Shown: positions 1-64,000, counted from the stretch's first letter. The stretch is 64,000 nucleotides of DNA from Olsenella sp. An290 (GCF_002159535.1 NZ_NFIU01000004.1:1-64000), one strand, 5' to 3'. Translations and numbers: made by a program. Notes: generated from the letters alone by a model not told the origin.

Positions 1-2462
1 CCCCCGCTCCGGCTCCCACCCCCGCCATCGACCTCGACGGCCTCAACCCGGCCCAGCGAGAGGCGGTTGAGTGCACGCGCGGCCCGCTGCTCGTGCTCGC
101 GGGCGCGGGCTCGGGCAAGACGCGCGTGCTCACGGTGCGCATCGCGCACATGATCGCGGACGAGGGCGTGCGTCCCTGGCAGGTCCTGGCCATCACGTTC
201 ACCAACAAAGCCGCCGCCGAGATGCGCGAGCGCCTGGACGCTCTTCTGCCCGGCGGCACGCGCGGCATGTGGGTCTGCACGTTCCACGCCATGTGCGTGC
301 GGATGCTGCGCGAGGACCCGGAGCTCGTGGGCTACCGCCCCAACTTCACCATCTACGATGACGACGACTCGCGCCGCCTGGTCAAGACCATCATGGCCGA
401 TCTTGACATTGACCAGAAGCAGTTCCCGATGAACTCGATTCGCGCCAAGATCTCCTCGGCAAAAAACGCGATGGTCGGGCCGGACGAGATGGCAAGCTCC
501 TCTAACCCGGCCGACCGCGCCGCGGCGCGCGTCTACCGCGAGCTGGACCGCCGCCTCGCCAAGGCCAACGCGATGGACTTCGACGACCTGCTCGTCAAGA
601 CCTTCGAGCTCCTGGCCAAGAACCCGGCCGTGCTCGAGCGCTACCAGGACCGCTTCCGCCAGATCAGCGTGGACGAGTATCAGGACACCAACCACGTCCA
701 GTACGCGATCACCAACCTCCTGGCCGCGCGCTACAGAAACCTCATGGTCGTGGGCGACGACGACCAGTCCATCTACTCCTGGCGCGGCGCGGACATCCAG
801 AACATCCTGGACTTCGAGAAGGACTACCCGGACGCCCGCGTGGTGCGGCTCGAGCAGAACTACCGCTCCACGGGCCACATCCTGGCCGCCGCCAACGCCG
901 TGGTGGCCAACAACTCCCGCCGCAAGCCCAAGCGCCTGTTCACCGACGCCGGGGACGGCGAGAAGATCCGCGTGTTCCAGGCCTCCGACGAGCGCGACGA
1001 GGGCCGATGGATTGGCTCCGAGATCGAGAAGCTTCACGACGGTGGCACGAGCTACGACGACATGGCCGTCTTCTACCGCACCAACGCGCAGTCGCGCATC
1101 CTCGAGGACATGTTCCTGCGCGCGGGCGTGCCGTACAAGATCGTGGGCGGCACGCGCTTCTTCGACCGCGCCGAGGTCCGCGACGTCATGGCCTACCTCA
1201 AGCTCGTCGTGAACCCGGACGACGACGTGGCTGCCCTGCGCGTGGTCAACACGCCGAGGCGCGGCATCGGCACCACCTCCATCAACAAGATTCGCGAGCT
1301 GGCGGCCGACGAGGGCATCTCGTTCTTCAGCGCCTGCGAGCTGGCGATCGCCGAGACGGGCCTCCTGGGTGCGAAGGTGCGCTCGGCACTGGCGGAGTTC
1401 ACGGGCGTAATCGAGGCGGGCCGGCACTTCACGGGCGAGCTTGCCGACGTGGTGGACGCGATCGTGGACCGCTCCGGCCTCATCCGCGCCCTCGAGGCCG
1501 AGCACTCCGTGGAGGCGGACGGTCGCATCGAGAACATCCGCGAGTTCATGGGCGTCGCCGCCGAGTTCGACGAGACGCACGACGCGGTGGAGACCCTCGA
1601 GTCCCTGGCCCAGCTGCGGGCGGCAGGCGCGCTTGAGCCGTCCGGCTCCGGGGCGACGTCCCCGACGGGCTCCGCGCTCGCTTCGCTCGCTCGCCAAGGC
1701 GAGTCGCCCTCTGGGGACGTCGCCCCGGAGCTTGCCCCTCTCAGGCCGCCCGTCGCCTCGGAGAAGCTCCCGGCGCTGATCGAGTGGCTGGCCCTGCGCT
1801 CCGACCTCGACTCCCTCGCCGGTCAGACACACGCCATCACCATGATGACCATCCACTCGGCAAAGGGCCTCGAGTTCCCGGTCGTGTTCGTCGCCGGCAT
1901 GGAGGAGGGCATCTTCCCGCACACCTCCTACGAGGGCGACCCGGCCGCGGTGGAGGAGGAGCGCCGTCTGGCCTACGTGGCCATCACGCGCGCCCGCAAG
2001 AAGCTCTACCTCACGCACGCGGCAACGCGCCGCACGTACGGCTCCGTGCAGGCCAACCCGCCGAGCCGCTTCCTCCGTGAGATCCCCGATTCCGACGTGG
2101 AGCGCACGGGCGTGGGCTCCTCGGGCTTCACGGGCGTGGGCTGGGAGAAGCGCGGGGACCGTCGCGGCACCTTCGGTAGCGGCCGCGGCTCCTCGGTCTA
2201 CGGCGGCAACGTCTTCGGCTCGCGCACGCGCTCCACGGGCGTGGGCCCGCGCGCGTCCGAGGCGGCGCCCGCGCGGCGGGAGCCGGCGCGCCCCGCGCCC
2301 TCCACGTCCTTCTCGGCAGGCGACAAGGTCTCCCACAAGACCTTTGGCCCCGGCACGGTCCTTGCCGTCTCCGGGGACACGATCGAGGTCAGGTTCACGC
2401 GCACCGGCAAGACCAAGAAGCTCCTCAAGGGCTTTGCCCCGCTCGTCAAGATCGAGGGGTGA
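1..2462 (+). CDS. pcrA: ATP-dependent DNA helicase UvrD/PcrA, 5' partial
   Basis: SF1A 3'-5' DNA helicase of repair and replication restart. The reading frame is open from base 3, so the start lies outside the window. It opens with the Q-motif (LNPAQREAV), then Walker A GAGSGKT (about nt 99-122). Later motifs follow in order: VDEYQDTN (Walker B region), DDDQSIYSWRGA, the QNYRS motif, TIHSAKGLEFPVVFV, and VAITRARKKLYL. The tail has a basic/serine-rich linker and a terminal SH3-like segment (GDKVSHKTFGPGTVLAV), as in PcrA of Gram-positives. About 820 codons are visible, nearly full length. An odd Ser/Ala/Pro-rich stretch near nt 1640-1760 coincides with a DNA palindrome (separate entry). UvrD against PcrA naming is convention; the family is certain. 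Confidence 0.96.
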   Translation, partial: PAPAPTPAIDLDGLNPAQREAVECTRGPLLVLAGAGSGKTRVLTVRIAHMIADEGVRPWQVLAITFTNKAAAEMRERLDALLPGGTRGMWVCTFHAMCVRMLREDPELVGYRPNFTIYDDDDSRRLVKTIMADLDIDQKQFPMNSIRAKISSAKNAMVGPDEMASSSNPADRAAARVYRELDRRLAKANAMDFDDLLVKTFELLAKNPAVLERYQDRFRQISVDEYQDTNHVQYAITNLLAARYRNLMVVGDDDQSIYSWRGADIQNILDFEKDYPDARVVRLEQNYRSTGHILAAANAVVANNSRRKPKRLFTDAGDGEKIRVFQASDERDEGRWIGSEIEKLHDGGTSYDDMAVFYRTNAQSRILEDMFLRAGVPYKIVGGTRFFDRAEVRDVMAYLKLVVNPDDDVAALRVVNTPRRGIGTTSINKIRELAADEGISFFSACELAIAETGLLGAKVRSALAEFTGVIEAGRHFTGELADVVDAIVDRSGLIRALEAEHSVEADGRIENIREFMGVAAEFDETHDAVETLESLAQLRAAGALEPSGSGATSPTGSALASLARQGESPSGDVAPELAPLRPPVASEKLPALIEWLALRSDLDSLAGQTHAITMMTIHSAKGLEFPVVFVAGMEEGIFPHTSYEGDPAAVEEERRLAYVAITRARKKLYLTHAATRRTYGSVQANPPSRFLREIPDSDVERTGVGSSGFTGVGWEKRGDRRGTFGSGRGSSVYGGNVFGSRTRSTGVGPRASEAAPARREPARPAPSTSFSAGDKVSHKTFGPGTVLAVSGDTIEVRFTRTGKTKKLLKGFAPLVKIEG
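1645..1731. repeat. Inverted repeat embedded in the pcrA reading frame
   Basis: A perfect 19-bp inverted repeat lies inside the helicase gene. Arms are GCTCCGGGGCGACGTCCCC (1645-1663) and its complement (1713-1731), with 49 nt between them. The spacer has its own small stem (CTCGCC/GGCGAG around 1690-1703). The encoded segment is low-complexity (Ser/Gly/Ala/Pro) and sits between conserved helicase blocks. It looks like an in-frame palindromic insertion rather than conserved protein sequence. Confidence 0.8.
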
Positions 2463-2488
2463 GGCAGCGGCAGCCTCTTCGCGTCACA

Positions 2489-2541
2489 TATGCGTTCGCA
2501 TAAACTCTGCGGTACCAGCCGTTGATTTATGCGAACGCATA
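2489..2541. repeat. Intergenic inverted repeat between pcrA and mscS
   Basis: TATGCGTTCGCATAAA at 2489-2504 is repeated as its exact reverse complement at 2526-2541. This gives 16-bp arms with a 21-nt spacer. Each arm is itself nearly palindromic (TATGCG/CGCATA). It lies 26 nt after the helicase stop and 33 nt before the mscS start. It could be a terminator-like hairpin or paired binding sites; there is no clear T-tract. Confidence 0.7.
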
Positions 2542-2574
2542 AATCAAGCTCGTAACAGAGGGGGAGAGGACGTG

Positions 2575-3339
2575 ATGGAGCACTTCTTTGGCATAGACGC
2601 GGGCGGGTGGCTCGACAAGGTCATCGCGCTCGTCGTGGCGGTGGCCATAGCCCTCGTGATCCAGCGCGTGGTGGTGCGGCTCATGCACAAGCTGCTCGAC
2701 GCCTCCGAGCTGCCGAGCGCGTCGCTCTTCATCAACATCGCCCGCGCGCTCATCTGGGTGCTCGCCCTGCTCAGCGTGATGCGGCCGGTCTTTGGCGTTG
2801 ACCCCGCGGGCTTTGTGGCAGCCCTCGGCGTGGTGTCCATCGCGGTCTCGCTGGGCATGCAGGACACGATCTCCAACATCATCGGCGGCATCAGCCTCAT
2901 GCTGAGCAAGTCGGTCCAGCCTGGGGACCACATCTCCGTGGGCGACGTGACGGGCGAGGTCGTGGACGTCAACTGGCGCAGCACCACCGTCCTCATGCGC
3001 GGCGGTGCCGAGGAGGTCATTCCCAACTCGGTGCTCTCCAAGACCGCGCTCACGCGCATCACGCCCTGGACCGTGGGCTACTGCGGCGTGCCCATCGCGG
3101 TGGTGCCGGGCGCGGATCTGAACGCCGTCGCACGGGAGTGCCGCGAAGTCGCGGGGCGCGAGCTCGCGGACCTGCTCGACCCCGCCTTCGAGACGGACGT
3201 CATCTTCACGGCCTTCACCGCCTACGGCACGCAGGGCGAGGTCCGCCTGCACGTCCTGCCCGACGTGGTCTTCTCCACGGCGCAGGACCGCCTGGCCCGC
3301 GCCCTCTCCGGCATGAGCTGGCTCGCGAGCGCGGTGTAG
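2575..3339 (+). CDS. mscS: Small-conductance mechanosensitive channel, MscS family
   Basis: Membrane channel that opens under hypo-osmotic stress. The product is 254 aa starting MEHFFGID. The ATG at 2575 follows GGGGAGAGGA; a GTG lies one codon upstream. The frame is open further upstream inside pcrA but that part is not gene-like. Three N-terminal hydrophobic segments (about residues 17-38, 55-75, 78-98) end in the Gly/Ala-rich pore helix (GFVAALGVVSIAVSLGMQDTISNIIGGI). The beta domain follows (SVQPGDHISVGDVTGEVVDVNWRSTTV, then EEVIPNSVL), both MscS hallmarks. Length fits single-domain MscS. It is probably its own transcription unit, since an inverted repeat separates it from pcrA. Confidence 0.93.
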   Translation: MEHFFGIDAGGWLDKVIALVVAVAIALVIQRVVVRLMHKLLDASELPSASLFINIARALIWVLALLSVMRPVFGVDPAGFVAALGVVSIAVSLGMQDTISNIIGGISLMLSKSVQPGDHISVGDVTGEVVDVNWRSTTVLMRGGAEEVIPNSVLSKTALTRITPWTVGYCGVPIAVVPGADLNAVARECREVAGRELADLLDPAFETDVIFTAFTAYGTQGEVRLHVLPDVVFSTAQDRLARALSGMSWLASAV

Positions 3340-3397
3340 CCGCGCCGCCTGACCTCGGCTCGCGCGTCCCGCCGTAGCCTCGGCGTCTGACCCCGGG

Positions 3398-3414
3398 CTT
3401 ACCGAGCCTTACGA
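3398..3414. promoter_or_regulatory. CTTAC-type direct repeat upstream of the phosphoesterase
   Basis: CTTACCG (3398-3404) and CTTACGA (3408-3414) are tandem and 10 bp apart in the 193-nt gap before the surface phosphoesterase. A similar CCTTACG word, on the opposite strand and 11-bp phased, precedes the gene at 19045. It may be a response-regulator site, inferred only from the spacing. Confidence 0.25.
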
Positions 3415-3532
3415 AATCGCGCTGCGAATTGAGACGGCGCCCTTACCTCGCCCTGTTGTTTGGGGCGTAGTGTCCCTCTCTGGCGAATTGGATTGCCGAT
3501 TGCAGGCTTAAGCTGAGAGATGGGAGTTTGGG

Positions 3533-6253
3533 ATGTCTGGTTTCTCCATTCGTCCGCGCGGCGGCGTTTCCCGCCGCGGCTTTCTGAAGCTGTTCATAGC
3601 CATGGGTGGGGGCGCTGCCGCCGTCGCGGCGACGACTCCCGAGGCCGCGCTCGCCGCAGAGAGCCCGGCATACCCGGACTCGTTCACCTTTGCCGTGATG
3701 AGCGACGTTCACCTCTTTGCGCCCGAGCTCTGGAGCGACTGCCCCGACTACACCACGGCGGAGAATTCCGACCGCAAGATGTTCCGTGAGAGCTCAGACA
3801 TCCTGGACAAGGCGCTTGCCGATGTTGTGGCAGCCAAGCCGGACATGATCCTTGTTCCCGGCGACCTCACCAAGGACGGCGAGTACGCCTGTCACGAGAG
3901 CCTCGAGAGGAAGTTTGCCGCCGCCAGGCAGCAGCTCGCCTCCGCTGGCGTCGATACCCAGTTCTACGTGATCAACGGCAACCACGACCTCAACAACCAC
4001 CACGGCAAGGACTTCTCGTCCGGCGCGGCCACAGACGCCGAGCGCACCGACCCCCTGACCTACAAGTCCCTCTGGGCCGAGTGCGGCTACACGGACACGG
4101 TCGTCTACGACGCGGACGGCACCGCGGACGGCAGCCTCTCCTACGTGGCGCACCCGTGCCCCGGCCTCACGCTGATCGCCGTGGACACCTGCAAGTACAA
4201 CGTTGCCGCCGATGACGGGACGCTCGCCCAGGAGACGAGCGGCCACGTCCCCGCCGATCTTCTTACCTGGGTCTGCGACCAGGCTCGCGAGGCGCGCGCC
4301 GCCGGTGACGTGGTCATCGCCTTCCAGCACCACGGCATCGTCCCGCACTTTGGCTACGAGCCCGTCATCTTTGGCGAGTACCTCGTGGACGACTACGAGA
4401 CCGTGGCAAAGGCCTACGCCGACGCCGGCATCTCCGCCGTCTTCACCGGCCACATGCACGCCAACGACATCGCGGCGGCCACCTATGGCGAGAACACCAT
4501 CTACGACATCGAGACCGGCTCGCTCGTGACCTACCCGTCCCGCATGCGCATGGGCTCCCTCGAGTTCGCGCAGAAGGGCGAGAAGCTCGAGTGCACGCTG
4601 ACGGTGGACTCTCACGACCTGGGCGACGTGACGCTCGACGAATGCGGCCTTGCCACCACCGCCGGCATCACCGCCTACGGCAAGGAGCGCACGCTCACCG
4701 TGGACTCCATCCAGACCATGCTCGGCGGGATGTTCGTGCAGCCGCTGCTCGCGCAGTACGCGCCCCTGGGCATCAAGGGCATCGTAGCGAGCCTGCTGCC
4801 CTCGCTCGGCGGCGACGCCTTTGCCGGCGTGACCACGGAGAACCTCAACGCCACGCTGTGGAGCCTCATCACCACGCAGGTCCTGCCGCAGGGCTTTGAC
4901 GTGGGCATCGTGATCCCGGACGTGTCGATCGTTGGAGACGTCCACATCTACTACAACCCGGAGACCTCGCGCATCGAGGCCTGGACCGTGACCGAGACCG
5001 AGGACGTGGCCGCCATCGCCGACGTCACCTACACGCTCCCTGAGGAGGCCTCGCGCCAGTTTGCCGCCGACCTCGCCCAGGTCCCGGCTACCATGGCGGT
5101 TGAGCCCAACGTCTGCCTGCTCTACATCACGCAGGAGACCTTCGAGGCCTTCCTCGAGAAGACCTACGGGGAGATCGACCTCGAGGCGCTCTCCGCCGAG
5201 GGTCAGGCGAAGCTCCTCTCGATCGTGAACCTCCTCGTGCGCCTGCTCATCACTGCCGCCGTGGACGAGGCCCCGCACAGCCTCCTCGACCTCGTCGACT
5301 TCTGCTATCAGGCGCACCTCATGGGCTGCGAGAAGACCGAGGGCTGGGTCGAGACGGCCATCAAGGCGATCCCCGGGGAGACCGGGCTTCTCGCCAGCGT
5401 CGTTGCGAGCGGCGTCAACGCCGGTCTGGCCGACCAGGAGTTCGTGGACTTTGCCACGAGCATCGAGCTCGACGCCAAGACGCTGCTCAAGAGCGATGTC
5501 TTCCTCATCGGCTCCATCGCCATCAACATGGTTGCGGGCATGATGGAGAACGTCAAGGCGCTGCTCGACACGGTCGTCGACATGGCGGGCCTCGACCTCG
5601 GCGCGACGCTCGCCGGCCTGGTCACCGGCCTCGACCTCATGGGCCAGCCCGTCCCCGCGCTCGCCCAGAACGCGCTCGACACGCTGGTGCACGACACCAA
5701 CGTCACCGAGGACCACGACCTCTCACTGGAGGCGTCCGCGACGGTCCCGAGCGACCCGGACGACGACCACGACCAGGACGTCGTGGACAAGTCCGGGCTC
5801 CAGACCGTCATCGACCAGGCCGAGGTTCTCGAGCTTGCCGGTGCCTCGCAGGCTGCGCTCGACAAGTACTACGCGGCCCTCGCCGCGGCGCTGCGCGTCA
5901 TGAGCGACCCCAACGCGACCGAGGCCCAGGTTGCCCAGGCCCGCGCTGACCTTGCCGCAGCGATCGAGGCGATCGAGAAGAGCCAGTCCGCCCAGGGCGG
6001 CGACTCTGGCGACGGCGGACAGGGCGGCAACAGCGGCCAGGGTGGCAACGGCGGCTCCGGCAACGGTGCCGGCAGCGCTGGCGGCGGAAGCCAGTCCGGC
6101 ACCGGCAACGTCGGCGGCTCGGGCAGCGGTGGAACCCTTCCCCAGACCGGCGACGCCTCCAACATGGCAGCCGTGACGGCCGCGGCCGTGCTCGGCGGCG
6201 CCGCGCTCGCCGCAGGCATCGGCGCTCGCGTGACGGGCGGCTCCGAGGAGTAG
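3533..6253 (+). CDS. Tat-exported, LPQTG-anchored calcineurin-like phosphoesterase
   Basis: Extracellular metallophosphoesterase of 906 aa. The N-terminus has a twin-arginine signal (SRRGFLKLF, about residues 13-21) and an Ala-rich cleavage region. The metal-binding motifs are in order: DVH (58-60), GD (110-111), GNHD (149-152), QHHG (about 263) and GHMH (about 306). A long beta/helical middle region has no motif I recognise. About residues 745-820 form a FIVAR-like helical repeat (SQAALDKYYAALAAALRVM). A Gly/Ser-rich linker leads to LPQTG (about 869), a hydrophobic helix and a charged tail, the sortase sorting signal. The substrate is unknown; phosphodiester or nucleotide scavenging is plausible. 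Tat export plus sortase anchoring implies folding before secretion. It has no operon partner. Confidence 0.9.
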   Translation: MSGFSIRPRGGVSRRGFLKLFIAMGGGAAAVAATTPEAALAAESPAYPDSFTFAVMSDVHLFAPELWSDCPDYTTAENSDRKMFRESSDILDKALADVVAAKPDMILVPGDLTKDGEYACHESLERKFAAARQQLASAGVDTQFYVINGNHDLNNHHGKDFSSGAATDAERTDPLTYKSLWAECGYTDTVVYDADGTADGSLSYVAHPCPGLTLIAVDTCKYNVAADDGTLAQETSGHVPADLLTWVCDQAREARAAGDVVIAFQHHGIVPHFGYEPVIFGEYLVDDYETVAKAYADAGISAVFTGHMHANDIAAATYGENTIYDIETGSLVTYPSRMRMGSLEFAQKGEKLECTLTVDSHDLGDVTLDECGLATTAGITAYGKERTLTVDSIQTMLGGMFVQPLLAQYAPLGIKGIVASLLPSLGGDAFAGVTTENLNATLWSLITTQVLPQGFDVGIVIPDVSIVGDVHIYYNPETSRIEAWTVTETEDVAAIADVTYTLPEEASRQFAADLAQVPATMAVEPNVCLLYITQETFEAFLEKTYGEIDLEALSAEGQAKLLSIVNLLVRLLITAAVDEAPHSLLDLVDFCYQAHLMGCEKTEGWVETAIKAIPGETGLLASVVASGVNAGLADQEFVDFATSIELDAKTLLKSDVFLIGSIAINMVAGMMENVKALLDTVVDMAGLDLGATLAGLVTGLDLMGQPVPALAQNALDTLVHDTNVTEDHDLSLEASATVPSDPDDDHDQDVVDKSGLQTVIDQAEVLELAGASQAALDKYYAALAAALRVMSDPNATEAQVAQARADLAAAIEAIEKSQSAQGGDSGDGGQGGNSGQGGNGGSGNGAGSAGGGSQSGTGNVGGSGSGGTLPQTGDASNMAAVTAAAVLGGAALAAGIGARVTGGSEE

Positions 6254-6274
6254 CCCCAAAGACGGATCTCCCCA

Positions 6275-6312
6275 CGCGCCCCTCTCGCTACCTCCTCGGC
6301 GAGAGGGGCGCG
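6275..6312 (+). terminator. Hairpin after the surface phosphoesterase
   Basis: CGCGCCCCTCTCGC (6275-6288) pairs perfectly with 6299-6312 across a 10-nt loop, starting 21 nt after the stop codon. There is no strong T-run, so it is an intrinsic-like or Rho-assisted terminator. Confidence 0.65.
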
Positions 6313-6348
6313 CTGTCCCTCGTGCCTCCTGTACACGATCGGACCCGC

Positions 6349-6383
6349 TACACTGGGGGGCGAGAAGAACCGTCGAGAAGAAC
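6349..6383 (+). promoter_or_regulatory. luxS promoter -10 and tandem GAGAAGAAC leader
   Basis: The -10-like TACACT (6349-6354) resembles others in the window (TACACT, TAGACT, TAGAAT). It is followed by two copies of CGAGAAGAAC (6361-6370 and 6374-6383), the recurrent word of this window, just before the luxS start region. No convincing -35 was seen. Confidence 0.4.
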
Positions 6384-6401
6384 CTCGTCCCAGGGAGCCC
6401 C

Positions 6402-6890
6402 ATGGAGAAGATCGCCAGCTTCACCGTCAACCACCTCATGCTCGAGCCGGGCGTCTACGTGAGCCGCGTGGACGCCGACCCCGCCACCGGCGCCGTGGTC
6501 ACCACGTTTGACCTGCGCCTCACCGCGCCCAACCGCGAGCCCGTGATGGACACGGCCGCCGTCCACGCCATCGAGCACCTGGGCGCCACCTACCTGCGCA
6601 ACAGCCCCGAGTGGCGCGACCGCGTGGTCTACTTTGGCCCCATGGGCTGCCGCACGGGCTTCTACCTCATCCTCTTTGGCGAGCACACCTCCGCCGAGGT
6701 GGCGCCGCTCGTGCGCTCGTGCTTCGAGTTCATCCGTGACTTTACGGGCGAGATTCCGGGCGCGCGTCCCGAGGAGTGCGGCAACTGGCACGACGCCGAC
6801 CTCGCGCAGGCTCGCTGGTGGGCGCGCCGCTACGTGGAGGGTACGCTCGCGGGCATCGACGAGGCGCACCTCGTCTATCCGGAAGGCTAG
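6402..6890 (+). CDS. luxS: S-ribosylhomocysteine lyase LuxS
   Basis: Cleaves S-ribosylhomocysteine to homocysteine and DPD, the AI-2 precursor. The product is 162 aa, the usual LuxS size. The metal-binding HAIEH (H55, E58, H59) is followed by GATYLRN. The catalytic Cys is in GPMGCRTGFYL (C83) and the third metal ligand is in the ECGN motif (C126). The sequence after ECGN reads WHDADL instead of the common YLDHNL, a small divergence in a usually conserved block. The start follows CAGGGAGCCCC. The next gene, mtnN, lies 10 nt downstream and makes the LuxS substrate, so the pair forms one detoxification operon. Confidence 0.96.
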   Translation: MEKIASFTVNHLMLEPGVYVSRVDADPATGAVVTTFDLRLTAPNREPVMDTAAVHAIEHLGATYLRNSPEWRDRVVYFGPMGCRTGFYLILFGEHTSAEVAPLVRSCFEFIRDFTGEIPGARPEECGNWHDADLAQARWWARRYVEGTLAGIDEAHLVYPEG

Positions 6891-6900
6891 GGGACACAAT

Positions 6901-7602
6901 ATGAAGATCGGAATCATCGGGGCGATGGACGTCGAGGTGGAGCTCCTCAAGGCGGAGCTCACGGACGCGCGCGCGGAGCGCGTGGCCGGCACGGACTTCT
7001 GTTCCGGGCGCCTGGGCGAGAAGGACGTGGTGGTGGTCAAGTGCGGCATCGGCAAGGTGAACGCCGGCATCTGCGCGCAGGTCCTAGCCGACCACTTCGG
7101 CTGCACGCACCTCATCAACACGGGCGTGGCGGGCTCGCTCGACGCCGCGCGCCTCGACATCGGCGACCTCGTGGTCTCCACGGACTGCGTGCAGCACGAC
7201 TTTTCCGTGGGTGCGCTCGGCTACGCGCCCGGCCTCGTCCCCGGCCGCGAGCGTCCCGAGTACGTGGCCGACCCGGCGCTGCGCGACGCTGCGCTCGAGG
7301 CGGCCGCCGCGGTGGCGCCCGAGGTGCGTGCCCTGACCGGTCGCGTGGCCTCCGGCGACCAGTTCATCTCCGCGGAGGAGGACCGCCGCCGCATCGTGGG
7401 CACCTTCGGCGCGCTCTGCTGCGAGATGGAGGGCGCGGCCATCGCCCAGGCGGCCGAGGCCAACGGGGTTCCCTTCGTCGTGGTGCGCGCCATCTCCGAC
7501 AAGCCCGGCACCGACGGCCAGGCCATGGACTACGCCACCTTCGAGCGCGCCTCCGCGGAGCGCTGCGCAAAGATCGTCGATCACATGGTGGCCGGGCTGT
7601 AG
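6901..7602 (+). CDS. mtnN: 5'-methylthioadenosine/S-adenosylhomocysteine nucleosidase
   Basis: Hydrolyses SAH to adenine and S-ribosylhomocysteine, and MTA to adenine and methylthioribose. The product is 233 aa starting MKIGIIGAMDVEVELLK, the standard MtnN/Pfs N-terminus. Other signatures are the GIGKVNAG phosphate loop, NTGVAGSL, SGDQFIS, CCEMEGAAIAQAA (substrate-binding Glu) and ISDKPG (catalytic Asp region). The ATG at 6901 is preceded by GGGGACACAAT. The same frame is open upstream inside luxS but is not coding there. Together with luxS it forms a complete SAH-to-homocysteine route. Confidence 0.95.
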   Translation: MKIGIIGAMDVEVELLKAELTDARAERVAGTDFCSGRLGEKDVVVVKCGIGKVNAGICAQVLADHFGCTHLINTGVAGSLDAARLDIGDLVVSTDCVQHDFSVGALGYAPGLVPGRERPEYVADPALRDAALEAAAAVAPEVRALTGRVASGDQFISAEEDRRRIVGTFGALCCEMEGAAIAQAAEANGVPFVVVRAISDKPGTDGQAMDYATFERASAERCAKIVDHMVAGL

Positions 7603-7611
7603 CGTCTGCCG

Positions 7612-7776
7612 CACGCGCAAACGAGGATTTTCGGACATCGCGTTTTGCGCGTGCAAAAAGTGAAACCTTCGGATGCGTAGCTCGCGATTTCTCTGCAAAA
7701 ACGAGCATAATCCCGGTTTACGTGTTCTTCTCGGCATACGTAAACCGGGATGTGCGTAAATCCTCGTTTGTGCGTG
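7612..7776. repeat. Nested intergenic inverted-repeat element between mtnN and degV
   Basis: The outer arms at 7612-7630 and 7758-7776 are 19 nt and match at 18 positions. The inner arms at 7710-7723 (ATCCCGGTTTACGT) and 7738-7751 are a perfect 14-bp pair. Their 14-nt loop begins with GTTCTTCTCG, the recurrent word of this window. A segment at about 7675-7705 (GCGTAGCTCGC then TTTCT, then AAAACGAG) recurs near 45345-45375. The element fills the gap between two convergent genes, so it may act as a two-way terminator, or it may be a small non-autonomous repeat. Confidence 0.75.
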
Positions 7777-7860
7777 ACGCCGCGTGCGCGGCCCGACAAA
7801 GCCAGCGGCCCCGTTTGCCACGAGCCGCCGGCAAGCGGCCTCGTTGACCCTGCCGGCTGC

Positions 7861-8727
7861 CTAGGCTCCCTGCACCGCCATGCCAACAAGGGTGGGGCCG
7901 GTGTGGACGAGCAGGTCGGCGGAGATGCCGCAGCTCACGAGCTCCACGACCTCTGCCACGGCGCCCACGTGCTCGCGGACGCGCGCCGCGAGGTCGTCTC
8001 GCAGCGCCGGGTCGTACGTGCACACGGCCAGCCGCACGCGGCGCCACTGACGCGCGCTCTCCACGACGAGCTTGACCTGCGCGTCAAGGGCTCGCTGCCA
8101 GCCGCGCGCCTTCTTTGCGATGACGTACTTGCCCTCGTGCTCGTCGCACATGAGGACGGGCTTGATGTTGAGGACGGAGCCCACGCGGTAGACGGCCTCG
8201 CTGATGCGGCCCCCCCTGCGCAGGAAGTCGAGCTTCTGCACCGAGAAGAACACGCGGGTCCGTGCGCTCACCTCGGCAAGACGCCCGCCGAGGGCGTCGA
8301 GGGGCGTGCCGGACTCGACGAGGCGCACGGCCTCCATGACGACGAGGCCCGCGGCGACGCCGATGCTCTTGGTGTCCACCATGACGACGGGGAAGTCCTC
8401 CATCTGTCGGGCGACCATGCTCACGGTCTCGTAGGTGGCCGAGAGCCCGGAGGAGATGGCCACGAAGACCGCGCTCGTGTAGCCGCTGGCGCGCGCCGCC
8501 TCGAAGGTCTCGCGGATGCGCAGGGGAGAGGGGAGCGAGGTGGTGGGGACCTCGTCGGCGAAGCGCTCGACGACCTCCCGCACGGAGATGTCCACCCCGT
8601 TCTCGTAGGTCGAGCCGTCGGAGTAGTTGATGCGCAGGGGAACGACCCGCACGTCATGGGCCGCGGCAAAGGCGGCGGGCGTGTCGGTGCCGGAGTCGGT
8701 GATGACGGCGATGCGCTGCTCGTTCAT
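7861..8727 (-). CDS. DegV family fatty-acid-binding protein
   Basis: The 288-aa product starts MNEQRIAVITDSGTDTP, the DegV family N-terminus. It continues with VVPLRINYSDGSTYENGVDIS, TSLPSP, FVAISSGLSATYETV and VVMVDTKSIGVAAGLVVMEAVR, all standard DegV blocks. Related FakB proteins present fatty acids to a FakA kinase for phosphorylation. No FakA is in this window, so that role is inferred from family. An extended -10 (TGCTATGAT, 8778-8786 complement) lies upstream. The gene converges with mtnN. Confidence 0.92.
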   Translation of the reverse strand: MNEQRIAVITDSGTDTPAAFAAAHDVRVVPLRINYSDGSTYENGVDISVREVVERFADEVPTTSLPSPLRIRETFEAARASGYTSAVFVAISSGLSATYETVSMVARQMEDFPVVMVDTKSIGVAAGLVVMEAVRLVESGTPLDALGGRLAEVSARTRVFFSVQKLDFLRRGGRISEAVYRVGSVLNIKPVLMCDEHEGKYVIAKKARGWQRALDAQVKLVVESARQWRRVRLAVCTYDPALRDDLAARVREHVGAVAEVVELVSCGISADLLVHTGPTLVGMAVQGA

Positions 8728-8777
8728 GTTGGCCCCCGTGACGTTGCGTGAGCTGTTCGGGACTGCTCCCGGTCGCT

Positions 8778-8786
8778 ATCATAGCA
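8778..8786 (-). promoter_or_regulatory. Extended -10 for degV
   Basis: On the minus strand the sequence reads TGCTATGAT, a strong extended -10, 51 nt before the degV start. It lies in the divergent gap to the DUF1836 gene. Confidence 0.5.
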
Positions 8787-8862
8787 GTGTCGACTATAAC
8801 CCTTTGATATGGTTTTGAATACTAGATTATCGGTTATTGGAAATTGTTCGGAGTTGAGCGGC

Positions 8863-9447
8863 ATGACGGAGAAGACGGTGGGGCCGAGGGGCCCGCGGGC
8901 GGGCGACGCGCGCCTCGAGCAGCTTGCGCGGAGCATGGGCTCGGTGCACATTGCGCGCATACGCGAGATGCCGCGCATCGAGCTCTACCTCGACCAGCTG
9001 CTCACGCTGGTCTCCCAGGAGCTCGAGTTCATGGCGGTCCCCGGGGAGACGCTCGTGACCGGATCTATGGTCAACAACTACGTCAAGCAGGGCGTCATCC
9101 CCGCGCCCCGCAAGAAGCGCTATACCCGGCGGCACGTGGCGTCGCTGCTGTTTGTCTGCGCGCTCAAGCGCGTGTTCTCCATCTCCCAGGTGAGGAGCCT
9201 GGCGTCGCTCGTCTGGGGCTCGGGCCTCGATCTTGAGGAGCTCTACGACCGCTCGTGCGCCGCGCTCGAGGCCGCGCTCGCGCGGCGCTTCTCGCCCGAG
9301 GCGCCCGCGCCCGCGCTCGAGCTCGTCAACGAGGCGGGCGAGCCCGCCGGCCCGGAGCTCGCGTGGCTGCTCCAGGCCGCCATGGAGGCGCTCGCCGACA
9401 AGGTTGCCGTGGAGCAGACGCTCCTTCTTGGCGAGGGGGAGGCGTAG
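8863..9447 (+). CDS. DUF1836 domain protein, putative HTH regulator
   Basis: The protein is 194 aa from the ATG at 8863. That start follows GGAGTTGAGCGGC and gives MTEKTVGPRGP; the frame is open up to 8809. The segment MPRIELYLDQLLTLVSQEL, then VTGSMVNNYVKQGVIPAPRKKRYTRRHVASLL, fits the DUF1836 family, which has a MerR-like winged helix. DNA binding is therefore likely but its targets are unknown. It sits directly before nhaA (5-nt gap) and is divergent from degV. A role in controlling either neighbour is inference only. Confidence 0.8.
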   Translation: MTEKTVGPRGPRAGDARLEQLARSMGSVHIARIREMPRIELYLDQLLTLVSQELEFMAVPGETLVTGSMVNNYVKQGVIPAPRKKRYTRRHVASLLFVCALKRVFSISQVRSLASLVWGSGLDLEELYDRSCAALEAALARRFSPEAPAPALELVNEAGEPAGPELAWLLQAAMEALADKVAVEQTLLLGEGEA

Positions 9448-9452
9448 GTCCC

Positions 9453-10862
9453 GTGTCCAGCAGCATCTTTCGTCACGACCGCGTGGTCGCGCGCATCGAG
9501 CGCCGCGGCGCGCTGCGCAAGATCACCTCAAACGGGACCATCGCGGCGGCGGTGATGGTGGGGGCGGCCCTGCTCTCCCTCATCGTGGCCAACACGCCGC
9601 TCTACGAGGGCGTCGAGTGGCTGCTCGGCCTTCAGGTCGAGGCGGGCGTGGGCCCCCTGGTCGTCTCGCTCTCGGTCGAGTCCTTCGTGAACGACTTCCT
9701 CATGGCGGTCTTCTTCCTGCTCGTGGGCATAGAGCTCAAGTACGAGATGACGATCGGGCAGCTGCGCAGGCCGCGCCAGGCGGTGCTGCCCATGCTCGCC
9801 GCGGTGGGCGGCGTCGCCGTGCCGGCCCTCATCTACCTTGCCGTCAACGCGGGCACCCCCACGGCCGGCGGCTGGGCCGTCCCCATCGCCACCGACATCG
9901 CCTTCGCCCTTGGCGTGGTGTCGCTGCTCGGGGACCGCTTCTCCCCGGCGGCCAAGGTCTTCTTCCAGACGCTCGCCATCGCCGACGACATCCTTGCGAT
10001 CGTGGTCATTGCCCTCTTCTACGGCCATGCGCCCGACCTCGGCTGGTGCCTCGCGTCGCTCGTCGTGGTGCTGGCGCTCGCGGCGCTCAACCGCGCGCGC
10101 GTCTACGCCGTGGCGCCCTACGCGTTTCTCGGCGTGGTGCTGTGGGCCTGCATGTTCAAGTCGGGCATCCACGCCACGCTCGCGGGCGTGATCTTGGCCT
10201 TTGCGCTGCCCTCGCGCTCGGACGTGCACCTGGGCGAGCTCGGCGACTGGCTCGCCCAGCGCGCCCGCGACCTCGACGACGCCTATGACGACGACCACCA
10301 CGTCCTCGGCCAGCATGACTTCACGGACGGCGCCCGGCGCGTCGAGCGCGTCATGCACCACGTCACGCCGCCCCTCCAGCGCATGGAGCGCTACGTCTCG
10401 GTCTTCGTCAACTTCTGCGTGCTGCCGCTCTTTGCCTTCGTGAACGCGGAGCTGCACCTGGTGGGGGAGAGCCTGGGCACGCTCTTTGCGGACCCCGTGG
10501 CCGTGGGCGTGTACCTGGGCGCCGTGCTCGGCAAGCCCGTGGGCATCATCCTCGTGACGCTCCTGCTCGTCCGCCTGGGCTTTGCCCGGCTGCCGCGCGG
10601 CATGGACTGGGCGCAGGTCGTGGCCGTGGGCATCCTCGGGGGCGTGGGCTTCACCATGTCCATCCTCATCGCGGGGCTCGCGTTCGCGGACGGCGGGGAC
10701 GTCCTCGCCGCCAAGTGCGCGATCCTCATGGGGTCGGTCACCTCGGCCGTCCTGGGTGCGGCCTTCGTCCGGGTCTTTGCGCGCGGAAGGCGCCGGCGCG
10801 CCGGCGGTCGGGGCGCGCCTCGACCTCAGGGTGATACGCGTCCGGGGCAAGGGGTATCCTAG
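9453..10862 (+). CDS. nhaA: Na+/H+ antiporter NhaA
   Basis: Inner-membrane sodium/proton antiporter of 469 aa from the GTG at 9453 (MSSSIFRHDRV). The upstream AGGCGTAGG partly overlaps the previous stop. Family signatures include FLLVGIELKYEM, the unwound-helix motif ATDIAFALGV (Asp about 148) and TLAIADDILAIVVIALFYG with the two transport aspartates (about 178-179). About 11-12 hydrophobic helices are present. A charged loop (about residues 265-310) precedes the last transmembrane block. It probably shares a transcript with the DUF1836 gene. It handles pH and sodium homeostasis. Confidence 0.95.
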   Translation: MSSSIFRHDRVVARIERRGALRKITSNGTIAAAVMVGAALLSLIVANTPLYEGVEWLLGLQVEAGVGPLVVSLSVESFVNDFLMAVFFLLVGIELKYEMTIGQLRRPRQAVLPMLAAVGGVAVPALIYLAVNAGTPTAGGWAVPIATDIAFALGVVSLLGDRFSPAAKVFFQTLAIADDILAIVVIALFYGHAPDLGWCLASLVVVLALAALNRARVYAVAPYAFLGVVLWACMFKSGIHATLAGVILAFALPSRSDVHLGELGDWLAQRARDLDDAYDDDHHVLGQHDFTDGARRVERVMHHVTPPLQRMERYVSVFVNFCVLPLFAFVNAELHLVGESLGTLFADPVAVGVYLGAVLGKPVGIILVTLLLVRLGFARLPRGMDWAQVVAVGILGGVGFTMSILIAGLAFADGGDVLAAKCAILMGSVTSAVLGAAFVRVFARGRRRRAGGRGAPRPQGDTRPGQGVS

Positions 10863-10919
10863 AGGACAGGGCATGACCGCGCCCGCGCCCGACGCGCCCG
10901 CGCCTGATTGGAGATTCGC

Positions 10920-11570
10920 ATGGGTGGATTCAAACGACTCTGCATGGTGGTCTACGTGCTGGCCAGCCTGTTCGCCCTGGGGGCCCTCGCGCTCACGTGG
11001 TACGGGCCCTGGACGGCCGGGGCCTCGGCGCTGCTCACCATCGACGCCTACTCCATGGCGCTTCTCGCCTGCATGGCCGTGAGCGTCTTCGGCCTCGTGG
11101 TCCTTCTCGCCCGCGCCCTCGTGGTGCGCAAGGTGCGCACGGTGGAGGTTGCCAGCGTGGACGGCGGGACCATCTCGGTCACGCGCGACGCCATTGCGGC
11201 CCAGGCGGCCCACATCGTCGAGGCCGACGGCACCTGTCGGGCCGATCGCGTCACGGTGGACGCCAAGCCGCGCGGGAGCGTGCGCGTGCGCGTCCGCGTG
11301 CTCCCGCGCGAGACCGTGGACGTGGTCCTCAAGGGCGCGGAGCTCCATGAGGAGCTCGTGGGCGGGCTTTCCGCCGTCTGCGGGGACACGGTGGAGTCCG
11401 TGAGCCTCGAGTTCGTGGAGCCCGAGTCCGTGACGCTCGCGCAGGCGGGCGAAGCCACGGGGCCCGCGCCCGAGGACGAGGCGTCGCCGGCCGTCCCCGA
11501 GCCGTCCGACGCCACGAGCGAGATCACCGTGTCCATGGGAGGCACGCGCGACGCGGAGAGGGAGGCGTAG
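10920..11570 (+). CDS. amaP: Alkaline shock response membrane anchor protein AmaP
   Basis: The 216-aa protein starts at the ATG at 10920 (MGGFKRLCMVVYVLASLF), preceded by TTGGAGATTCG. A TTG four codons upstream is less likely. Two N-terminal transmembrane helices (about residues 7-28 and 42-70) are followed by a soluble alpha/beta domain (VRTVEVASVDGGTISVTRDAIAAQAAHIV), typical of AmaP. An acidic tail ends the protein. It is first of three genes with DUF2273 and Asp23/Gls24 proteins. AmaP anchors Asp23-type proteins at the membrane in Gram-positive bacteria, and the order here supports that role. Confidence 0.88.
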   Translation: MGGFKRLCMVVYVLASLFALGALALTWYGPWTAGASALLTIDAYSMALLACMAVSVFGLVVLLARALVVRKVRTVEVASVDGGTISVTRDAIAAQAAHIVEADGTCRADRVTVDAKPRGSVRVRVRVLPRETVDVVLKGAELHEELVGGLSAVCGDTVESVSLEFVEPESVTLAQAGEATGPAPEDEASPAVPEPSDATSEITVSMGGTRDAEREA

Positions 11571-11574
11571 GCCC

Positions 11575-11967
11575 ATGGCTGACGAGAAGACCCCCAAGGC
11601 GCGGATCGAGCTTGGGTCGCAGGGCGCGGCCGAGAGGGGCGCGGCCCGCGACGACGGCACCGCCGCCCCGGGCGCCGCGCACGACGACGCGCCCCGCGAC
11701 GACGGCTCCTACACCGTCGGCGAGGCCGTGCGGGACGGCGCCGGGCGCGTCTCAGCATGGGTGTCCCGCACGTTCCCCGGGCACGAGAACGCGTTCTGGG
11801 GCGGCGTGATCGGTCTGCTCGTGGCCGTTGCCTTCTTTGTGCTGGGGCCCTGGCGCACCGCGCTCATCGCCGTCCTTGTGGTGGTGGGCGTCGCGGTGGG
11901 CCAGATGCTCGACGGAGACCCCAAGATCATCAACACCCTGAGGAAGCTCTTTTCCCGTAACCAGTAG
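11575..11967 (+). CDS. DUF2273 small membrane protein of the Asp23 cluster
   Basis: The 130-aa product has a disordered, charged N-terminal half (about residues 1-65, Asp/Ala/Gly-rich). A DUF2273-like core follows: FWGGVIGLLVAVAFFVLGPWRTALIAVLVV as two helices, then VAVGQMLDGDPKIINTLRKLF. It starts 4 nt after amaP and precedes the Asp23 gene. DUF2273 proteins occur between AmaP and Asp23 in many Gram-positives and are thought to be part of the membrane stress complex. The long N-terminal extension is unusual for the family, which is often about 60-80 aa. Confidence 0.85.
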   Translation: MADEKTPKARIELGSQGAAERGAARDDGTAAPGAAHDDAPRDDGSYTVGEAVRDGAGRVSAWVSRTFPGHENAFWGGVIGLLVAVAFFVLGPWRTALIAVLVVVGVAVGQMLDGDPKIINTLRKLFSRNQ

Positions 11968-12012
11968 ACGTGACCCTTGGGCGGCGCGCCGCCCCGGCAG
12001 CGAGGAGCAGAC

Positions 12013-12585
12013 ATGAGCAAGGTCGACACCACCAAGGTCCCGACGGACGAGCCCCACGGCACGGGGGAGACGACGGACCTCGTCCTTTCCGACGACACAG
12101 AGACGGGCGAGCTGGCCGAGGCCGCCGAGGCCGGCCAGGACATCGACCTTGCCACCGAGGGCGACGAGGACCTCGACTCCGAGGACTCCCTCACCTTCTC
12201 AAACGGCGTCATCGAGAAGATCGTGGCCATTGCCATGCGCGACGTCCCCGGCGTCGTGGGCATGAAGGGCAGCTGGTTCAATCGCGTCCAGGACGCCTTC
12301 GGCGCGAGCGACTCCACCAAGGGCGTGACCGTGGAGGTGACGCCGGAGAGCGCGGTGCGCGTGAACATCTCCGTGCTCATCGAGTACGGCGCGTATGCCC
12401 CGCAGGTCTTCGAGGACGTCAAGCGAGCCGTGGTCAAGCAGGTGACGGGCATGACGGGCCTCGAGGTCGCGGGCGTGAACCTGCGGATCGAGGACGTCCT
12501 CACGCCCGAGGAGATCGAGCAGCGCTCCCGCAGGGCCGTCCCCGCCAAGAAGGACGAGAAGGACGAGGAGGAGCCGGAGGAGTAG
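12013..12585 (+). CDS. Asp23/Gls24 family envelope stress response protein
   Basis: The 190-aa product starts at ATG 12013 after CGAGGAGCAGAC. An acidic, disordered N-terminus (about residues 1-60) leads into the Asp23 domain. Recognisable parts are LTFSNGVIEKIVAIAMRDVPGVVGMKG, then VTVEVTPESAVRVNISVLIEYGAYAPQVFEDVKRAVVKQV and GLEVAGVNLRIEDVL. These match Asp23/Gls24 proteins, abundant cytosolic proteins tethered to AmaP and induced by cell-envelope or alkaline stress. The C-terminus is charged (Lys/Glu). It is last in the three-gene operon, followed by a clear hairpin terminator. Confidence 0.92.
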   Translation: MSKVDTTKVPTDEPHGTGETTDLVLSDDTETGELAEAAEAGQDIDLATEGDEDLDSEDSLTFSNGVIEKIVAIAMRDVPGVVGMKGSWFNRVQDAFGASDSTKGVTVEVTPESAVRVNISVLIEYGAYAPQVFEDVKRAVVKQVTGMTGLEVAGVNLRIEDVLTPEEIEQRSRRAVPAKKDEKDEEEPEE

Positions 12586-12609
12586 CCGTCCCGGCAATCT
12601 GCCTCCCTC

Positions 12610-12643
12610 GGCCGCGCGGTTCTTCTCGCCGCGCGGCCTCTTT
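12610..12643 (+). terminator. Terminator after the Asp23 operon, with GTTCTTCTCG across its loop
   Basis: GGCCGCGCGG (12610-12619) pairs with CCGCGCGGCC (12629-12638), followed by TCTTT. The 9-nt loop TTCTTCTCG, with the last stem G, makes the recurrent word GTTCTTCTCG. It lies 24 nt after the stop. A weaker stem (CCGCAG/CTGCGG, then CTTTT) follows at about 12648-12670. Confidence 0.8.
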
Positions 12644-12740
12644 GTGCCGCAGGGCTTGGGCTGCGGGGCTTTTGTCTTGCTGCTGCCCCGGCGGACGTCC
12701 CCGGCGCACGTCGGGGCTGGGCGGCGCGTTTCGTTTCGAG

Positions 12741-12869
12741 ATTGGGTGGCATGTTTGATGGAACCGGGCGCTCTGGCATCAAGTAAGCCGCCCAGTCGCG
12801 AGAAGAACCTGGCCTTTTGTCCCGCATCCGGCCGTGTGGCATCGTCGAGCATCAAACATGCCACCCAAT
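12741..12869. repeat. Family-2 inverted repeat (ATTGGGTGGCAT arms)
   Basis: ATTGGGTGGCATGTTTGATG (12741-12760) is repeated as its perfect reverse complement at 12850-12869. The 89-nt spacer contains CGAGAAGAAC (12799-12808). A close relative with CATC in place of CATG lies at 15309-15490. The element occupies most of the 382-nt gap between the Asp23 operon and the convergent dehydrogenase. I see no gene in this gap. Confidence 0.85.
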
Positions 12870-12967
12870 ACCAGACGTTTTCTGGCGGTACGGGCTTTGG
12901 GAGGAGCGCGACCCCCTGACGCCCGGCCGATGCGCGTCCCCGGCGGCTTGACCGAGCCTCGTCGGGC

Positions 12968-13951
12968 CTACCGGACCTCGTGCGGGGTCTCGGCTCCAGC
13001 GGCAAAGGCGAGCAGCGCCTCGACGTTGCTGCGGACCATCCCCTCGACGCTCTCGGCGGTGTAGAACGCCATGTGCGGGGTCACGATGACGTTGGGCAGG
13101 GCCATGAGCGCGGCGCGGTCCCGGTTGGGGAGGACGTCGCGGCTGCGGTCAAGGTAGTAGAGGCCCGCCTCGTGCTCGATGGTGTCGAGCGCGGCGGCCC
13201 CGAGCCTCCCGGACTCGAGCGCGTCAAGCAGCGCCGCCGTGTCCACGAGGCTGCCGCGCGCGGCGTTCACGAGCACGGCGTCCTCCTTCATGAGCGCAAG
13301 CTCCCCGGCGCCGATCATGTGGCGGTTCTCGGGCAGCCCCGGCGCGTGGAGCGTCACCACGTCGGAGGCCGCCAGAAGCTCGGGCAGGGTGACGTAGGCG
13401 GCAAGGCCCGCGAGCTCGGCGCACGGGAACGGGTCGCATGCGAGCACGCGGCAGCCGAAGCCCGTGAGCTGGCGCACCACGCAGGAGCCGATCGCGCCCG
13501 TTCCCACCACGCCCACGGTGCAGCCGGCGAGCGAGCGCCCGAGCTTGCCCTCGAGGGTGAAGTCCTGCGCGGCGGCGTGACGGCAGACGAGCTTGACCTT
13601 GCGCAGCGCCATGAGCATCAGCATGATGGCGTAGTCGGCCACGCCCTCGGGCGGGTAGGACGCGTGCCCCACGCGGACGCCCAGCTCGCGCGCGGCGGCC
13701 AGGTCGATGTGCTCGTAGCCGATGGAGCGCGTGGCGAGCCCGCGCACGCCGAGCTCGTGGTAGGTCGCCAGGAGCTCGCGCGGCATGGGGTTGGTGATGA
13801 TGGTGACACCGTCGGCTCCCGCGGCAAGGCCCGCGTTCTCCGGCGTGGGGTAGTCGGCCGTCCAGCCGTACTCAAATCCTAGCTCGTGACTCAGGGCCTC
13901 GAGGCAGGGCAGCTCGTCGTAGGGACGCAGCGAATAGGCAAAGATCCTCAT
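12968..13951 (-). CDS. D-2-hydroxyacid dehydrogenase, D-lactate dehydrogenase type
   Basis: NAD-dependent reduction of a 2-oxoacid, probably pyruvate to D-lactate. The product is 327 aa, the normal family length. The NAD-binding motif VGVVGTGAIG is at 146-155. The catalytic triad is visible as Arg232 (NAARGS), Glu at about 259-261 (DTIEHE) and His293 (TPHMAF). The N-terminal MRIFAYSLRPYD resembles D-LDH/VanH-type enzymes. The start follows AGAGGGAAGAC on the minus strand. It is a single gene, divergent from the C_GCAxxG_C_C gene. The substrate is inferred from family; other 2-hydroxyacids are possible. Confidence 0.88.
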   Translation of the reverse strand: MRIFAYSLRPYDELPCLEALSHELGFEYGWTADYPTPENAGLAAGADGVTIITNPMPRELLATYHELGVRGLATRSIGYEHIDLAAARELGVRVGHASYPPEGVADYAIMLMLMALRKVKLVCRHAAAQDFTLEGKLGRSLAGCTVGVVGTGAIGSCVVRQLTGFGCRVLACDPFPCAELAGLAAYVTLPELLAASDVVTLHAPGLPENRHMIGAGELALMKEDAVLVNAARGSLVDTAALLDALESGRLGAAALDTIEHEAGLYYLDRSRDVLPNRDRAALMALPNVIVTPHMAFYTAESVEGMVRSNVEALLAFAAGAETPHEVR

Positions 13952-14038
13952 GTCTTCCCTCTTCTGACAAAGGCGACCGGGTCATCTGTCATGGTCTGCG
14001 GACGCGCCGCCCGCACGGCCCTATGCTAGCCGTTCCGC

Positions 14039-14047
14039 TGCTAGAAT
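14039..14047 (+). promoter_or_regulatory. Extended -10 upstream of the C_GCAxxG_C_C gene
   Basis: TGCTAGAAT, an extended -10, lies 30 nt before the start codon. It matches the TGCTA(G/C)A(A/C)T pattern seen before the TPP riboswitch and the YitT gene. Confidence 0.5.
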
Positions 14048-14076
14048 TTGGCGGAGCTTCGACGGAGGGGGAGACC

Positions 14077-14529
14077 ATGACGGACAGCGTGAGCATTGCG
14101 GCGGTTGAGGCTGCCGCCCGGGCCAACAACCGGCCGGGACCTGACCACATGAACTGCGGGGAGTCCGTGATCGCGGCGCTCTGGGACGCCTTCGAGCCCG
14201 ACTTCCCGCGCGCGGTGGTGGCCGCGGGCGCCGGCATGGGCGCGGGCATTGGCGGCTCGGGCTGCGTCTGCGGCGCGCTCGCGGGCGCCGTGGTTTTTCT
14301 CGGCCTCATGATGGGGACCAAGGAGCGCGCCAAGCCGCTCGCGGCCGAGCTCCATGACGCCTTTCGCGACGGGACGGCCCGTCACGCCACGTGCTGCCGC
14401 GTGCTCACGCGCGGGATGGACTGGTGGGGCGACGAGCGCGTCTCCCAGTGCCAGGACCACTGCGCGCTCGCGGCCGGTGCCGCGGCGCGGGTGCTCTGCC
14501 GCGAGCTCGGCGTGCGCGCGGAGGCGTAG
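14077..14529 (+). CDS. C_GCAxxG_C_C family redox protein
   Basis: The 150-aa protein starts at ATG 14077 after a strong GACGGAGGGGGAGACC. Cysteines occur as MNCGESV (about residue 26), GSGCVCGALAGAVV, CCRVLTRGMDWW and CQDHCALAAGAAARVLC. This spacing defines the C_GCAxxG_C_C family, small proteins thought to bind metal or do redox chemistry near electron-transfer enzymes. Gly/Ala-rich stretches (AGAGMGAGIGGSG) may form a membrane-associated helix. Its function is not established. It has its own promoter and lies between divergent and convergent neighbours. Confidence 0.82.
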   Translation: MTDSVSIAAVEAAARANNRPGPDHMNCGESVIAALWDAFEPDFPRAVVAAGAGMGAGIGGSGCVCGALAGAVVFLGLMMGTKERAKPLAAELHDAFRDGTARHATCCRVLTRGMDWWGDERVSQCQDHCALAAGAAARVLCRELGVRAEA

Positions 14530-14557
14530 CGGCCCTTCTGGCTGCAGGCGGGCTTCC

Positions 14558-15154
14558 CTAGCCCAGCGCCGTCCAGATGACGACTGCCGCCAGAGCGAGC
14601 GCCGCCACGAGCAGGCACGCGTCCACGACCCCGCCGGTCTTGCAGAGGCCGGCGCTCGCCCGGGCGGGCAGCGGCCAGAGCAGGCGCATCCCCCGGTGGG
14701 TGAGCGCGTCGAGCGCGAGGTGCGTGGTAAAGCCGAGCGCCACGTAGGGGGCGAGCGGCGGGCAGATGAGGTGCGTGGCCGCGGCAAACCCTGCCAGCGC
14801 GAGCACCGAGTGCGAGAAGGACCGGTGGGCCGAGAGCCGTGCCGCGCAGGCAAGGGCGGCGAGCCCCGCGGCCCCGAGCGCGAGCGCCCCGAGGCCTCGT
14901 TCCGTCGCAGCGCGCAGGAGGGGCCCGCCGTGCGTCGCGTCCAGCAGGAGCGCGGCGGCGAGCAGCGCGGCCGCCGAGGCGCGCACGAGGCGCTCGCGCC
15001 AGGGGTGCGCCGTGTCGCGCACGTCGAGGTCCGGCAGCGCGGCGCCGACCGCCCCGCCGGCTGCCGCTGCCGCCAGGCCCGCGAGCCCCGCCGCCGGCCC
15101 TGCGGCCGCCAGCGCCGCGGCCGCGCCCACGGCGAGGTGCGTCCGTCCGGTCAT
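14558..15154 (-). CDS. YdjM-like membrane-bound metal-dependent hydrolase
   Basis: The 198-aa Ala/Leu-rich membrane protein carries conserved His/Asp motifs of the YdjM/DUF457 family. These are MTGRTHLAVG at the start, LPDLDVRDTAHPW (about 41-53), AHRSFSHSVLAL (about 109-120) and HLALDALTHRGMRLLWPL (about 145-160). Several transmembrane helices alternate with these motifs. Family members are annotated as putative metal-dependent hydrolases, sometimes linked to SOS or membrane lipids, without a defined substrate. The gene is convergent with the C_GCAxxG_C_C gene. Confidence 0.82.
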   Translation of the reverse strand: MTGRTHLAVGAAAALAAAGPAAGLAGLAAAAAGGAVGAALPDLDVRDTAHPWRERLVRASAAALLAAALLLDATHGGPLLRAATERGLGALALGAAGLAALACAARLSAHRSFSHSVLALAGFAAATHLICPPLAPYVALGFTTHLALDALTHRGMRLLWPLPARASAGLCKTGGVVDACLLVAALALAAVVIWTALG

Positions 15155-15274
15155 GCGTCCTCCCTCCCTTCGCGCCTGCTGCCCTATGGTAGCGCCGGTT
15201 GTTCCCGCCGGGAGAGGTGGGGTTTTGTGTGGGTGACGTCCGGGGCGCCCCGCTCGGGGCGGCTTCGGGCTGAA

Positions 15275-15490
15275 ATCCTTCGGGATTGGGTGACGTCAAT
15301 CCTTCGGGATTGGGTGGCATCTTTGATGCCCAGATCGGGAAATGGGCGGTTACGCGTGGTCACAGAGCACGCGTTCTTCTCGCCACCTGCGGTTTTGTCG
15401 GATGCCGTGCGGCCATGGGTGCCCCTTGCATCAAAGATGCCACCCAATTCCGGAAGTAGGCCGCCCGCCACATCAAAGATGCCACCCAAT
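15275..15490. repeat. Family-2 inverted repeat, complex copy
   Basis: Two left arms (15275-15298 and 15299-15328) and two right arms (15429-15454 and 15471-15497) share AATCCTTCGGGATTGGGTG or its complement. The long arms contain ATTGGGTGGCATCTTTGATG (15309-15328; complements at 15429-15448 and 15471-15490). The central spacer contains GTTCTTCTCG (15373-15382). It occupies most of the 453-nt gap between the ydjM-like gene and the TPP riboswitch; the rest holds only the promoter noted below. It resembles a duplicated version of the element at 12741. Confidence 0.85.
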
Positions 15491-15590
15491 TCCGGAAGGT
15501 AATCCCGAAGGAGGCCCGCGGGAGGAAGCCCTCGCGTCGGGCCCCGTCGCCCGCGGCCGAGACGAACCTCGCGCCCGCGTCAGCCTGCCG

Positions 15591-15599
15591 TGCTACACT
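15591..15599 (+). promoter_or_regulatory. Extended -10 for the thiamine operon
   Basis: TGCTACACT lies just before the TPP aptamer, placing the transcription start at about 15606. No good -35 was seen, as expected for an extended -10. Confidence 0.5.
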
Positions 15600-15606
15600 G
15601 TCACCG

Positions 15607-15722
15607 ACAACGGGGGGCTGGCGCACGCCGGCTGAGATTGGGTCCAGGATCGTCGGCGGGGGCGCCGGCGCGCGGCCCTGACCCAGGAACCTGATCCGGG
15701 TAATGCCGGCGTAGGGACCAGC
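15607..15722 (+). ncRNA. TPP riboswitch (THI element)
   Basis: The conserved TPP aptamer core is visible: GGGGGGCTGG, then CCGGCTGAGAT (pyrimidine-sensor arm), then ACCTGATCCGGGTAATGCCG and GCGTAGGGA (pyrophosphate-sensor arm). It lies directly upstream of four genes for thiamine or pyrimidine binding and uptake. Thiamine pyrophosphate binding is expected to repress them. A downstream hairpin (CGAGGCACC 15739-15747 with 15760-15768) ends 9 nt before the GGAAGGGAGGG ribosome site. This could be part of the expression platform controlling translation or termination. Confidence 0.95.
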
Positions 15723-15738
15723 GGGGACGCGCCCGCAC

Positions 15739-15768
15739 CGAGGCACCTACGAGAGACGGGGTGCCTCG
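15739..15768 (+). promoter_or_regulatory. Possible riboswitch expression-platform hairpin
   Basis: CGAGGCACC (15739-15747) pairs with GGTGCCTCG (15760-15768) over a 12-nt loop. It lies between the aptamer and the ribosome-binding site GGAAGGGAGG. Confidence 0.5.
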
Positions 15769-15789
15769 AGCACCCGGAAGGGAGGGCGC

Positions 15790-16131
15790 GTGAACTGCTC
15801 GATCGCAATCCAGTTCCTGCCCATGGATGCCACCACCGACGACGCCACGTGCGACGCGGTGGACGCCGTCATCGCCTACATCGACTCCACGGGGGTGGAC
15901 TACTTCGTCGGCCCGTTTGAGACGGCGATCGAGGGCGACTACGAGACCTGCATGGAGATCCTCAAGAACTGCCAGCTCGTGGGTGCCAGGGCGGGCTGCC
16001 GCCACATGATGACCTACGCCAAGATCAACTTCCGGCCCGAGGGCGAGGTCATGTCCACCGAGCGCAAGGTCGGCAAGTACCACCCCGGCGACCCCGAGTT
16101 CGCCGAGAAGAGCGCGGACGCGGCGGCCTAG
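15790..16131 (+). CDS. Thiamine-binding protein, MTH1187/YkoF type
   Basis: The 113-aa protein starts at GTG 15790, 3-8 nt after GGAAGGGAGGGC. The sequence NCSIAIQFLPMD, then VIAYIDSTGVDYFVGPFETAIEGDYETCMEIL and ARAGCRHMMTYAKINFRPEG, fits the single-domain thiamine-binding family (PF01910-like, related to YkoF). It likely binds thiamine or its pyrimidine moiety in the cytoplasm. It is first gene after the TPP riboswitch, 1 nt before the permease gene, which ties it to thiamine-precursor uptake. Confidence 0.88.
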   Translation: MNCSIAIQFLPMDATTDDATCDAVDAVIAYIDSTGVDYFVGPFETAIEGDYETCMEILKNCQLVGARAGCRHMMTYAKINFRPEGEVMSTERKVGKYHPGDPEFAEKSADAAA

Positions 16132-16132
16132 G

Positions 16133-16921
16133 GTGGCGTCGCGTCCCGAGCCCAGCCGCGCCCGTCGCGTGCTCGCCCCGCTCGTTGCCGTCGTCGCGCT
16201 GCTCGTCATCTGGGAGGCCCTCGTCGACGTGGGCGTCATCCCCAGCTTCATGCTGCCGGCGCCGTCGCAGGTGGTCATGGCGCTCGCCGAGGACGCGCCG
16301 CTCCTTCTGGAGCACTCGCTCGTCACGCTCGGCGAGGCGGCGGCCGGCCTTGCCGGAGGCGTTGCCCTCGGCTTTGCGTTCGCGCTGCTCATGGACCGCT
16401 TCGAGACGTTCTACCTGGCCTTCGAGCCGCTCATGACGATCTCTCAGACCATACCCACCATCGCCATCGCGCCGCTTCTGGTGCTCTGGCTCGGCTACGG
16501 GGCGCTGCCCAAGGTCGTGCTCGTCATCGTGACCACCTTCTTCCCGGTCACGGTCTCGCTCGCCTCGGGCTTCCGCTCGGTCGACCCCGACGTCGTCGAC
16601 CTCATGCGCACGATGAACGCCTCGCGCTGGCAGATCTTTCGGTACGCGAAGCTGCCCGCCGCGGCCGACCAGTTCTTCTCGGGCCTCAAGATCTCGGCCA
16701 CCTACGCCATCGTGGGCGCCGTGATCGCGGAGTGGCTCGGCGGCAGCGTGGGCCTGGGCGTCTACATGACGCGCGTGCGCAAGTCCTTCTCCTACGACCG
16801 GCTCTTTGCCTCGATCATCATCATCTCGATTCTGTCGCTTGGGCTCATGAAGCTCGTCGAGCTCGCCCAGCGCGCAGGCATGCCCTGGAAGAGGGCGGAA
16901 AGGAACAAGAATGAGCGATAG
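16133..16921 (+). CDS. thiX: ABC transporter permease for thiamine pyrimidine precursor (ThiX type)
   Basis: The 262-aa inner-membrane permease starts at GTG 16133, 1 nt after the previous stop. About six transmembrane helices are present. The BPD-type permease EAA-like loop is seen as DVVDLMRTMNASRWQIFRYAKLPAAADQFFSGLKI. Related families import nitrate, sulfonates or hydroxymethylpyrimidine. The TPP riboswitch and the neighbouring NMT1/THI5-like binding protein point to pyrimidine (HMP-type) precursors. Its last 11 nt overlap the binding-protein gene. Confidence 0.9.
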   Translation: MASRPEPSRARRVLAPLVAVVALLVIWEALVDVGVIPSFMLPAPSQVVMALAEDAPLLLEHSLVTLGEAAAGLAGGVALGFAFALLMDRFETFYLAFEPLMTISQTIPTIAIAPLLVLWLGYGALPKVVLVIVTTFFPVTVSLASGFRSVDPDVVDLMRTMNASRWQIFRYAKLPAAADQFFSGLKISATYAIVGAVIAEWLGGSVGLGVYMTRVRKSFSYDRLFASIIIISILSLGLMKLVELAQRAGMPWKRAERNKNER

Positions 16922-17939
16922 GAACCTCGACAGGCGCCAGTTCCTCGCGGCCGCGGGCGCGGCCGTTGCGACCACGGCGCTCGTCGGCTGCGGCGGTACG
17001 GGCGCGGGCGGCACGACCCCGGCCGCGGAGGGCGAGAAGACCCACATCTCGTTTGTCCTCGACTACACGCCCAACACCAACCACACGGGCATCTACGTGG
17101 CGCTCGCCCAGGGCTACTTCGACGAGGAGGGCCTCGACGTCGAGGTCATCCAGCCGCCCGAGGACGGCGCCGACGCGCTCATCGGCTCCGGCGACGCCCA
17201 GATGGGCGTCTCCTACCAGGACTACATCGCCAACAGCCTGGCCTCCGACCACCCGATGCCCTACTCGGCCGTGGCCGCCGTCATCCAGCACAACACCTCC
17301 GGCATCATGAGCCGCGAGGAGGACGGCATCACGCACCCGGCCGCGATGGAGGGGCACACGTACGCGACCTGGAGCATGCCCGTCGAGCAGGCCACGGTGC
17401 GCCACTGCGTCGAGGCGGACGGTGGCGACTGGTCCAAGGTCGAACTCGTCACCACAAGCGTGACCGACGAGGTCAGCGGCCTGCACGCCAACATGTTCGA
17501 CACCGTGTGGGTCTACGAGGCCTGGGCCGTCCAGAACGCCGTCGTGCAGGACTTCCCGTACAACTACTTCAGCTTCATCTCGATCGATCCGGTCTTTGAC
17601 TACTACACGCCGGTCATCGCCGCCAACGACGACTTCGCCAAGGAGAACCCCGAGGCCGTGAGGGCCTTCCTGCGCGCGGTCAAGAAGGGCTACGAGTACG
17701 CGATCGAGAACCCCGACGGCGCCGCGGACATCCTCTGCGAGCAGGTGCCCGAGCTCGACGCCGATCTCGTTCACCAGAGCCAGGCCTATCTTGCCGACCA
17801 GTACACCGCCGACGCGGAGAGCTGGGGCGTCATCGACCCGGAGCGCTGGGCGGCCTTCTACCAGTGGCTGAACGACAACGACCTCGTCGAGAACAAGCTC
17901 GACGTCAACGCCGGCTACGACCTCACCTTCCTGGAGTAG
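16911..17939 (+). CDS. thiY: NMT1/THI5-like substrate-binding lipoprotein (ThiY type)
   Basis: The 342-aa extracytoplasmic binding protein carries a Tat-like signal (DRRQFLAAAG, residues 7-16) and a lipobox ALVGC with Cys27. The mature domain (HISFVLDYTPNTNHTGIYVALAQGYFDEEGLDVEVIQPPEDG) is characteristic of NMT1/THI5-like pyrimidine-precursor-binding proteins. AQMGVSYQDYIANSLASDHPM and FDTVWVYEAWAVQNAV line the expected ligand cleft. The gene overlaps the permease by 11 nt and precedes the ATPase by 3 nt. The ligand is inferred as hydroxymethylpyrimidine or a formylamino pyrimidine from family and riboswitch. Confidence 0.92.
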   Translation: MSDRNLDRRQFLAAAGAAVATTALVGCGGTGAGGTTPAAEGEKTHISFVLDYTPNTNHTGIYVALAQGYFDEEGLDVEVIQPPEDGADALIGSGDAQMGVSYQDYIANSLASDHPMPYSAVAAVIQHNTSGIMSREEDGITHPAAMEGHTYATWSMPVEQATVRHCVEADGGDWSKVELVTTSVTDEVSGLHANMFDTVWVYEAWAVQNAVVQDFPYNYFSFISIDPVFDYYTPVIAANDDFAKENPEAVRAFLRAVKKGYEYAIENPDGAADILCEQVPELDADLVHQSQAYLADQYTADAESWGVIDPERWAAFYQWLNDNDLVENKLDVNAGYDLTFLE

Positions 17940-17942
17940 CGC

Positions 17943-18725
17943 ATGACCACGGCTGGCGAGAAGAACGCGCAGGTCCCGGCCCTCTCCGCCGAGGGGCTCA
18001 CGCTCTCCTGGGACGGGGAGCACGTCGTGGTGGCGGACGTTACCGTCGACGTGGCGCCCGGCGAGGTCTGCTGCCTCGTCGGCCGCTCCGGCTGCGGCAA
18101 GACCACGATCCTGCACGCGCTCGCCGGCCTCACGACGCCCGTGTCCGGCCGCGTCCTCCTGCACGGGGAGGACGTGACCGGGCGTCCGGGACGGGTGAGC
18201 TACATGCTCCAGAAGGACCTGCTGCTGCCGAGCCGCCGCATCATCGACAACGTGTGCCTGCCGCTCGTGCTCGCCGGCATGCGCCGCGACGAGGCGCGAG
18301 CCAAGGCGGCGCCCTTCTTCGAGCGCTTTGGCCTCGCGGGCTCGGAGCTCAAGTGGCCGAGCGAGCTTTCCGGCGGCATGCGCCAGCGCGCGGCCTTCCT
18401 GCGCACCTACCTCATGGGCGCGGACGTGACGCTGCTCGACGAGCCCTTCTCGGCGCTCGACGCCCTCACGCGTACGGAGGTGCGCCAGTGGTTCGTGGGC
18501 GTAGCGGCCGAGCTTGGGCTCTCCGCCCTGGTGATCACGCACGACGTGGACGAGGCCGTCTCCATGGCGAGCCGCATCTACGTGCTCGCGGGGGCGCCCG
18601 CCGCGGGCGAGCCGAGCCACGTCATCGGCGAGGTGGCGGTGACGCGCCCCGCGGGCGAGCGGAGCTTCGAGCTCACGGACGAGTACCTCGCCGCCAAGCG
18701 CCAGGTCATGGCGCTGCTGGGGTAG
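17943..18725 (+). CDS. thiZ: ABC transporter ATP-binding protein (ThiZ type)
   Basis: Energises the pyrimidine importer. The product is 260 aa. Walker A GRSGCGKTT is at 47-55, the Q-loop near LQKDLLLPSR, signature LSGGMRQRAAF at 142-152, Walker B VTLLDEPFSALD at 162-173 and H-loop VITHDVDEA. These are standard for nitrate/taurine/HMP-type ATPases. The start is 3 nt after the binding-protein stop. Its N-terminus (TTAGEKNAQ) is encoded over a copy of CGAGAAGAAC (17957-17966). It is last gene of the riboswitch operon; an inverted repeat follows. Confidence 0.92.
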   Translation: MTTAGEKNAQVPALSAEGLTLSWDGEHVVVADVTVDVAPGEVCCLVGRSGCGKTTILHALAGLTTPVSGRVLLHGEDVTGRPGRVSYMLQKDLLLPSRRIIDNVCLPLVLAGMRRDEARAKAAPFFERFGLAGSELKWPSELSGGMRQRAAFLRTYLMGADVTLLDEPFSALDALTRTEVRQWFVGVAAELGLSALVITHDVDEAVSMASRIYVLAGAPAAGEPSHVIGEVAVTRPAGERSFELTDEYLAAKRQVMALLG

Positions 18726-18776
18726 GGCCGCGGGGCGCCGTGCTCGGGGTGACGGGCGCTCCGTCTCGCCTCAAGC

Positions 18777-18846
18777 GTTCTCCGCGAAATTTCGTCACTT
18801 TGAGGGCTTTGGAACCGTTTCCAAGTGACGATATTTCGCGGAGAAC
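18777..18846. repeat. 24-bp inverted repeat after the thiamine operon
   Basis: The arm at 18777-18800 (begins GTTCTCCGCGAAATTTCG) and that at 18823-18846 match as reverse complements at 23 of 24 positions, with a 22-nt spacer. It is GC-poorer than its surroundings and has no T-tract. It sits about 50 nt after thiZ in the 319-nt gap before the next operon. The rest of the gap holds the phased repeats at 18941 and no gene. Confidence 0.75.
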
Positions 18847-18940
18847 TGCATCGCGCGCCTTGCGGAGAGTTGCCCGCGCGGCCCGCGGACAACCACGGCT
18901 GGACGTCGCGACCACCGTCCCCTAGACCGCGTCAGGTGCC

Positions 18941-18969
18941 CGTAAGGCGTCCGTAAGGCTCACGAAAGG
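18941..18969 (+). promoter_or_regulatory. Three 11-bp-phased CGTAAGG direct repeats
   Basis: CGTAAGG at 18941, CGTAAGG at 18952 and CGAAAGG at 18963 recur at exactly 11-bp intervals, one helical turn. This is typical of OmpR/PhoB-type response-regulator sites. It lies about 75 nt upstream of the SBP/vWA/TelA cassette. A short inverted repeat ACGTATC/GATACGT follows (about 19005-19029). Confidence 0.45.
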
Positions 18970-19044
18970 TCCGCCCCCGCAGGTGGGGAGAGGACCGCCC
19001 TCAGACGTATCGTTGAGTCACGGATACGTTGGAGGGGAGGTCTG

Positions 19045-20190
19045 GTGGGCTCGAGAGCCAAGACGCTGGTGGCGGGCGTTGCCCTCATTCTGGTTGCGGT
19101 CGTGGTGGCGGGCGCCATTGCGCTCGGTCCGGGGCTGCTCGGCGCGGGGGCCTCCGCAGATGACGCCCCCGCCACCCAGCAGGAGCTCACCGTGGTCCAC
19201 GGAGTCATCGGCTCGGAGAAGGAGTCACTCTTCGCCGATCCCGAGGCCAAGGAGATCTTCGCCCGTCATGGCCTCGACGTTCAGGTCACTACGTCGGGCT
19301 CCTGGGCCATGGCGGAGCGCGCGGACCTCACGCAGGCAGACTTCGCCTCGCCCTCCTCGGAGGTGGCCGCCGCGCACCTCACGGACGTCCACGGAGACGC
19401 CGTCCTCTCCACCTCGACGCCCTTCTACTCGCCGCTCGCAATCGCCACCGGTGGCACCGTGCTCGACGTGCTCGCGGCAAACGGCCTCGCCGAGCAGCGC
19501 GACGGCGTGTGGTACCTCGACATGGCCGCCTACCTCGATGCCGTGGCAAGCGGCCGGCGCTGGACGGACCTTGCGGGCTCCGAGGCCTATCCCTCCAGCA
19601 GAAACGTCATGATCACCACCACCGACGTGCGCTCCTCCAACTCCGCCCTCATGTACCTCGGCCTCGCGAGCTATGTCCTCAACGGCAACGCCGTGATCAC
19701 GAGCGAGGACGCCGCGCGCGAGCAGGCCGCGTCCTCGCTTGCCCGGCTTTTCCTCGACCAGGGCTACTCGCAGTCGTCCTCCGCGGGGCCGTGGGAGTCC
19801 TTCCTCTCCAAGGGCCCCATGAACCAGCCGCTTACGCTTATCTACGAGAGCCAGTACCTCGAGGCCCAGATGAACGAGCCCACGCGCGTGACCTCCGAGA
19901 TGCGCATCTGCTACCCCGACCCCACGATCTTCTCGGACCACGTGGTCGTGGCCTTCTCCGAGGCCGGCCAGCGGGTCCAGGACGTGCTGGACAACGACCC
20001 TGACATGGCGCGCGTCATCGCCCGGCACGGATTTCGCGTGAACGGTGCCAACTCGGGGGCCTTCTCCGAGCAGGTGAGCGAGGCCGGCCTCACGGGCTAT
20101 GCCGCCGACGGCACCTTCATCGACGTCGCGCAGGCGCCCAGCTACGAGGTTGCCGACGCCATGCTCCAGACCATCGAGGCGCTCTACTAG
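19045..20190 (+). CDS. Membrane-anchored substrate-binding-like protein
   Basis: The 381-aa protein starts at GTG 19045, shortly after GGAGGGGAGG. The N-terminal hydrophobic helix (about residues 7-33) is an uncleaved anchor or signal; there is no lipobox. The rest resembles a type-2 periplasmic binding fold: ELTVVHGVIGSEKESLFADPEAKEIFARHGLDVQV, then NVMITTTDVRSSNSALMYLGLASYVL, LTLIYESQYLEAQM and CYPDPTIFSDHVVVAFSEAG. No ligand can be assigned. It is first gene of a co-directional set with a binding-domain/vWA lipoprotein, an XpaC-like protein and TelA, so it probably works with them at the cell surface. Confidence 0.75.
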   Translation: MGSRAKTLVAGVALILVAVVVAGAIALGPGLLGAGASADDAPATQQELTVVHGVIGSEKESLFADPEAKEIFARHGLDVQVTTSGSWAMAERADLTQADFASPSSEVAAAHLTDVHGDAVLSTSTPFYSPLAIATGGTVLDVLAANGLAEQRDGVWYLDMAAYLDAVASGRRWTDLAGSEAYPSSRNVMITTTDVRSSNSALMYLGLASYVLNGNAVITSEDAAREQAASSLARLFLDQGYSQSSSAGPWESFLSKGPMNQPLTLIYESQYLEAQMNEPTRVTSEMRICYPDPTIFSDHVVVAFSEAGQRVQDVLDNDPDMARVIARHGFRVNGANSGAFSEQVSEAGLTGYAADGTFIDVAQAPSYEVADAMLQTIEALY

Positions 20191-20214
20191 GCGCCGGGGA
20201 GGAGAAGAACCGTG

Positions 20215-21834
20215 ATGAACGCACTTGTTACTCGCCGCCGATGGCTCGCCGTTCTTCTCGCCCTGGGCTGCGCGCTCGGCGGGGCGGTCGCCCTGTCCGC
20301 ATGCGGGGACGGAGGGCCAGCGGCGAGCGAGTCTGAGGGAGAGGTCGCCGGAGAGGGCTCCGACCCCGACCCCGCGGTCGACGTCTCGGGCACGACGCTG
20401 CGCGTGCTCGCGGGCTCCGAGGTCCAGGACATGCAGCCCATCCTGGACGATGCCGAGGAGGAGCTTGGCATCACCGTGGAGCTCACCTACGCGGGCACGC
20501 TCGACGGCACGGAGGCCGTCATGGCGGGGGATGCCGACTGCGACGCCACGTGGTTCCCGTCCAACGCCTACATGAGCCTCTTCGACCAGAAGGCGGCGCT
20601 CGTGAGCCAGGAGACCTCGATCATGCGGACGCCCGTGGTGCTGGGCGTGCGGGCCGAGCGCGCGGCCGAGCTCGGCTGGGACGACAAGAGCCCCACGTGG
20701 GCCGAGGTCGTGGACGCCGCCGCCTCGGGCGCGTTCTCCTACGGCATGTCCAGCCCGGTCTCCTCCAACAGCGGCTTCTCCGCGCTGGTGGAGCTCGCGA
20801 CGGCGCTCTCCGGGACGGGCGCTGCCATCACGGCCGACGACGTCACCGCCGTGGCAGCCGACCTCTCGCGTTTTGCGCAGGGCCAGAAGCTGACGAGTGG
20901 GTCCTCGGGCTGGCTCATGGAGGCCTATGACAAGGACTCGTCCGCCGTCGACGGGGTCTTCAACTACGAGTCGCTCGTCCTGCAGGACCCGGGCCTCGTG
21001 GAGGTGATTCCCCAGGACGGCGTCATCACCGCTGACTACCCGCTCACGCTGTTCGCCGGTCGCGGGGAGAAAGTCGAGGCGGCCTACCGGGCGCTCGTGG
21101 ACTACCTGCGCCGCGACGACGTGCAGCGGCGCATCGCGGACGAGACGTTCCGCCGCACGGACGCCACCACGGCAGACGACGCCGTGGCCGCCTTCGAGAT
21201 TCCCTTCCCCAACCGCCTCGAGACGGTGCGCGCCCTGCTCTCCAGCTGGGTCTCCGACGTGCGCAAGCCCGCCAACATGGTCTTCCAGATAGACACCTCG
21301 GGCTCCATGGAGGGCGAGCGCCTCGACGCGCTCAAGGCCGCGCTCGTCTCCCTCACGGACACCGGGGCGGACGGCACGACCTCGCTCCTCACGTTCCAGC
21401 CGCGAGAGACGGTGCACTTCGTCGAGTTTGGCTCGGAGATCAAGAGCGAGAAGGACCTCGAGGTGGCGGCGGACGGAGACCTCTCCGACGTGCGCGCCTA
21501 CGTGGAGGGGCTTCGCACGGCGGGCAACACGGCAATCTACGGCACCCTCCAGCGCTCCCTCGAGCTGGCGGCGCAGAGCCGCTCGGACGACAACGTGACG
21601 TCGGTCGTGCTCTTCTCGGACGGGGAGAACACCGACTACCCGGGCATCGCCGAGTTCTCCTCCTGGTACGAGGCCACGCCCGAGGTCCAGGGCATCCCCG
21701 TCTACGCGATTCTCTTCGGCGAGGCCAGCAGGGCGGAGATGGAGCAGCTCACCCAGCTGACGGGCGGGCGCGTCTTCGACGCCGAGAACGGCGACCTCAC
21801 GGCCGCCTTCAAGGAGATTCGTGGCTATCTGTAA
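20215..21834 (+). CDS. Lipoprotein with substrate-binding domain and vWA domain
   Basis: The 539-aa protein starts at ATG 20215 (a GTG lies one codon upstream) after GGGGAGGAGAAG. The signal peptide ends in lipobox ALSAC (Cys30). Residues about 60-330 are a type-2 binding-protein-like domain (TLRVLAGSEVQDMQPILDDAEEELGI, ADCDATWFPSNAYMSLF, FSYGMSSPVSSNSGFSALVELATAL). Residues about 350-535 are a von Willebrand A domain. Its MIDAS motif is MVFQIDTSGSMEGERLDAL (DxSxS near 359-363), followed by TSLLTFQPRE and TSVVLFSDGENTDYPG. The fusion suggests metal-dependent protein contacts linked to ligand sensing outside the membrane. It lies 24 nt after the previous gene. Confidence 0.85.
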   Translation: MNALVTRRRWLAVLLALGCALGGAVALSACGDGGPAASESEGEVAGEGSDPDPAVDVSGTTLRVLAGSEVQDMQPILDDAEEELGITVELTYAGTLDGTEAVMAGDADCDATWFPSNAYMSLFDQKAALVSQETSIMRTPVVLGVRAERAAELGWDDKSPTWAEVVDAAASGAFSYGMSSPVSSNSGFSALVELATALSGTGAAITADDVTAVAADLSRFAQGQKLTSGSSGWLMEAYDKDSSAVDGVFNYESLVLQDPGLVEVIPQDGVITADYPLTLFAGRGEKVEAAYRALVDYLRRDDVQRRIADETFRRTDATTADDAVAAFEIPFPNRLETVRALLSSWVSDVRKPANMVFQIDTSGSMEGERLDALKAALVSLTDTGADGTTSLLTFQPRETVHFVEFGSEIKSEKDLEVAADGDLSDVRAYVEGLRTAGNTAIYGTLQRSLELAAQSRSDDNVTSVVLFSDGENTDYPGIAEFSSWYEATPEVQGIPVYAILFGEASRAEMEQLTQLTGGRVFDAENGDLTAAFKEIRGYL

Positions 21835-21836
21835 AC

Positions 21837-21883
21837 TGGGGACGGGTTTGTTCTCTCAGAGAAAACGGGACAGGTTGGGGGTG
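21837..21883. repeat. GGGACRGG-type intergenic repeat
   Basis: GGGGACGGGTTTGTTCTCTC is followed by AGAGAAAACGGGACAGG, directly after the vWA gene stop. It resembles the GGGACAG-containing units at 34973, 51736 and 54838 in sequence style, but has different arms. It separates the vWA gene from the XpaC-like start. Confidence 0.45.
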
Positions 21884-21913
21884 CCCGCCACGTCGCCACG
21901 GATGGGAGGTTCG

Positions 21914-22600
21914 ATGCCAGGGGAACGGGGCCTCGTGCTCGGGATGTCGGCGACGGTCTTCGTCGTGTTCTGCGTCTCCGCCCTTCTTGCCTCGGGGCTC
22001 GCCGCTCAGGTGGCGCTCGTGGTCGTCGGCGCCCTCATGTCGGCGGGCTCGTGGCTGCTGCTCACCTCGCTCAACATGCCTCGTCACGTGGCGGCGATAG
22101 ACCTGGACGCGCTCGTCGGGGCCGACCCCACGCTCAAGGAGTCCGCCGAGGCCGTGAGCGGCATGGCGGGCCGCATCGACGAGGCGTGCGCCGCGGACAG
22201 CCCCCGCGGCATCGCGGCGGAGTCCGAGCGGCTGCGGGCCCTCGTGTCCTCCATGGCGGAGCTCGTGGATCTGCCCGAGTTTGCCACGGCCGGGGCGGAG
22301 GAGGACCGCCACCTCGTCCTCTCGCTTGCCACCACATGGCTGCCGGGCGCCTGGGACCAGCTTGTGACCAACGTCCGCTACCTGGGGTTTGGCGGTCGGG
22401 CGAGCTCGCGCGCCAGGCGGAACGTGACCGCGCTCGACGAGCAGTGCGCGCACGTCGCCGGCGCGCTCGACCGCATACGGACCAACATAGTCGACGGGGC
22501 CTCCGCGAAGATCGAGACGGGCTCCGACTACCTGCGCCAGCGTCTCGGCCATCGGTCACCCGAGCTCTCCTTGGGGGAGCCTCCCGATGACCTCTCGTAG
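21914..22600 (+). CDS. XpaC-like membrane protein next to telA
   Basis: The 228-aa protein starts at ATG 21914 after GGGAGGTTCG. The frame is open back to a GTG at 21821, inside the vWA gene end, but the intervening repeat is not gene-like. Two N-terminal transmembrane helices (about 6-28 and 30-52) are followed by a soluble helical region (IDLDALVGADPTLKESAEAVSGMAGRIDEA, then NVTALDEQCAHVAGALDRIRTNIVDGAS). Topology and position beside TelA match XpaC-type proteins (5-bromo-4-chloroindolyl phosphate hydrolysis family), also paired with TelA in Bacilli. Sequence similarity is weak by eye, so this assignment leans on context. Confidence 0.6.
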   Translation: MPGERGLVLGMSATVFVVFCVSALLASGLAAQVALVVVGALMSAGSWLLLTSLNMPRHVAAIDLDALVGADPTLKESAEAVSGMAGRIDEACAADSPRGIAAESERLRALVSSMAELVDLPEFATAGAEEDRHLVLSLATTWLPGAWDQLVTNVRYLGFGGRASSRARRNVTALDEQCAHVAGALDRIRTNIVDGASAKIETGSDYLRQRLGHRSPELSLGEPPDDLS

Positions 22601-22636
22601 CCGACGGAACGATCTGACACTTGGAGAGGAGCCATC

Positions 22637-23812
22637 ATGGCACACGACCTTCTCGACGCGCCCGACGACAGCTTCGATCTGGAGGTGACGCCGGCGCCGG
22701 AGCCCGTCAAGACCGAGGGCGCCCTCGCGCAGGTGCCCGCGCCAAGCCCCGAGGAGCTCCTGCGCCTGAGCGGCAACGCCAGCTCCTGGGTTGCCAAGGT
22801 GGCCGCCCTGCCGCCCCAGAGCCTGGAGTTCAAGCAGGAGGTCGACGCGATCTTCGAGGTGGGGTCCGACGCCTTCCGGGAGACGGCCAGCACCTCGAGC
22901 CGCTTTCTCGAGCAGTCCCTGGTGACGTCGAAGAGCGGAGGCGCCCAGGAGCAGGTCTCCAGGAGCCTCGTGGACCTGCGCAACGAGGTCGACGAGCTCG
23001 CGCCGGGGGAGGACACCTTCGCCGAGCGCCTGCTGGGGGCCCTGCCCTTCGCCAATCGCGTGAAGCGCTACTTCAAGCGCTACGAGTCCAACCAGCAGCA
23101 GCTCAACGCCATCCTGCTGTCGCTCGGCAAGGGGCAGGACCTGCTGCGCAGGGACAACGCCGCCCTCAACGTGGAGCGCCGCAGCCTCTGGGGCAACCTG
23201 GGCACCCTCAAGCGCGCCTACGAGCTGCTCACGAGCATCGACGGCGAGCTCGTGGCGCGCATCGACCGGGAGCGTGCGGCGGGAAACGCCGAGCTGGCGG
23301 CATCGCTCGAGAGAGACGCCCTGTTCGCGGTGCGCCAGCGTCGCCAGGACGTGCAGACGCAGGCCGCCGTGACCATCCAGGCCTACCTCTCGATGGGCAT
23401 CATCCAGCAGAACAACGACCAGCTCGTGCGTGGCGTCGAGCGCGCCAAGACCACCACGGTGACCGCGCTGCGCACGGCCGTGATCGTGGCGCAGTCGCTT
23501 GAGAACCAGAAGCTCGTGCTCGACCAGATCGACGCGGTCAACAAGACCACGGACGCCATGATTGACCGCACGAGCAAGCTCCTGCAGGAGAACTCCCTGC
23601 GCACGCAGCAGCAGGCGGTCTCGAGTGGCGTCTCCCCGGAGACGCTGCGCCGGGCCTATGATGCGGTCTTCTCCACGCTTGACAGCATCGACAAGTTCCG
23701 CGAGCAGGCAAACGAGTCCTTCTCCAAGACCATTGACGTGCTGAACGACCAGCTCCAGCGCGCCCACGCCTATGCCGAGCGGATGAGCGTCGACAGGGGG
23801 TCAGAGGCGTAG
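22637..23812 (+). CDS. telA: TelA-like toxic anion resistance protein
   Basis: The 391-aa, largely alpha-helical cytosolic protein starts shortly after GGAGAGGAGCC. TelA signatures include LLGALPFANRVKRYFKRYESNQQQLNAILLSL, RRDNAALNVERRSLWGNLGTLKRAYELL, VQTQAAVTIQAYLSMGIIQQNNDQLVRGVERAKTTTVTALRTAVIVAQSL and DQIDAVNKTTDAMIDRTS. TelA proteins are linked to tellurite and other stress or membrane-damage resistance, but their mechanism is not settled. Here it ends a four-gene set with extracytoplasmic sensor-like proteins. It converges with the DeoR gene (23-nt gap). Confidence 0.92.
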   Translation: MAHDLLDAPDDSFDLEVTPAPEPVKTEGALAQVPAPSPEELLRLSGNASSWVAKVAALPPQSLEFKQEVDAIFEVGSDAFRETASTSSRFLEQSLVTSKSGGAQEQVSRSLVDLRNEVDELAPGEDTFAERLLGALPFANRVKRYFKRYESNQQQLNAILLSLGKGQDLLRRDNAALNVERRSLWGNLGTLKRAYELLTSIDGELVARIDRERAAGNAELAASLERDALFAVRQRRQDVQTQAAVTIQAYLSMGIIQQNNDQLVRGVERAKTTTVTALRTAVIVAQSLENQKLVLDQIDAVNKTTDAMIDRTSKLLQENSLRTQQQAVSSGVSPETLRRAYDAVFSTLDSIDKFREQANESFSKTIDVLNDQLQRAHAYAERMSVDRGSEA

Positions 23813-23835
23813 AGCGCGTTCCAAAAGGACGCAGC

Positions 23836-24585
23836 CTACTCGGCGCAGACGAGCTCCACGCCGGCGGCGGCGAGCTCGGCGCGCGCCTCGTCGCTCACGT
23901 GCACGTCGGTTATCACGCAGACGTTCTTCTCGCCCAGCGCAAGCGGCACGGTGCCGTGGTGGCTGAACTTTTCGCTCTCCGTGAGCACCACGACGCGTTC
24001 CGCGTGCTCCGCCATGTCGCGCACGGCCTGGGCGCGCATCTGGTCGCAGTTGGTGAAGCCGGTGCGCTCGGAGAAGCCGTCCGTACCCACGAACAGCAGG
24101 TCGACGAAGAACCCCTCGACGCACTGCCGGACCATGGGCCCCACCGTGGTCTGTGCGTCCTTCTGGTAGATGCCACCAAGAAGGACCGTCTGCACGCTCG
24201 CCGTGTCGCGGACGTAGGCCGCGATGAAGGCGCTGTTGGTGACGACGGTGACGTCGCGGCCCTGGGCGGCGAGCTCGGCGGCGAGCAGGGCGCAGCAGCT
24301 GCCGTTCTCTATCATGACGGTGTCGCCGTCGTGTACGAGCTCCGCGGCGCGCCGGGCGATGGTGCGCTTCTCCTCGTAGTGGTAGGCGAGGCGGCCCTCG
24401 ATGTTGTCCGTGCTGCGCAGCATGGCCCAGCCGTGCTCGCGACGGATGAGGTCACGGCGCTCGAGCTCCGTGAGGTCCTTGCGCATGGTGACCTGCGAGA
24501 CGCCGAGTTCCTCGGCGAGGGCTGAGACCTCCACGCGCTCGCGCTCGGTCAGGATCTCCAGGATGCGGTTGGTGCGTGAGGGCAT
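23836..24585 (-). CDS. DeoR/GlpR family transcriptional regulator
   Basis: Sugar-phosphate-responsive repressor. The product is 249 aa from the ATG at 24585 (MPSRTNRILEILTERERVEV); an in-frame ATG 17 codons upstream is possible. The N-terminal HTH reads VSALAEELGVSQVTMRKDLTELERRDLIRREHG, the DeoR signature. The effector domain has AAELVHDGDTVMIENGSCCALLAAEL, VVTNSAFIAAYV, LLGGIYQKDAQTTVGP and FVGTDGFSERTGFTNCD. The target is unknown. It is not adjacent to a sugar operon; the aldolase 2.6 kb away is the nearest carbohydrate gene. Confidence 0.88.
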   Translation of the reverse strand: MPSRTNRILEILTERERVEVSALAEELGVSQVTMRKDLTELERRDLIRREHGWAMLRSTDNIEGRLAYHYEEKRTIARRAAELVHDGDTVMIENGSCCALLAAELAAQGRDVTVVTNSAFIAAYVRDTASVQTVLLGGIYQKDAQTTVGPMVRQCVEGFFVDLLFVGTDGFSERTGFTNCDQMRAQAVRDMAEHAERVVVLTESEKFSHHGTVPLALGEKNVCVITDVHVSDEARAELAAAGVELVCAE

Positions 24586-24601
24586 AAGTTGAACTACCGA
24601 A

Positions 24602-24662
24602 CGCGTAGCTTGGGAAATGTGGCCGTCTGGCCGCAAAATCCCGAGCTACGCGCTCTTCTCGC
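24602..24662. repeat. Inverted repeat upstream of the DeoR gene, ending CTCTTCTCGCC
   Basis: CGCGTAGCTTGGGA (24602-24615) pairs with TCCCGAGCTACGCG (24639-24652) with one mismatch. It is followed at once by CTCTTCTCGCC. The GCGTAGCT arm recurs in the elements near 7675 and 45345. It lies in the divergent gap between the DeoR and membrane-protein genes, so an operator role is also possible. Confidence 0.6.
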
Positions 24663-24806
24663 CATGCGCAATCCGAGATCTCTGCAAAGGGTCCTGCCCG
24701 GCCCGGCCGCCCTGGCCCGCGACGTAAGCGTTGCGCAAGGGATGCCGGCCAAGCCAACATTTCCCCTTGCGTCAGGCTAACGTTGTCCTGAGAGCAGAGG
24801 GGGTAT

Positions 24807-25427
24807 ATGGAAGCGCACGAGGACGATACGTACGCGAGGCTCAAGGCGGCGATGGAGGAGGCGGAGGCGAGCGAGTCCCCCGTGGAGTCCGCCCGTGACC
24901 GCCGGCGCCGCTATCTGGCGATTGCCTTGATTGTGATTGTTCCCCTGGCCGTGGTCAGCTACGTCGTGTGGGGGCTCATCGGCCTTTTTACCTTGGGCAA
25001 GACGGACGAGGGGCCGATTGCGGTGGTGTATCGGCTCGTGGGCGTTCCAGGCTGGCTTGCCATCTTCTCCTTTGGCGTCGTGGCGGTGGCGCAGCAGCTG
25101 CGCGACGACTTCAAGGGCGTGGGCGAGCGCATCTTCGGGGCGGTCATCATCGCGCTCATGGTGTGTACCTGCTACGTCTTCGTGGGGCAGCCGCTGCTGG
25201 ACATTCCGTACCTCTTCGATCCCGTGCGCGTCGAGCTGCACGATGTCGAGACGAGGGACGTGAGCGGCGAGAGCGGCGCGACGTACTACCTCCGTGGCGT
25301 CGACGAGGCCGGCAAGGAGTGGGAGTTCCGGATCAACAGCGATACGTTCCTCAGCTGGGACCGCGACCGCACCACCGCCACCGTGACCGGCCTCCCCAAC
25401 ACCCAGGTGACGCTCGCCATCGAGTGA
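24807..25427 (+). CDS. Membrane protein of unknown function
   Basis: The 206-aa protein starts at ATG 24807 after GAGAGCAGAGGGGGTAT. The charged N-terminus (about residues 1-33) is followed by three hydrophobic helices (about 34-58, 74-92, 105-128). A C-terminal beta-rich domain follows, probably outside the membrane (VRVELHDVETRDVSGESGATYYLRGVDE, then WEFRINSDTF). I do not recognise a family. It is monocistronic, divergent from the DeoR regulator and convergent with the aminopeptidase. A long hairpin marks its 3' end. Confidence 0.7.
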   Translation: MEAHEDDTYARLKAAMEEAEASESPVESARDRRRRYLAIALIVIVPLAVVSYVVWGLIGLFTLGKTDEGPIAVVYRLVGVPGWLAIFSFGVVAVAQQLRDDFKGVGERIFGAVIIALMVCTCYVFVGQPLLDIPYLFDPVRVELHDVETRDVSGESGATYYLRGVDEAGKEWEFRINSDTFLSWDRDRTTATVTGLPNTQVTLAIE

Positions 25428-25520
25428 CCCTCCCCGCGCCCTCCAGAAGGTGGAGCCCTGAGCGACGGCCACCAGGAGTTCCTCACGCCGCTGCAGACAG
25501 CCGCTCACGCAAGAGGCCGC

Positions 25521-25580
25521 CCCTCCGACCTGCTAGGCAGAATCTTCCGCAAAGCGCAGTTCTGCGTGCAGGTCGGAGGG
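25521..25580. terminator. Two-way hairpin between convergent genes
   Basis: CCCTCCGACCTGC (25521-25533) pairs perfectly with 25568-25580, with an inner GCAGAA/TTCTGC stem (25537-25542 with 25560-25565). It lies between the convergent membrane-protein and aminopeptidase genes and could terminate both. Confidence 0.65.
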
Positions 25581-25608
25581 ACGGCCGTCGCTGCCGTAAC
25601 GAAGTCTC

Positions 25609-27012
25609 CTATGCGAGCTTGAGGAACTCCTGGTAGCCGCGGTAGGCCTCGTAGACGTCGGCCTTGCTGGTGGTCTCCCAGGGCGCGTGCATGGAGAGCA
25701 CCGGCACGCCGCAGTCGATGACGCTCATGCCATAGGTGGCTAGGATGTAGGCGATCGTGCCGCCGCCGCCGGCGTCCACCTTCCCGAGCTCGGCGGTCTG
25801 CCAGTGCACGCCGCCCTCGTCCATGACGCGGCGGATGGTGGCCACGTACTCGGCGTCGGCGTCGTTGGAGCCGCCCTTGCCGCCGCGGCCGGTGAACTTG
25901 TTGAACGTGAGGCCGTGGCCCAGGTACGCGGAGTTCTTGGGCTCGAAGACGCTCGCGAAGGCGGGGTCAAAGCCAGCCGAGACGTCGCTCGAGAGCATGT
26001 TGGAGCGCGCGAGGCAGCGACGCAGCGCGAGCGGGCCACTCTCGCCGGCGAGCTCGAGCACCTCGGCCATGGTGTCCTCGAAGAAGTGGCTCGTCATGCC
26101 GGTGGCGCCCACCGAGCCGATCTCCTCCTTGTCCACGAGCAGCGTCACCGCGGTGCGCGCGGGCGTCTCGCAGTCGAGCTGCGCCACGAGGCTCGTGTAG
26201 GCGCAGACGCGGTCGTCCTGGCCGTAGCCAAGGATCATCGAGCGGTCGAGGCCGAGGTCGCGGGCGGGGCCGGCGGGCACGACCTCGAGCTCGGCGGAGA
26301 GCAGGTCCTCCTCCTCGATGCCGAGGGTCTCGCGCAGGATGGCGACGACGTTGGCCTTGACGGGGTTCTTCTCGGCGTCGTCGTTCTTCTCGCCCTCCTC
26401 GATGACGAGCGGACGGTTGCCCACGAGGACGTCGAGCATCTCGCCCTCGATGACCTCGGAGGCCTTCTTGCCCATCTGCTGGGCACCGAGGTGGGGGAGG
26501 AGGTCCGTGATGCAGAAGACCGGGTCGTCATCGTCCTCGCCGATCACCACGGGCACGACGCTGCCGTCCTTCTTGGCAACGACGCCGTGGATGGCGAGCG
26601 GCATGGTGACCCACTGGTACTTCTTGACGCCGCCGTAGTAGTGCGTGTCCAGCGTGACGAGCTCGTTTCGCTCCTCGACGGGGTCCTGCTTGATGTCGAG
26701 GCGCGGCGAGTCGACGTGGGCGCCGAGGATGTTGACGCCGTTCGTGAGGGGCTCGGTGCCCAGGTGGAGGAGCATGAGCGTCTTGCCGCGGTTGACGGCA
26801 TAGACCTTGTCGCCGGCAGCGAGCGGCTCGCCGGAGGCGATGCGGTCGGCGAGGTCGACGTAGCCGGCCTCCTCGGCCATGGCCACGCCGGCCGCGACGC
26901 ACTCGCGCTCGGTCTTGTTCTCGGAGAGGTACGCCTTGTAGCCCTCGCAGAGGTAGTGCAGGCGGTCGAGCTGCTCGGCGGTGTAGTCCTTCCAGGCGTT
27001 CGGGCGATCCAT
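25609..27012 (-). CDS. M18 family aminopeptidase
   Basis: Zinc aminopeptidase of the aspartyl aminopeptidase family (467 aa). The start is ATG 27012 (MDRPNAWKDYTAEQLDRLH), preceded on the minus strand by AAGGGAGCC. The frame runs further upstream without gene character. Metal and catalytic motifs are ILGAHVDSPRLDIKQDP, LVDKEEIGSVGATGMTSHFFED and the C-terminal VPVLSMHAPWETTSKADVYEAYRGYQEFLKLA with a ligand His. The Lys/Glu-rich segment EEGEKNDDAEKN is encoded by two copies of the recurrent 10-mer (26365 and 26383). It cleaves N-terminal residues from peptides in the cytoplasm and is divergent from the aldolase gene. Confidence 0.93.
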   Translation of the reverse strand: MDRPNAWKDYTAEQLDRLHYLCEGYKAYLSENKTERECVAAGVAMAEEAGYVDLADRIASGEPLAAGDKVYAVNRGKTLMLLHLGTEPLTNGVNILGAHVDSPRLDIKQDPVEERNELVTLDTHYYGGVKKYQWVTMPLAIHGVVAKKDGSVVPVVIGEDDDDPVFCITDLLPHLGAQQMGKKASEVIEGEMLDVLVGNRPLVIEEGEKNDDAEKNPVKANVVAILRETLGIEEEDLLSAELEVVPAGPARDLGLDRSMILGYGQDDRVCAYTSLVAQLDCETPARTAVTLLVDKEEIGSVGATGMTSHFFEDTMAEVLELAGESGPLALRRCLARSNMLSSDVSAGFDPAFASVFEPKNSAYLGHGLTFNKFTGRGGKGGSNDADAEYVATIRRVMDEGGVHWQTAELGKVDAGGGGTIAYILATYGMSVIDCGVPVLSMHAPWETTSKADVYEAYRGYQEFLKLA

Positions 27013-27171
27013 GTGGTGGTGGCTCCCTTCTCGTAGGTACATGACAGCCCCCGATTCTACCATCCGGCGACCGCGTGGGGCGGCCCTCCCGCTGCGGGGG
27101 CGACGGCAGGCAGCCCGCGGCTGTCCGCAAGGTGAAAAAGTTGGCGATGCCTCGCGGCAACGGGCCCGGGA

Positions 27172-27182
27172 GAGGGTATGAT
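27172..27182 (+). promoter_or_regulatory. -10 of the aldolase gene
   Basis: GGGTATGATAG contains a near-consensus TATGAT -10, about 50 nt before the start codon. No clear -35 at the usual distance. Confidence 0.45.
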
Positions 27183-27228
27183 AGACATGCATTGTTCTGT
27201 CGGGCTTTTCCAACTTGTGGAGGTAAAC

Positions 27229-28101
27229 ATGCTCGTCAACGCCGCTGCCATGCTGAAGGCCGCCGAGAAGGGTCACTACGCCGTTGGTGCCTTCAACACC
27301 AACAACCTCGAGTGGGCCACCGGCATCCTGATGGCCGCCGAGGAGCTTCAGTCCCCGGTCATCATCCAGTGCACCGCCGGCGCCGCCAAGTGGCAGACCA
27401 GCTACAAGGTCGTTGCCGACCTCGTCAAGAACCTCGTCGAGGACATGAACATCACCGTCCCGGTTGCCATGCACCTCGATCACGGCTCCTATGACGACGT
27501 CTTCAAGTGCATCGAGGCCGGCTTCACCTCCGTCATGTACGACGGCTCCCACGAGGAGAGCTTCGAGATCAACCTCAAGCGCACCGAGGAGGTCGTCAAG
27601 GCCGCCCACGCCAAGGGCATCTCCGTCGAGGCCGAGGTCGGCGGCATCGGTGGCACCGAGGACGGCGTGACCGCCAAGGGCGAGCTCGCCGACCCCGCGC
27701 AGTGCAAGGCCATCGCCGACCTGGGCGTCGACTTCCTCGCCTGCGGCATCGGCAACATCCACGGCATCTACCCCGACAACTGGGAGGGCCTGTCCTTCGA
27801 CCAGCTCGCCGCGATCAAGGCCGAGACCGGCGACCTGCCGCTCGTCCTCCACGGCGGCACCGGCATCCCCGTTGACCAGATCCAGAAGGCCATCTCCCTC
27901 GGCATCTGCAAGATCAACGTCAACACCGACCTCCAGCTCGTCTTCGCCGAGGCCACCCGCAAGTACATCGAGGAGGGCAAGGACCAGCAGGGCAAGGGCT
28001 TCGATCCCCGCAAGCTCCTCAAGCCCGGTCGTGACGCCATCGTCGCTCGCACCAAGGAGCTCATGGTTGAGTTTGGCTCCGACGGCAAGGGCTGGGCGTA
28101 G
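27229..28101 (+). CDS. fba: Class II fructose-bisphosphate aldolase
   Basis: Glycolytic cleavage of fructose-1,6-bisphosphate to DHAP and glyceraldehyde-3-phosphate, zinc dependent. The product is 290 aa from ATG 27229 after TGGAGGTAAAC; the open frame to 27178 is leader. The Zn/catalytic block reads VAMHLDHGSYDD (D84, H85). SVEAEVGGIGGTEDG, GNIHGIY, LVLHGGTGIP and KINVNTDLQL complete the family pattern. Codon use is strongly biased to C-ending codons, as expected for a highly expressed gene. Tagatose-bisphosphate aldolase is an alternative in the same family, but isolation from tagatose genes favours Fba. Two hairpins follow. Confidence 0.93.
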   Translation: MLVNAAAMLKAAEKGHYAVGAFNTNNLEWATGILMAAEELQSPVIIQCTAGAAKWQTSYKVVADLVKNLVEDMNITVPVAMHLDHGSYDDVFKCIEAGFTSVMYDGSHEESFEINLKRTEEVVKAAHAKGISVEAEVGGIGGTEDGVTAKGELADPAQCKAIADLGVDFLACGIGNIHGIYPDNWEGLSFDQLAAIKAETGDLPLVLHGGTGIPVDQIQKAISLGICKINVNTDLQLVFAEATRKYIEEGKDQQGKGFDPRKLLKPGRDAIVARTKELMVEFGSDGKGWA

Positions 28102-28112
28102 CAAGAAAAGCG

Positions 28113-28193
28113 CGCGCCGGGCGAGAAGAACCCTCGCGCCGCATAGGTAACGCCGACGCCCGGTCCCGCCGCACGCGGGGCCGGGCGCCTTTC
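28113..28193 (+). terminator. Tandem terminator hairpins after fba
   Basis: The first hairpin (about 28113-28138) has loop CGAGAAGAA in a GGG/CCC and GCGCG/CGCGC stem and holds CGAGAAGAAC (28122-28131). The second pairs CGCCCGGTCCCGC (28157-28169) with GCGGGGCCGGGCG (28175-28187), with one G-T position, and is followed by CCTTTCT. Confidence 0.75.
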
Positions 28194-28463
28194 TGTGGCG
28201 CCGCCCCAAAGCCCGGCCCCTGGGCGCGAAGAGCGGGTCGCTGCTGCGATATCGCAGGTGAGGGGCCTCTTGGGCCGTTGGTCCCCGTGCGCGCCGACGG
28301 CGCGCAGCGGTTGGGGGGTCCCGTGCAGCGTGCGCCGGGCCACGTATTCAGCTGACTTTATACTTTTTCTCCCCTTTGTGCCGATGCGCGCAGGGTGCCT
28401 CCCGGCAGGTCCCCGCGGCCCTACCATGCCCCGTGACATGCTCCAGGTTTAAGGGGGACGGGC
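28194..28463. other. Gap before dltA
   Basis: The 28102-28463 gap is 362 nt. After the terminators I see no gene. An AT-richer stretch at about 28345-28378 (ATTCAGCTGACTTTATACTT) could hold the dlt promoter. The ribosome site AAGGGGGAC precedes dltA. Confidence 0.35.
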
Positions 28464-30044
28464 ATGGGCGATTCTGCAAACGAGCTGCTCGAGGCGGTCA
28501 GGAAGAACGCTCTTGCGGCGCCGGGCGCCCCGGCTTTCAGGTCGGCGGACGGCATGGTGACGAGCTACGGTGAGCTCTGGGGCCTCGCGGGGGCGCTCGC
28601 CTCCGCGCTCGTGCGCAACACCCGCGGGCGCGGCCCCGTGCTCGTGCTCGGCGAGAAGGACGCGCGCACCGTCGCCGCGTTTCTCGCCTGCCTCATGAGC
28701 GGGCACGCCTTCGTCCCGGTGGACGCGAGCCTCCCCGCCGCACGCGTGCGCGACATCGCGGGGCAGATCGAGCGGCCCGTCCTTCTTGCCACCTGCGCGC
28801 TGCCGGACGAGCTGCGCTCGGTTCTTACGGGCTGCGAGCTGCTCGACGCGGACGGCCTGCTCCGGGAGCCGGCGGGCGAGGTGCCCGACCGGCGGGTCTG
28901 GGTTGCGGGGGACGAGACCCAGTACGTGATCTTCACCTCCGGATCCACGGGCCGCCCCAAGGGCATCGAGGTCAGCGCGGACAACGTGGTCGCCTTCATG
29001 CGCTGGCTCGTGGGCTTCCCGGTCATCCGCGACGGGGGGCGCGCCTTTCTCGACCAGGCGCACTACTCCTTCGACCTCTCCGAGTACGAGCTCGTGGGCG
29101 CGCTCGCCACGGGCGGGTGCCTCTGCGCGGTGGGCGGCGCCGACGAGATGGACTTCTCGCGGCTCTTTGCGGGACTCGCCGCCTCGGGCCTGGAGGTGTG
29201 GGTCTCCACGCCCTCCTTCGCGGACCTCTGCCTTGCCGACCCATCCTTCCGCTCGGAGCTGCTGCCGCGCCTGCGCCTCTTCCTGTTCTGCGGGGAGACG
29301 CTCCACCACACCACGGCGGCCGCGCTCGCCGAGCGCTTCCCGGACGCCGTGATCGCGAACACCTACGGGCCCACGGAGTCCACCGTCGCCGTGACCTACG
29401 GGGAGATCGGCGCTGCCGAGCTCGCGGACCCCGAGCCGCTGCCGGTGGGCCGCCCGCGCCCGGGGACCGAGCTCTTGATTGTGGACCACGAGACGGGCGC
29501 GCGCCTTCCCGCGGGGGAGACGGGCGAGATCGTCATCTGCGGGGACACCGTGGCCAAGGGCTACTACGCAAACCCCGAGAAGACGGCCGCGTGCTTCTTC
29601 GAGACGACCCTCGCCGACGGCACGCCCGCGCGCGGCTATCGGACGGGCGACCTGGGGCATCTCGACGGGCGCGGCGTCCTGCACTGCGCGGGCCGGCTCG
29701 ACTCGCTCGTGAAGGTGAACGGCTTTCGCATCGAGCTCACCGAGGTCGAGGGGGCCCTCGAGGGGATGGCAGGCATCGAGCAGGCGGCCGTGGTGCCGCG
29801 CGAGGCCCGGGGCCGCGTCACGAGCCTCTCGGCGTTCGTGGTGGTTGACCGCGGCGCGCTTGCCCGTGGGCTCGGGCTGGCCGGCGGGGTGCCGGGGGAC
29901 TTCGAGCTCTCCCGTGCGCTCAAAGCGGCGCTCGGGCGCACCCTGCCCTCCTACATGGTGCCCCGTCGCATCCGCGTGATCGACGAGATGCCCCTCACGG
30001 CCAACGAGAAGATCGACCGCCGCGCGCTCGCGAGCCGCGGGTGA
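28464..30044 (+). CDS. dltA: D-alanine--poly(phosphoribitol) ligase subunit DltA
   Basis: Activates D-alanine with ATP and loads it on the carrier DltC, for D-alanylation of teichoic-acid-type polymers. The product is 526 aa, the normal length. The adenylation core motif FTSGSTGRPKGIEVS is at about 156-170. NTYGPTESTVAVTYGEI, GETGEIVICGDTVAKGYY, GYRTGDLGHLDGRGVLHCAGR, VKVNGFRIEL and LPSYMVPRRIRVIDEMPLTANEKIDRRAL give the remaining conserved blocks. It is first of five dlt genes. D-alanylation lowers surface charge and gives resistance to cationic peptides. Confidence 0.93.
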   Translation: MGDSANELLEAVRKNALAAPGAPAFRSADGMVTSYGELWGLAGALASALVRNTRGRGPVLVLGEKDARTVAAFLACLMSGHAFVPVDASLPAARVRDIAGQIERPVLLATCALPDELRSVLTGCELLDADGLLREPAGEVPDRRVWVAGDETQYVIFTSGSTGRPKGIEVSADNVVAFMRWLVGFPVIRDGGRAFLDQAHYSFDLSEYELVGALATGGCLCAVGGADEMDFSRLFAGLAASGLEVWVSTPSFADLCLADPSFRSELLPRLRLFLFCGETLHHTTAAALAERFPDAVIANTYGPTESTVAVTYGEIGAAELADPEPLPVGRPRPGTELLIVDHETGARLPAGETGEIVICGDTVAKGYYANPEKTAACFFETTLADGTPARGYRTGDLGHLDGRGVLHCAGRLDSLVKVNGFRIELTEVEGALEGMAGIEQAAVVPREARGRVTSLSAFVVVDRGALARGLGLAGGVPGDFELSRALKAALGRTLPSYMVPRRIRVIDEMPLTANEKIDRRALASRG

Positions 30045-30050
30045 CCCGAG

Positions 30051-31231
30051 GTGGAGTTCTTTGCCGACCCTGCGTTCTTCGTGCTCCTCGCCGCCGCCGT
30101 GGCGGTGGCGGCCGTGCTCGGCCTGACGGGGCACTCGCTCCAGCGCTGGGGCCTTGTGACCTCGGTCGTGTTTCTCGCCTGCCTGCTGGGCTCGGGGACG
30201 CAGGCCGTGGCGCTCGTCTCGTTTCTCGCCGTCGCGCGCGCGTGCGTGGTGGTCCTGGCGGGCCACCCGGACGACCAGCGGCTCTTCTACGCGTCCGCCG
30301 GCCTCACGCTGCTGCCGCTCGTGGTCTACAAGCTCACCGCGGGCAGCGTCTCGCTCTGGGGCTTCGCGGGCATCTCGTATGTGACGTTCAAGGCGCTCCA
30401 GGTGGTCTTTGAGGTGCACGACGGGCTCATCGGGCGCGACGAGCTAGGCCTTCTCGACTACCTGAGCTTCCTGCTCTTCTTTCCGCAGTTCACCTCCGGC
30501 CCCATCGACCGCAGCCGCCGCTTCCTCGCGGACGCCCACCGCGTCCCCGCGCGCGACGAGTACGCCGGCATGCTCGCGCGCGGCATCCTGCTGCTGCTCG
30601 CCGGCATGGTCTACAAGCTGGTGATCGCCCAGGTCGCGCAGCGCTGGTGGGTGCTCGAGCCCTGGGGGGACGCCCCTGGCTCGCCGAGCTGGCAAACCAG
30701 GTACGCATCGCCTATGCCTACGCCGCCTACCTCTTCTTTGACTTTGCGGGCTACAGCCTCATGGCCATGGGTGCGAGCTTTTGCCTGGGCATCCGCTGCC
30801 CGCGCAACTTCCGCGCGCCGTTCCTGGCGTCCGACGTCATCGACTTCTGGAACCGCTGGCACATCACGCTCTCCACGTGGTTCAGGGACTTCGTCTTCAT
30901 GCGGCTCACGCGCGCCCTCATGCGCTGCGGGCGTCGGCGTGGCTGGGGCTGGGCGCGCGACCGCGTGCGCGTGGCGCAGGCGGGGTTCGTGGCGGACATG
31001 CTCGTCATGGGGTGCTGGCACGGACTCACGCCCGACTACCTGGGCTACGGCCTCTACCACGGGGTCCTTCTCGCCGCCAACGAGTGGCTCCAGAAGCGCT
31101 CCGGGTTCTATCGCGCGCACCGGCGCGACCGCTGGATGCGCGCCCTCATGTGGTTCGTGACGCTGCAGCTGGTGATGCTGGGCTTTGCGATCTTCTCCGG
31201 CCAGATTTCCTATCTCGTGAAGGGAGCCTGA
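30051..31231 (+). pseudogene. dltB: dltB, D-alanyl transfer MBOAT protein, interrupted by an apparent frameshift
   Basis: Membrane O-acyltransferase that moves D-alanine across the membrane. The first half (30051 to about 30675) reads MEFFADPAFFVLLAAAVAVA through VIAQVAQRWWVLEPWGDAP in one frame. The second half reads PWLAELANQVRIAYAYAAYLFFDFAGYSLMAMG through GCWHGLTPDYLGYGLYHG to SGQISYLVKGA in the -1 frame and ends at 31231. The MBOAT motif and catalytic His (CWHG) are in the second frame. Adding one C in CGCCCCTGG at about 30673 would restore a single protein of about 393 aa. The cause could be a true mutation, phase variation or a sequencing error in a homopolymer. The intact neighbouring dlt genes favour error or recent loss. 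Confidence 0.85.
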
Positions 31232-31236
31232 TTGAC

Positions 31237-31491
31237 ATGGCAGATGGCGACGTGACGGTCCGGGAGAGGGTGCTCGACCTCCTCGTGGACGTCTGCGGGG
31301 ACGACGCGGTGCGGGACCACCTGGACGATGACCTCTTTGAGCTGGGGCTTCTTGACTCGATGGGTGCTATCGAGCTGCTCGTGGGCATAGAGGACGAGCT
31401 GGGCGTGTCCATCGCGCCCACGGCGGTGCCGCGCGAGCAGATGAACACGCCCAACAAGATCGTCGCGCAGGTGGAGAAGCGGGTGGCGTGA
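31237..31491 (+). CDS. dltC: D-alanine carrier protein DltC
   Basis: Acyl-carrier-type protein of 84 aa from ATG 31237, after AGGGAGCCTGATTGAC. The phosphopantetheine attachment site is in FELGLLDSMGAIELLVGIED (Ser41), the DltC form of the DSL motif. It accepts D-alanine from DltA. Its stop codon overlaps the dltD start (TGATG). Confidence 0.93.
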   Translation: MADGDVTVRERVLDLLVDVCGDDAVRDHLDDDLFELGLLDSMGAIELLVGIEDELGVSIAPTAVPREQMNTPNKIVAQVEKRVA

Positions 31492-32780
31492 TGCGCGGCA
31501 GGAAGGGGCGTGGCGAGAAGGACGACGCGGCCGCGGCCGCCTTGGGGCGCCCCCGTCGCCGGATGGGCCCCGGCGTGCGGCTGCTCCTTGCGGTGGCGGC
31601 CGGGCTCGTGGTGGCCGCGGCGGGGCTCGTGGCGCTGGACGTGCTGCTCCCCGGCAACGGCCCCGCCGATCCCTCGCGAATCTACGACTACGTCTATGCC
31701 GACGGCAAGTCGGAGAACGCGGACTTCGTGCTCGCCAACATGTCGGACGACTCCTACCTCTGCCTGGGCTCCTCGGAGTTCTACATCTCAAAGGACAAGG
31801 TGAGCATGTGCCCGCAGGCCGTCTTTGGGGAGAACGTGACCGGCGTGGACATGACCTTCGTGGGCCAGGGCTACGACCAGAGCCTCTGGCAGGCCATCGC
31901 CGCCGGCGCCTACGGGGGCCGCGTCAGGAACAAGAAGGTCATGATCGTGGTCTCGCCGCAGTGGTTCTTCAAGGGCAACGGCGACCAGGACAAGTTCGAG
32001 AGCAAGTTCTCCTACTCGCTCTACCGCGCCTTCGCGCAGAACCCAAGCATCTCCGATGAGACCAAGGCCTACGTGCGGCGGCGCTGCGAGGAGCTGGGCG
32101 TGGACACAGGCCAGCTCGCGGCCGCCGCGCAGGACACGCCGCTCGACGCGGTGAACGACTGGTTCCTCTCGCTTGCGGACGGCTGGCGCCTGCGCTCGGA
32201 GGTGCCCGGGATCGTGGCCATTGCGCCCTCCAAGAGCCCGGCGCGCGCGGCGGGGGAGCCCACCGGCGAGCCCGACTGGGACGCCCTGCTGGACGCGGCG
32301 CGCGCCGAGGGGGCGGCGTCCTGCACCACCAACGACTACGGCGTCTATGACGCGTACTGGGAGAAGAACCACACCTACATGCCCGAGCTCTTCGAGAACT
32401 TCCACGAGGCGGACGACGAGTACGCGGATCTTGCCTGCCTGCTCGAGGTCTGCCGGGAGGCGGGCCTGGAGCCGCTCGTGTGCATCCTGCCCGTGCACGG
32501 GGCGTGGTATGACCTCGCCGACGTCTCCGCCGAGGAGCGCGCGGCCTACTACCAGCGCATCCGCGGCATCTGCGACGAGGCCGGCGCGGCCTATGCGGAC
32601 TTCTCGAGCTGCGAGTACGAGAAGTACTTCCTGTGCGACACGGTGCATCCCGGCTGGGTGGGCTGGGTGCGCATCGAGCGCGCGCTCTACGACTTCGTGA
32701 ACGGCCGCGACGACGACTTCCTGGGCGGCGCGGACCTTGGCGACGCGCCGGGGCTCGCCGCGGAGGGAGGTGGCTCGTGA
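31491..32780 (+). CDS. dltD: D-alanyl-lipoteichoic acid biosynthesis protein DltD
   Basis: Membrane-anchored serine-esterase-like protein that completes D-alanylation of the extracellular polymer. The product is 429 aa. A basic N-terminus and one transmembrane helix (about 28-53) precede the SGNH-like domain. The nucleophile motif is CLGSSEFYIS (Ser94/95), followed by VDMTFVGQGYDQSLWQAIA and KVMIVVSPQWFFKG; the C-terminal His-containing block is CDTVHPGWVGWVRIERAL. The ATG at 31491 overlaps the dltC stop; an in-frame GTG lies immediately upstream. It also overlaps the next small gene through TGATG. Confidence 0.93.
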   Translation: MRGRKGRGEKDDAAAAALGRPRRRMGPGVRLLLAVAAGLVVAAAGLVALDVLLPGNGPADPSRIYDYVYADGKSENADFVLANMSDDSYLCLGSSEFYISKDKVSMCPQAVFGENVTGVDMTFVGQGYDQSLWQAIAAGAYGGRVRNKKVMIVVSPQWFFKGNGDQDKFESKFSYSLYRAFAQNPSISDETKAYVRRRCEELGVDTGQLAAAAQDTPLDAVNDWFLSLADGWRLRSEVPGIVAIAPSKSPARAAGEPTGEPDWDALLDAARAEGAASCTTNDYGVYDAYWEKNHTYMPELFENFHEADDEYADLACLLEVCREAGLEPLVCILPVHGAWYDLADVSAEERAAYYQRIRGICDEAGAAYADFSSCEYEKYFLCDTVHPGWVGWVRIERALYDFVNGRDDDFLGGADLGDAPGLAAEGGGS

Positions 32781-32953
32781 TGCCGGGCAGGAAGGACCTC
32801 GCCGCGCGGGCCCGCACGTGGCTGGAGGCGCGCCCGGGGCTGCTCGCGGCGGGCGCGTTTCTCGCCGTGGTGGCGCTCGTGGCGGTGATCGCGTGGTTCC
32901 TGGTGTTCTCGGGTCTCTCGGGGCCGGTGCAGTTCATCTATGACAGCTTCTAG
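32780..32953 (+). CDS. dltX: DltX-like small membrane protein
   Basis: The 57-aa protein starts at ATG 32780, overlapping the dltD stop, shortly after GGAGGGAGGTGG. One transmembrane helix (about residues 21-43) leads to the C-terminus LSGPVQFIYDSF. This matches the conserved C-terminal motif of DltX, the small protein of dlt operons that contacts DltB/DltD. In many Firmicutes dltX is the first gene; here it is last. It is short and easily missed by gene callers. Confidence 0.8.
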   Translation: MPGRKDLAARARTWLEARPGLLAAGAFLAVVALVAVIAWFLVFSGLSGPVQFIYDSF

Positions 32954-34583
32954 GCATGGTCGCATGAGGGGTCGGGGACGGCTGCTCGCGGCGGGCGTCG
33001 TGGCCGCCGCGCTTCTGGCGGCGTGCGCGCTCGGCGCCCCGGCGCCCGCGCGGGCCGACGAGGCGCTGCTGCCCGGACCCGACGACGTCGGCGACCCGGG
33101 CCTCTCCGAGGAGGAGGTCGCCCAAATCGCCGCACCCGAGCTCGACCCCACCGACGAGGGCGCGGCGCTGCCGGGCGACGAGCCCGTGGGCGCCGAGCTC
33201 GCGTCGCGGCTCGACGCGTTTCTCGACGAGGCCTTCCCCGCCTGCGGGATGCCGGGCGCCGCGGTTGCCGTGGTGGATGCGGGCGGCGTGCGCTACCTGC
33301 GCTGCCTGGGGGACGTGACGAGCGAGGACCAGACGTTCGTGGTGGGCTCGCTCTCCAAGTCCATGACGGCCGTGGCCGTGATGCAGCTCGTCGAGGAGGG
33401 GCTCGTCGACCTTGACGGGCCCGCGTGCGCCTACGCCCCGGAGACGGGCGTCCCCGCCGCGGTGACGGTGCGCGACCTGCTCAACCAGACGAGCGGCTTT
33501 GGGTACTTCGAGCCGCTCGCGGGGGCGTCCGTGGGCGAGAGCGCCGGGTCCTTCTCGTACGCCAACGCCAACTACGACCTTCTGGGCCGCATCGTGGAGG
33601 ACGTGAGCGGGCTGGGCCTCGGGACGTACCTGCGCGAGCGCGTCTTCTCGCCGTTGGGGATGGACGACGCCTCGGCGGGCGACGAGCCCGAGCGGGCGCC
33701 CCGGGCCGAGGGGCACCGCTCGTGGTTCGGCGCGTGGGTGGCGGACGGCTTCGAGCACGGGGAGGGGGATGACGCCTGGGGCGGCCCGGCCTCCGGCTAC
33801 GTCCGCGCGAGCGTCTCGGACATGGTGGCGTACCTGCGGATGTATCTCAACAGCGGGTGCGCGGCGCCCGGCGGGGCGCGCGTGCTCTCGGCGGGCTCCG
33901 TCCACCGGATGGTCTTCTCGCGCGTGCCCGACCCTGCGGGCGACACCTACTACGGCATGGGCTGGACCACCTACTCCTGGGACGACGGTGAGCTCGTGAT
34001 GTCGCACGACGGGCAGGTGGAGAACTACGTGGCGCGCATGTGCGCGATTCCCGGGCGCGACCTCGGGGTCGTGGTGCTGGCGGACGGCAACGACGAGTTC
34101 GGCGGCAACGAGGCGTTCTTCTCGCTGGCGGACGGGGTGACGGCCATCGCCGTGGGCGGGCGCGCGGACCCCGCGGACGTGGTGCCGCCGCTGGGGGAGC
34201 ACGTGCGCTACGACGCGCTCTACGCGCTGGCCGTGCTGCTCTGCGCGCTGCCGCTCGCGTGGGGCGCGCTGCGGCGGCGCCTTGGCTGCCGTCGCGGCCG
34301 TCGGGCGCTCCCGGCCCTGCTCCTGCATCTGGCGGTGCCCGTCTACCTGCTGGGCGTGCCGCCGCTTCTCACGGGCATGCGCTGGCGCGACTTTGCGGCC
34401 TTCTACCCGGACCAGGCGCTCGTCCTTCTCTCCTGCGTCGTCCTTCTCCTTGCGGGAGGGCTCGTCGGCCTTTCCGGGAACGCTTGCCGGAGTGGGGCGC
34501 AGGGCGCTGCGGCGCCGCTAGATCGGCTTGGCGGTGCAGGGGCCCGCGTCGTCGGGGCGCACGAGGTCGGCGAGGGTCTTTGA
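32940..34583 (+). CDS. Exported serine hydrolase, beta-lactamase class C/PBP4* family, with membrane tail
   Basis: The protein is 547 aa if it starts at ATG 32940, overlapping dltX by 14 nt; ATG 32964 (539 aa) is the alternative. Neither has a good ribosome site. A signal peptide or anchor (about residues 9-38) precedes the catalytic domain. The active-site SxxK is VGSLSKSMTAVAV (about S137/K140), the Tyr motif is SYANANYDLLG (about Y207), and HDG in MSHDGQVENYVAR is the third motif. About four hydrophobic helices form the C-terminal tail. Family members act on D-Ala-D-Ala peptides or esters. Position behind dlt suggests a cell-wall role. The last 66 nt overlap the convergent rrf2 gene. Confidence 0.85.
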   Translation: MTASRHGRMRGRGRLLAAGVVAAALLAACALGAPAPARADEALLPGPDDVGDPGLSEEEVAQIAAPELDPTDEGAALPGDEPVGAELASRLDAFLDEAFPACGMPGAAVAVVDAGGVRYLRCLGDVTSEDQTFVVGSLSKSMTAVAVMQLVEEGLVDLDGPACAYAPETGVPAAVTVRDLLNQTSGFGYFEPLAGASVGESAGSFSYANANYDLLGRIVEDVSGLGLGTYLRERVFSPLGMDDASAGDEPERAPRAEGHRSWFGAWVADGFEHGEGDDAWGGPASGYVRASVSDMVAYLRMYLNSGCAAPGGARVLSAGSVHRMVFSRVPDPAGDTYYGMGWTTYSWDDGELVMSHDGQVENYVARMCAIPGRDLGVVVLADGNDEFGGNEAFFSLADGVTAIAVGGRADPADVVPPLGEHVRYDALYALAVLLCALPLAWGALRRRLGCRRGRRALPALLLHLAVPVYLLGVPPLLTGMRWRDFAAFYPDQALVLLSCVVLLLAGGLVGLSGNACRSGAQGAAAPLDRLGGAGARVVGAHEVGEGL

Positions 34584-34958
34584 GTCGAGGTAGGAGGACG
34601 TCACGCGGCCGAGGTCGCGCCAGACGCCCACGGTGGTGCAGGTGTCGCGCTGGGGGCAGAGCTCGTCGCTCCTGCAGTCGAGGCAGCTCACGGGCGCGAG
34701 CGACCCCTCCGCGGCGCGCAGGAGCTCGCCCAAGGTGTAGTCCTCCGGCCTGCGCGTGAGCTGGTAGCCGCCGCCCTTGCCGCGCTGGCTGCGCACGTAG
34801 CCGGCCTTGTGCATGAGCGAGATGACCTGCTCCAGGTACTTGCGCGAGATCCCCTGTCGGCGCGAGACGTCGCCAAGCGAGACCCAGCCCTCGTGGCTCG
34901 CGAGGTCCGCCATCGCGCGCAGCGCGTACATCCCCTTGGTCGAGAACATCCCAGCCAT
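34518..34958 (-). CDS. Rrf2 family iron-sulfur-type regulator at the 3' end of the suf operon
   Basis: The 146-aa winged-helix regulator starts at ATG 34958, preceded on the minus strand by GGGGAGGTGACGAG. An open frame upstream crosses a repeat and is not coding. DNA-binding region: MFSTKGMYALRAMADLA, then VSLGDVSRRQGISRKYLEQVISLMHKAGYVRSQRGKGGGYQL. Four cysteines lie in SCLDCRSDELCPQRDTC (C92, C95, C101, C107), suggesting an Fe-S or metal site as in IscR/RsrR/SufR-like proteins. Position after sufU suggests feedback on Fe-S assembly. A repeat unit separates it from sufU. Confidence 0.88.
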   Translation of the reverse strand: MAGMFSTKGMYALRAMADLASHEGWVSLGDVSRRQGISRKYLEQVISLMHKAGYVRSQRGKGGGYQLTRRPEDYTLGELLRAAEGSLAPVSCLDCRSDELCPQRDTCTTVGVWRDLGRVTSSYLDSKTLADLVRPDDAGPCTAKPI

Positions 34959-34972
34959 CTCGTCACCTCCCC

Positions 34973-34999
34973 GTGCAAAGGGGACAGGCACTTTTGCAC
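34973..34999. repeat. Family-4 repeat unit between rrf2 and sufU
   Basis: The unit begins GTGCAAAGGGGACAGGCAC and ends TTTGCAC. It is 27 nt with GTGCAAA/TTTGCAC ends, and differs from the units at 51736 and 54838 at one base. It is a single copy here and a facing pair at the other two loci. Confidence 0.75.
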
Positions 35000-35009
35000 G
35001 CCGCACGCA

Positions 35010-35444
35010 TCACTGCCGGGCCTCGAGCATCTCGTCGAGCGTGCGCCAGGCGAGCTCGGCGCACTTCACGCGCGCCGGCATGTGCGCGATGTCGCGCAGA
35101 AGCACGCCGTCCTCCAGCGCCTCGAGCGCGGCCTCGTCGGTCTCCTCGCCGCGCACCATGCGCATGAACAGGGCGCAGAGCTCGCGCGCCTCCTCGGGCG
35201 TCTTGTCGATCATGAGGTCGCTCATGATGTCGGCGCTCGCCTGCGAGATGGCGCAGCCGTGTCCGGTGAACGCCGCCTCCTCGATGGTGCCGTCGTCGGC
35301 GAAGCGCACCGAGAACGTGAGCTCGTCGCCGCAGGAGGGGTTCACGCCCTCGTGGCTGCAGTCGGCGTCCTCCATCTGGTACTTGTAGTCGGGGTGCGAG
35401 ACGTGGTCCATGAAGGCCGCGTTGTAGAGGTCAGTCACTGCCAT
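35010..35444 (-). CDS. sufU: Fe-S cluster assembly protein SufU
   Basis: IscU-like protein that accepts sulfur from SufS through zinc ligand exchange in Gram-positives. The product is 144 aa. Conserved ligands are C38 and D40 (PSCGDEL), C64 (GHGCAIS) and C128 (VKCAEL). An Arg/Lys-rich insert typical of SufU lies between them. The start overlaps the sufS 3' end by 14 nt, so the two are translationally coupled. Fifth gene of sufCBDSU. Confidence 0.94.
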   Translation of the reverse strand: MAVTDLYNAAFMDHVSHPDYKYQMEDADCSHEGVNPSCGDELTFSVRFADDGTIEEAAFTGHGCAISQASADIMSDLMIDKTPEEARELCALFMRMVRGEETDEAALEALEDGVLLRDIAHMPARVKCAELAWRTLDEMLEARQ

Positions 35445-36666
35445 GGAAGATCCCCCAGACCTGGCTCAGGCCGTCGACGAGGCGGTCCACGTCGGCGGCG
35501 TCGTTGTAGAACGCGAGGCTCGCGCGGCAGCACGCGAGGTTCTCCACGCCGAGCCACGCGAGCAGCGGCTGCGCGCAGTGGTGGCCTGCGCGGATGCACA
35601 CGCCGGAGGCGTCGAGGATGCTCGCCACGTCGTGCGGGTGGACGCCGCGCACGTTGAAGCTGATGACGCCGTGGTGACGGGCGGGGTCGGCGCTGCCGAT
35701 AAGATCGACGAAGTCCAGATCCGCCAGGCGCTCGAACGCATAGGCCACGAGTGCCGCCTCGCGCTCGGCCACGGCGTCCATGCCCACGGTCTCGGTGAGG
35801 TAGGCGAGCGCGGTGCCGGTGGCGTAGATGCCGGCGGCGTCCTGCGTGCCGGCCTCGAACTTCTCGGGCACGGGCGCCCACGTGGCGTCCTGCTCGCGCA
35901 CGGAGTCGATCATCTCGCCGCCGGTGAGCATCGGCGGCATCTGGTCGAGAAGGTCGTGGCGCCCCCAGAGCACGCCCACGCCCATCGGGCCGAGCGCCTT
36001 GTGGCCGGAGAACGCGAGGAAGTCCGCACCCAGCTCGTCCACGTTGACGCGCAGATGGGGCACGGACTGCGCGGCGTCCACGACCATGATGGCGCCCACG
36101 GCGTGTGCGGCGTCCGCCAGCTTGCGAACGGGCAGCTCGCAGCCCATGACGTTGGAGACGTGCGCGCAGGAGACGATCTTGGTGCGCGGCCCGATCTTCT
36201 CGGCGATCTCTGCGTCCGTGAGCGTGCCGTCGGACTCGGGGTAGAGGTAGACGAGACGCGCGCCGGCGGCGCGGCAGGCCTCCTGCCAGGGAATCAGGTT
36301 GGAGTGGTGCTCCATGATCGTGATGGCCACCTCGTCGCCGGGGCCCAGGACGCAGGGCGAGAAGGACTTGGCCACGAGGTTCAGGCTCTCGCTCGTGTTG
36401 CGCGTGAAGACCACATCGCGCGCGTCGGGCGCGCCGATGAGGGCGGCGACCTGCGCGCGGACGTCAGCGATGGCCGCGGTGGCCGCCACGGAGAGGCTGT
36501 AGAGGCCGCGCAGCGGGTTGGCGTTCATGGTCTCGTAGAAGCGGCGCTGGGCGTCGAGCGCGCAGGCCGGGCGCTGCGCGGTGGCCGCGCTGTCGAGAAA
36601 CGCGATCTCGGGGTGGGCGGCCAGCAGCGGGAAGTCCGCGCGATACGGGTTCTGACGGATGTCCAT
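35431..36666 (-). CDS. sufS: Cysteine desulfurase SufS
   Basis: PLP enzyme of 411 aa that releases sulfur from cysteine for cluster assembly. PLP Lys is in FLAFSGHKALGPMG (K223). The substrate His region is EHHSNLIPW (H120/121). The catalytic Cys is in RAGHHCAQPLL (C364). These assign it to the SufS/CsdA group of class II desulfurases. It starts 3 nt after the sufD stop on the minus strand and overlaps sufU. Confidence 0.95.
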   Translation of the reverse strand: MDIRQNPYRADFPLLAAHPEIAFLDSAATAQRPACALDAQRRFYETMNANPLRGLYSLSVAATAAIADVRAQVAALIGAPDARDVVFTRNTSESLNLVAKSFSPCVLGPGDEVAITIMEHHSNLIPWQEACRAAGARLVYLYPESDGTLTDAEIAEKIGPRTKIVSCAHVSNVMGCELPVRKLADAAHAVGAIMVVDAAQSVPHLRVNVDELGADFLAFSGHKALGPMGVGVLWGRHDLLDQMPPMLTGGEMIDSVREQDATWAPVPEKFEAGTQDAAGIYATGTALAYLTETVGMDAVAEREAALVAYAFERLADLDFVDLIGSADPARHHGVISFNVRGVHPHDVASILDASGVCIRAGHHCAQPLLAWLGVENLACCRASLAFYNDAADVDRLVDGLSQVWGIFHGSD

Positions 36667-36669
36667 CGC

Positions 36670-37731
36670 CTACGCCTCCTCGTCGAGCAGGGTGCCGGCG
36701 CCCGCCTCCACGACGGCGCGGGCCTCGTCGCAAGGGGCGTGCATGAGGGCGTCCTCATAGAGGGCGCGCACGAAGAGTCGCTCGGCGTCTGCGCGGGAGA
36801 GGCCGCGGTCGGCGAGGTAGGCCAGCTGCTCGGGGCTCACGGAGCCGATTGTGGCGCCATGGTTGCCGGCGACGTCGTCCTCGTCGCAGAGGATCGTGGG
36901 CAGCGTCTTGTTGACCACGTCATCGCCCAGCACGAGCACGGTCTCTGCCTCGTTGCCCTGCGCGCCCTTGGCGCCGTGGATAAGGTCGATCGTGGTGCGC
37001 AGGTCCTTGCGCGCGGCGTCCTCGAGCACGCCGTTGTAGGAGAGCTCGGAGCGCGTCCTGCGGCCGTGCTGGCGCACGATCTCGTTGATGTCCAGGACCT
37101 CCGTGCCGCCGGCGTGGTAGCGGCAGCCCAGATCCACACGGGCGTGGTCGCCGGCGAGGTCGCAGGCAAAGCCCAGCGCGACGGTCCCGCCGCCGAGCAG
37201 GTACTGGCGCACGTCCACGCGGGCGTCGCGAGCCGCGGAGATGCCCACGCTCTCGAGGTGCTGCTGGCCCGCGCCCACGCCCACGTACTCGTGCAGGTGG
37301 ACGCGCGCGCCGGCCTCGGCGATGATGCGCACGAGGGACGCGGACGTGCCGGCCTCGCCGTCCTTCTCGCCTGCGTCCGCGGCCACGACGATGGTGGCCT
37401 CGGCGCCCGCGCGGACCAGGACGCCGGTGTCGGCGACGTCGCCCGAGCCCACGGCAACCACGATCGGCTCCTCGCGCTTCTCGCCGCGCGGGACCTCCAC
37501 GTAGCGCGCGTCCTTCGCCTGGGACTCCACCCAGTCGGTGACCTCGCGGCCCATCCCGCACTCCACGCCCTCGAAGAGGCGCGGCAGCGAGAAGTACACG
37601 TCGCCCTTGCGGCCGCGCGCGGGCACCGTGAGCGTGATGTCGTTCGTGCGCAGGCGGTTCCACGTCTGCGCGGGGGCAACGTTGACGCGCTCGAGGGTGA
37701 GCTCGGGCGCCAGGTCCTTCTCGGCCATCAT
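36670..37731 (-). CDS. sufD: Fe-S cluster assembly scaffold SufD
   Basis: Beta-helix scaffold subunit of the SufBCD complex. The product is 353 aa starting MMAEKDLAPELTLERVNVAPAQTWNRL at 37731. The open frame continues upstream, antisense-like and out of frame with sufB, so it is discarded. Conserved parts include VHLHEYVGVGAGQQHLESVGI, GCRYHAGGTEVLDINEIVRQHG, LSYNGVLEDAARKDLRTTIDLIHGAKGAQGNEAETVLVLGDDVVNKTLPTI, DVAGNHGATIGSVSPEQLAYLADRGLS and AERLFVRAL. The start overlaps the sufB stop by 4 nt. Confidence 0.92.
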   Translation of the reverse strand: MMAEKDLAPELTLERVNVAPAQTWNRLRTNDITLTVPARGRKGDVYFSLPRLFEGVECGMGREVTDWVESQAKDARYVEVPRGEKREEPIVVAVGSGDVADTGVLVRAGAEATIVVAADAGEKDGEAGTSASLVRIIAEAGARVHLHEYVGVGAGQQHLESVGISAARDARVDVRQYLLGGGTVALGFACDLAGDHARVDLGCRYHAGGTEVLDINEIVRQHGRRTRSELSYNGVLEDAARKDLRTTIDLIHGAKGAQGNEAETVLVLGDDVVNKTLPTILCDEDDVAGNHGATIGSVSPEQLAYLADRGLSRADAERLFVRALYEDALMHAPCDEARAVVEAGAGTLLDEEA

Positions 37732-39149
37732 CCGATCGCCCCTTCCATCTCGAGCTTGATGAGGTTGTTCATCTCCACGGCGTACTCCATCGGGAGCTCC
37801 TTGGAGACGGGGTTGGCAAAGCCATTGACCACGAGCGTGCGCGCCTCGGCCTCGGAGCAGCCGCGGCTCATGAGGTAGAGCACCGTGTCGTCCGAGATGC
37901 GGCCGATCGTGGCCTCGTGACCTACCTGCGCGGTGGCGTTGCGCACGTCCATCGCGGGGATCGTGTCGGAGCGGGAGATGTCGTCGAGCATGAGGCTCTG
38001 GCAGCTCACGCTGCAGCGTGCGCGGTCCGCGTGCCGGCCGATCACCACGGAGCTGCGGAACGTGTTCACGCCGCCGTCCTTGGAGATGGACTTCGTGCTC
38101 ACGGACGCCGTGGTGTCCGCGCCGTTCATGATCACCTTGCAGCCGGTGTCCAGGTCCTGAGTGGCGCCGGCGAACGTGATGCCGGTGAACTCGCAGGTGC
38201 CGCGGTCGCCCGCCATGATCGTGGTGGGGTAGAGGTAGCTCACGTGGCTGCCAAAGCTGCCGGAGACCCACTCCATCTTGGCGTCGGCACCGATGGTGGC
38301 GCGCTTGGTGTTGAGGTTGTACATGTTCTTGGACCAGTTCTCGATCGTGGAGTAGCGCAGGCGCGCGCCGTCCTTCACGAAGAGCTCCACAGCACCGGCG
38401 TGGAGGTTGGCCTCGTAGTACTTGGGTGCGGAGCAGCCCTCGATGAAGTGCAGGTCGGCGCCCGGCTCCACGATGATGAGCGTGTGCTCAAACTGGCCCG
38501 CGCCGGCGGCGTTGAGGCGGAAGTAGCTCTGCAGCGGGTAGGGCAGCGTCACGCCGGCGGGCACGTAGACGAAGGAGCCGCCGCTCCATACGGCGTAGTG
38601 CAGCGCCGCGAACTTGTGGTCGGTGGGCGGAATCAGCGTGCCAAAGTACTCGTGCACCACCGGCTCCCACTGGGGGTCGTGGAGGGCGTCCTCGATCGTG
38701 GTGTAGATGACGCCCTGCTCGGCCACCTCCTCGCGCATGTTGTGGTAGACGATCTCCGAGTCGTACTGGGCGCCCACGCCGGCGAGGCTCTCGCGCTCGG
38801 CCTCGGGGATGCCCAGGCGCTCGAAGGTGTCCTTGATGTCTGCGGGCACGTCGTCCCAGCTCTTGGCCTGCTTGGTCTTGGGCGAGACGTACGTGGAGAT
38901 GTGGTCCAGGTCCAGGCCTTCGATGCTCGGGCCCCAGTTGGGCGCCATCTCGCGCGCGTGGTAGAGGTCGAGTGCGCGCAGGCGCATCTCGAGCATCCAC
39001 TCCGGCTCGTCCTTCTTGGCGGAGATCGCGCGGACGATCTCGGGCGTCAGGCCGTCGTCGTAGCGCTCGTAGCCCTCCTCCGACTTGGTGAAGTCGTAGA
39101 GGGAGCGATCGACGTCGGCGACCTGCGTGCGCTTGCGCTCGTCGCTCAC
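37728..39149 (-). CDS. sufB: Fe-S cluster assembly scaffold SufB
   Basis: Core scaffold of SufBCD, 473 aa from a GTG at 39149 that overlaps the sufC stop (GTGA). Conserved blocks: FEYG-type start region YDFTKSEEGYERYDDGLTPEIVRAIS, then FERLGIPEAERESLAGVGAQYDSEIVYHN, AVWSGGSFVYVPAGVTLPYPLQSYFRLN, FIEGCSAPKYYEANLHAGAVELFV, STIENWSKNMYNLNTKRA, GCKVIMNGADTTASVSTKSISKDGG and HEATIGRISDDTVLYLMSRG. These are near-universal in SufB. Confidence 0.95.
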   Translation of the reverse strand: MSDERKRTQVADVDRSLYDFTKSEEGYERYDDGLTPEIVRAISAKKDEPEWMLEMRLRALDLYHAREMAPNWGPSIEGLDLDHISTYVSPKTKQAKSWDDVPADIKDTFERLGIPEAERESLAGVGAQYDSEIVYHNMREEVAEQGVIYTTIEDALHDPQWEPVVHEYFGTLIPPTDHKFAALHYAVWSGGSFVYVPAGVTLPYPLQSYFRLNAAGAGQFEHTLIIVEPGADLHFIEGCSAPKYYEANLHAGAVELFVKDGARLRYSTIENWSKNMYNLNTKRATIGADAKMEWVSGSFGSHVSYLYPTTIMAGDRGTCEFTGITFAGATQDLDTGCKVIMNGADTTASVSTKSISKDGGVNTFRSSVVIGRHADRARCSVSCQSLMLDDISRSDTIPAMDVRNATAQVGHEATIGRISDDTVLYLMSRGCSEAEARTLVVNGFANPVSKELPMEYAVEMNNLIKLEMEGAIG

Positions 39150-39931
39150 TCGGCATCACCGACCATGGGACAGCCGCCGCAGTCCTCGCACTTCTCGAAG
39201 CGCTCGAAGCCGTTCCTGTCGATGTCGGCGATGAGCTCCGCCGGGCCCTCGGCCACCATGCGGCCGTGGACCATGACGTGGGTGCGGTCGACCTCGAGGC
39301 GCTCGAGGATGCGCGTGTTGTGCGTGATCACGATCAGCGCGCCGCCCACCTGCTCGCGATAGGCCTGGATGCCACGGGAGACGATGCCCAGGGCGTCCAC
39401 GTCCAGGCCCGAGTCGGTCTCGTCGAGGATGGCCAGCTTGGGCTGGAGCAGCAGCAGCTGCAGCATCTCGATCTTCTTCTTCTCGCCGCCGGAGAAGCCC
39501 ACGTTGAGCTCGCGCATGAGGAAGCCCTGGTCGAGCTCCAGCTGGTCGGCGATGGCGCCCACGCGCTCGCGGAACTTGCGCGCGGTGGTCTTGAGCTCCG
39601 GGCGCATCTGGCAGATCGAGCGCAGGAAGCTGTAGAGCGGCACGCCGGGCACCTCGACGGGCGCCTGGTAGGAGAGGAAGATGCCGGCAAGCGAGCGCTT
39701 GTCGGCCGAGAGCTCGGTGACGTCGGCGCCGTCGAACTCGATGCTGCCGGAGGTCACGCGGTAGGCGGGGTCGCCCATGATGACGTGGCCGAGCGTGGAC
39801 TTGCCGGCGCCGTTGGGGCCCATGAGGACGTGGCACTCGCCGGCGCCCACGGCCAGGTCGACGCCGTGCAGGATGGGCTTGTCCTCGGTTCCCGCCGAGA
39901 GGTTGCTCACGGTGAGCAGCTGGGTGGCCAT
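39146..39931 (-). CDS. sufC: Fe-S cluster assembly ATPase SufC
   Basis: ABC-type ATPase that drives SufB/SufD. The product is 261 aa. Walker A GPNGAGKST at 38-46, signature VGFSGGEKKKIEML at 144-157, Walker B LAILDETDSGLDVDAL at 166-181. The SGGEKKK form and the DETDSGLD Walker B are specific to SufC. It is first gene of the minus-strand operon sufC-B-D-S-U-rrf2. The start at 39931 follows AGAAAGGCAGACC on the minus strand. Its upstream region is the divergent gap to the BASS transporter. Confidence 0.95.
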   Translation of the reverse strand: MATQLLTVSNLSAGTEDKPILHGVDLAVGAGECHVLMGPNGAGKSTLGHVIMGDPAYRVTSGSIEFDGADVTELSADKRSLAGIFLSYQAPVEVPGVPLYSFLRSICQMRPELKTTARKFRERVGAIADQLELDQGFLMRELNVGFSGGEKKKIEMLQLLLLQPKLAILDETDSGLDVDALGIVSRGIQAYREQVGGALIVITHNTRILERLEVDRTHVMVHGRMVAEGPAELIADIDRNGFERFEKCEDCGGCPMVGDAE

Positions 39932-40184
39932 GGTGGTCTGCCTTTCTCCTCGCGGGCCCGCGGGCGCCGCGTCTTTTTTGCCTAATTCATAGTAATGAGT
40001 GGGGAATTAAAGGCAAGGCCTCAGCCGAGAAAAACGTGGCTTCGCAACAATTCCTACTAGCTTGGGGGCATTTCAGGCGGCCCGCGGGCGCGCCCCTTTG
40101 CGGCCGCGTTACGGCTGCGGGACGCCCCACGGCCGAGAAGTACCATGTGCGCGGGCGCTCGACGCAAGGGAGGTGGTTCTCGGG

Positions 40185-41156
40185 ATGGACGCGTGGAAGC
40201 GGCTCGGCGGCTTCATCGGGAGCCACATGGCGTTCGTCTCGCCTGTATGCGTGGCGCTCGGCGTGCTGTTTCCGCAGGTCGACGTCATCCTCCACCCGTT
40301 CGTGACGCCCTTCTTCGCGTTCATGACGTTCCAGAGCGCGCTCTCCAACACCTTTGGCAACCTCGCGCGGACGGCGCGCCACCCGGCGCCGATGCTCGTC
40401 TCTCTGGTGCTGGCCACGGTCGCCATGCCCGTCGTGGCGTGCGCGCTCGCAACGGCGCTCTTTGGCTCCGACCCCAACCTCGTGTGCGGCATCGTGCTCG
40501 AGTACTGCGTGCCCGTGGCGGTGGTCGCCGCCATGTGGACCAACATGCTCGGCGGCGACCCGGCGCTCTCGCTCGCCACGATCCTCGTCTCCACGGTTGC
40601 CGCGCCCGTCACGATCCCGCTCACCCTGCATGTCCTTCTCGGCCAGACGGTCGAGGTCGACGCGGCGCGGATGATGGGGGAGATGGCGGTCTCGATCGCG
40701 CTGCCGGCGCTTGTGGGCACGGCGGCGAACGACCTCTCGCGCGGGTGGGCGGCGCGCGAGCTCTCTCCGGCCATCGCCCCGGCTGCCAAGATCGCGCTCG
40801 TGCTGGTGATCCTGAGCAACTCCACCGGCGTGGCGCCCTACGTGCGCCACCTCACGCCGACGCTCGTCGCGGTGGCGATCTTCATTGCCGCGTTCGCGTC
40901 GTGCGGCTACGCGCTCGGGCTTCTCGCCGCGCGAGCGCTGCGCTGCCCGGACGACCAGACGGCCTCGATGACCTTCCTCGTGGGGATGCGCAACATCTCG
41001 GCCGGCGCCGTGATCGCGGGGGAGTACTTCCCCGGCGAAGTGATGTTCCCCGTGGTCATAGGGACGCTCTTCCAGCAGGTGCTCGCCTCGCTCTTTGGCA
41101 GCCTGCTGCGGCGGCTGCGGCGCGCCGGGCGCGCGGGGGACGGGCACGGGGCCTAG
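40185..41156 (+). CDS. Bile acid:sodium symporter (BASS) family transporter
   Basis: The 323-aa membrane protein starts at ATG 40185 (MDAWKRLGGF), preceded by AAGGGAGGTGG. The frame is open to 40062 without gene character. Nine to ten hydrophobic helices are visible. BASS signatures are PFFAFMTFQSALSNTFGNL, CGIVLEYCVPVAVVAAMWTNMLGGDPALSLATILVSTVAAP, ALPALVGTAANDL and the C-terminal TASMTFLVGMRNISAGAVIAGEYFP. Substrates in the family range from bile acids to pantoate and pyruvate; none can be assigned here. It is divergent from sufC. Confidence 0.85.
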   Translation: MDAWKRLGGFIGSHMAFVSPVCVALGVLFPQVDVILHPFVTPFFAFMTFQSALSNTFGNLARTARHPAPMLVSLVLATVAMPVVACALATALFGSDPNLVCGIVLEYCVPVAVVAAMWTNMLGGDPALSLATILVSTVAAPVTIPLTLHVLLGQTVEVDAARMMGEMAVSIALPALVGTAANDLSRGWAARELSPAIAPAAKIALVLVILSNSTGVAPYVRHLTPTLVAVAIFIAAFASCGYALGLLAARALRCPDDQTASMTFLVGMRNISAGAVIAGEYFPGEVMFPVVIGTLFQQVLASLFGSLLRRLRRAGRAGDGHGA

Positions 41157-41251
41157 TGGTGGCGGTACATCCGCGGGCGCGGCTTGCCGTCGTCGAGGAT
41201 GACCGCGAGTCCGGCGATGACGACCAGCGCGATGAAGATGAGCTTCTTCAT
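41153..41251 (-). CDS. Small single-helix membrane protein
   Basis: The 32-aa reading frame starts at ATG 41251 after a strong GAGGGAGGTCACC on the minus strand. A Lys-Lys start and one hydrophobic helix (residues 4-18, LIFIALVVIAGLAVI) are followed by a charged tail DDGKPRPRMYRHH. It overlaps the BASS gene end by 4 nt in opposite orientation. The good ribosome site is the main support. Function unknown; a longer open frame upstream (to 41398) is unlikely to be used. Confidence 0.55.
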   Translation of the reverse strand: MKKLIFIALVVIAGLAVILDDGKPRPRMYRHH

Positions 41252-41398
41252 GGTGACCTCCCTCGTGGTTGCTGGGTCAATCCTCGCAGGGGCGCGCCCG
41301 CGGAGCCATCGACGCGCCTTACTGCCGGCTTTCACTTTCGTAAGGTTGAGGCGCGGCGGGTGCGGGATTCGTTGCCTCACCCCCTCCTCATCGCTCAT

Positions 41399-41529
41399 CG
41401 AGTGTACGAGTTAGCCGATTTTCTCGTGAATATATGAGCATATGGACATGTATTATCTGCTGAAACATACGTACCGATGACGATTCTTGCTCGTGGTTGG
41501 CGGGTAACTCGTACACTCGGCGAAAGCGT
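41399..41529. repeat. 15-bp inverted repeat in the gap before gatC
   Basis: CGAGTGTACGAGTTA (41399-41413) and its perfect complement (41515-41529) flank 101 nt of AT-richer DNA. That DNA contains ATTTTCTCG at 41419. It occupies the 420-nt gap (41252-41671). Further on, GGCGAGAAGG (about 41568) repeats the window's word style. I see no gene in the gap. Confidence 0.7.
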
Positions 41530-41639
41530 GGGGCAAGGCGGCGGGTGAGAAGGGCCACGGGGCGAGAAGGGCCGCGACGCCCTGTTTCGGAGGGGATACG
41601 GCCGACCCGCCGCGCGGGTGCTCCGTCCGCGCCCTGTCG

Positions 41640-41645
41640 TAGAAT
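41640..41645 (+). promoter_or_regulatory. -10 of the gatCAB operon
   Basis: TAGAAT lies 27 nt before the gatC start. It matches the -10 before the C_GCAxxG_C_C gene. Confidence 0.4.
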
Positions 41646-41671
41646 GGGGCGCAGCCAAGATAGGAGGACCC

Positions 41672-41989
41672 ATGCCCCTTACCAGAGAAGACGTCGCGGG
41701 CATCGCGGACTACGCGCGGATCGCGCTCACGCCCGAGGAGCTCGACGAGATGACCGCGTACATGAACGATGCCATCGACCTGCTCGAGCCCATCCGTCAG
41801 TACGACCTCGAGGGCGTCGAGCCCACGTTCCACCCCATCGGCGACCTCTCCAACGTGATGGCCGACGACGTGCCGGACACCGAGGTGCGCCACCTGAGCG
41901 TGGACGTGGCGCTCAGGAACGCCGGCGCGTCCCGCGACCGCAGCTTCCGCGTGCCGTCCATCCTCGGCGACCAGGGGGGTGACCGCTGA
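41672..41989 (+). CDS. gatC: Asp-tRNA(Asn)/Glu-tRNA(Gln) amidotransferase subunit GatC
   Basis: Small subunit (105 aa) of GatCAB, which amidates Glu-tRNA(Gln) or Asp-tRNA(Asn). It starts at ATG 41672 after AGGAGGACCC. REDVAGIADYARIALTPEELDEMTAYMNDAIDLLEPIRQYDLEGVEPTFHPIG is the family pattern. Its stop overlaps the gatA start by 1 nt. Confidence 0.95.
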   Translation: MPLTREDVAGIADYARIALTPEELDEMTAYMNDAIDLLEPIRQYDLEGVEPTFHPIGDLSNVMADDVPDTEVRHLSVDVALRNAGASRDRSFRVPSILGDQGGDR

Positions 41990-43494
41990 TGGCCAACTTC
42001 GACCAGCTCTCCGCGCGTGAGATCGCGGCGGGCGTCGCAAACGGCGACTTCACCGCGACCGAGGTGGCCCGGGCGGCGCTTGACGCCGTGGAGGCCCGCG
42101 ACGGCGAGGTCAAGGCGTTCCTGCAGGTCTCCGCTGACCTCGCGCTCGCGGCGGCCGAGAAGACCGACAAGGCCCGCGCGGCGGGCGAGAAGCTCGGTCC
42201 TCTCGCCGGCGTTCCCGTTGCCTTCAAGGACAACATGCACCTCGTGGGCACCCGCACCACCTGTGCCTCCAAGATGCTCGCCAACTACGAGTCCACGTTC
42301 ACGGCCACCTGCGTCCAGCGCATGCTCGACGCCGGCGCCACGCCCGTGGGCAAGACCAACATGGACGAGTTCGCCTTTGGCAGCTCCACCGAGTCCTCGG
42401 CCTTCCACCCCACGGCCAACCCCTGGGACACCGCGCGCGTCCCGGGCGGCTCCTCGGGCGGCTCCGCTGCGGCCGTCGCCGCCGGCGAGGTCACGGTCTC
42501 CCTGGGCTCGGACACCGGCGGCTCCATCCGTCAGCCGGCCTCGCTCTGCGGCGTCGTGGGCCTCAAGCCCACCTACGGCGCGGTCAGCCGCTATGGCGTC
42601 GTGGCCTTTGGCTCCTCGCTCGACCAGGTGGGCCCCTTCGGCCGCCGCGTCGAGGACGTGGCCCTGGCCATGAACGCGCTCACCGCCGGTGGTCGCGATC
42701 CGTGGGACTCTACGAGCCAGCCGGTCGCCACCGATTTTCTCGCCCACCTGGACGACCCCATCGAGGGGCGCCGCGTGGGCATCGTGCCCGCCCTCATGGA
42801 GGCCGCCGGCCTCACGCAGGAGGTCTGCGACGCCGTCACCGCTGCCGGCCAGGCCCTCGCCGACCAGGGCGCCGAGCTCGTGGAGGTGGACCTTCCCAAC
42901 ATCGCCTCCGCCATCGCGGCCTACTACGTGATCGCGCCGTGCGAGGCCTTCTCCAACCTCGCGCGCTTCGACGGCGTACGCTACGGCTACCAGGAGCCCG
43001 GCCAGGCCACGCTTGCCGAGCAGACCTCGCTCTCCCGTGCGCACGGCTTTGGCGAGGAGGCCAAGCGCCGCCAGATGCTGGGCGCCTACCTCCTCTCCAG
43101 CGGCACCTACGACAAGTACTACTACCCGGCGCAGCAGGTCCGCACCCTCATCACGGCCGACTACGCCCGCGCCTACGAGCAGTGCGACGTCATCCTCATG
43201 CCGGCCGCGCCGCGCACGGCGTTCAAGTTCGGCGAGCTCAGCGACCCCACGCAGATGTACGCCTCCGACCTGTTCACGATCTCCAACAACATCGTCGGCA
43301 ACGGCGGCGTCTCCGTGCCGCTGGGCCTGGGCGCGCAGAGCGGCCTGCCCGTCTCCGCGCAGCTCCAGGGCCCGGCCTTCGCCGACGCCACGCTGCTCAC
43401 GTTTGCGCGCGCGATCGAGCGGTCCTTCTCGCCGTCCGACTCCGGGGCCCCCGTCGCGCCCGCGTTTGCCGGGAAGGGGGGTGAGCTCGCATGA
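41989..43494 (+). CDS. gatA: Glu-tRNA(Gln) amidotransferase subunit GatA
   Basis: Amidase-signature subunit that releases ammonia from glutamine (501 aa). The Ser-cisSer-Lys triad is visible: Lys in PVAFKDNMHL (about 79), cis-Ser and nucleophile in GGSSGGSAAAVAAGEVTVSLGSDTGGSIRQPASLCG (about 150-185). GLKPTYGAVSRYGVVAFGSSLDQVGPFGR confirms GatA. Coupled to gatC by a 1-nt overlap and to gatB by 4 nt. Confidence 0.96.
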   Translation: MANFDQLSAREIAAGVANGDFTATEVARAALDAVEARDGEVKAFLQVSADLALAAAEKTDKARAAGEKLGPLAGVPVAFKDNMHLVGTRTTCASKMLANYESTFTATCVQRMLDAGATPVGKTNMDEFAFGSSTESSAFHPTANPWDTARVPGGSSGGSAAAVAAGEVTVSLGSDTGGSIRQPASLCGVVGLKPTYGAVSRYGVVAFGSSLDQVGPFGRRVEDVALAMNALTAGGRDPWDSTSQPVATDFLAHLDDPIEGRRVGIVPALMEAAGLTQEVCDAVTAAGQALADQGAELVEVDLPNIASAIAAYYVIAPCEAFSNLARFDGVRYGYQEPGQATLAEQTSLSRAHGFGEEAKRRQMLGAYLLSSGTYDKYYYPAQQVRTLITADYARAYEQCDVILMPAAPRTAFKFGELSDPTQMYASDLFTISNNIVGNGGVSVPLGLGAQSGLPVSAQLQGPAFADATLLTFARAIERSFSPSDSGAPVAPAFAGKGGELA

Positions 43495-45014
43495 AGAAGC
43501 TCGCCGAGGTCCTGCGCGACTGGGAGGCCGTGATCGGCCTCGAGGTCCACACCGAGCTCACCACGCTCGAGACCAAGATGTTCTGCAACTGCCGCCTCAG
43601 CCACGACGACGAGCCCAACACCAACGTCTGCCCCGTCTGCCTGGGCATGCCGGGGGCGCTGCCCGTCCCCAACGAGAAGGCCATCGAGTCGATCGTCATG
43701 GCGGGCCTGGCCACCAACTGCGAGATCCAGCGCCACTCCATGTTCTACCGGAAGCACTACTTCTACCCGGACATGGCCAAGAACTTCCAGACCACGCAGG
43801 GCCCCGTGGCGTTCTGCATGCACGGCCACCTGGACCTTGAGGTCAGCGGCGCCGGCGCCAAGGAGCGCCCGGATTCCACGGTCGAGAAGAACGACGACGG
43901 CTCCTACGTGGCGCCCATCCGGATCCTGCGCATCCACATGGAGGAGGACGCCGCCAAGATGGTGCACGTGGGCGGCGAGGAGGGCCGCATCACCGCGGCC
44001 ACCGAGTCCCTCATCGACTACAACCGCTGCGGCACGCCGCTCATCGAGCTCGTCACCGAGCCCGACCTGCGCACGCCCGAGGAGGCGCGCCTCTTCATGG
44101 AGAAGCTGCGCCAGACGTTCCTCACGCTCGGCATTTCCGACTGCTCGCTCGAGAGCGGCTCGATGCGCTGCGACGGCAACATCTCGCTGCGCCGCCGCGG
44201 CACCACGGAGTTTGGCACCAAGACCGAGATGAAGAACATCAACTCCTTCAAGAGCCTGCACGACGCGCTGGAGTACGAGATCTGCCGCCAGGCCGAGGTG
44301 CTCGAGGAGGGTGGCATCGTCTACCAGGAGACGCGCCACTGGGAGCCGAGCCGGCGGCGCACCGTGGTCATGCGCGTCAAGGAGACCGCTGACGACTACC
44401 GCCTCTTCCCGGACCCGGACCTCGCGCCCTTCGACCTCACGGACGAGTTCATCGACCGCTGCCGCACGCGCATCCCGGAGCTGCCGGACGCCAAGCGCGA
44501 CCGCTACATGGCCGACTTTGGCCTCAAGCGCGCGGACGCCGCCCAGCTCGCGGGCGACCCGACGGTCGCGGCCTTCTTCGAGGAGGCGCTCGCTGCGGCG
44601 GGCGCGGGCGAGAAGAACGTCAAGGCTGTGGAGACCGTGGCCAAGGTCATGGTGAACCTCGTCCCCAGCTACGACGCCCTCACGCCGGCGCAGGTCGCGA
44701 GCCTCTCGGGGCTTCTCGCCGAAGACGCGATCACGTTTGCGCAGGCACGCGAGGTGCTCGACGCCGTCAACGGCACCGGCGAGGACCCGGCCGCCTACGT
44801 GGACGCCCACGGGATGCGCCAGTCCACGGACACGGACGCGCTCGGCGCCATCGTGGACGAGGTGCTCGGCCGCTGTACCGACCAGGTCCAGCAGTACCGC
44901 GACGGCAACAAGAAGGTGCTCGGGTTCCTTGTGGGCCAGTGCATGAAGGCGGCCAAGGGCTCCGGCAACCCAAAGGCGTTCAACAAGATGCTCGCCGAGA
45001 AGCTCGAGGGGTAG
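43491..45014 (+). CDS. gatB: Asp-tRNA(Asn)/Glu-tRNA(Gln) amidotransferase subunit GatB
   Basis: tRNA-binding kinase-like subunit of GatCAB (507 aa). The N-terminal VIGLEVHTELTTLETKMFCNC is followed by zinc cysteines (CNC and CPVCLGMPGALPVPN). RGLIDYNRCGTPLIEL-type block is TESLIDYNRCGTPLIELVTEPD; SMRCDGNISLRRRG and FPDPDLAPFDLTDEFI are also present. The C-terminal YqeY-like tail domain binds tRNA. Two copies of CGAGAAGAAC fall in this gene (43883, 44609), encoding EKN. Confidence 0.96.
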   Translation: MKKLAEVLRDWEAVIGLEVHTELTTLETKMFCNCRLSHDDEPNTNVCPVCLGMPGALPVPNEKAIESIVMAGLATNCEIQRHSMFYRKHYFYPDMAKNFQTTQGPVAFCMHGHLDLEVSGAGAKERPDSTVEKNDDGSYVAPIRILRIHMEEDAAKMVHVGGEEGRITAATESLIDYNRCGTPLIELVTEPDLRTPEEARLFMEKLRQTFLTLGISDCSLESGSMRCDGNISLRRRGTTEFGTKTEMKNINSFKSLHDALEYEICRQAEVLEEGGIVYQETRHWEPSRRRTVVMRVKETADDYRLFPDPDLAPFDLTDEFIDRCRTRIPELPDAKRDRYMADFGLKRADAAQLAGDPTVAAFFEEALAAAGAGEKNVKAVETVAKVMVNLVPSYDALTPAQVASLSGLLAEDAITFAQAREVLDAVNGTGEDPAAYVDAHGMRQSTDTDALGAIVDEVLGRCTDQVQQYRDGNKKVLGFLVGQCMKAAKGSGNPKAFNKMLAEKLEG

Positions 45015-45016
45015 AC

Positions 45017-45110
45017 GCACCGGGAAACGGCGGCGCCCCACTTGGCACGCAGGACTGCGCTACGCGGAAGATCCTGCGTCGCCAAGTGGGGCGCCGCCGT
45101 TTCCCGGTGC
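45017..45110. repeat. 38-bp hairpin after gatB, longest inverted repeat in the window
   Basis: The arm at 45017-45046 (begins GCACCGGGAAACGGCGGCGC) pairs perfectly over 30 bp with 45081-45110. After one bulged C, 8 more pairs join 45047-45054 to 45072-45079. The loop is 17 nt. It starts 2 nt after the gatB stop, so it may terminate gatCAB, although no T-tract follows. Confidence 0.85.
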
Positions 45111-45189
45111 GGCCTCTCGTTCGTCGCAAGGCGAACCGCCGGGATATGAGGTGGGGCGGAGGTTTTTCTCGCGAGGGGGCTCTTGCTGT

Positions 45190-45383
45190 TCGTGTTTTGT
45201 GGGATGCATGCGCAATCCCGGTTTTCGGGTTTCTGAGAATGCGCGTTATTCAGTTTCATATTTTGAATACGTAACGCGAGGAAAAGGGTAAAAATGAACA
45301 GGAAAACGAGTTTACGCGTGAAAAAACTCAAACTACATAACGCGTAGCTCGCAGTTTCTGTAAAACGAGTTTGCGCGTCCATG
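45190..45383. repeat. AT-rich repeat remnants before the YitT gene
   Basis: An unusually AT-rich stretch contains fragments shared with the element at 7612-7776: CGCAATCCCGGTTT (about 45209), AAAACGAGTTTACGCG (about 45303) and GCGTAGCTCGCAGTTTCTG (45345-45363) followed by AAAACGAGT. ACGCG words recur several times. It looks like a decayed copy of that element family. It fills most of the 435-nt gap; no gene seen. Confidence 0.55.
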
Positions 45384-45400
45384 CCGCAGCTGCGCCAACC

Positions 45401-45409
45401 TGCTAGACT
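45401..45409 (+). promoter_or_regulatory. Extended -10 of the YitT gene
   Basis: TGCTAGACT lies about 41 nt before the GTG start, matching the TGCTA(G/C)A(A/C)T pattern at 14039 and 15591. Confidence 0.5.
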
Positions 45410-45449
45410 GCCGTCTTCAGGGGGCAGGTTCGCAAGAGGGGAGCGTGCG

Positions 45450-46394
45450 GTGGACGAGCAGATGGAGGCGGCGGTGGAGCCGGTCTCTGAGGTCGTGACG
45501 GAGGACGAGGCGGCGCGCGGGCAGAGGCTCTCCAAGAGGCGCATGGCCTACAGCTTCCCGCAGTTCTTTGGCCTGCTCAACGTGGGCCTCATCCTCACCG
45601 CTGTGGCGCTCGTGCTCTTTAAGACGCCCAACAACCTGGCCTTTGGCGGCACCACGGGCTTTGCCATCCTGCTTGCGACGGTGTTTCCCGCGCTGCCCGT
45701 CTCCGTGTACATGTGGATCCTGAACGCCGTGCTCGTGGGTCTGGGCCTGCTCTTCCTGGACCGCAAGGCGGTGCTCTGGAGCGCCTTCGCGTCCTTTGCG
45801 CTCTCGGGCTACACATCTCTCTTCGAGTGGCTCTTCCCCGTGACGTCCTCCATCACCGGCGACCTCTGGCTCGACGTCTGCTTTGCGGTGCTGCTGCCGG
45901 CCGTGGGCTCGGCCATCGTATTTGACATCGGGGCCTCCACCGGCGGCACGGACATCCTGGCCATGATCTTGCGCAAGCGCACGGACCTGGAGATCGGCAA
46001 GGCGCTCTTTGCGGTGGACGTGGCCGTGGTCGTGGCGGCCATCGGGCTCTACGGGCCGCGCGTGGGCCTCTACTGCGTGCTCGCGCTCATCGGCAAGACC
46101 TTCGTGGTGGACGGCTTCATCGAGTCCATTCGCCAGCGCAAGGTCTGCCAGGTCATCTGCTCGCACCCGCGCGAGGTGGAGGAGTTCATCGTCAAGGCGC
46201 TCGGCCGCACGGCCACGGTCACGCAGGGCTGGGGCGCCTACTCCGGCCGCCGCGTGACCATCCTCACGAGCGTGCTCTCGCGCCGCGAGGCCATGAAGCT
46301 GCGGCTCTTTGTCCGCGCGACGGACCCGGGCGCCTTCATCACCATCACGAGCAGCTCCGAGATCATCGGCCGCGGCTTCCGTGGGGTCAACTAG
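45450..46394 (+). CDS. YitT family membrane protein with DUF2179 domain
   Basis: The 314-aa protein starts at GTG 45450 after AGAGGGGAGC. Five to six transmembrane helices (about residues 38-190) contain YitT signatures: NNLAFGGTTGFAILLATVFP, GSAIVFDIGASTGGTDILAMIL and GKTFVVDGFIESIRQRKVCQVICS. The C-terminal DUF2179 domain reads RTATVTQGWGAYSGRRVTILTSVLSRREAMKL and DPGAFITITSSSEIIGRGF. Function unknown; family members are widespread in Gram-positives. Its end overlaps the convergent membrane-protein gene by 4 nt. Confidence 0.88.
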   Translation: MDEQMEAAVEPVSEVVTEDEAARGQRLSKRRMAYSFPQFFGLLNVGLILTAVALVLFKTPNNLAFGGTTGFAILLATVFPALPVSVYMWILNAVLVGLGLLFLDRKAVLWSAFASFALSGYTSLFEWLFPVTSSITGDLWLDVCFAVLLPAVGSAIVFDIGASTGGTDILAMILRKRTDLEIGKALFAVDVAVVVAAIGLYGPRVGLYCVLALIGKTFVVDGFIESIRQRKVCQVICSHPREVEEFIVKALGRTATVTQGWGAYSGRRVTILTSVLSRREAMKLRLFVRATDPGAFITITSSSEIIGRGFRGVN

Positions 46395-46972
46395 CTGGCG
46401 CGGCGTCGGGCGAGAAGCGCCTGCGCGAGCGCGTACCCGCCGGAAAAGCCGCCGATGGCAAGGCCAAGTCCCGGGGTGAGCGTAAGCTCGAGCCCCGCGA
46501 CCCCACGTCCCACGGCCCAGGGATTGCCCTGCGCGACCGAGCGGACCACAAGGTAGAGCTGCCAGTTCATGACCGAGCAGAGGATGAGGACCGCGATGAC
46601 GTCGGCCGCCACGAGCGCGCCCGCCACCGCGAGCTGCCAGGTGCGGCCCGTGTCCCGGAGGCCGAGCGCCGCGAGAGTGATGGCGGTCACGCACACGGCC
46701 ACGTGCCCGATGCTGAGCGCCCACAGCAGGGCGGCAAGGCTCCCGCCGGAGACGCTCTGCAGGAAGGCGACGACCTGCGCGACGCGCTCCCCGACGAGTG
46801 GCATGCTTTGCAGTGACTCCGAGGCGGTGAGCAGCGCGTCCGCCAGCCTGCCCGCCGAGAGCGGCATGGTTGCGAGCGGGAGCTCCACGCCCACGACGGC
46901 CACGGTCCCAAAGAGCGCCAGCGCGCCGGCGACGATGCCCAGCACGCCTGACAGGGTCCTTGCGTTGCGCAT
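46391..46972 (-). CDS. Four-helix membrane protein of unknown function
   Basis: The 193-aa protein starts at ATG 46972 after CGGGAGATGATGGGG; ATG 46981 is possible. Four hydrophobic helices (about 10-32, 80-105, 112-140, 165-188) are separated by short loops; there are no motifs I recognise. A copy of GTTCTTCTCG (46990-46999) lies in its leader. It overlaps the YitT gene end by 4 nt. It is divergent from the toxin-antitoxin pair. Confidence 0.7.
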   Translation of the reverse strand: MRNARTLSGVLGIVAGALALFGTVAVVGVELPLATMPLSAGRLADALLTASESLQSMPLVGERVAQVVAFLQSVSGGSLAALLWALSIGHVAVCVTAITLAALGLRDTGRTWQLAVAGALVAADVIAVLILCSVMNWQLYLVVRSVAQGNPWAVGRGVAGLELTLTPGLGLAIGGFSGGYALAQALLARRRAS

Positions 46973-47117
46973 CCCCATCATCTCCCGCCGTTCTTCTCGC
47001 CCAAGGGGGGTGTTCCGACTCCCTTCCAACCTAGGTCCAAGGGGTGGGCGCGATGGCGAGAATGACGGTGAACTTATATCCCGCACACATTCGTGGGTCT
47101 CTGCGGTGTCCTCGTAA

Positions 47118-47147
47118 TGTGGCCACAAAGGGGTATATTGTAGCTAC
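47118..47147. promoter_or_regulatory. Promoter and palindromes of the toxin-antitoxin operon
   Basis: The -10-like TATATT (47134-47139) lies between two palindromes, TGTGGCCACA (47118-47127) and GTAGCTAC (47140-47147). Toxin-antitoxin operons are usually self-repressed at palindromes overlapping the -10, so this is a likely operator. Confidence 0.5.
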
Positions 47148-47163
47148 GTTGAGGGAGGCTGAC

Positions 47164-47451
47164 ATGACGGAGCTTTCTGCGGTGGGCGTCCGTGAGGCGA
47201 AGAACCGATTCAGCGAGCTGACCGCACAGGTCAACGAGCTGGGGTCAACGCTTGTGGTGCTCAAGAACAACAGGCCATGGGTCACCATCCACCCGGCCGA
47301 TCCCGAGGCGGCCAGCCGCCGCGCGCGCCTCGAGCGCTTTCATGCGCTCACTGCCTCCATCGAGCAGGACGTCTCGCGTGAGCCGGCTTGGGAGGCGGAC
47401 AAGAGCGACCGCGAGCTGCTCGACGAGGAGAGGGTGAGGCGCTTTGGCTAG
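47164..47451 (+). CDS. Phd/YefM family antitoxin
   Basis: The 95-aa protein starts at ATG 47164 after GAGGGAGGCTGAC. MTELSAVGVREAKNRFSELTAQVNELGSTLVVLKNNRPWVTIHPADPEA is the Phd/YefM DNA-binding half. The C-terminal half (ALTASIEQDVSREPAWEADKSDRELLDEERVRRFG) should wrap and neutralise the toxin. It overlaps the PIN gene by 8 nt. Repression of its own promoter is expected. Confidence 0.9.
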   Translation: MTELSAVGVREAKNRFSELTAQVNELGSTLVVLKNNRPWVTIHPADPEAASRRARLERFHALTASIEQDVSREPAWEADKSDRELLDEERVRRFG

Positions 47452-47863
47452 GGTCGTGCTCGACACCAACATCATCCTCGACTACCTCAGCGCGACGCGC
47501 GAGAGGCACCACGATGCCGTCGACCTGCTTGAGGTGCTGCTCTCCTCGGAGGACAAGACGCCCGTGATCCTTGCGGCCGGCATCAAGGACGCCTATTACA
47601 TCCTGTGTCGCCACTATCACGACGAGGCGCTCGTGCGGTCGCGGTTGGACGACTTCCGCGCGCTGATGGAGGTGGCGGAGCTTACGGGTCCCGTCCTGGA
47701 CGCGGCCCTCGCGTCGGACGAGCCGGACCTCGAGGACGGCATCGTCCGCGCGACGGCGGAGCTTCTGGGTGCCGAGGCGATCGTCACGCGTGACGCGTCG
47801 GCCTATCGTGGGTCGCGTGTCCCCAGCATGGATGCCCGCGCGTACTGCGCCGCGCTCGAGTAG
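47444..47863 (+). CDS. PIN domain toxin, VapC-like
   Basis: Putative RNase toxin of 139 aa. It starts at TTG 47444 (MARVVLDTNIILDYL), overlapping the antitoxin stop; GAGGGTGAGG precedes it. PIN acidic residues are D in VLDTN, E/D in the central ILAAGIKDAYYIL region, and D in EDGIVRATAELLGAEAIVTRD. Type II pairing of Phd-like antitoxins with PIN toxins is common. No obvious loss of catalytic residues. Confidence 0.88.
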   Translation: MARVVLDTNIILDYLSATRERHHDAVDLLEVLLSSEDKTPVILAAGIKDAYYILCRHYHDEALVRSRLDDFRALMEVAELTGPVLDAALASDEPDLEDGIVRATAELLGAEAIVTRDASAYRGSRVPSMDARAYCAALE

Positions 47864-47904
47864 CGCCGCGAAAGCGAGCCGAGGACGCGCCGAAAGCGCC
47901 CGAC

Positions 47905-48558
47905 CTACGCGTCCTTCTCGCCGGAGCGTGCCTCGTCGAGGTAGCTGTAGAGGGTGTACTTGGAGATGCCGAAGTACTTGCAGACCTTGGGACCGCTCTT
48001 GGTGATGAGGAAGGCACCGGTGTCGTTGAGGTAGCGGATCGCGCGGACCTTCTCCTCCTTGGTCATGAGGGCCACGGGCGTGCCCACGAGCTGCACGCTC
48101 TGCTCGATGAGGTCGTCCAGGAGGTCGGCCACGCTGCGCACGATGGGCTCGGGCTCGTGCGGGGCGCTGGGCTCCGTGCCCACGAGCTCCCCGATGAGGT
48201 CCCCGGCGGCGCGCAGCACCGTGATGTCAAAGTTGAGGGCAAAGATTCCCACGGCCCGCCCGCGCTCGTCCCGGATGAAGACGGTCGAGGACTTGAGGGT
48301 CTTGCCGTCCGCGGTCTTGGTGAGGTAGGCGGGGCGGTCCTCGAGCGTGTGCTCGCCGGCGTGCAGGGCCTCGAGCACCACGTGGCTCGGGCCGTCGCCC
48401 ACCTTGCGTCCCGTGACGTGGCCGTTCTCTATGGCCACGATCGAGTGGCTGGGGTCCTTCGTCTCGAGGTCGTGCACCACGACCTCGCAGCCGCTGCCAA
48501 ACTGCAGGGCGAGCGCGTGGGCGAGGCGTCGGTAGAAGTCGAGCTGTGCCTCCTGCAT
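47905..48558 (-). CDS. YheO-like PAS/HTH transcriptional regulator
   Basis: The 217-aa protein has an N-terminal YheO-type PAS domain (LALQFGSGCEVVVHDL, then HSIVAIENGHVTGRKVGDGPS, LKSSTVFIRDERGRAVGIFALNFDIT). The C-terminal helix-turn-helix is KVRAIRYLNDTGAFLITKSGPKVCKYFGISKYTLYSYLDE. It starts at ATG 48558 after AAGGAGGTCTC on the minus strand. It is divergent from the NCS2 permease, with a 296-nt gap holding two matching direct repeats. It is the likely regulator of the purine genes, possibly sensing a purine through the PAS domain. Confidence 0.88.
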   Translation of the reverse strand: MQEAQLDFYRRLAHALALQFGSGCEVVVHDLETKDPSHSIVAIENGHVTGRKVGDGPSHVVLEALHAGEHTLEDRPAYLTKTADGKTLKSSTVFIRDERGRAVGIFALNFDITVLRAAGDLIGELVGTEPSAPHEPEPIVRSVADLLDDLIEQSVQLVGTPVALMTKEEKVRAIRYLNDTGAFLITKSGPKVCKYFGISKYTLYSYLDEARSGEKDA

Positions 48559-48608
48559 GAGACCTCCTTGGAAGCGGGGCGTATGATAGCCATACTACCT
48601 GATTGGCC

Positions 48609-48629
48609 TGAAATCTGACTTTTTGTTAG
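48609..48629 (+). promoter_or_regulatory. Putative operator 1 in the regulator-permease gap
   Basis: TGAAA, GAC and TTGTTAG are spaced by 3 nt each. The same arrangement recurs at 48779-48799. It lies 51 nt upstream of the YheO-like start. It is followed by TGTCAAAACTGTCCC, reminiscent of the GGGACAG repeats. Confidence 0.55.
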
Positions 48630-48778
48630 GTGTCAAAACTGTCCCTTCGGGGGGCCGTGCGGACCGGAGCGGGGGTTCTGACATGCCGTTATATCACCAC
48701 GCAGATAACGGGGGAGGGGATGGTCGGCGGCACGCTCGACCGCTCACGCCCCACAACCTACCGTCTAACAGATTTTCT

Positions 48779-48799
48779 TGAAAGCAGACAATTTGTTAG
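48779..48799 (+). promoter_or_regulatory. Putative operator 2 in the regulator-permease gap
   Basis: Second copy of the TGAAA-(3)-GAC-(3)-TTGTTAG pattern, 170 nt after the first and 56 nt before the permease start. CTAACAGATTTT lies just upstream as a partial inverted match. Confidence 0.55.
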
Positions 48800-48854
48800 C
48801 CGCGCCACGCAATACCATCGAAACATAGTTCGCAGCATCGTGGAGAGGACGATC

Positions 48855-50255
48855 ATGGCGAAGACTGCCGCTGCGGGGCCCAAGGGTGCCTCCGCGAACC
48901 TGTTCAGGCGCGAGGGCATGCCGCCCGTGGGGGAGATGCTCCCCTGTGCGCTCCAGCACGTACTGGCCTCCTTTGCCGGCATCATCACGCCGGCGATCCT
49001 CATTGCCGCCACGTTTGACTTCACCACCCAGCAGCGCACCGACATCATCCAGGTGGCGCTCATTCTCTCGGCGATCGACACGGGCCTGCAGGCCTTTGCG
49101 CCGTTCCGCCGCATCGGCGGCAACCTGCCCATCGTCATGGGCGTCTCCTTTGCGTTCCTGCCGGCCCTCCAGGCCATGGGCGCCACGTTCTCCTTTGGGG
49201 CGCTGCTCGGAGGAGAGATCGTGGGAGGCATCGCGGCCATCCTCTTTGGCCTCTTCTACGGGAAGCTCAAGGCGTTCTTCCCGCCGGTCGTCACGGGCAC
49301 GGTGATCTTTACCATCGGCGTCTCGCTCTACCCCACGGCCATCAAGTACATGGCCGGCGGCGAGGGCACCGCGCTCTGGGGCACCCCGCAGGCGTGGTGC
49401 GTGGCGCTCGTCACGTTTGCCGTGGTCTTTGGCCTCAACAACTTTGCCAAGGGCACCCTCAAGCTGGGCAGCGTGTTCTTTGGCATGATCGCCGGCATCA
49501 TCGTGTCCGCGCCCTTTGGCATGCTCGACTTCTCCGCCGTGGGCTCCGCGGGCATCTTCGCGTTCCCCAAGATCATGCCGTACGCGCTCGAGTTCCACCC
49601 CGAGGTCTGCATCACCCTGGCCGTGGTCTACCCGATGGTGGCTATCCAGGTCATCGGCGACGTCTCCGCCGCCTGCCTCGGCTCCATGGACCGCATGCCC
49701 ACCGAGCGCGAGCTCTCCGGCGCCATCGTCTCGCAGGGCTGCACCTCGATCGTCTCCGCCCTCATCGGCGGTCTGCCCACCTCGGCCCTTGGCCAGAACG
49801 TGGGCATCATCGTCTCCAACAAGGTCGTCAACAAGTGGGTCTTCGTGATCGTGGCGGCCGTCTTTGCCGCCGCCGGCCTGCTGCCGCAGCTCTCGGCGCT
49901 CCTCACGGCCATCCCGCAGCCCGTCATCGGTGGCGCCACGGTTGGCGTCTTTGGCACCATCACCATGAACGGCATCCGCATGTTCACCAAGGACGGCCTC
50001 ACGCCGCGCACCACCACCATCGTGGGCACCTCCGTGGTCTTTGGCCTGGGCATCTGGATGGCCTCCGGGTGCCTTGGCGGCGAGGGCATGCCCTCCTGGG
50101 TGACCACCGTCATCGGCTCCAACGCCATTACTCCGGCCGCACTCATGGCCATCATCCTGAACCTCATCCTGCCCGTGGACCCGCCGCACGAGATTCGCCG
50201 CGCGGCGACCCGCGAGCAGGCCGTCGCCAAGGTCATGCCCGCCAGCAAGGAGTAG
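48855..50255 (+). CDS. NCS2 family xanthine/uric acid permease
   Basis: Nucleobase:cation symporter of 466 aa from ATG 48855, after TGGAGAGGACGATC. The open frame to 48630 covers the regulatory gap and is not coding. NCS2 signatures are LQHVLASFAGIITPAIL, GLQAFAPFRRIGGNLPIVMGVSFAF, FPPVVTGTVIFTIGVSLYPTAIKYMAGG and the QN motif region GGLPTSALGQNVGIIVSNKVV. About 13-14 helices. Position with xanthine dehydrogenase and ssnA points to purine (xanthine or urate) uptake. A hairpin follows. Confidence 0.9.
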   Translation: MAKTAAAGPKGASANLFRREGMPPVGEMLPCALQHVLASFAGIITPAILIAATFDFTTQQRTDIIQVALILSAIDTGLQAFAPFRRIGGNLPIVMGVSFAFLPALQAMGATFSFGALLGGEIVGGIAAILFGLFYGKLKAFFPPVVTGTVIFTIGVSLYPTAIKYMAGGEGTALWGTPQAWCVALVTFAVVFGLNNFAKGTLKLGSVFFGMIAGIIVSAPFGMLDFSAVGSAGIFAFPKIMPYALEFHPEVCITLAVVYPMVAIQVIGDVSAACLGSMDRMPTERELSGAIVSQGCTSIVSALIGGLPTSALGQNVGIIVSNKVVNKWVFVIVAAVFAAAGLLPQLSALLTAIPQPVIGGATVGVFGTITMNGIRMFTKDGLTPRTTTIVGTSVVFGLGIWMASGCLGGEGMPSWVTTVIGSNAITPAALMAIILNLILPVDPPHEIRRAATREQAVAKVMPASKE

Positions 50256-50261
50256 CCGGTC

Positions 50262-50308
50262 CCGGGCCTCGCGGCAAGGGCGGCAGGGTCCTTTGCCGCG
50301 AGGCCCGG
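50262..50308 (+). terminator. Hairpin between the permease and ssnA
   Basis: CCGGGCCTCGCGGCAAGG (50262-50279) pairs with 50291-50308 at 17 of 18 positions. Two copies of GTTCTTCTCG follow at 50324 and 50335, in the ssnA leader. It is an attenuator or partial terminator, since ssnA likely belongs to the same pathway. Confidence 0.65.
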
Positions 50309-50367
50309 CCAGAACGGCCTGACGTTCTTCTCGCGTTCTTCTCGCCAGCAAAAGATAGGAGGAGCAG

Positions 50368-51720
50368 ATGCTGCTCGTCGCAAACGGTCGCGTCATCACG
50401 CGCGACGCTGACAACGCATACCTCGAGCACGGGGCCGTGGCCATCGACGGGGACACGATCGCTGAGGTGGGGCCCGAGGCCGCCCTTGTCGAGAAGTACC
50501 CGGACGCCGAGTACGTGGACGCCCACGGCGGCGTCATCATGCCGGGCCTCGTGAACTGCCACACCCACATCTACTCCGGCCTTGCCCGCGGCCTCTCCAT
50601 CAAGGGCTGCAACCCCACCAACTTCCTCGAGAACCTCGAGCAGCAGTGGTGGAAGATCGACGACAACCTCACGCTCGACGGCACGCGCGCCTCGGCCTAC
50701 GCCACGGTGCTCGACAGCCTGCGCGACGGCGTGACCACGATCTTCGACCACCACGCGAGCTTCTGCGAGATTCCGGGCTCGCTCTTTGCGATCAAGGACG
50801 TCTGCGAGGAGACGGGCATCCGCGCGTGCCTCTGCTACGAGACCTCCGACCGTCGCGGCCCCGAGAAGCGCGACCAGGCCATCGCCGAGAACGCCGAGTT
50901 CGCGCGGTGGGCCGCGAAGGCCCGGGCCGAGGGCAACTCCATGATCGCCGCGATGTTCGGCGGGCACGCCACCTTCACGCTCTCCGACGAGACGATGGAT
51001 AAGATGGCCGAGGCCAACGCCGGCCTCACCGGCTTCCACATCCACGTCTGCGAGGGCATGAACGACGTCTGGGACAGCCGTCTCAACCGCGGCGGCATCT
51101 CGCCCGTGGAGCGCCTGCTGCAGCACAATCTTCTGGGCCCGCGCACGATGCTCGGCCACTGCATCCACGTCACGCCCGCCGAGATGGACATCATCCACGA
51201 GACCGGCACCCACATCGTCAACAACCCCGAGTCCAACATGGGCAACGCCGTGGGCTGCGCGCCGGTGCTCGAGTTCTTCCGCCGCGGCATTCCGGTGCAC
51301 ATGGGCACCGACGCCTACACGCACGACATGCTGGAGAGCCTCAAGGTCTTCCTCATCATCCAGCGCCACAACGCGGCCATGCCCAACGTGGGCTGGGTCG
51401 AGGCCATGACGATGCTCTTCCAGAATAACCCCGCCATGGCGAGCGAGTACTTCGGGCGCAAGATCGGCGTCCTGGCGCCCGGCGCTGCGGCCGACGTCAT
51501 CGTGATGGACTACCCGGTCTTCACGCCCTTCTCGGACGAGAACGTCGACGGCCACATGCTCTTCGGCATGATGGGCAAGAACTGCCGCACCACCATCGTC
51601 AACGGCAAGGTACTCTACCGCGACCGCGAGTTCGTGGCCTTTGACGAGGAGCGCATCAACGCCTGGACCCTCGAGCAGAGCAAGTTGCTCTGGGGCACGC
51701 TGAACGAGCGCACGTACTAG
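50368..51720 (+). CDS. ssnA: Putative aminohydrolase SsnA
   Basis: The 450-aa amidohydrolase starts at ATG 50368 after TAGGAGGAGCAG. Metal-binding HxH is in MPGLVNCHTHIYSGLARG. Further ligands are in TGFHIHVCEGMND, LGHCIHVTPAE and the Asp of VHMGTDAYTHDMLESLKV. The closest group is SsnA, found with ygfK and selenium-dependent molybdenum hydroxylases in anaerobic purine degradation. It probably deaminates or opens a purine-derived ring, but the substrate is not certain. Confidence 0.92.
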   Translation: MLLVANGRVITRDADNAYLEHGAVAIDGDTIAEVGPEAALVEKYPDAEYVDAHGGVIMPGLVNCHTHIYSGLARGLSIKGCNPTNFLENLEQQWWKIDDNLTLDGTRASAYATVLDSLRDGVTTIFDHHASFCEIPGSLFAIKDVCEETGIRACLCYETSDRRGPEKRDQAIAENAEFARWAAKARAEGNSMIAAMFGGHATFTLSDETMDKMAEANAGLTGFHIHVCEGMNDVWDSRLNRGGISPVERLLQHNLLGPRTMLGHCIHVTPAEMDIIHETGTHIVNNPESNMGNAVGCAPVLEFFRRGIPVHMGTDAYTHDMLESLKVFLIIQRHNAAMPNVGWVEAMTMLFQNNPAMASEYFGRKIGVLAPGAAADVIVMDYPVFTPFSDENVDGHMLFGMMGKNCRTTIVNGKVLYRDREFVAFDEERINAWTLEQSKLLWGTLNERTY

Positions 51721-51735
51721 ACCGTCCTGCGCGGC

Positions 51736-51818
51736 GTGCAAAGGGGACAGTCACTTTTGCACGCGGAGGGGCGCGATCAATCGTGAGGACCGTGCAAAAG
51801 TGACTGTCCCCTTTGCAC
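51736..51818. repeat. Family-4 facing repeat pair before ygfK
   Basis: A 27-nt unit at 51736-51762 (begins GTGCAAAGGGGACAGTCAC, ends TTTGCAC) and its perfect reverse complement at 51792-51818 enclose a 29-nt spacer. The right unit ends 16 nt before the ygfK start. The identical pair occurs at 54838-54928. It could form a long hairpin in the mRNA leader. Confidence 0.9.
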
Positions 51819-51834
51819 ACGGAGAGGAGCAACA

Positions 51835-54825
51835 ATGAGCGACGTCATGAGGCCGATGCCGTTTGCGCAGGTCATGGACTGGGTCCTGACCGAGCACGAG
51901 ACGCAGGGGTCCATCTTCGGCGTGCGCAAGGCCTACGTCCACGAGGGCGGCGCCGAGCCGATCTTTGCCGAGAGGATCGAGACCCCCTTTGGCCCGGCCG
52001 CCGGCCCCAACACCCAGCTCGCGCAGAACATCGTGGCCTCCTACGTGGCGGGCTCGCGCTTCTTTGAGCTCAAGACCGTCCAGGTCATGGACGGCGAGGA
52101 GCTCTCCGCCTGCGTGAACAAGCCCTGCATCGTGGCCGAGGACGAGTGCTACAACTGCGAGTGGTCCACCGAGCTCACGGTGCCTGACGCCTTCGCGGAG
52201 TACGTCAAGGCCTGGTGGGCGTGCAAGCTCATCGCCCGCGAGTACGGCCTCGGCGATCCGGACGGCTTCGTCTTCAACATGTCCGTTGGCTACAGCCTCG
52301 AGGGCATCAAGTCCGAGAAGGTCGACCGCTACATCGAGGGCATGAAGGACGCCTCTGGGAGCGACGTCTGGGCCGAGTGCCGCGACTGGGCCCTCGCCAA
52401 CCTCGACCGCTTTGACAACGTCGACGCCGACTTCGTGAACGCCGTCTCCCCGCAGGTCTCCACCTCCGTCACCGAGTCCACGCTCCACGGCTGCCCGCCC
52501 GACGAGATCGAGCGCATCGCCACCTACCTCATCACCGAGAAGGGCGTGAACACCTACATCAAGTGCAACCCGACGCTCCTGGGCTACGACTTTGCCCGCG
52601 CGCGCCTGAACGAGCTCGGCTTTGACTACATCGTCTTCGATGACACGCACTTCCGCGAGGACCTGCAGTGGGTCGACGCCGTGCCGATGTTCAACCGCCT
52701 CATCAAGCTCTGCGCCGAGAAGGGCCTCGCGTTTGGCGTCAAGCTCACCAACACCTTCCCGGTGGACGTGACCCGCGGCGAGCTGCCGAGCGAGGAGATG
52801 TACATGTCCGGCCGCTCGCTCTTCCCGCTCACGATCGAGCTGGCGCGCCGCATCGCCCGCCAGTTTGACGGCAAGCTGCGCATCTCCTACTCGGGAGGTG
52901 CCGATGCGCGCAACATCCGTGAGCTCTACGCGGCCGGCATCTGGCCGATCACCATGGCCACGAACGTCCTCAAGCCCGGTGGCTACGAGCGCTTCTTCCA
53001 GATCGCCGGTCTTCTCGCCGGCGAGAAGCGCGCGGAGGTCGTGGACGTCGACGCCGTGACCGAGCTTGCGGCCCGCGTGGCCTCCGGGCGCGACTACCAG
53101 AAGCCCATCAAGCCGGCCAAGTCGCACAAGATTGACGCCGAGCTCCCGCTCATGAGCTGCTTCACCGCGCCGTGCCGTACCGGCTGTCCCATCCAGCAGG
53201 ACATCCCGGCCTACCTCTCCCGCGTGGACGAGGGCAAGTTCGCCGAGGCGCTGCGGATTATCGTGGAGCGCAACGCCCTGCCGCACATCACCGGCAACCT
53301 CTGCCCGCACCCCTGTGGCGCCAAGTGCGAGCGCGCCTTCTACGAGCCCGAGGGCGCGCGCATCCGCGAGCACAAGCTTGCCGCGGCGCGCGGCGGCTTC
53401 GACGAGGTCGTGAAGGCGCTGCGGGCCGCCGGTCCTTCTCAGCTGGCTTCTGCGGCCGATAAGAACGTGGCGGTCGTGGGCGGCGGCCCGGCGGGTCTGG
53501 CCACGGCGTTCTTCCTCACGCGCGCGGGCGCGCGCGTTACCATCATCGAGCGCACCGACAAGCTCGGTGGCGTGGCGCGCCACGTCATCCCCGAGTTCCG
53601 CATCTCTCACGACGACATCGACAAGGACGTGGCGCTCTGCCTCGCCTTTGGCGCGCAGGTCCAGATGGGGCGTGAGGTCACGAGCGTGGCCGAGCTCTTC
53701 GACGAGGGCTTCACCGACGTCGTGGTGGCCACGGGCGCGTGGGCGCCGGGCAAGGTGGGCCTCAAGGCCGGCGAGGAGATCGACGTCCTGGAGTTCCTCG
53801 AGGCCGCCAAGTCCGGCGAGCCGATGGAGCTGGGCACGGACGCCGTGATCGTGGGCGCCGGCAACACCGCCATGGACGCCGCGCGCGTGGCCAAGCGCGC
53901 CGAGGGCGTTGAGAACGTGCGCATCGTCTACCGCCGCACCAAGAAGGAGATGCCGGCGGACGAGGAGGAGCTGCAGCTGGCCCTCGAGGAGGGCGTGGAG
54001 CTCTGCGAGCTTCTCGCCCCGATCGGCGTGGCCGACGGCCAGCTGGCCTGCGAGGTCATGCGCCTCGGAGAGCCGGACGAGTCGGGCCGTCGCCGTCCCG
54101 AGCCCACGGGCGACACCGTGGACGTTCCGGCAACGGCCGTGATATGCGCCGTGGGCGAGCAGATCGAGCGCGGGCTCTACGAGGGCGCGGGCGTCGAGGT
54201 CGACCGTCGGGGACGCCCGGCCGGCACCGCCACCGGCGTGGACCACGTCTGGGCCGCCGGCGACTGCCGCCGCGGGCCGGCCACCTTCGTGGAGGCCATC
54301 GCCGACGCGCAGGCCGTCGCCCGCGACCTGGCCGGCGTCGACTTCAACGCCTATGCCGCCCAGAACGTCCGCGCAGACAAGTACGACGCCATCATGGGCC
54401 GCAAGGGCGACATCTGCCTCGACGTGGCCGGCTGCACCACGAGCCGTTGCCTGGGCTGCGCCACCGTCTGCGAGGTCTGCTGCGACGTCTGCCCCAACCG
54501 CGCCAACGTGGCCGTGCACGTGCCGGGCCTCGCGCAGGAGCAGGTCGTCCACGTGGACGGCATGTGCAACGAGTGCGGCAACTGCGCCGTCTTCTGCCCG
54601 TGGAGCGGCCGTCCGTACAAGGACAAGCTCACGCTCTTCTGGAGCGCCGAGGACATGGACGCGAGCGAGAACCGCGGGTTCCTGCCCGTCGAGGGCGGCT
54701 TCCGCGTGCGCCTGGCCGGCTCCGACGGCGTCTACGACGTGAACGACGCCGCCTGCGGCCTGCCCGAGGACGTGCGCCTCACGATCTGCGCCGTCCGCGA
54801 CAGCTACGCCTATCTGCTGAAGTAA
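51835..54825 (+). CDS. ygfK: YgfK, putative selenate reductase-type flavo-FeS oxidoreductase
   Basis: The 996-aa protein starts at ATG 51835 after GGAGAGGAGCAAC. Residues about 1-430 resemble a dihydroorotate-dehydrogenase-like barrel (STLHGCPPDEIERIATYLI, LRISYSGGADARNIRELYAAGIWPITMATNVLKPGGY). A cysteine cluster follows (CFTAPCRTGCPIQQDIPAYL, then LCPHPCGAKCE; about 441-500). FAD motif VAVVGGGPAGLATAFFL is at about 543-560 and NAD(P) motif VIVGAGNTAMDAARVAK near 670. Two C-terminal 4Fe-4S sets are CLGCATVCEVCCDVCPN and CNECGNCAVFCPW (from about 866). YgfK accompanies SsnA and Mo/Se hydroxylases; an electron-transfer or ring-reduction step in purine breakdown is likely. Confidence 0.93.
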   Translation: MSDVMRPMPFAQVMDWVLTEHETQGSIFGVRKAYVHEGGAEPIFAERIETPFGPAAGPNTQLAQNIVASYVAGSRFFELKTVQVMDGEELSACVNKPCIVAEDECYNCEWSTELTVPDAFAEYVKAWWACKLIAREYGLGDPDGFVFNMSVGYSLEGIKSEKVDRYIEGMKDASGSDVWAECRDWALANLDRFDNVDADFVNAVSPQVSTSVTESTLHGCPPDEIERIATYLITEKGVNTYIKCNPTLLGYDFARARLNELGFDYIVFDDTHFREDLQWVDAVPMFNRLIKLCAEKGLAFGVKLTNTFPVDVTRGELPSEEMYMSGRSLFPLTIELARRIARQFDGKLRISYSGGADARNIRELYAAGIWPITMATNVLKPGGYERFFQIAGLLAGEKRAEVVDVDAVTELAARVASGRDYQKPIKPAKSHKIDAELPLMSCFTAPCRTGCPIQQDIPAYLSRVDEGKFAEALRIIVERNALPHITGNLCPHPCGAKCERAFYEPEGARIREHKLAAARGGFDEVVKALRAAGPSQLASAADKNVAVVGGGPAGLATAFFLTRAGARVTIIERTDKLGGVARHVIPEFRISHDDIDKDVALCLAFGAQVQMGREVTSVAELFDEGFTDVVVATGAWAPGKVGLKAGEEIDVLEFLEAAKSGEPMELGTDAVIVGAGNTAMDAARVAKRAEGVENVRIVYRRTKKEMPADEEELQLALEEGVELCELLAPIGVADGQLACEVMRLGEPDESGRRRPEPTGDTVDVPATAVICAVGEQIERGLYEGAGVEVDRRGRPAGTATGVDHVWAAGDCRRGPATFVEAIADAQAVARDLAGVDFNAYAAQNVRADKYDAIMGRKGDICLDVAGCTTSRCLGCATVCEVCCDVCPNRANVAVHVPGLAQEQVVHVDGMCNECGNCAVFCPWSGRPYKDKLTLFWSAEDMDASENRGFLPVEGGFRVRLAGSDGVYDVNDAACGLPEDVRLTICAVRDSYAYLLK

Positions 54826-54837
54826 CCAAGCCGCAGC

Positions 54838-54928
54838 GTGCAAAGGGGACAGTCACTTTTGCACGCCGCGCATGAACTCGCCGGGTTCGGAATCTGGGTG
54901 CGTGCAAAAGTGACTGTCCCCTTTGCAC
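54838..54928. repeat. Family-4 facing repeat pair before the ferredoxin gene
   Basis: The unit at 54838-54864 and its perfect complement at 54902-54928 are identical in arm sequence to the pair at 51736. The spacer is 37 nt and unrelated to the other spacer. The right arm ends 16 nt before the ferredoxin start, the same distance as at ygfK. Confidence 0.9.
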
Positions 54929-54944
54929 GCCGGAGGGGAGAGAC

Positions 54945-55157
54945 ATGGACGACGAGCTCAAGCGCATCTGGGTCGCCGACGAGGGCTGCATAGGCTGCCA
55001 CCTCTGCGAGCGCGCGTGCCCCACCGGCGCCATGCGCGTGGAGGACAAGCAGGCCCGCATCGACTACGCGCTCTGCATCGCGTGCGGCATGTGCGCCACC
55101 AAGTGCCGCAAGGGCGTCATCCACGACACGCTGGGCATCTACGCCCCGGCCCAGTAG
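54945..55157 (+). CDS. Two-cluster 4Fe-4S ferredoxin
   Basis: The 70-aa protein starts at ATG 54945 after CGGAGGGGAGAGAC. Two CxxCxxCxxxC sets are present, CIGCHLCERACPTGAM and CIACGMCATKCRKGVI. It lies between ygfK and the xanthine dehydrogenase (11-nt gap), so it likely shuttles electrons between them, in place of the FAD subunit found in classical XDH. Confidence 0.9.
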   Translation: MDDELKRIWVADEGCIGCHLCERACPTGAMRVEDKQARIDYALCIACGMCATKCRKGVIHDTLGIYAPAQ

Positions 55158-55168
55158 GGGAGGAGACC

Positions 55169-57943
55169 ATGGCAGCTGGCACCGCCGTCAAGGCACCCGC
55201 CGAGTACCGCTTCACCGTCAACGGCGAGGAGCAGGTCGTTACCACCGACAAGCCGCTCCTGCGCTACCTGCGCGACGAGCTTCATCTCACCTCCGTCAAG
55301 GACGGCTGCTCCGAGGGCGCGTGCGGCACCTGCACCGTGCTCGTGGACGACCGCGCCACCAAGGCGTGCGTCCTCACCACGCGCCTGGCCAACGGTCGCG
55401 ACATCGTGACCGTGGAGGGCCTGCCCCACGAGGAGCAGGAGGCCTTCGTCTACGCCTTCGGCGCCGTGGGAGCCGTCCAGTGCGGATTTTGCATCCCCGG
55501 CATGGTCATGGCGGGCGCGGCCCTCGTCCACAAGGTACCCGACCCCACCGAGGACCAGGTCAAGGTGGCCATCCGCGGCAACGTCTGCCGCTGCACCGGC
55601 TACAAGAAGATCATCGAGGGCATCCTGCTCGCCGCCGCCATCCTGCGTGGTGACGCCCAGATCGACCCCGAGCTCGAGCGCGGCGACGACTATGGCGTGG
55701 GCAAGCGCGCCTTCCGCGTGGACGTGCGCCGCAAGGTCCTTGGTTACGGCAAGTACCCCGACGACATCGACGAGCGCGACTTCCCCGACCTCACCTACGC
55801 CAGCGCCGTGCGCTCCAAGTACCCGCGCGCCCGCGTGGTCAAGATCGACGCCGAGAAGGCCCGTGCCATGCCGGGCGTCCTCGCCGTGCTCACGGCCGCC
55901 GACGTGCCCGTGAACGCCGTCGGCCACCTGCTCTACGACTGGGACGTCATGACGGCCGAGGGCGACATCACCCACTGCGTGGGCGACGCGATTGCCCTGG
56001 TGGTGGCCGAGGACGCGGCCACGCTCGAGAAGGCAAAGCGTGCCGTCAAGGTGGAGTACGAGGTCCTCGAGCCCGTGCGCTCCATCGAGGAGGCCCGCGC
56101 CGAGGGCGCGCCCGTGCTCCACAAGCCCTACCTCGCCTTTGGCAATTGGGTCACGCCAACCAACAACATCTGCCAGCAGCGCCACGTGGTCCGCGGCGAC
56201 GCGGCCGCCGCGCTTGCCGGCGCTGCGCACAAGGTGACGCGCACCTTCAAGACGCCGTTCACCGAGCACGCGTTTCTCGAGCCCGAGTGCGCCGTTGCCT
56301 TCCCGTACAAGGGCGGCGTCAAGGTGTGCTCGTCCGACCAGGGCGCCTATGACTCCCGCAAGGAGATCGCCCACATGCTGGGCTGGGATGCCACGCCCGA
56401 GAAGGTCGTCGTGGAGACCATGCTCGTGGGCGGCGGCTTTGGCGGCAAGGAGGACGTCTCCGTGCAGCACCTGGCCGCGCTCGCCGCGCTCGCGGTGAAC
56501 CGTCCCGTCAAGGTGCGCCTCACGCGCCAGGAGTCCATCAACTTCCACCCCAAGCGCCACTACATGGAGGGCACGTTCACCCTCGGCTGCGACGAGGACG
56601 GCACCTTCGTGGGTCTGGACTGCGAGATCAACTTCGACACCGGCGCGTATGCGTCGCTCTGCGGCCCGGTCCTCGAGCGCGCCTGCACGCACTCCGTGGG
56701 CCCGTACTGCTACCAGAACACGGACATCCGCGGCTACGGCTGGTACACCAACAACCCGCCCGCCGGCGCGTTCCGTGGCTTCGGCGTCTGCCAGAGCGAG
56801 TTTGCGCTGGAGAGCCTCATCGACCTTCTCGCCGACGAGGTGGGCATCTCTCCGTGGGAGATCCGGTACAGGAACGCCATCGAGCCGGGCAAGGTCCTGC
56901 CCAACGGCCAGATCGCCGACCGCTCCACCGCCCTCAAGGAGACCCTGCTCGCGGTCAAGGACGTCTACGAGGCGCACCCCGGCCACGCCGGCCTCGCGTG
57001 CGCGATGAAGAACGCGGGCGTGGGCGTGGGTCTGCCCGACGCCGGCCGCTGCAAGATCCGCGTGGAGGACGGCCGTGCCGTGGTCTACTCCGCCACCTCC
57101 GACATCGGCCAGGGCTGCAACACCGTCTTCCTGCAGGACGTCGCCGAGGCCACGGGCCTGCCGCTCGCGAACATCGTGAACGGCGAGTGCTCCACCGAGA
57201 GCGCGCCCGACTCCGGCACCACCTCGGGATCGCGCCAGACCCTCATCACCGGCGAGGCCGTGCGTGGCGCGGCGTTCCTGCTGCGCGACGCCATGCTCGC
57301 GGTGGAGGAGGGGACCGAGACCGGCACCGAGCCCGTGGTGGCCCACGGCGACGGCTTTGTGGTGGAGTACGCCGACGGCACACCCTACGTGGGCCCGGGC
57401 GCCGGCTACCACGCGGCCGATCCCGTGGCGGCACTGGCTGCCCTCGAGGGCCGCGAGTTCTCCTACGAGTACCTCGAGAAGACCGACAAGCTCGGCGCGG
57501 ACGTGCCCAACCCCAAGAGCCACGTGGCCTACGGCTACGCCACGCACGTCGTGATCCTGGACGACGACGGCCGCGTGACCGAGGTCCACGCCGCGCACGA
57601 CTCCGGCAAGGTGGTGAACCCCATCGCCATCCAGGGTCAGATCGAGGGCGGCGTGCTCATGGGCATGGGCTACGCGCTCACCGAGCGCTTTGACCTCAAG
57701 GACTGCGTCCCGCAGGTGAAGTTTGGCACGCTGGGTCTCTTCCGTGCGCCGGACATCCCCTACATCAACGCCATCTACGTCGAGAAGGACGAGCTGCTGG
57801 ACGTGGGCTACGGCGCCAAGGGCATCGGCGAGATCGCCACGATCCCCACCGCACCCGCGGTCCAGAACGCCTACCGTGCCCTCACCGGCGAGCTCCAGAC
57901 CGAGCTCCCGCTGCGTCACACGTACTACTCGCGCGAGAAGTAG
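55169..57943 (+). CDS. xdh: Xanthine dehydrogenase-type molybdenum hydroxylase, fused FeS and Mo domains
   Basis: The 924-aa protein starts at ATG 55169 after GGGGAGGAGACC. The N-terminal [2Fe-2S] domain has DGCSEGACGTCTVLVDD with C47, C52, C55 and C67. The helical [2Fe-2S] domain has QCGFC and CRCTGY (about 104-143). The molybdopterin domain starts near residue 175 and includes VGGGFGGKEDVS, GAFRGFGVCQSEFALESL, TSDIGQGCNTVFLQDVA, DSGTTSGSRQT and the catalytic Glu in GAKGIGEIATIPTAPA (about 888). No FAD domain is present in the protein or as a neighbouring gene. This layout, next to ygfK and ssnA, fits the selenium-dependent xanthine dehydrogenase group. Selenium use is inferred from context. 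Confidence 0.93.
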   Translation: MAAGTAVKAPAEYRFTVNGEEQVVTTDKPLLRYLRDELHLTSVKDGCSEGACGTCTVLVDDRATKACVLTTRLANGRDIVTVEGLPHEEQEAFVYAFGAVGAVQCGFCIPGMVMAGAALVHKVPDPTEDQVKVAIRGNVCRCTGYKKIIEGILLAAAILRGDAQIDPELERGDDYGVGKRAFRVDVRRKVLGYGKYPDDIDERDFPDLTYASAVRSKYPRARVVKIDAEKARAMPGVLAVLTAADVPVNAVGHLLYDWDVMTAEGDITHCVGDAIALVVAEDAATLEKAKRAVKVEYEVLEPVRSIEEARAEGAPVLHKPYLAFGNWVTPTNNICQQRHVVRGDAAAALAGAAHKVTRTFKTPFTEHAFLEPECAVAFPYKGGVKVCSSDQGAYDSRKEIAHMLGWDATPEKVVVETMLVGGGFGGKEDVSVQHLAALAALAVNRPVKVRLTRQESINFHPKRHYMEGTFTLGCDEDGTFVGLDCEINFDTGAYASLCGPVLERACTHSVGPYCYQNTDIRGYGWYTNNPPAGAFRGFGVCQSEFALESLIDLLADEVGISPWEIRYRNAIEPGKVLPNGQIADRSTALKETLLAVKDVYEAHPGHAGLACAMKNAGVGVGLPDAGRCKIRVEDGRAVVYSATSDIGQGCNTVFLQDVAEATGLPLANIVNGECSTESAPDSGTTSGSRQTLITGEAVRGAAFLLRDAMLAVEEGTETGTEPVVAHGDGFVVEYADGTPYVGPGAGYHAADPVAALAALEGREFSYEYLEKTDKLGADVPNPKSHVAYGYATHVVILDDDGRVTEVHAAHDSGKVVNPIAIQGQIEGGVLMGMGYALTERFDLKDCVPQVKFGTLGLFRAPDIPYINAIYVEKDELLDVGYGAKGIGEIATIPTAPAVQNAYRALTGELQTELPLRHTYYSREK

Positions 57944-57973
57944 CTCCGCTTCCTCGCACATCCCTTGCAGAGG

Positions 57974-58001
57974 GCCCGCCGGTATGCCATGCCCGGCGGG
58001 C
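57974..58001 (+). terminator. Terminator after the xanthine dehydrogenase gene
   Basis: GCCCGCCGG (57974-57982) pairs with CCGGCGGGC (57993-58001), followed by TCTCGTTCTTCTCGG. The recurrent GTTCTTCTCG (58006-58015) stands where a T-tract would be. Confidence 0.7.
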
Positions 58002-58049
58002 TCTCGTTCTTCTCGGCTCCTCGCTTGCCCGGCCGCCCGCCCGCCTGAG

Positions 58050-58120
58050 CATCCATCGCGTCAAAACGGACAAAAGGCCGAGAAAACCGCCCGATTCTGT
58101 CCGTTCTAACGCGATGGATG
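58050..58120. repeat. 23-bp inverted repeat at the island's left edge
   Basis: Arms at 58050-58072 (begins CATCCATCGCGTCAAAACGG) and 58098-58120 match at 21 of 23 positions. The loop holds GGCCGAGAAAACC, a relative of the recurrent word. The following 58128-58480 region contains TTTTTCTCG twice (about 58133, 58258). It has no supported gene and shifts toward lower GC. Together these fill the 598-nt gap. Confidence 0.7.
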
Positions 58121-58476
58121 CCAGGCGCCCCGTTTTTCTCGCTGTTGGGCGTGCTCGCGCCCGTCGCTCGTTCCATCCCGTGCCTCGAGTCTGCTCTCGC
58201 GGAGCCTGCTCCTTGCGGCTCCGTTCGCCGGACGTGCGGCGTCGGCATGTGCGGCATTTTTCTCGTTCATTACCGCCTCGAGCGGTGCTTGGGCAAGATT
58301 CGTGAGACTCCCGCCGATCTCCTCGACAAACTCGAGCATCGAGAGCGCGCCTTGTGGCAGAGAGTCCAGGGTGGCTTTTGTTTCCGATTATTCTTCTTGG
58401 ATGAAAGAGGATTCAGGTTGGAGGCCGCTTCATTTCCAAGCTTACCGTACATCACAATTCGCGAAACGATTGTCCG

Positions 58477-58482
58477 TATAAA
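58477..58482 (+). promoter_or_regulatory. Candidate -10 of the RloAB operon
   Basis: TATAAA sits directly before the left arm of the palindrome at 58484. Transcription would begin inside that arm, so a protein bound to the palindrome would block initiation. Confidence 0.4.
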
Positions 58483-58483
58483 G

Positions 58484-58528
58484 CAATACAGCACTGAATG
58501 TGATAATATCACATTCAGTGCTGTATTG
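58484..58528. promoter_or_regulatory. Perfect 21-bp-arm palindrome before the RloAB operon
   Basis: The arm at 58484-58504 (CAATACAGCACTGAATGTGA plus T) is perfectly inverted at 58508-58528 around the 3-nt centre AAT. GAGGAGGG, the ribosome site, follows at once, with the ATG at 58542. It is either an operator overlapping the start of transcription, or a leader hairpin next to the ribosome site. Its AT content fits the acquired island. Confidence 0.85.
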
Positions 58529-58541
58529 AGGAGGGATACAG

Positions 58542-59888
58542 ATGCTGCTGAACTTCACTCTGAGCAATTGGATGTCCTATCGTGATGAAGCTTCCCTCAG
58601 TATGATTTCCTCGCTTGAGCGGCAGCATGGGGAGACTCGCTCGGAGCTTCCGGGCTTTCGGAGCAAGAAGATCCTCCCAGTTGCTGCCGTGTACGGCGGC
58701 AACTCTTCCGGAAAGACTGCCCTCTTCAAGGGGCTCGCTGCGCTTCGCGAGATGGTCCTTACTGATCCTGGGGTGGACGGTCTGCTTCCCATTCGGCCTT
58801 TCATGCTTGACTCTCAGTCTTCGATGAGTCCGACGATGTTCGACATCACTTTCCTTGCCGGGAGGACGACGTATCGACTTGTGGTTGAAGCTACACGCTT
58901 CTCCGTCTCCTATGAATGCCTTGAGATAGTCAAAGAAGGCCAATCGATAGACGTTTATGAGCGCGACGCATCTCGCGATGAGCGTTTCCAGCTCAACAGA
59001 GAGCTTTTCAGCGACCCCGATCACGTACTGTACGCCGCAAAGAGCACTCGAAGTAATCAGGTTTTTCTCGGGGCGGGATTCTCCCAAAACATTGATGAGT
59101 TAAGAGAGCCTTTTGGGTGGTTTGCCGAGACTCTCGAGCTGGTGGGTGTTGAGTCGCAGGCCTGGTCGTTTGCCACGGCAGCGACCGACCGCGAGGACTT
59201 CCTCCGATATGCGGGTGAGGCGCTCTCGCGAATGGACACGGGGATATGTGGCTTGGTTGGAGAACGGGTTGAAGTTGATGCCCTCCCACCCGACGCTCGT
59301 CTGCTCAAGAGGGCATCGGAGCTCAAGGAGGATGAGACTATCACCGTCGTTGTCGACAGGGCTCCCGGCGACTACGGGTTCGAGATGCTCTCGGTTCGCG
59401 GCGGCGATTCCCGGCCGGATGTCCAGAGGCTTAGAACACTTCATCGTGGCCCCGACGGCGAGGAGCACTCTTTTGGACTAAGCGCGGAGTCCTCCGGAAC
59501 CCAGAGGCTCATGGGCCTACTCCCCATGCTGTTCGACCTCTCTGGCGAGAGTGGTTCACACGGCTCAAAGGTTTTTGTGGTGGACGAGCTTGACCGCTGC
59601 TTTCACACCATGCTCACCTCCCGTCTCATAGAGGACTTTCTCGCGACGTGCGGGCCCGACAAGCGAAAGCAGCTCCTCTTTACGACACACGACCTTCTTC
59701 TCATGGACCAGTCGCTCATGCGCAGGGACGAGATGTACATCGCCCAGCGAGGGTCAGATGGGCGGTCCCAGATTGTTGCCCTGAGCGACTTCGAGGGGAT
59801 TCGCTTTGACAAGGACCTGATCAAGAGCTACCTCGAGGGGCGCTTCGGCGGTATCCCGATGCTGGGTGAGGTGTCCGACCATGGGTAA
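58542..59888 (+). CDS. RloA/AbiL-type AAA15 family ATPase
   Basis: The 448-aa ATPase starts at ATG 58542 after GAGGAGGGATACAG. The N-terminal LLNFTLSNWMSYRDEASLSM is typical of AAA15/OLD-like ATPases. Walker A YGGNSSGKTALF is at 51-62. The ABC-like signature region AESSGTQRLMGLLPMLFDL is near 311-330, Walker B KVFVVDELDRCFHTMLTSRLIEDF near 341-364, and a His switch in LLFTTHDLLLMD near 380. It has no TOPRIM domain of its own; that is supplied by the next gene, as in RloA-RloB/AbiL and PARIS-like pairs. Codon use is less G/C-biased than flanking genes. A phage-defence role is inferred from family. Confidence 0.88.
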   Translation: MLLNFTLSNWMSYRDEASLSMISSLERQHGETRSELPGFRSKKILPVAAVYGGNSSGKTALFKGLAALREMVLTDPGVDGLLPIRPFMLDSQSSMSPTMFDITFLAGRTTYRLVVEATRFSVSYECLEIVKEGQSIDVYERDASRDERFQLNRELFSDPDHVLYAAKSTRSNQVFLGAGFSQNIDELREPFGWFAETLELVGVESQAWSFATAATDREDFLRYAGEALSRMDTGICGLVGERVEVDALPPDARLLKRASELKEDETITVVVDRAPGDYGFEMLSVRGGDSRPDVQRLRTLHRGPDGEEHSFGLSAESSGTQRLMGLLPMLFDLSGESGSHGSKVFVVDELDRCFHTMLTSRLIEDFLATCGPDKRKQLLFTTHDLLLMDQSLMRRDEMYIAQRGSDGRSQIVALSDFEGIRFDKDLIKSYLEGRFGGIPMLGEVSDHG

Positions 59889-60477
59889 GAGGAAGAACAA
59901 TACGCTGGTAAGGCAGACGGGGCGGCGTGCCTATCGCCCCGTCTGCTGGGTCTCAGCCGAGGGTGCCACCGAGCGAGACTACTTCCGTATGGCGGTTTTC
60001 AAGGATGCCCGTGCCTCCGTGAAGTATCCGAAAAACGTCCATCCTTCAAGGAGAAATCCCGCAGCGGTTCTCAAGAGACTCCAGAAGGAAATCGGGTCCG
60101 AGGAGCTTAGGGATGGAGATGAGGCGTGGGTTGTCGTGGACGTAGATGACTACGAGGGCGAGCTCGGTGATCTTCTCGAGTGGTGTGACAGTCATCCGGG
60201 TTTCCACCTCGCAGTGAGCAATCCAAAGTTCGAGCTGTTCCTCGTCATGCATTTTGAGAAAGCCAACGGATGCACGACAGCGGCAAAGGTCGACGCTGCC
60301 CTTAAACGTCACATGCCCGGGTACGATAAGCGCCTGACTCCGACGCAGTTCTCGCTCGAAGACGTGAGGGGTGCGATAGCAAACGCGAGAGAGAAGCGCG
60401 TTGCCCGTGCGGATGAGTTACCCGGGCCCGGGATGACGGATGCGTTCAAGCTGGCGGAGAGTTTGCTAGGAGTGTAG
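59881..60477 (+). CDS. RloB family protein, TOPRIM-like effector
   Basis: The 198-aa protein starts at ATG 59881, overlapping the ATPase gene by 8 nt; a GTG at 59866 is also in frame. RloB features are VCWVSAEGATERDYFRMA (Glu27, Glu31), DGDEAWVVVDVDD (Asp87, Asp89) and AVSNPKFELFLVMHFE (114-126). The Glu plus DxD arrangement resembles TOPRIM nucleases. In AbiL-type systems this protein is the partner of the RloA ATPase. It is translationally coupled to both neighbours. Confidence 0.88.
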   Translation: MGKRKNNTLVRQTGRRAYRPVCWVSAEGATERDYFRMAVFKDARASVKYPKNVHPSRRNPAAVLKRLQKEIGSEELRDGDEAWVVVDVDDYEGELGDLLEWCDSHPGFHLAVSNPKFELFLVMHFEKANGCTTAAKVDAALKRHMPGYDKRLTPTQFSLEDVRGAIANAREKRVARADELPGPGMTDAFKLAESLLGV

Positions 60478-60478
60478 G

Positions 60479-61426
60479 TTGATTGCGAGAAGCCTTCTTG
60501 ATGGGTTTACGGAGAAGCTTGAATTTGAGACCGTGTGGCAGCTCAAGCTTTACGACGGTGAGGTGTATCACTACTCCTCACTGGGGAACGTCAATCCCAT
60601 CCTCCTGGACGAAGAAGGCCTATGCCTCTGGGCGAGCAGAATTGACTGTTTGAACGACGCTTCCGAGGGGACGCTGCCCGTAATTCGGTTCGCCCAGGCC
60701 TGCGACGAGCTTAAGGCCGCTGGGAGAATTGACGAGAGTTTCTACGAATTGATCAGAGATGTTCGTCCCAACCGCACCGGGCTTATCCTCTATACGGCAA
60801 GCGGAAAGACTCGTCCGGTGAGAGATGAGTTCAAGACGTACGTCACCTCTTTTTCTGAGGACCCTGACGCGCTGGCAATGTGGAACTACTATTCCAAGGG
60901 CAACCGATATGAGGGGATGAATATAGGAGTCTCTTCTCGCGACTTGCTGAATTCTCTCAGCTCACGCCAAAACCAAGACGGAACCATGATGGCGCTCATG
61001 GTGAAGGTGATATATGACGAAAGAGAGCAGCTTGAGCTAATCGAGAGGGCACTCCTCGATTTGTATGAGAACTACGAACAGGGCTATGGGGGACACGTTA
61101 GATATCACATCGGAACGTTACTCAGTAATCTGAAGCCTGTCTTTAAGTACGCCTGCTTTTCCCACGAGAAGGAGGTGCGCTTGTTCGTCAACGTGTACAA
61201 CAAGCTTGAATCTGAGGTGCGTGTTGAGTACAGAACCTGTGCCGGATACGTGGTTCCCTATGTCTCCCTCAACTTTGACAGGGCTGTTGTTTCTCGGATA
61301 ACGCTTGGACCGAGTCTTGGAAGCGATGATCAGAAGGCTGTGCAGAAAAAGGTCGTTGAGGAGATGCTGAAGAGCTGTGGCTATCGAGCCGCGGTTGAGC
61401 AGTCGAACATTCCCGTGAGATACTGA
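60479..61426 (+). CDS. DUF2971 domain protein, third gene of the defence-like operon
   Basis: The 315-aa protein starts at TTG 60479, 1 nt after rloB, with TAGGAGTGTAGG upstream. DUF2971 hallmarks: LYDGEVYHYSSLGNVNPILLDEEGLCLWASRIDCLNDASEG (about 24-64), YVTSFSEDPDALAMWNYYS (121-139) then YEGMNIGV, and FSHEKEVRLFV near 230. The conserved aromatic/acidic pattern suggests an enzyme, but activity is unknown. DUF2971 genes are often found in defence islands. Its tight coupling to rloB suggests a three-component system. Confidence 0.82.
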   Translation: MIARSLLDGFTEKLEFETVWQLKLYDGEVYHYSSLGNVNPILLDEEGLCLWASRIDCLNDASEGTLPVIRFAQACDELKAAGRIDESFYELIRDVRPNRTGLILYTASGKTRPVRDEFKTYVTSFSEDPDALAMWNYYSKGNRYEGMNIGVSSRDLLNSLSSRQNQDGTMMALMVKVIYDEREQLELIERALLDLYENYEQGYGGHVRYHIGTLLSNLKPVFKYACFSHEKEVRLFVNVYNKLESEVRVEYRTCAGYVVPYVSLNFDRAVVSRITLGPSLGSDDQKAVQKKVVEEMLKSCGYRAAVEQSNIPVRY

Positions 61427-61559
61427 GTTACACACGAACGATGTTTTCACAGAGTATATCGAGTGGCCTTGACCTCAGAATATATTTAAAGTTTCTTAGG
61501 AGCTCGAGGGTGCAGCATCGGCATTCAGGCGAGAAGAGCGACGGTTTGATGCTGCGTAG

Positions 61560-61697
61560 CCGACCCGTGCACCGCGCCAATTCCCCACGTGCCAGATGAA
61601 CCATGCCGACAAACGCTGTTGGTAAGGACGGCTAGCTGCATTCACGCAGAAACTATAGGAATACGTTGGTGTCGAGCGCAACTTTACGCCGGCTCAT
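61560..61697 (-). pseudogene. Decayed PIN domain toxin
   Basis: Starting at ATG 61697, overlapping the upstream gene's last codons (CATGAGCCGGCGTAA), the frame reads MSRRKVALDTNVFL, the start of a PIN domain. It is then cut by TAG (61653-61655), followed by FLRECS and another stop. Only a short degraded frame remains to about 61560. The lower boundary is approximate. The VALDTNVFL motif supports the PIN assignment. Confidence 0.6.
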
Positions 61698-61965
61698 GGT
61701 AGGGCTCCATCCTCTTGAGCTCGAGCGTCGCTCTGTCGAGGATGAGCGTCTTATAGGTGCGCAGTGACTTTGGGCTTGTAGTGAGTCCTGCAAGGGCCGT
61801 TGCCGGAAGGTCGCTTCCGAGGACGTAACCAACAACGACGCGCCAGCTGGTTTCGTCCTCGCTCAACTCGATGCCCTCAAGAGCTGCGTACCTGGCCTCC
61901 GGGATGAGCTCCACGAGAATCTCAACCGCTCTCTTTGCTGCTGCCTGCGCCGACGAGACGTCCAT
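61684..61965 (-). CDS. Small protein preceding a PIN toxin remnant, probable orphan antitoxin
   Basis: The 93-aa protein starts at ATG 61965 (MDVSSAQAAAKRAVEIL), with GGAGG 11-7 nt upstream on the minus strand. ATG 61983 gives 99 aa. The sequence EARYAALEGIELSEDETSWRVVVGYVLG, then LTTSPKSLRTYKTLILDRATLELKRMEPY, resembles small alpha/beta proteins next to PIN toxins. It overlaps the PIN remnant in toxin-antitoxin style. No family name can be given with confidence. Confidence 0.6.
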   Translation of the reverse strand: MDVSSAQAAAKRAVEILVELIPEARYAALEGIELSEDETSWRVVVGYVLGSDLPATALAGLTTSPKSLRTYKTLILDRATLELKRMEPYHEPA

Positions 61966-61983
61966 GACGAGTCCTCCAACCAT

Positions 61984-62355
61984 GTCGTTCCTTTCTCTTC
62001 AAGTGTAGCGCGCTCGCGTTCAAGCTCTTGAGGTAGTTCCTCATGAAGCCTCCGTGCCTCCATTGAGGGGTAAGACCCTAGCACGGAGGCGGTAGGCCTT
62101 GTCTTGCAGTTGTCTTCCACGTAGCTGCGTTCCCAGCTCAAGACAGTTGAGAAGGACATATGGTTCGAATCTCTATCGACAGACGGTCGGGTTTCGTGTG
62201 TCACCGGTAGACAAGTTGCCTTGGGTGCAAATCGTTGCGTCGCGCGTCCGCACAATGGGTGTCGGGGACAGCGAACGGCATAGTCGCCGTCAAAACGGCT
62301 TGCTGGAAGAAGCACTTGTGGACAACGAGGGCCAGGCGTTCGCGACGCTCGCGAC
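61984..62355. other. Gene-poor stretch of the island
   Basis: This is the first part of the 602-nt gap before the AGCS gene. Open frames on both strands (for example minus 62174 to 61863) lack ribosome sites and conserved motifs and overlap the small gene above. Mixed base composition suggests remnants of acquired DNA. No tRNA or integrase was seen. Confidence 0.4.
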
Positions 62356-62453
62356 TTTACCGCCAAATCTTTACCGCCAGTGGCGGTAAAACCCTATCGG
62401 AGCGTGGAGGACAAGATTATTCTGGCGTGAATAATTCTGCGGAGAATAATCTT
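62356..62453. repeat. Repeats upstream of the AGCS symporter
   Basis: TTTACCGCCA occurs directly at 62356 and 62370, then inverted as TGGCGGTAAA at 62381-62390 (1-nt centre). A second inverted repeat, AAGATTATTCT (62413-62423) and AGAATAATCTT (62443-62453), follows. GGCCGAGAAGG ends the region. These could be operators or the edge of the island. Confidence 0.65.
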
Positions 62454-62585
62454 GCGGCCGAGAAGGGCGCGGCGCTTCAAGCGTAGCCCGACAATCAACG
62501 CTCCCGTCACGCTACGGAAACACAGGTAGGGCAAAGTTACCCTTTGTGTAGCTGAAACTGCCCGCGCCCCGTCGAGAGGCCCTCC

Positions 62586-64000
62586 ATGTTCGACTTCCTC
62601 ATGTCCGCCATCACCGCCCTGAACGACAACGTGCTGTGGGGCGTCCCCATGGTCGTGCTGATGCTCGGGACCGGCGTGTTCCTGCTCTTCGTCATCAAGG
62701 GCGTCGTGTTCTCACGCTTCAACGTGGTGATGCGCTACACCACCAAGACGCTCTTCCAGCGCGCTGACCCGTCGGAGGCGGGGGAGGGCACCATCTCGCC
62801 CTTCCAGGCGGTGTGCACCGCGCTCGCCGCGACGCTCGGCACCGGCAACATCGTGGGTGTGGCGCTCGCTGTGGCCACGGGCGGCCCGGGGTCGATCTTC
62901 TGGCTGTGGCTCTCCGCGCTGGCTGGCATGGTCATCAAGTTCTGCGAGGTCACGCTCTCGGTGGCCTACCGCACGCGCAACGAGCGCGGCGAGATCGTGG
63001 GTGGCCCCATGTACTACATCTCCCGTGGCCTGGGCAAGACCTGGCTCGCGATGCTGTTCGCCGCCTTCGGCTTCCTAGCGTCCTTCGGCATCGGCGCGAG
63101 CGTGCAGGCCAACTCGCTCGCCGGCAGCGTGAACGCCACCTTCGGGGTGCCGCTGCCCGTCATCGGCGCCGTCGTGGCGCTGCTCGCGGGGCTCGTCCTC
63201 ATCGGCGGCATCACCCGCATTGCCCAGATCACCGAGAAGCTCGTGCCCTTCGCGGCCATCTTCTACCTGCTTGGCGCCGCGGCGGTGCTCGTGGTCAACG
63301 CCGGTGAGATCCCCGCCGCGATAGCCCAGATCTTCCGCGACGCCTTCACCGGCACCGCAGCCACGGGCGGCTTTTTGGGCGCCACGGTCATGTACGCGTG
63401 CCGCGTGGGCATGTCGCGCGGCGTGTTCACCCACGAGGCGGGCATGGGCTCGGCACCCATCGCGCACGCCTCCGCCGACACCGATCACCCCGCCCGCCAG
63501 GGCCTGTGGGGCACCTTCGAGGTGTTCTTCGACACCATCGTCATGTGCACGATCACGGGCCTCGTGATCATCACCTCAGGGCTGTGGCACGCCGACCCCA
63601 TGATGTCCGAGGGCGCCATGAGCTCGGCGGCCTTTGGGCAGAGCATCCCCGGCGGCCAGTACATCGTGACCGTGGGCCTCATGCTCTTCGCGTTTGCCAC
63701 GCTCATCGCGTGGTACTACTACGGCGAGAAGTGCGTGGAGTACCTCTTCCGCAAGAGCCGCGCGCGACGCGCCTCCGTGCGCGTCTATCAGGTTGCCTAC
63801 GTCGCCATGGTGTTCGCGGGCTGCGTGACCAACCTCGACGTGGTGTGGGAGTTCGCCGACTGCTTCAACGGCCTCATGGCGATTCCGAACCTCATCGCGC
63901 TGATCGCGCTCTCGCCCGTGATCCGGCGGCTTGCGGCGGACTTCTTCCGCGATCCCGACCGCCGACGCCCGCGCGACACGGACTACAGCGGGATGCTGTC
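62586..64000 (+). CDS. AGCS family sodium:alanine/glycine symporter, 3' partial
   Basis: The frame runs open from ATG 62586 (MFDFLMSAITALNDNVLWG) to the window end, at least 471 codons; it is cut by the edge. GAGAGGCCCTCC precedes the start. AGCS signatures: SPFQAVCTALAATLGTGNIVGVALAVATGGPGSIFWLWLSALAGM, GGPMYYISRGLGK, GFLASFGIGASVQANS, VGMSRGVFTHEAGMGSAPIAHASADTDHPARQGLWGTFEVFFDT, and IAWYYYGEKCVEYLF. It imports alanine or glycine with Na+. GC content is high again, so it marks the right edge of the island. Confidence 0.95.
   Translation, partial: MFDFLMSAITALNDNVLWGVPMVVLMLGTGVFLLFVIKGVVFSRFNVVMRYTTKTLFQRADPSEAGEGTISPFQAVCTALAATLGTGNIVGVALAVATGGPGSIFWLWLSALAGMVIKFCEVTLSVAYRTRNERGEIVGGPMYYISRGLGKTWLAMLFAAFGFLASFGIGASVQANSLAGSVNATFGVPLPVIGAVVALLAGLVLIGGITRIAQITEKLVPFAAIFYLLGAAAVLVVNAGEIPAAIAQIFRDAFTGTAATGGFLGATVMYACRVGMSRGVFTHEAGMGSAPIAHASADTDHPARQGLWGTFEVFFDTIVMCTITGLVIITSGLWHADPMMSEGAMSSAAFGQSIPGGQYIVTVGLMLFAFATLIAWYYYGEKCVEYLFRKSRARRASVRVYQVAYVAMVFAGCVTNLDVVWEFADCFNGLMAIPNLIALIALSPVIRRLAADFFRDPDRRRPRDTDYSGML

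Follow-up and report, generated by a model that had tools for sequence, protein, structure and literature searches.

TelA is a tellurite and bacteriocin resistance protein that has been known for decades, and to our knowledge its mechanism has never been explained. In Bacillus, Listeria and Lactococcus, TelA (PF05816) is encoded beside an XpaC-type membrane protein, and these XpaC-YaaN/TelA pairs are reported to be under envelope-stress regulation (PMC12791056, PMC3498285, PMC3139573). In B. subtilis, the xpaC-yaaN genes belong to the sigma-W core regulon (PMC3498285); in L. lactis, membrane-protein overproduction, an envelope-stress setting, induces the XpaC-like and telA1 genes (PMC3139573); and a Listeria telA mutant shows greater sensitivity to nisin and tellurite (PMC11765107). 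TelA is also found together with a vWA protein in the Ter/TelA systems (TerF vWA, TerD, TerB and TerC). In the PSP systems, the membrane-stress protein PspA, which is cytoplasmic and helical, is accompanied by a small membrane partner (PspM or PspC).

Here, a four-gene cassette of Olsenella sp. An290 is described, located in a stretch of 64,000 nucleotides (GCF_002159535.1, NZ_NFIU01000004.1:1-64000) that is hereafter called the window. The cassette shares with the XpaC-YaaN/TelA pairs a TelA gene beside that of an XpaC-type membrane protein (a PF10112 match in related cassettes), with the Ter/TelA systems the presence of TelA together with a vWA protein, and with the PSP systems the combination of a cytoplasmic helical protein and a small membrane partner. 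Its two outer proteins resemble class II substrate-binding proteins (sulfate-, thiamin- and spermidine-binding) in predicted fold and pocket-loop layout. The cassette suggests that the hitherto unexplained TelA stress system may carry a sensor of its own outside the cell.

Gene layout and protein identities

The cassette consists of four co-directional genes at 19045-23812 (Table 1), separated by 21, 79 and 36 nt and each preceded by a Shine-Dalgarno-like, purine-rich ribosome-binding stretch. The four genes form one unit, confirming the cassette proposed in the initial annotation, and the gap upstream of SBP1 is presumed to be its 5' boundary. No sigma-70-like promoter was detected in that gap, and the promoter and terminator scan of the cassette was empty. 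The gene of a DeoR-type regulator lies convergent to the TelA gene, 23 nt from its end.

Table 1. Features of the cassette and its upstream region. Coordinates are nucleotide positions in the window, or residue numbers for protein domains.
Feature	Coordinates	Strand	Description
ThiXYZ-like ABC operon (neighbour)	16133..18725	+	permease, NMT1-type binding protein, ATPase
Upstream gap	18726..19044	+	319 nt; 27-nt inverted repeat 18777-18803 / 18820-18846
SBP1	19045..20190	+	381 aa; one N-terminal membrane anchor; extracytoplasmic solute-binding-protein-like domain
SBP-vWA lipoprotein	20212..21834	+	540 aa; lipobox LSAC (Cys31)
SBP-vWA domains	class II binding-protein domain, residues ~59-353; vWA, residues ~352-540		MIDAS D361-S363-S365, T440, D470
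XpaC-position membrane protein	21914..22600	+	228 aa; hydrophobic N-terminus, then helical region
TelA (PF05816)	22637..23812	+	391 aa; no transmembrane helix predicted; long helices predicted

The fourth protein matched PF05816 with 231.6 bits, far above the curated cut-off of 30, over profile positions 3-329 of 332, in agreement with its earlier labelling as TelA. The vWA domain of the second protein matched PF00092 (43.6 bits), and the MIDAS sequence DTSGS at residues 361-365 forms part of a complete DxSxS...T...D metal site, as the intact MIDAS noted before would have it. The labels of the remaining two proteins were sustained in part. Neither SBP1 nor the XpaC-like protein of the window matched Pfam or NCBIfam on its own, the latter having diverged too far for Pfam; the labels are kept because genes in the same positions of related cassettes match the respective families, namely SBP_bac_11 (PF13531) in 5 of 10 aligned SBP1 relatives and XpaC (PF10112) above cut-off in 6 of 10 aligned membrane proteins. 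The window's XpaC-like protein is encoded beside TelA and resembles, in position and architecture, the PF10112 members from related cassettes. SBP1 is homologous to the SBP part of the SBP-vWA protein (hhalign profile comparison: probability 98%, E 1.4e-13), and a PDB sequence search with the SBP1 profile returned no match.

One N-terminal TM helix and no lipobox were predicted for SBP1, leaving SBP-vWA, with its LSAC lipobox, as the only lipoprotein of the two outer proteins. The start of the XpaC-like protein is most likely the ATG at 21914 rather than the longer ORF start at 21821, because its relatives begin there. One N-terminal helix of the window copy exceeded a simple hydropathy threshold, and two such helices were found in 53 of 77 relatives.

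Conservation, gene orders and TelA phylogeny

Full-length SBP-vWA was found in 25 of 296 Coriobacteriia genomes and TelA above cut-off in 92 of 296; all 25 genomes with SBP-vWA encoded TelA (Fisher p = 1.6e-14). Within the window's genus, 13 genomes encoded both proteins and 8 encoded neither (p 4.9e-6); both p values treat related genomes as independent and thus overstate the evidence. In one of the 25 genomes, SBP-vWA and TelA were on separate contigs, each close to a contig end.

When the GTDB species collection was searched with a profile, 362 relatives of SBP-vWA were obtained, in Actinomycetota and Bacillota. The best 80 of these 362 loci were inspected, the more distant relatives being less well sampled for linkage. 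SBP-vWA, XpaC, SBP1 and TelA were encoded together in 60 of the best 80 loci, belonging to Collinsella, Olsenella, Bifidobacterium, Lachnospiraceae and Oscillospiraceae, and some of the remaining 20 loci were cut by contig ends. Where the trio lacked an adjacent TelA gene, TelA was encoded elsewhere in 10 of 10 such genomes. The stop of XpaC and the start of SBP1 overlapped by exactly 1 nt in 55 loci. The pairwise distances of the four proteins were correlated (rho 0.91-0.93; 0.55-0.78 within Clostridia). Gene-order conservation, the check called for by the initial annotation, is strongly supported, with the unit kept across two phyla, including common gut genera such as Collinsella, Olsenella and Bifidobacterium as well as Lachnospiraceae. 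In a Clostridia-wide sample, SBP-vWA occurred in 2 of 245 genomes, one of which was the chosen centre; its distribution is therefore patchy. The chance presence of two unrelated binding proteins beside a TelA/XpaC pair, for which the lack of Pfam matches in two window proteins is the sole support, is hardly credible, being contradicted by the 60 of 80 loci, by conservation in several orders across two phyla and by correlated divergence.

The order of the window, SBP1-vWA-X-TelA (X, the gene in the XpaC position), was seen in the window's genus and in one other genome. The order vWA-X-SBP1-TelA was found in Collinsella, Olsenella, Bifidobacterium and Clostridia, and SBP1-TelA-vWA-X in three large (9-10 Mb) actinomycete genomes. 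In other Coriobacteriia, a 250-310 aa protein was encoded ahead of one or two proteins of the SBP-vWA type and then TelA (X-vWA-TelA), or the order was TelA-X-vWA. The genes have been rearranged yet kept together, which argues for a shared function. In the TelA tree, the clade of the window grouped with the X-vWA-TelA clade (100/100), and a long branch lay between these and both the stand-alone TelA proteins and those of the order vWA-X-SBP1-TelA; deep relations in this tree are uncertain because branch lengths are extreme.

SBP-vWA was also present in 13 of 249 genomes of one class of actinomycetes, and TelA above cut-off in 0 of these 13, indicating that TelA is not indispensable. PspA was encoded somewhere in 12 of the 13 genomes. 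In two of them, representing two genera of one family, the order was SBP-vWA, membrane protein and PspA (PF04012), and these two cases are only suggestive of PspA taking the position of TelA. If the substitution holds in more genomes, it would link TelA to membrane repair. Mutual exclusion of TelA and PspA was considered and found to be false, as both occur in many genomes of the window's genus. The genome of the window itself gave no PF04012 (PspA/IM30) match and hence no indication of a PSP system.

The outer proteins, a proposed mechanism and its alternatives

The AF2 model of SBP-vWA (pLDDT 82) shows a class II binding protein with a vWA domain C-terminal to it. Two fold matches tied for best in VIA-align, the thiamin-binding protein 2qry (Z 26.0, 271 residues, 2.9 A) and the sulfate-binding protein 1sbp (Z 25.8, 273 residues, 3.6 A), and the vWA part matched ITIH vWA domains with Z 22. 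In this predicted model, the N-terminal domain has the class II substrate-binding-protein fold. Across 46 SBP-vWA sequences from two phyla, the MIDAS residues D361, S363, S365, T440 and D470 were conserved in 45-46 sequences, and G68-S69-E70, S117, S185-N-S-G188, S229-G-S-S232 and N251-Y-E253 were conserved in at least 95%. The latter cluster at strand-to-helix loops, which, judging from the fold, probably line the pocket. The motif series GGEK, SNSGNE and GYESQ of SBP1 parallels the series SGSEN, SNSGASAY and NYES of SBP-vWA, suggesting that the two proteins may bind related ligands. Adhesion is just one possible role for a MIDAS-bearing vWA domain. The AF2 model of TelA showed long helices only, at moderate confidence (pLDDT 70, pTM 0.51). 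An ESCRT-III/PspA-like fold of TelA was considered and set aside, since the model is weak and its PDB matches were helical bundles of a generic kind, the best of which (Z 13.2) lay within the noise level stated for the tool.

With moderate confidence, the cassette is read as a variant of the TelA/XpaC envelope-stress module equipped with a receptor, in which an outer receptor pair acts through the XpaC-type protein on TelA. Outside the membrane, SBP1, held by its transmembrane anchor, and the lipoprotein SBP-vWA would face the cell wall; the two are homologous class II binding proteins whose pocket motifs match. Both may recognise the same small molecule, plausibly an oxyanion, an organophosphate or a wall precursor, that damage to the envelope would release or alter. 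Once bound, this ligand would alter the SBP domain and, via the metal-binding MIDAS of the vWA domain, bring the two outer proteins into contact with each other or with the XpaC-type protein. The latter would be anchored by its N-terminal helices and couple the outer event to cytoplasmic TelA, and TelA, predicted to be long and helical, would act at the inner face of the membrane to protect or stabilise it.

The membrane-spanning complex suggested in the initial annotation thus stands as an arrangement, which follows from the predicted topologies, while complex formation itself, the ligand, signalling and its direction, and the action of TelA at the membrane are what we infer. The stress role is assigned because of the TelA/XpaC stress data from other species; the cassette could instead serve constitutive wall or membrane upkeep.

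An unlikely alternative is that the two outer proteins are orphan binding proteins that sequester a toxic extracellular anion or metabolite, or pass it to an ABC importer encoded elsewhere, with TelA and the XpaC-type protein handling the same compound separately inside. Orphan SBPs serving distant importers are generally known, and both the class II fold, nearest to thiamin- and sulfate-binding proteins, and the conserved pocket loops would suit such a role. However, the permanent TM anchor of SBP1, the fusion of the other SBP to a vWA domain, the tight coupling to the XpaC-type gene (1-nt overlap) and the lack of a linked transporter across the phyla are more in keeping with a receptor than with a carrier. 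Import by a dedicated transporter is unlikely, as was initially argued, because a directly adjacent ABC ATPase on the same strand was found in only 3 of the best 80 loci, all of them Collinsella-type beside a Liv-type operon, and no gene was a common neighbour across the sampled groups apart from a loose ABC-ATPase cluster; a linked dedicated permease and ATPase did not accompany the binding proteins of the cassette.

Several neighbours were considered as partners and rejected. The ThiXYZ-like operon upstream is constant in the window's genus, is absent beside the cassette elsewhere and has its own NMT1-type binding protein; it was judged to lie outside the cassette. The Liv-type ABC operon beside Collinsella cassettes is lineage-specific. 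Across the sampled groups, no neighbour gene was common except for a loose ABC-ATPase cluster (10 loci, varied distances), and apart from this cluster neither a shared regulator nor another fifth gene was found across phyla.

It is unlikely that the outer proteins are a metal-dependent module that assembles or chaperones polymers of the cell wall or cell surface, with TelA and XpaC organising the site from inside and the stress phenotypes being secondary. The complete MIDAS, the relatives in both Actinomycetota and Bacillota and the effect of telA loss on the response of Listeria to cell-wall-acting agents (PMC11765107) are consistent with such a module, but no wall-synthesis gene was found as a shared neighbour, and the patchy occurrence within one genus (13 of 21) makes a core role in wall building less likely.

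The cassette might also be a Ter-like device for defence or for excluding xenobiotics. For the Ter systems it has been proposed that TelA and the TerF vWA protein build structures beneath the membrane that keep phages or toxins from entering (PMC7824862), and such a device would agree with the patchy distribution. This reading is quite improbable, given that none of the four proteins matched the anti-phage defence profiles of PADLOC, that the vWA domain of the cassette lies outside the cell and that ter genes were not among the shared neighbours.

Returning to the receptor-bearing module, its conserved outer part, in which a ligand pocket and a metal site can be recognised, offers a concrete handle on TelA function. 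A wider and tentative proposal is that SBPs freed from transport have become a two-part outer receptor, SBP1 and a metal-gated SBP-vWA, which would recruit or activate TelA or PspA through an XpaC-type linker, amounting to ligand-sensing envelope repair that differs from both two-component kinases and classical PSP control.

Comparison with known systems

TelA and XpaC were already known, and the receptor-bearing cassette is, as far as found in the literature searched, a variant of the TelA/XpaC theme without earlier description. Literature searches for the combination did not return a receptor-bearing TelA/XpaC form; a 2012 Ter/TelA review (doi 10.1039/c2mb25239b) and a Listeria telA paper (PMC2976142) lay outside the search. 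The main text of a 2024 PSP survey (PMC11237479) does not mention vWA, TelA or XpaC.

The PSP systems are linked to the cassette through the two actinomycetes in which PspA itself occupies the TelA position beside SBP-vWA and a membrane protein, whereas TelA is not PspA by Pfam. Unlike the vWA protein of the Ter/TelA systems, that of the cassette is a domain of an extracytoplasmic lipoprotein and is joined to a binding protein, and TerD, TerB and TerC were not seen beside the cassette among the neighbours examined. In contrast to other class II substrate-binding proteins, those of the cassette are without a permease or ATPase partner and are either fused to a vWA domain or permanently anchored in the membrane. 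The TelA protein of the window falls in a clade separate from stand-alone TelA proteins, and compared with the XpaC-YaaN/TelA pairs, the cassette of the window adds two outer binding proteins, one of them fused to a vWA domain.

Variants of the module in related genomes

In genome G283, two vWA-bearing proteins in succession are followed by TelA, and SBP1 is lacking; this arrangement is a further variant of the module. Bifidobacterium saimiriisciurei and B. primatium have a second SBP1-like gene, which lies 2-3 kb away from the cassette and is encoded on the other strand; B. saimiriisciurei also carries two SBP-vWA loci on a single contig.

Coordinates of the features (L numbers, loci of related genomes in their own coordinates)
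Feature	Location	Position	Strand
SBP-vWA gene, membrane protein, PspA	L204	5172-8644	
SBP-vWA gene, membrane protein, PspA	L227	4483-8087	
Two vWA-bearing proteins, TelA	L169 (G283)	5641-9212	
Second SBP1-like gene	L115, L116, L117	about 12359-12553	minus
Short direct repeats	window	15274-15498	
Thiamine_BP (PF01910) gene, ThiXYZ-like ABC operon (permease, NMT1-type binding protein, ATPase)	window	15790-18725	
Inverted repeat	window	18777-18846	
Stretch of lowered G+C	window	58118-61426	

Surroundings of the cassette

The Thiamine_BP gene and the ThiXYZ-like ABC operon that comes after it adjoin the cassette constantly within the genus but not outside it. The non-coding DNA upstream of these thiamin-related genes contains short direct repeats, of 24 and 28 nt (among them AATCCTTCGGGATTGGGTGACGTC). 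The gap separating the ABC operon from the cassette contains a 27-nt inverted repeat (arms 93% complementary, loop of 16 nt). This repeat has a single occurrence in the window and may represent either a regulatory hairpin or the remnant of a mobile element. Elsewhere, a stretch that was possibly acquired recently has a reduced G+C, both at third codon positions (down to about 0.6-0.7) and overall.

PspA beside SBP-vWA in actinomycetes

The 2024 PSP survey (PMC11237479) makes no mention in its main text of the order SBP-vWA gene, membrane protein and PspA (PF04012), a membrane-stress protein. This order was found in two actinomycete genomes, both without TelA, with PspA in the TelA position.
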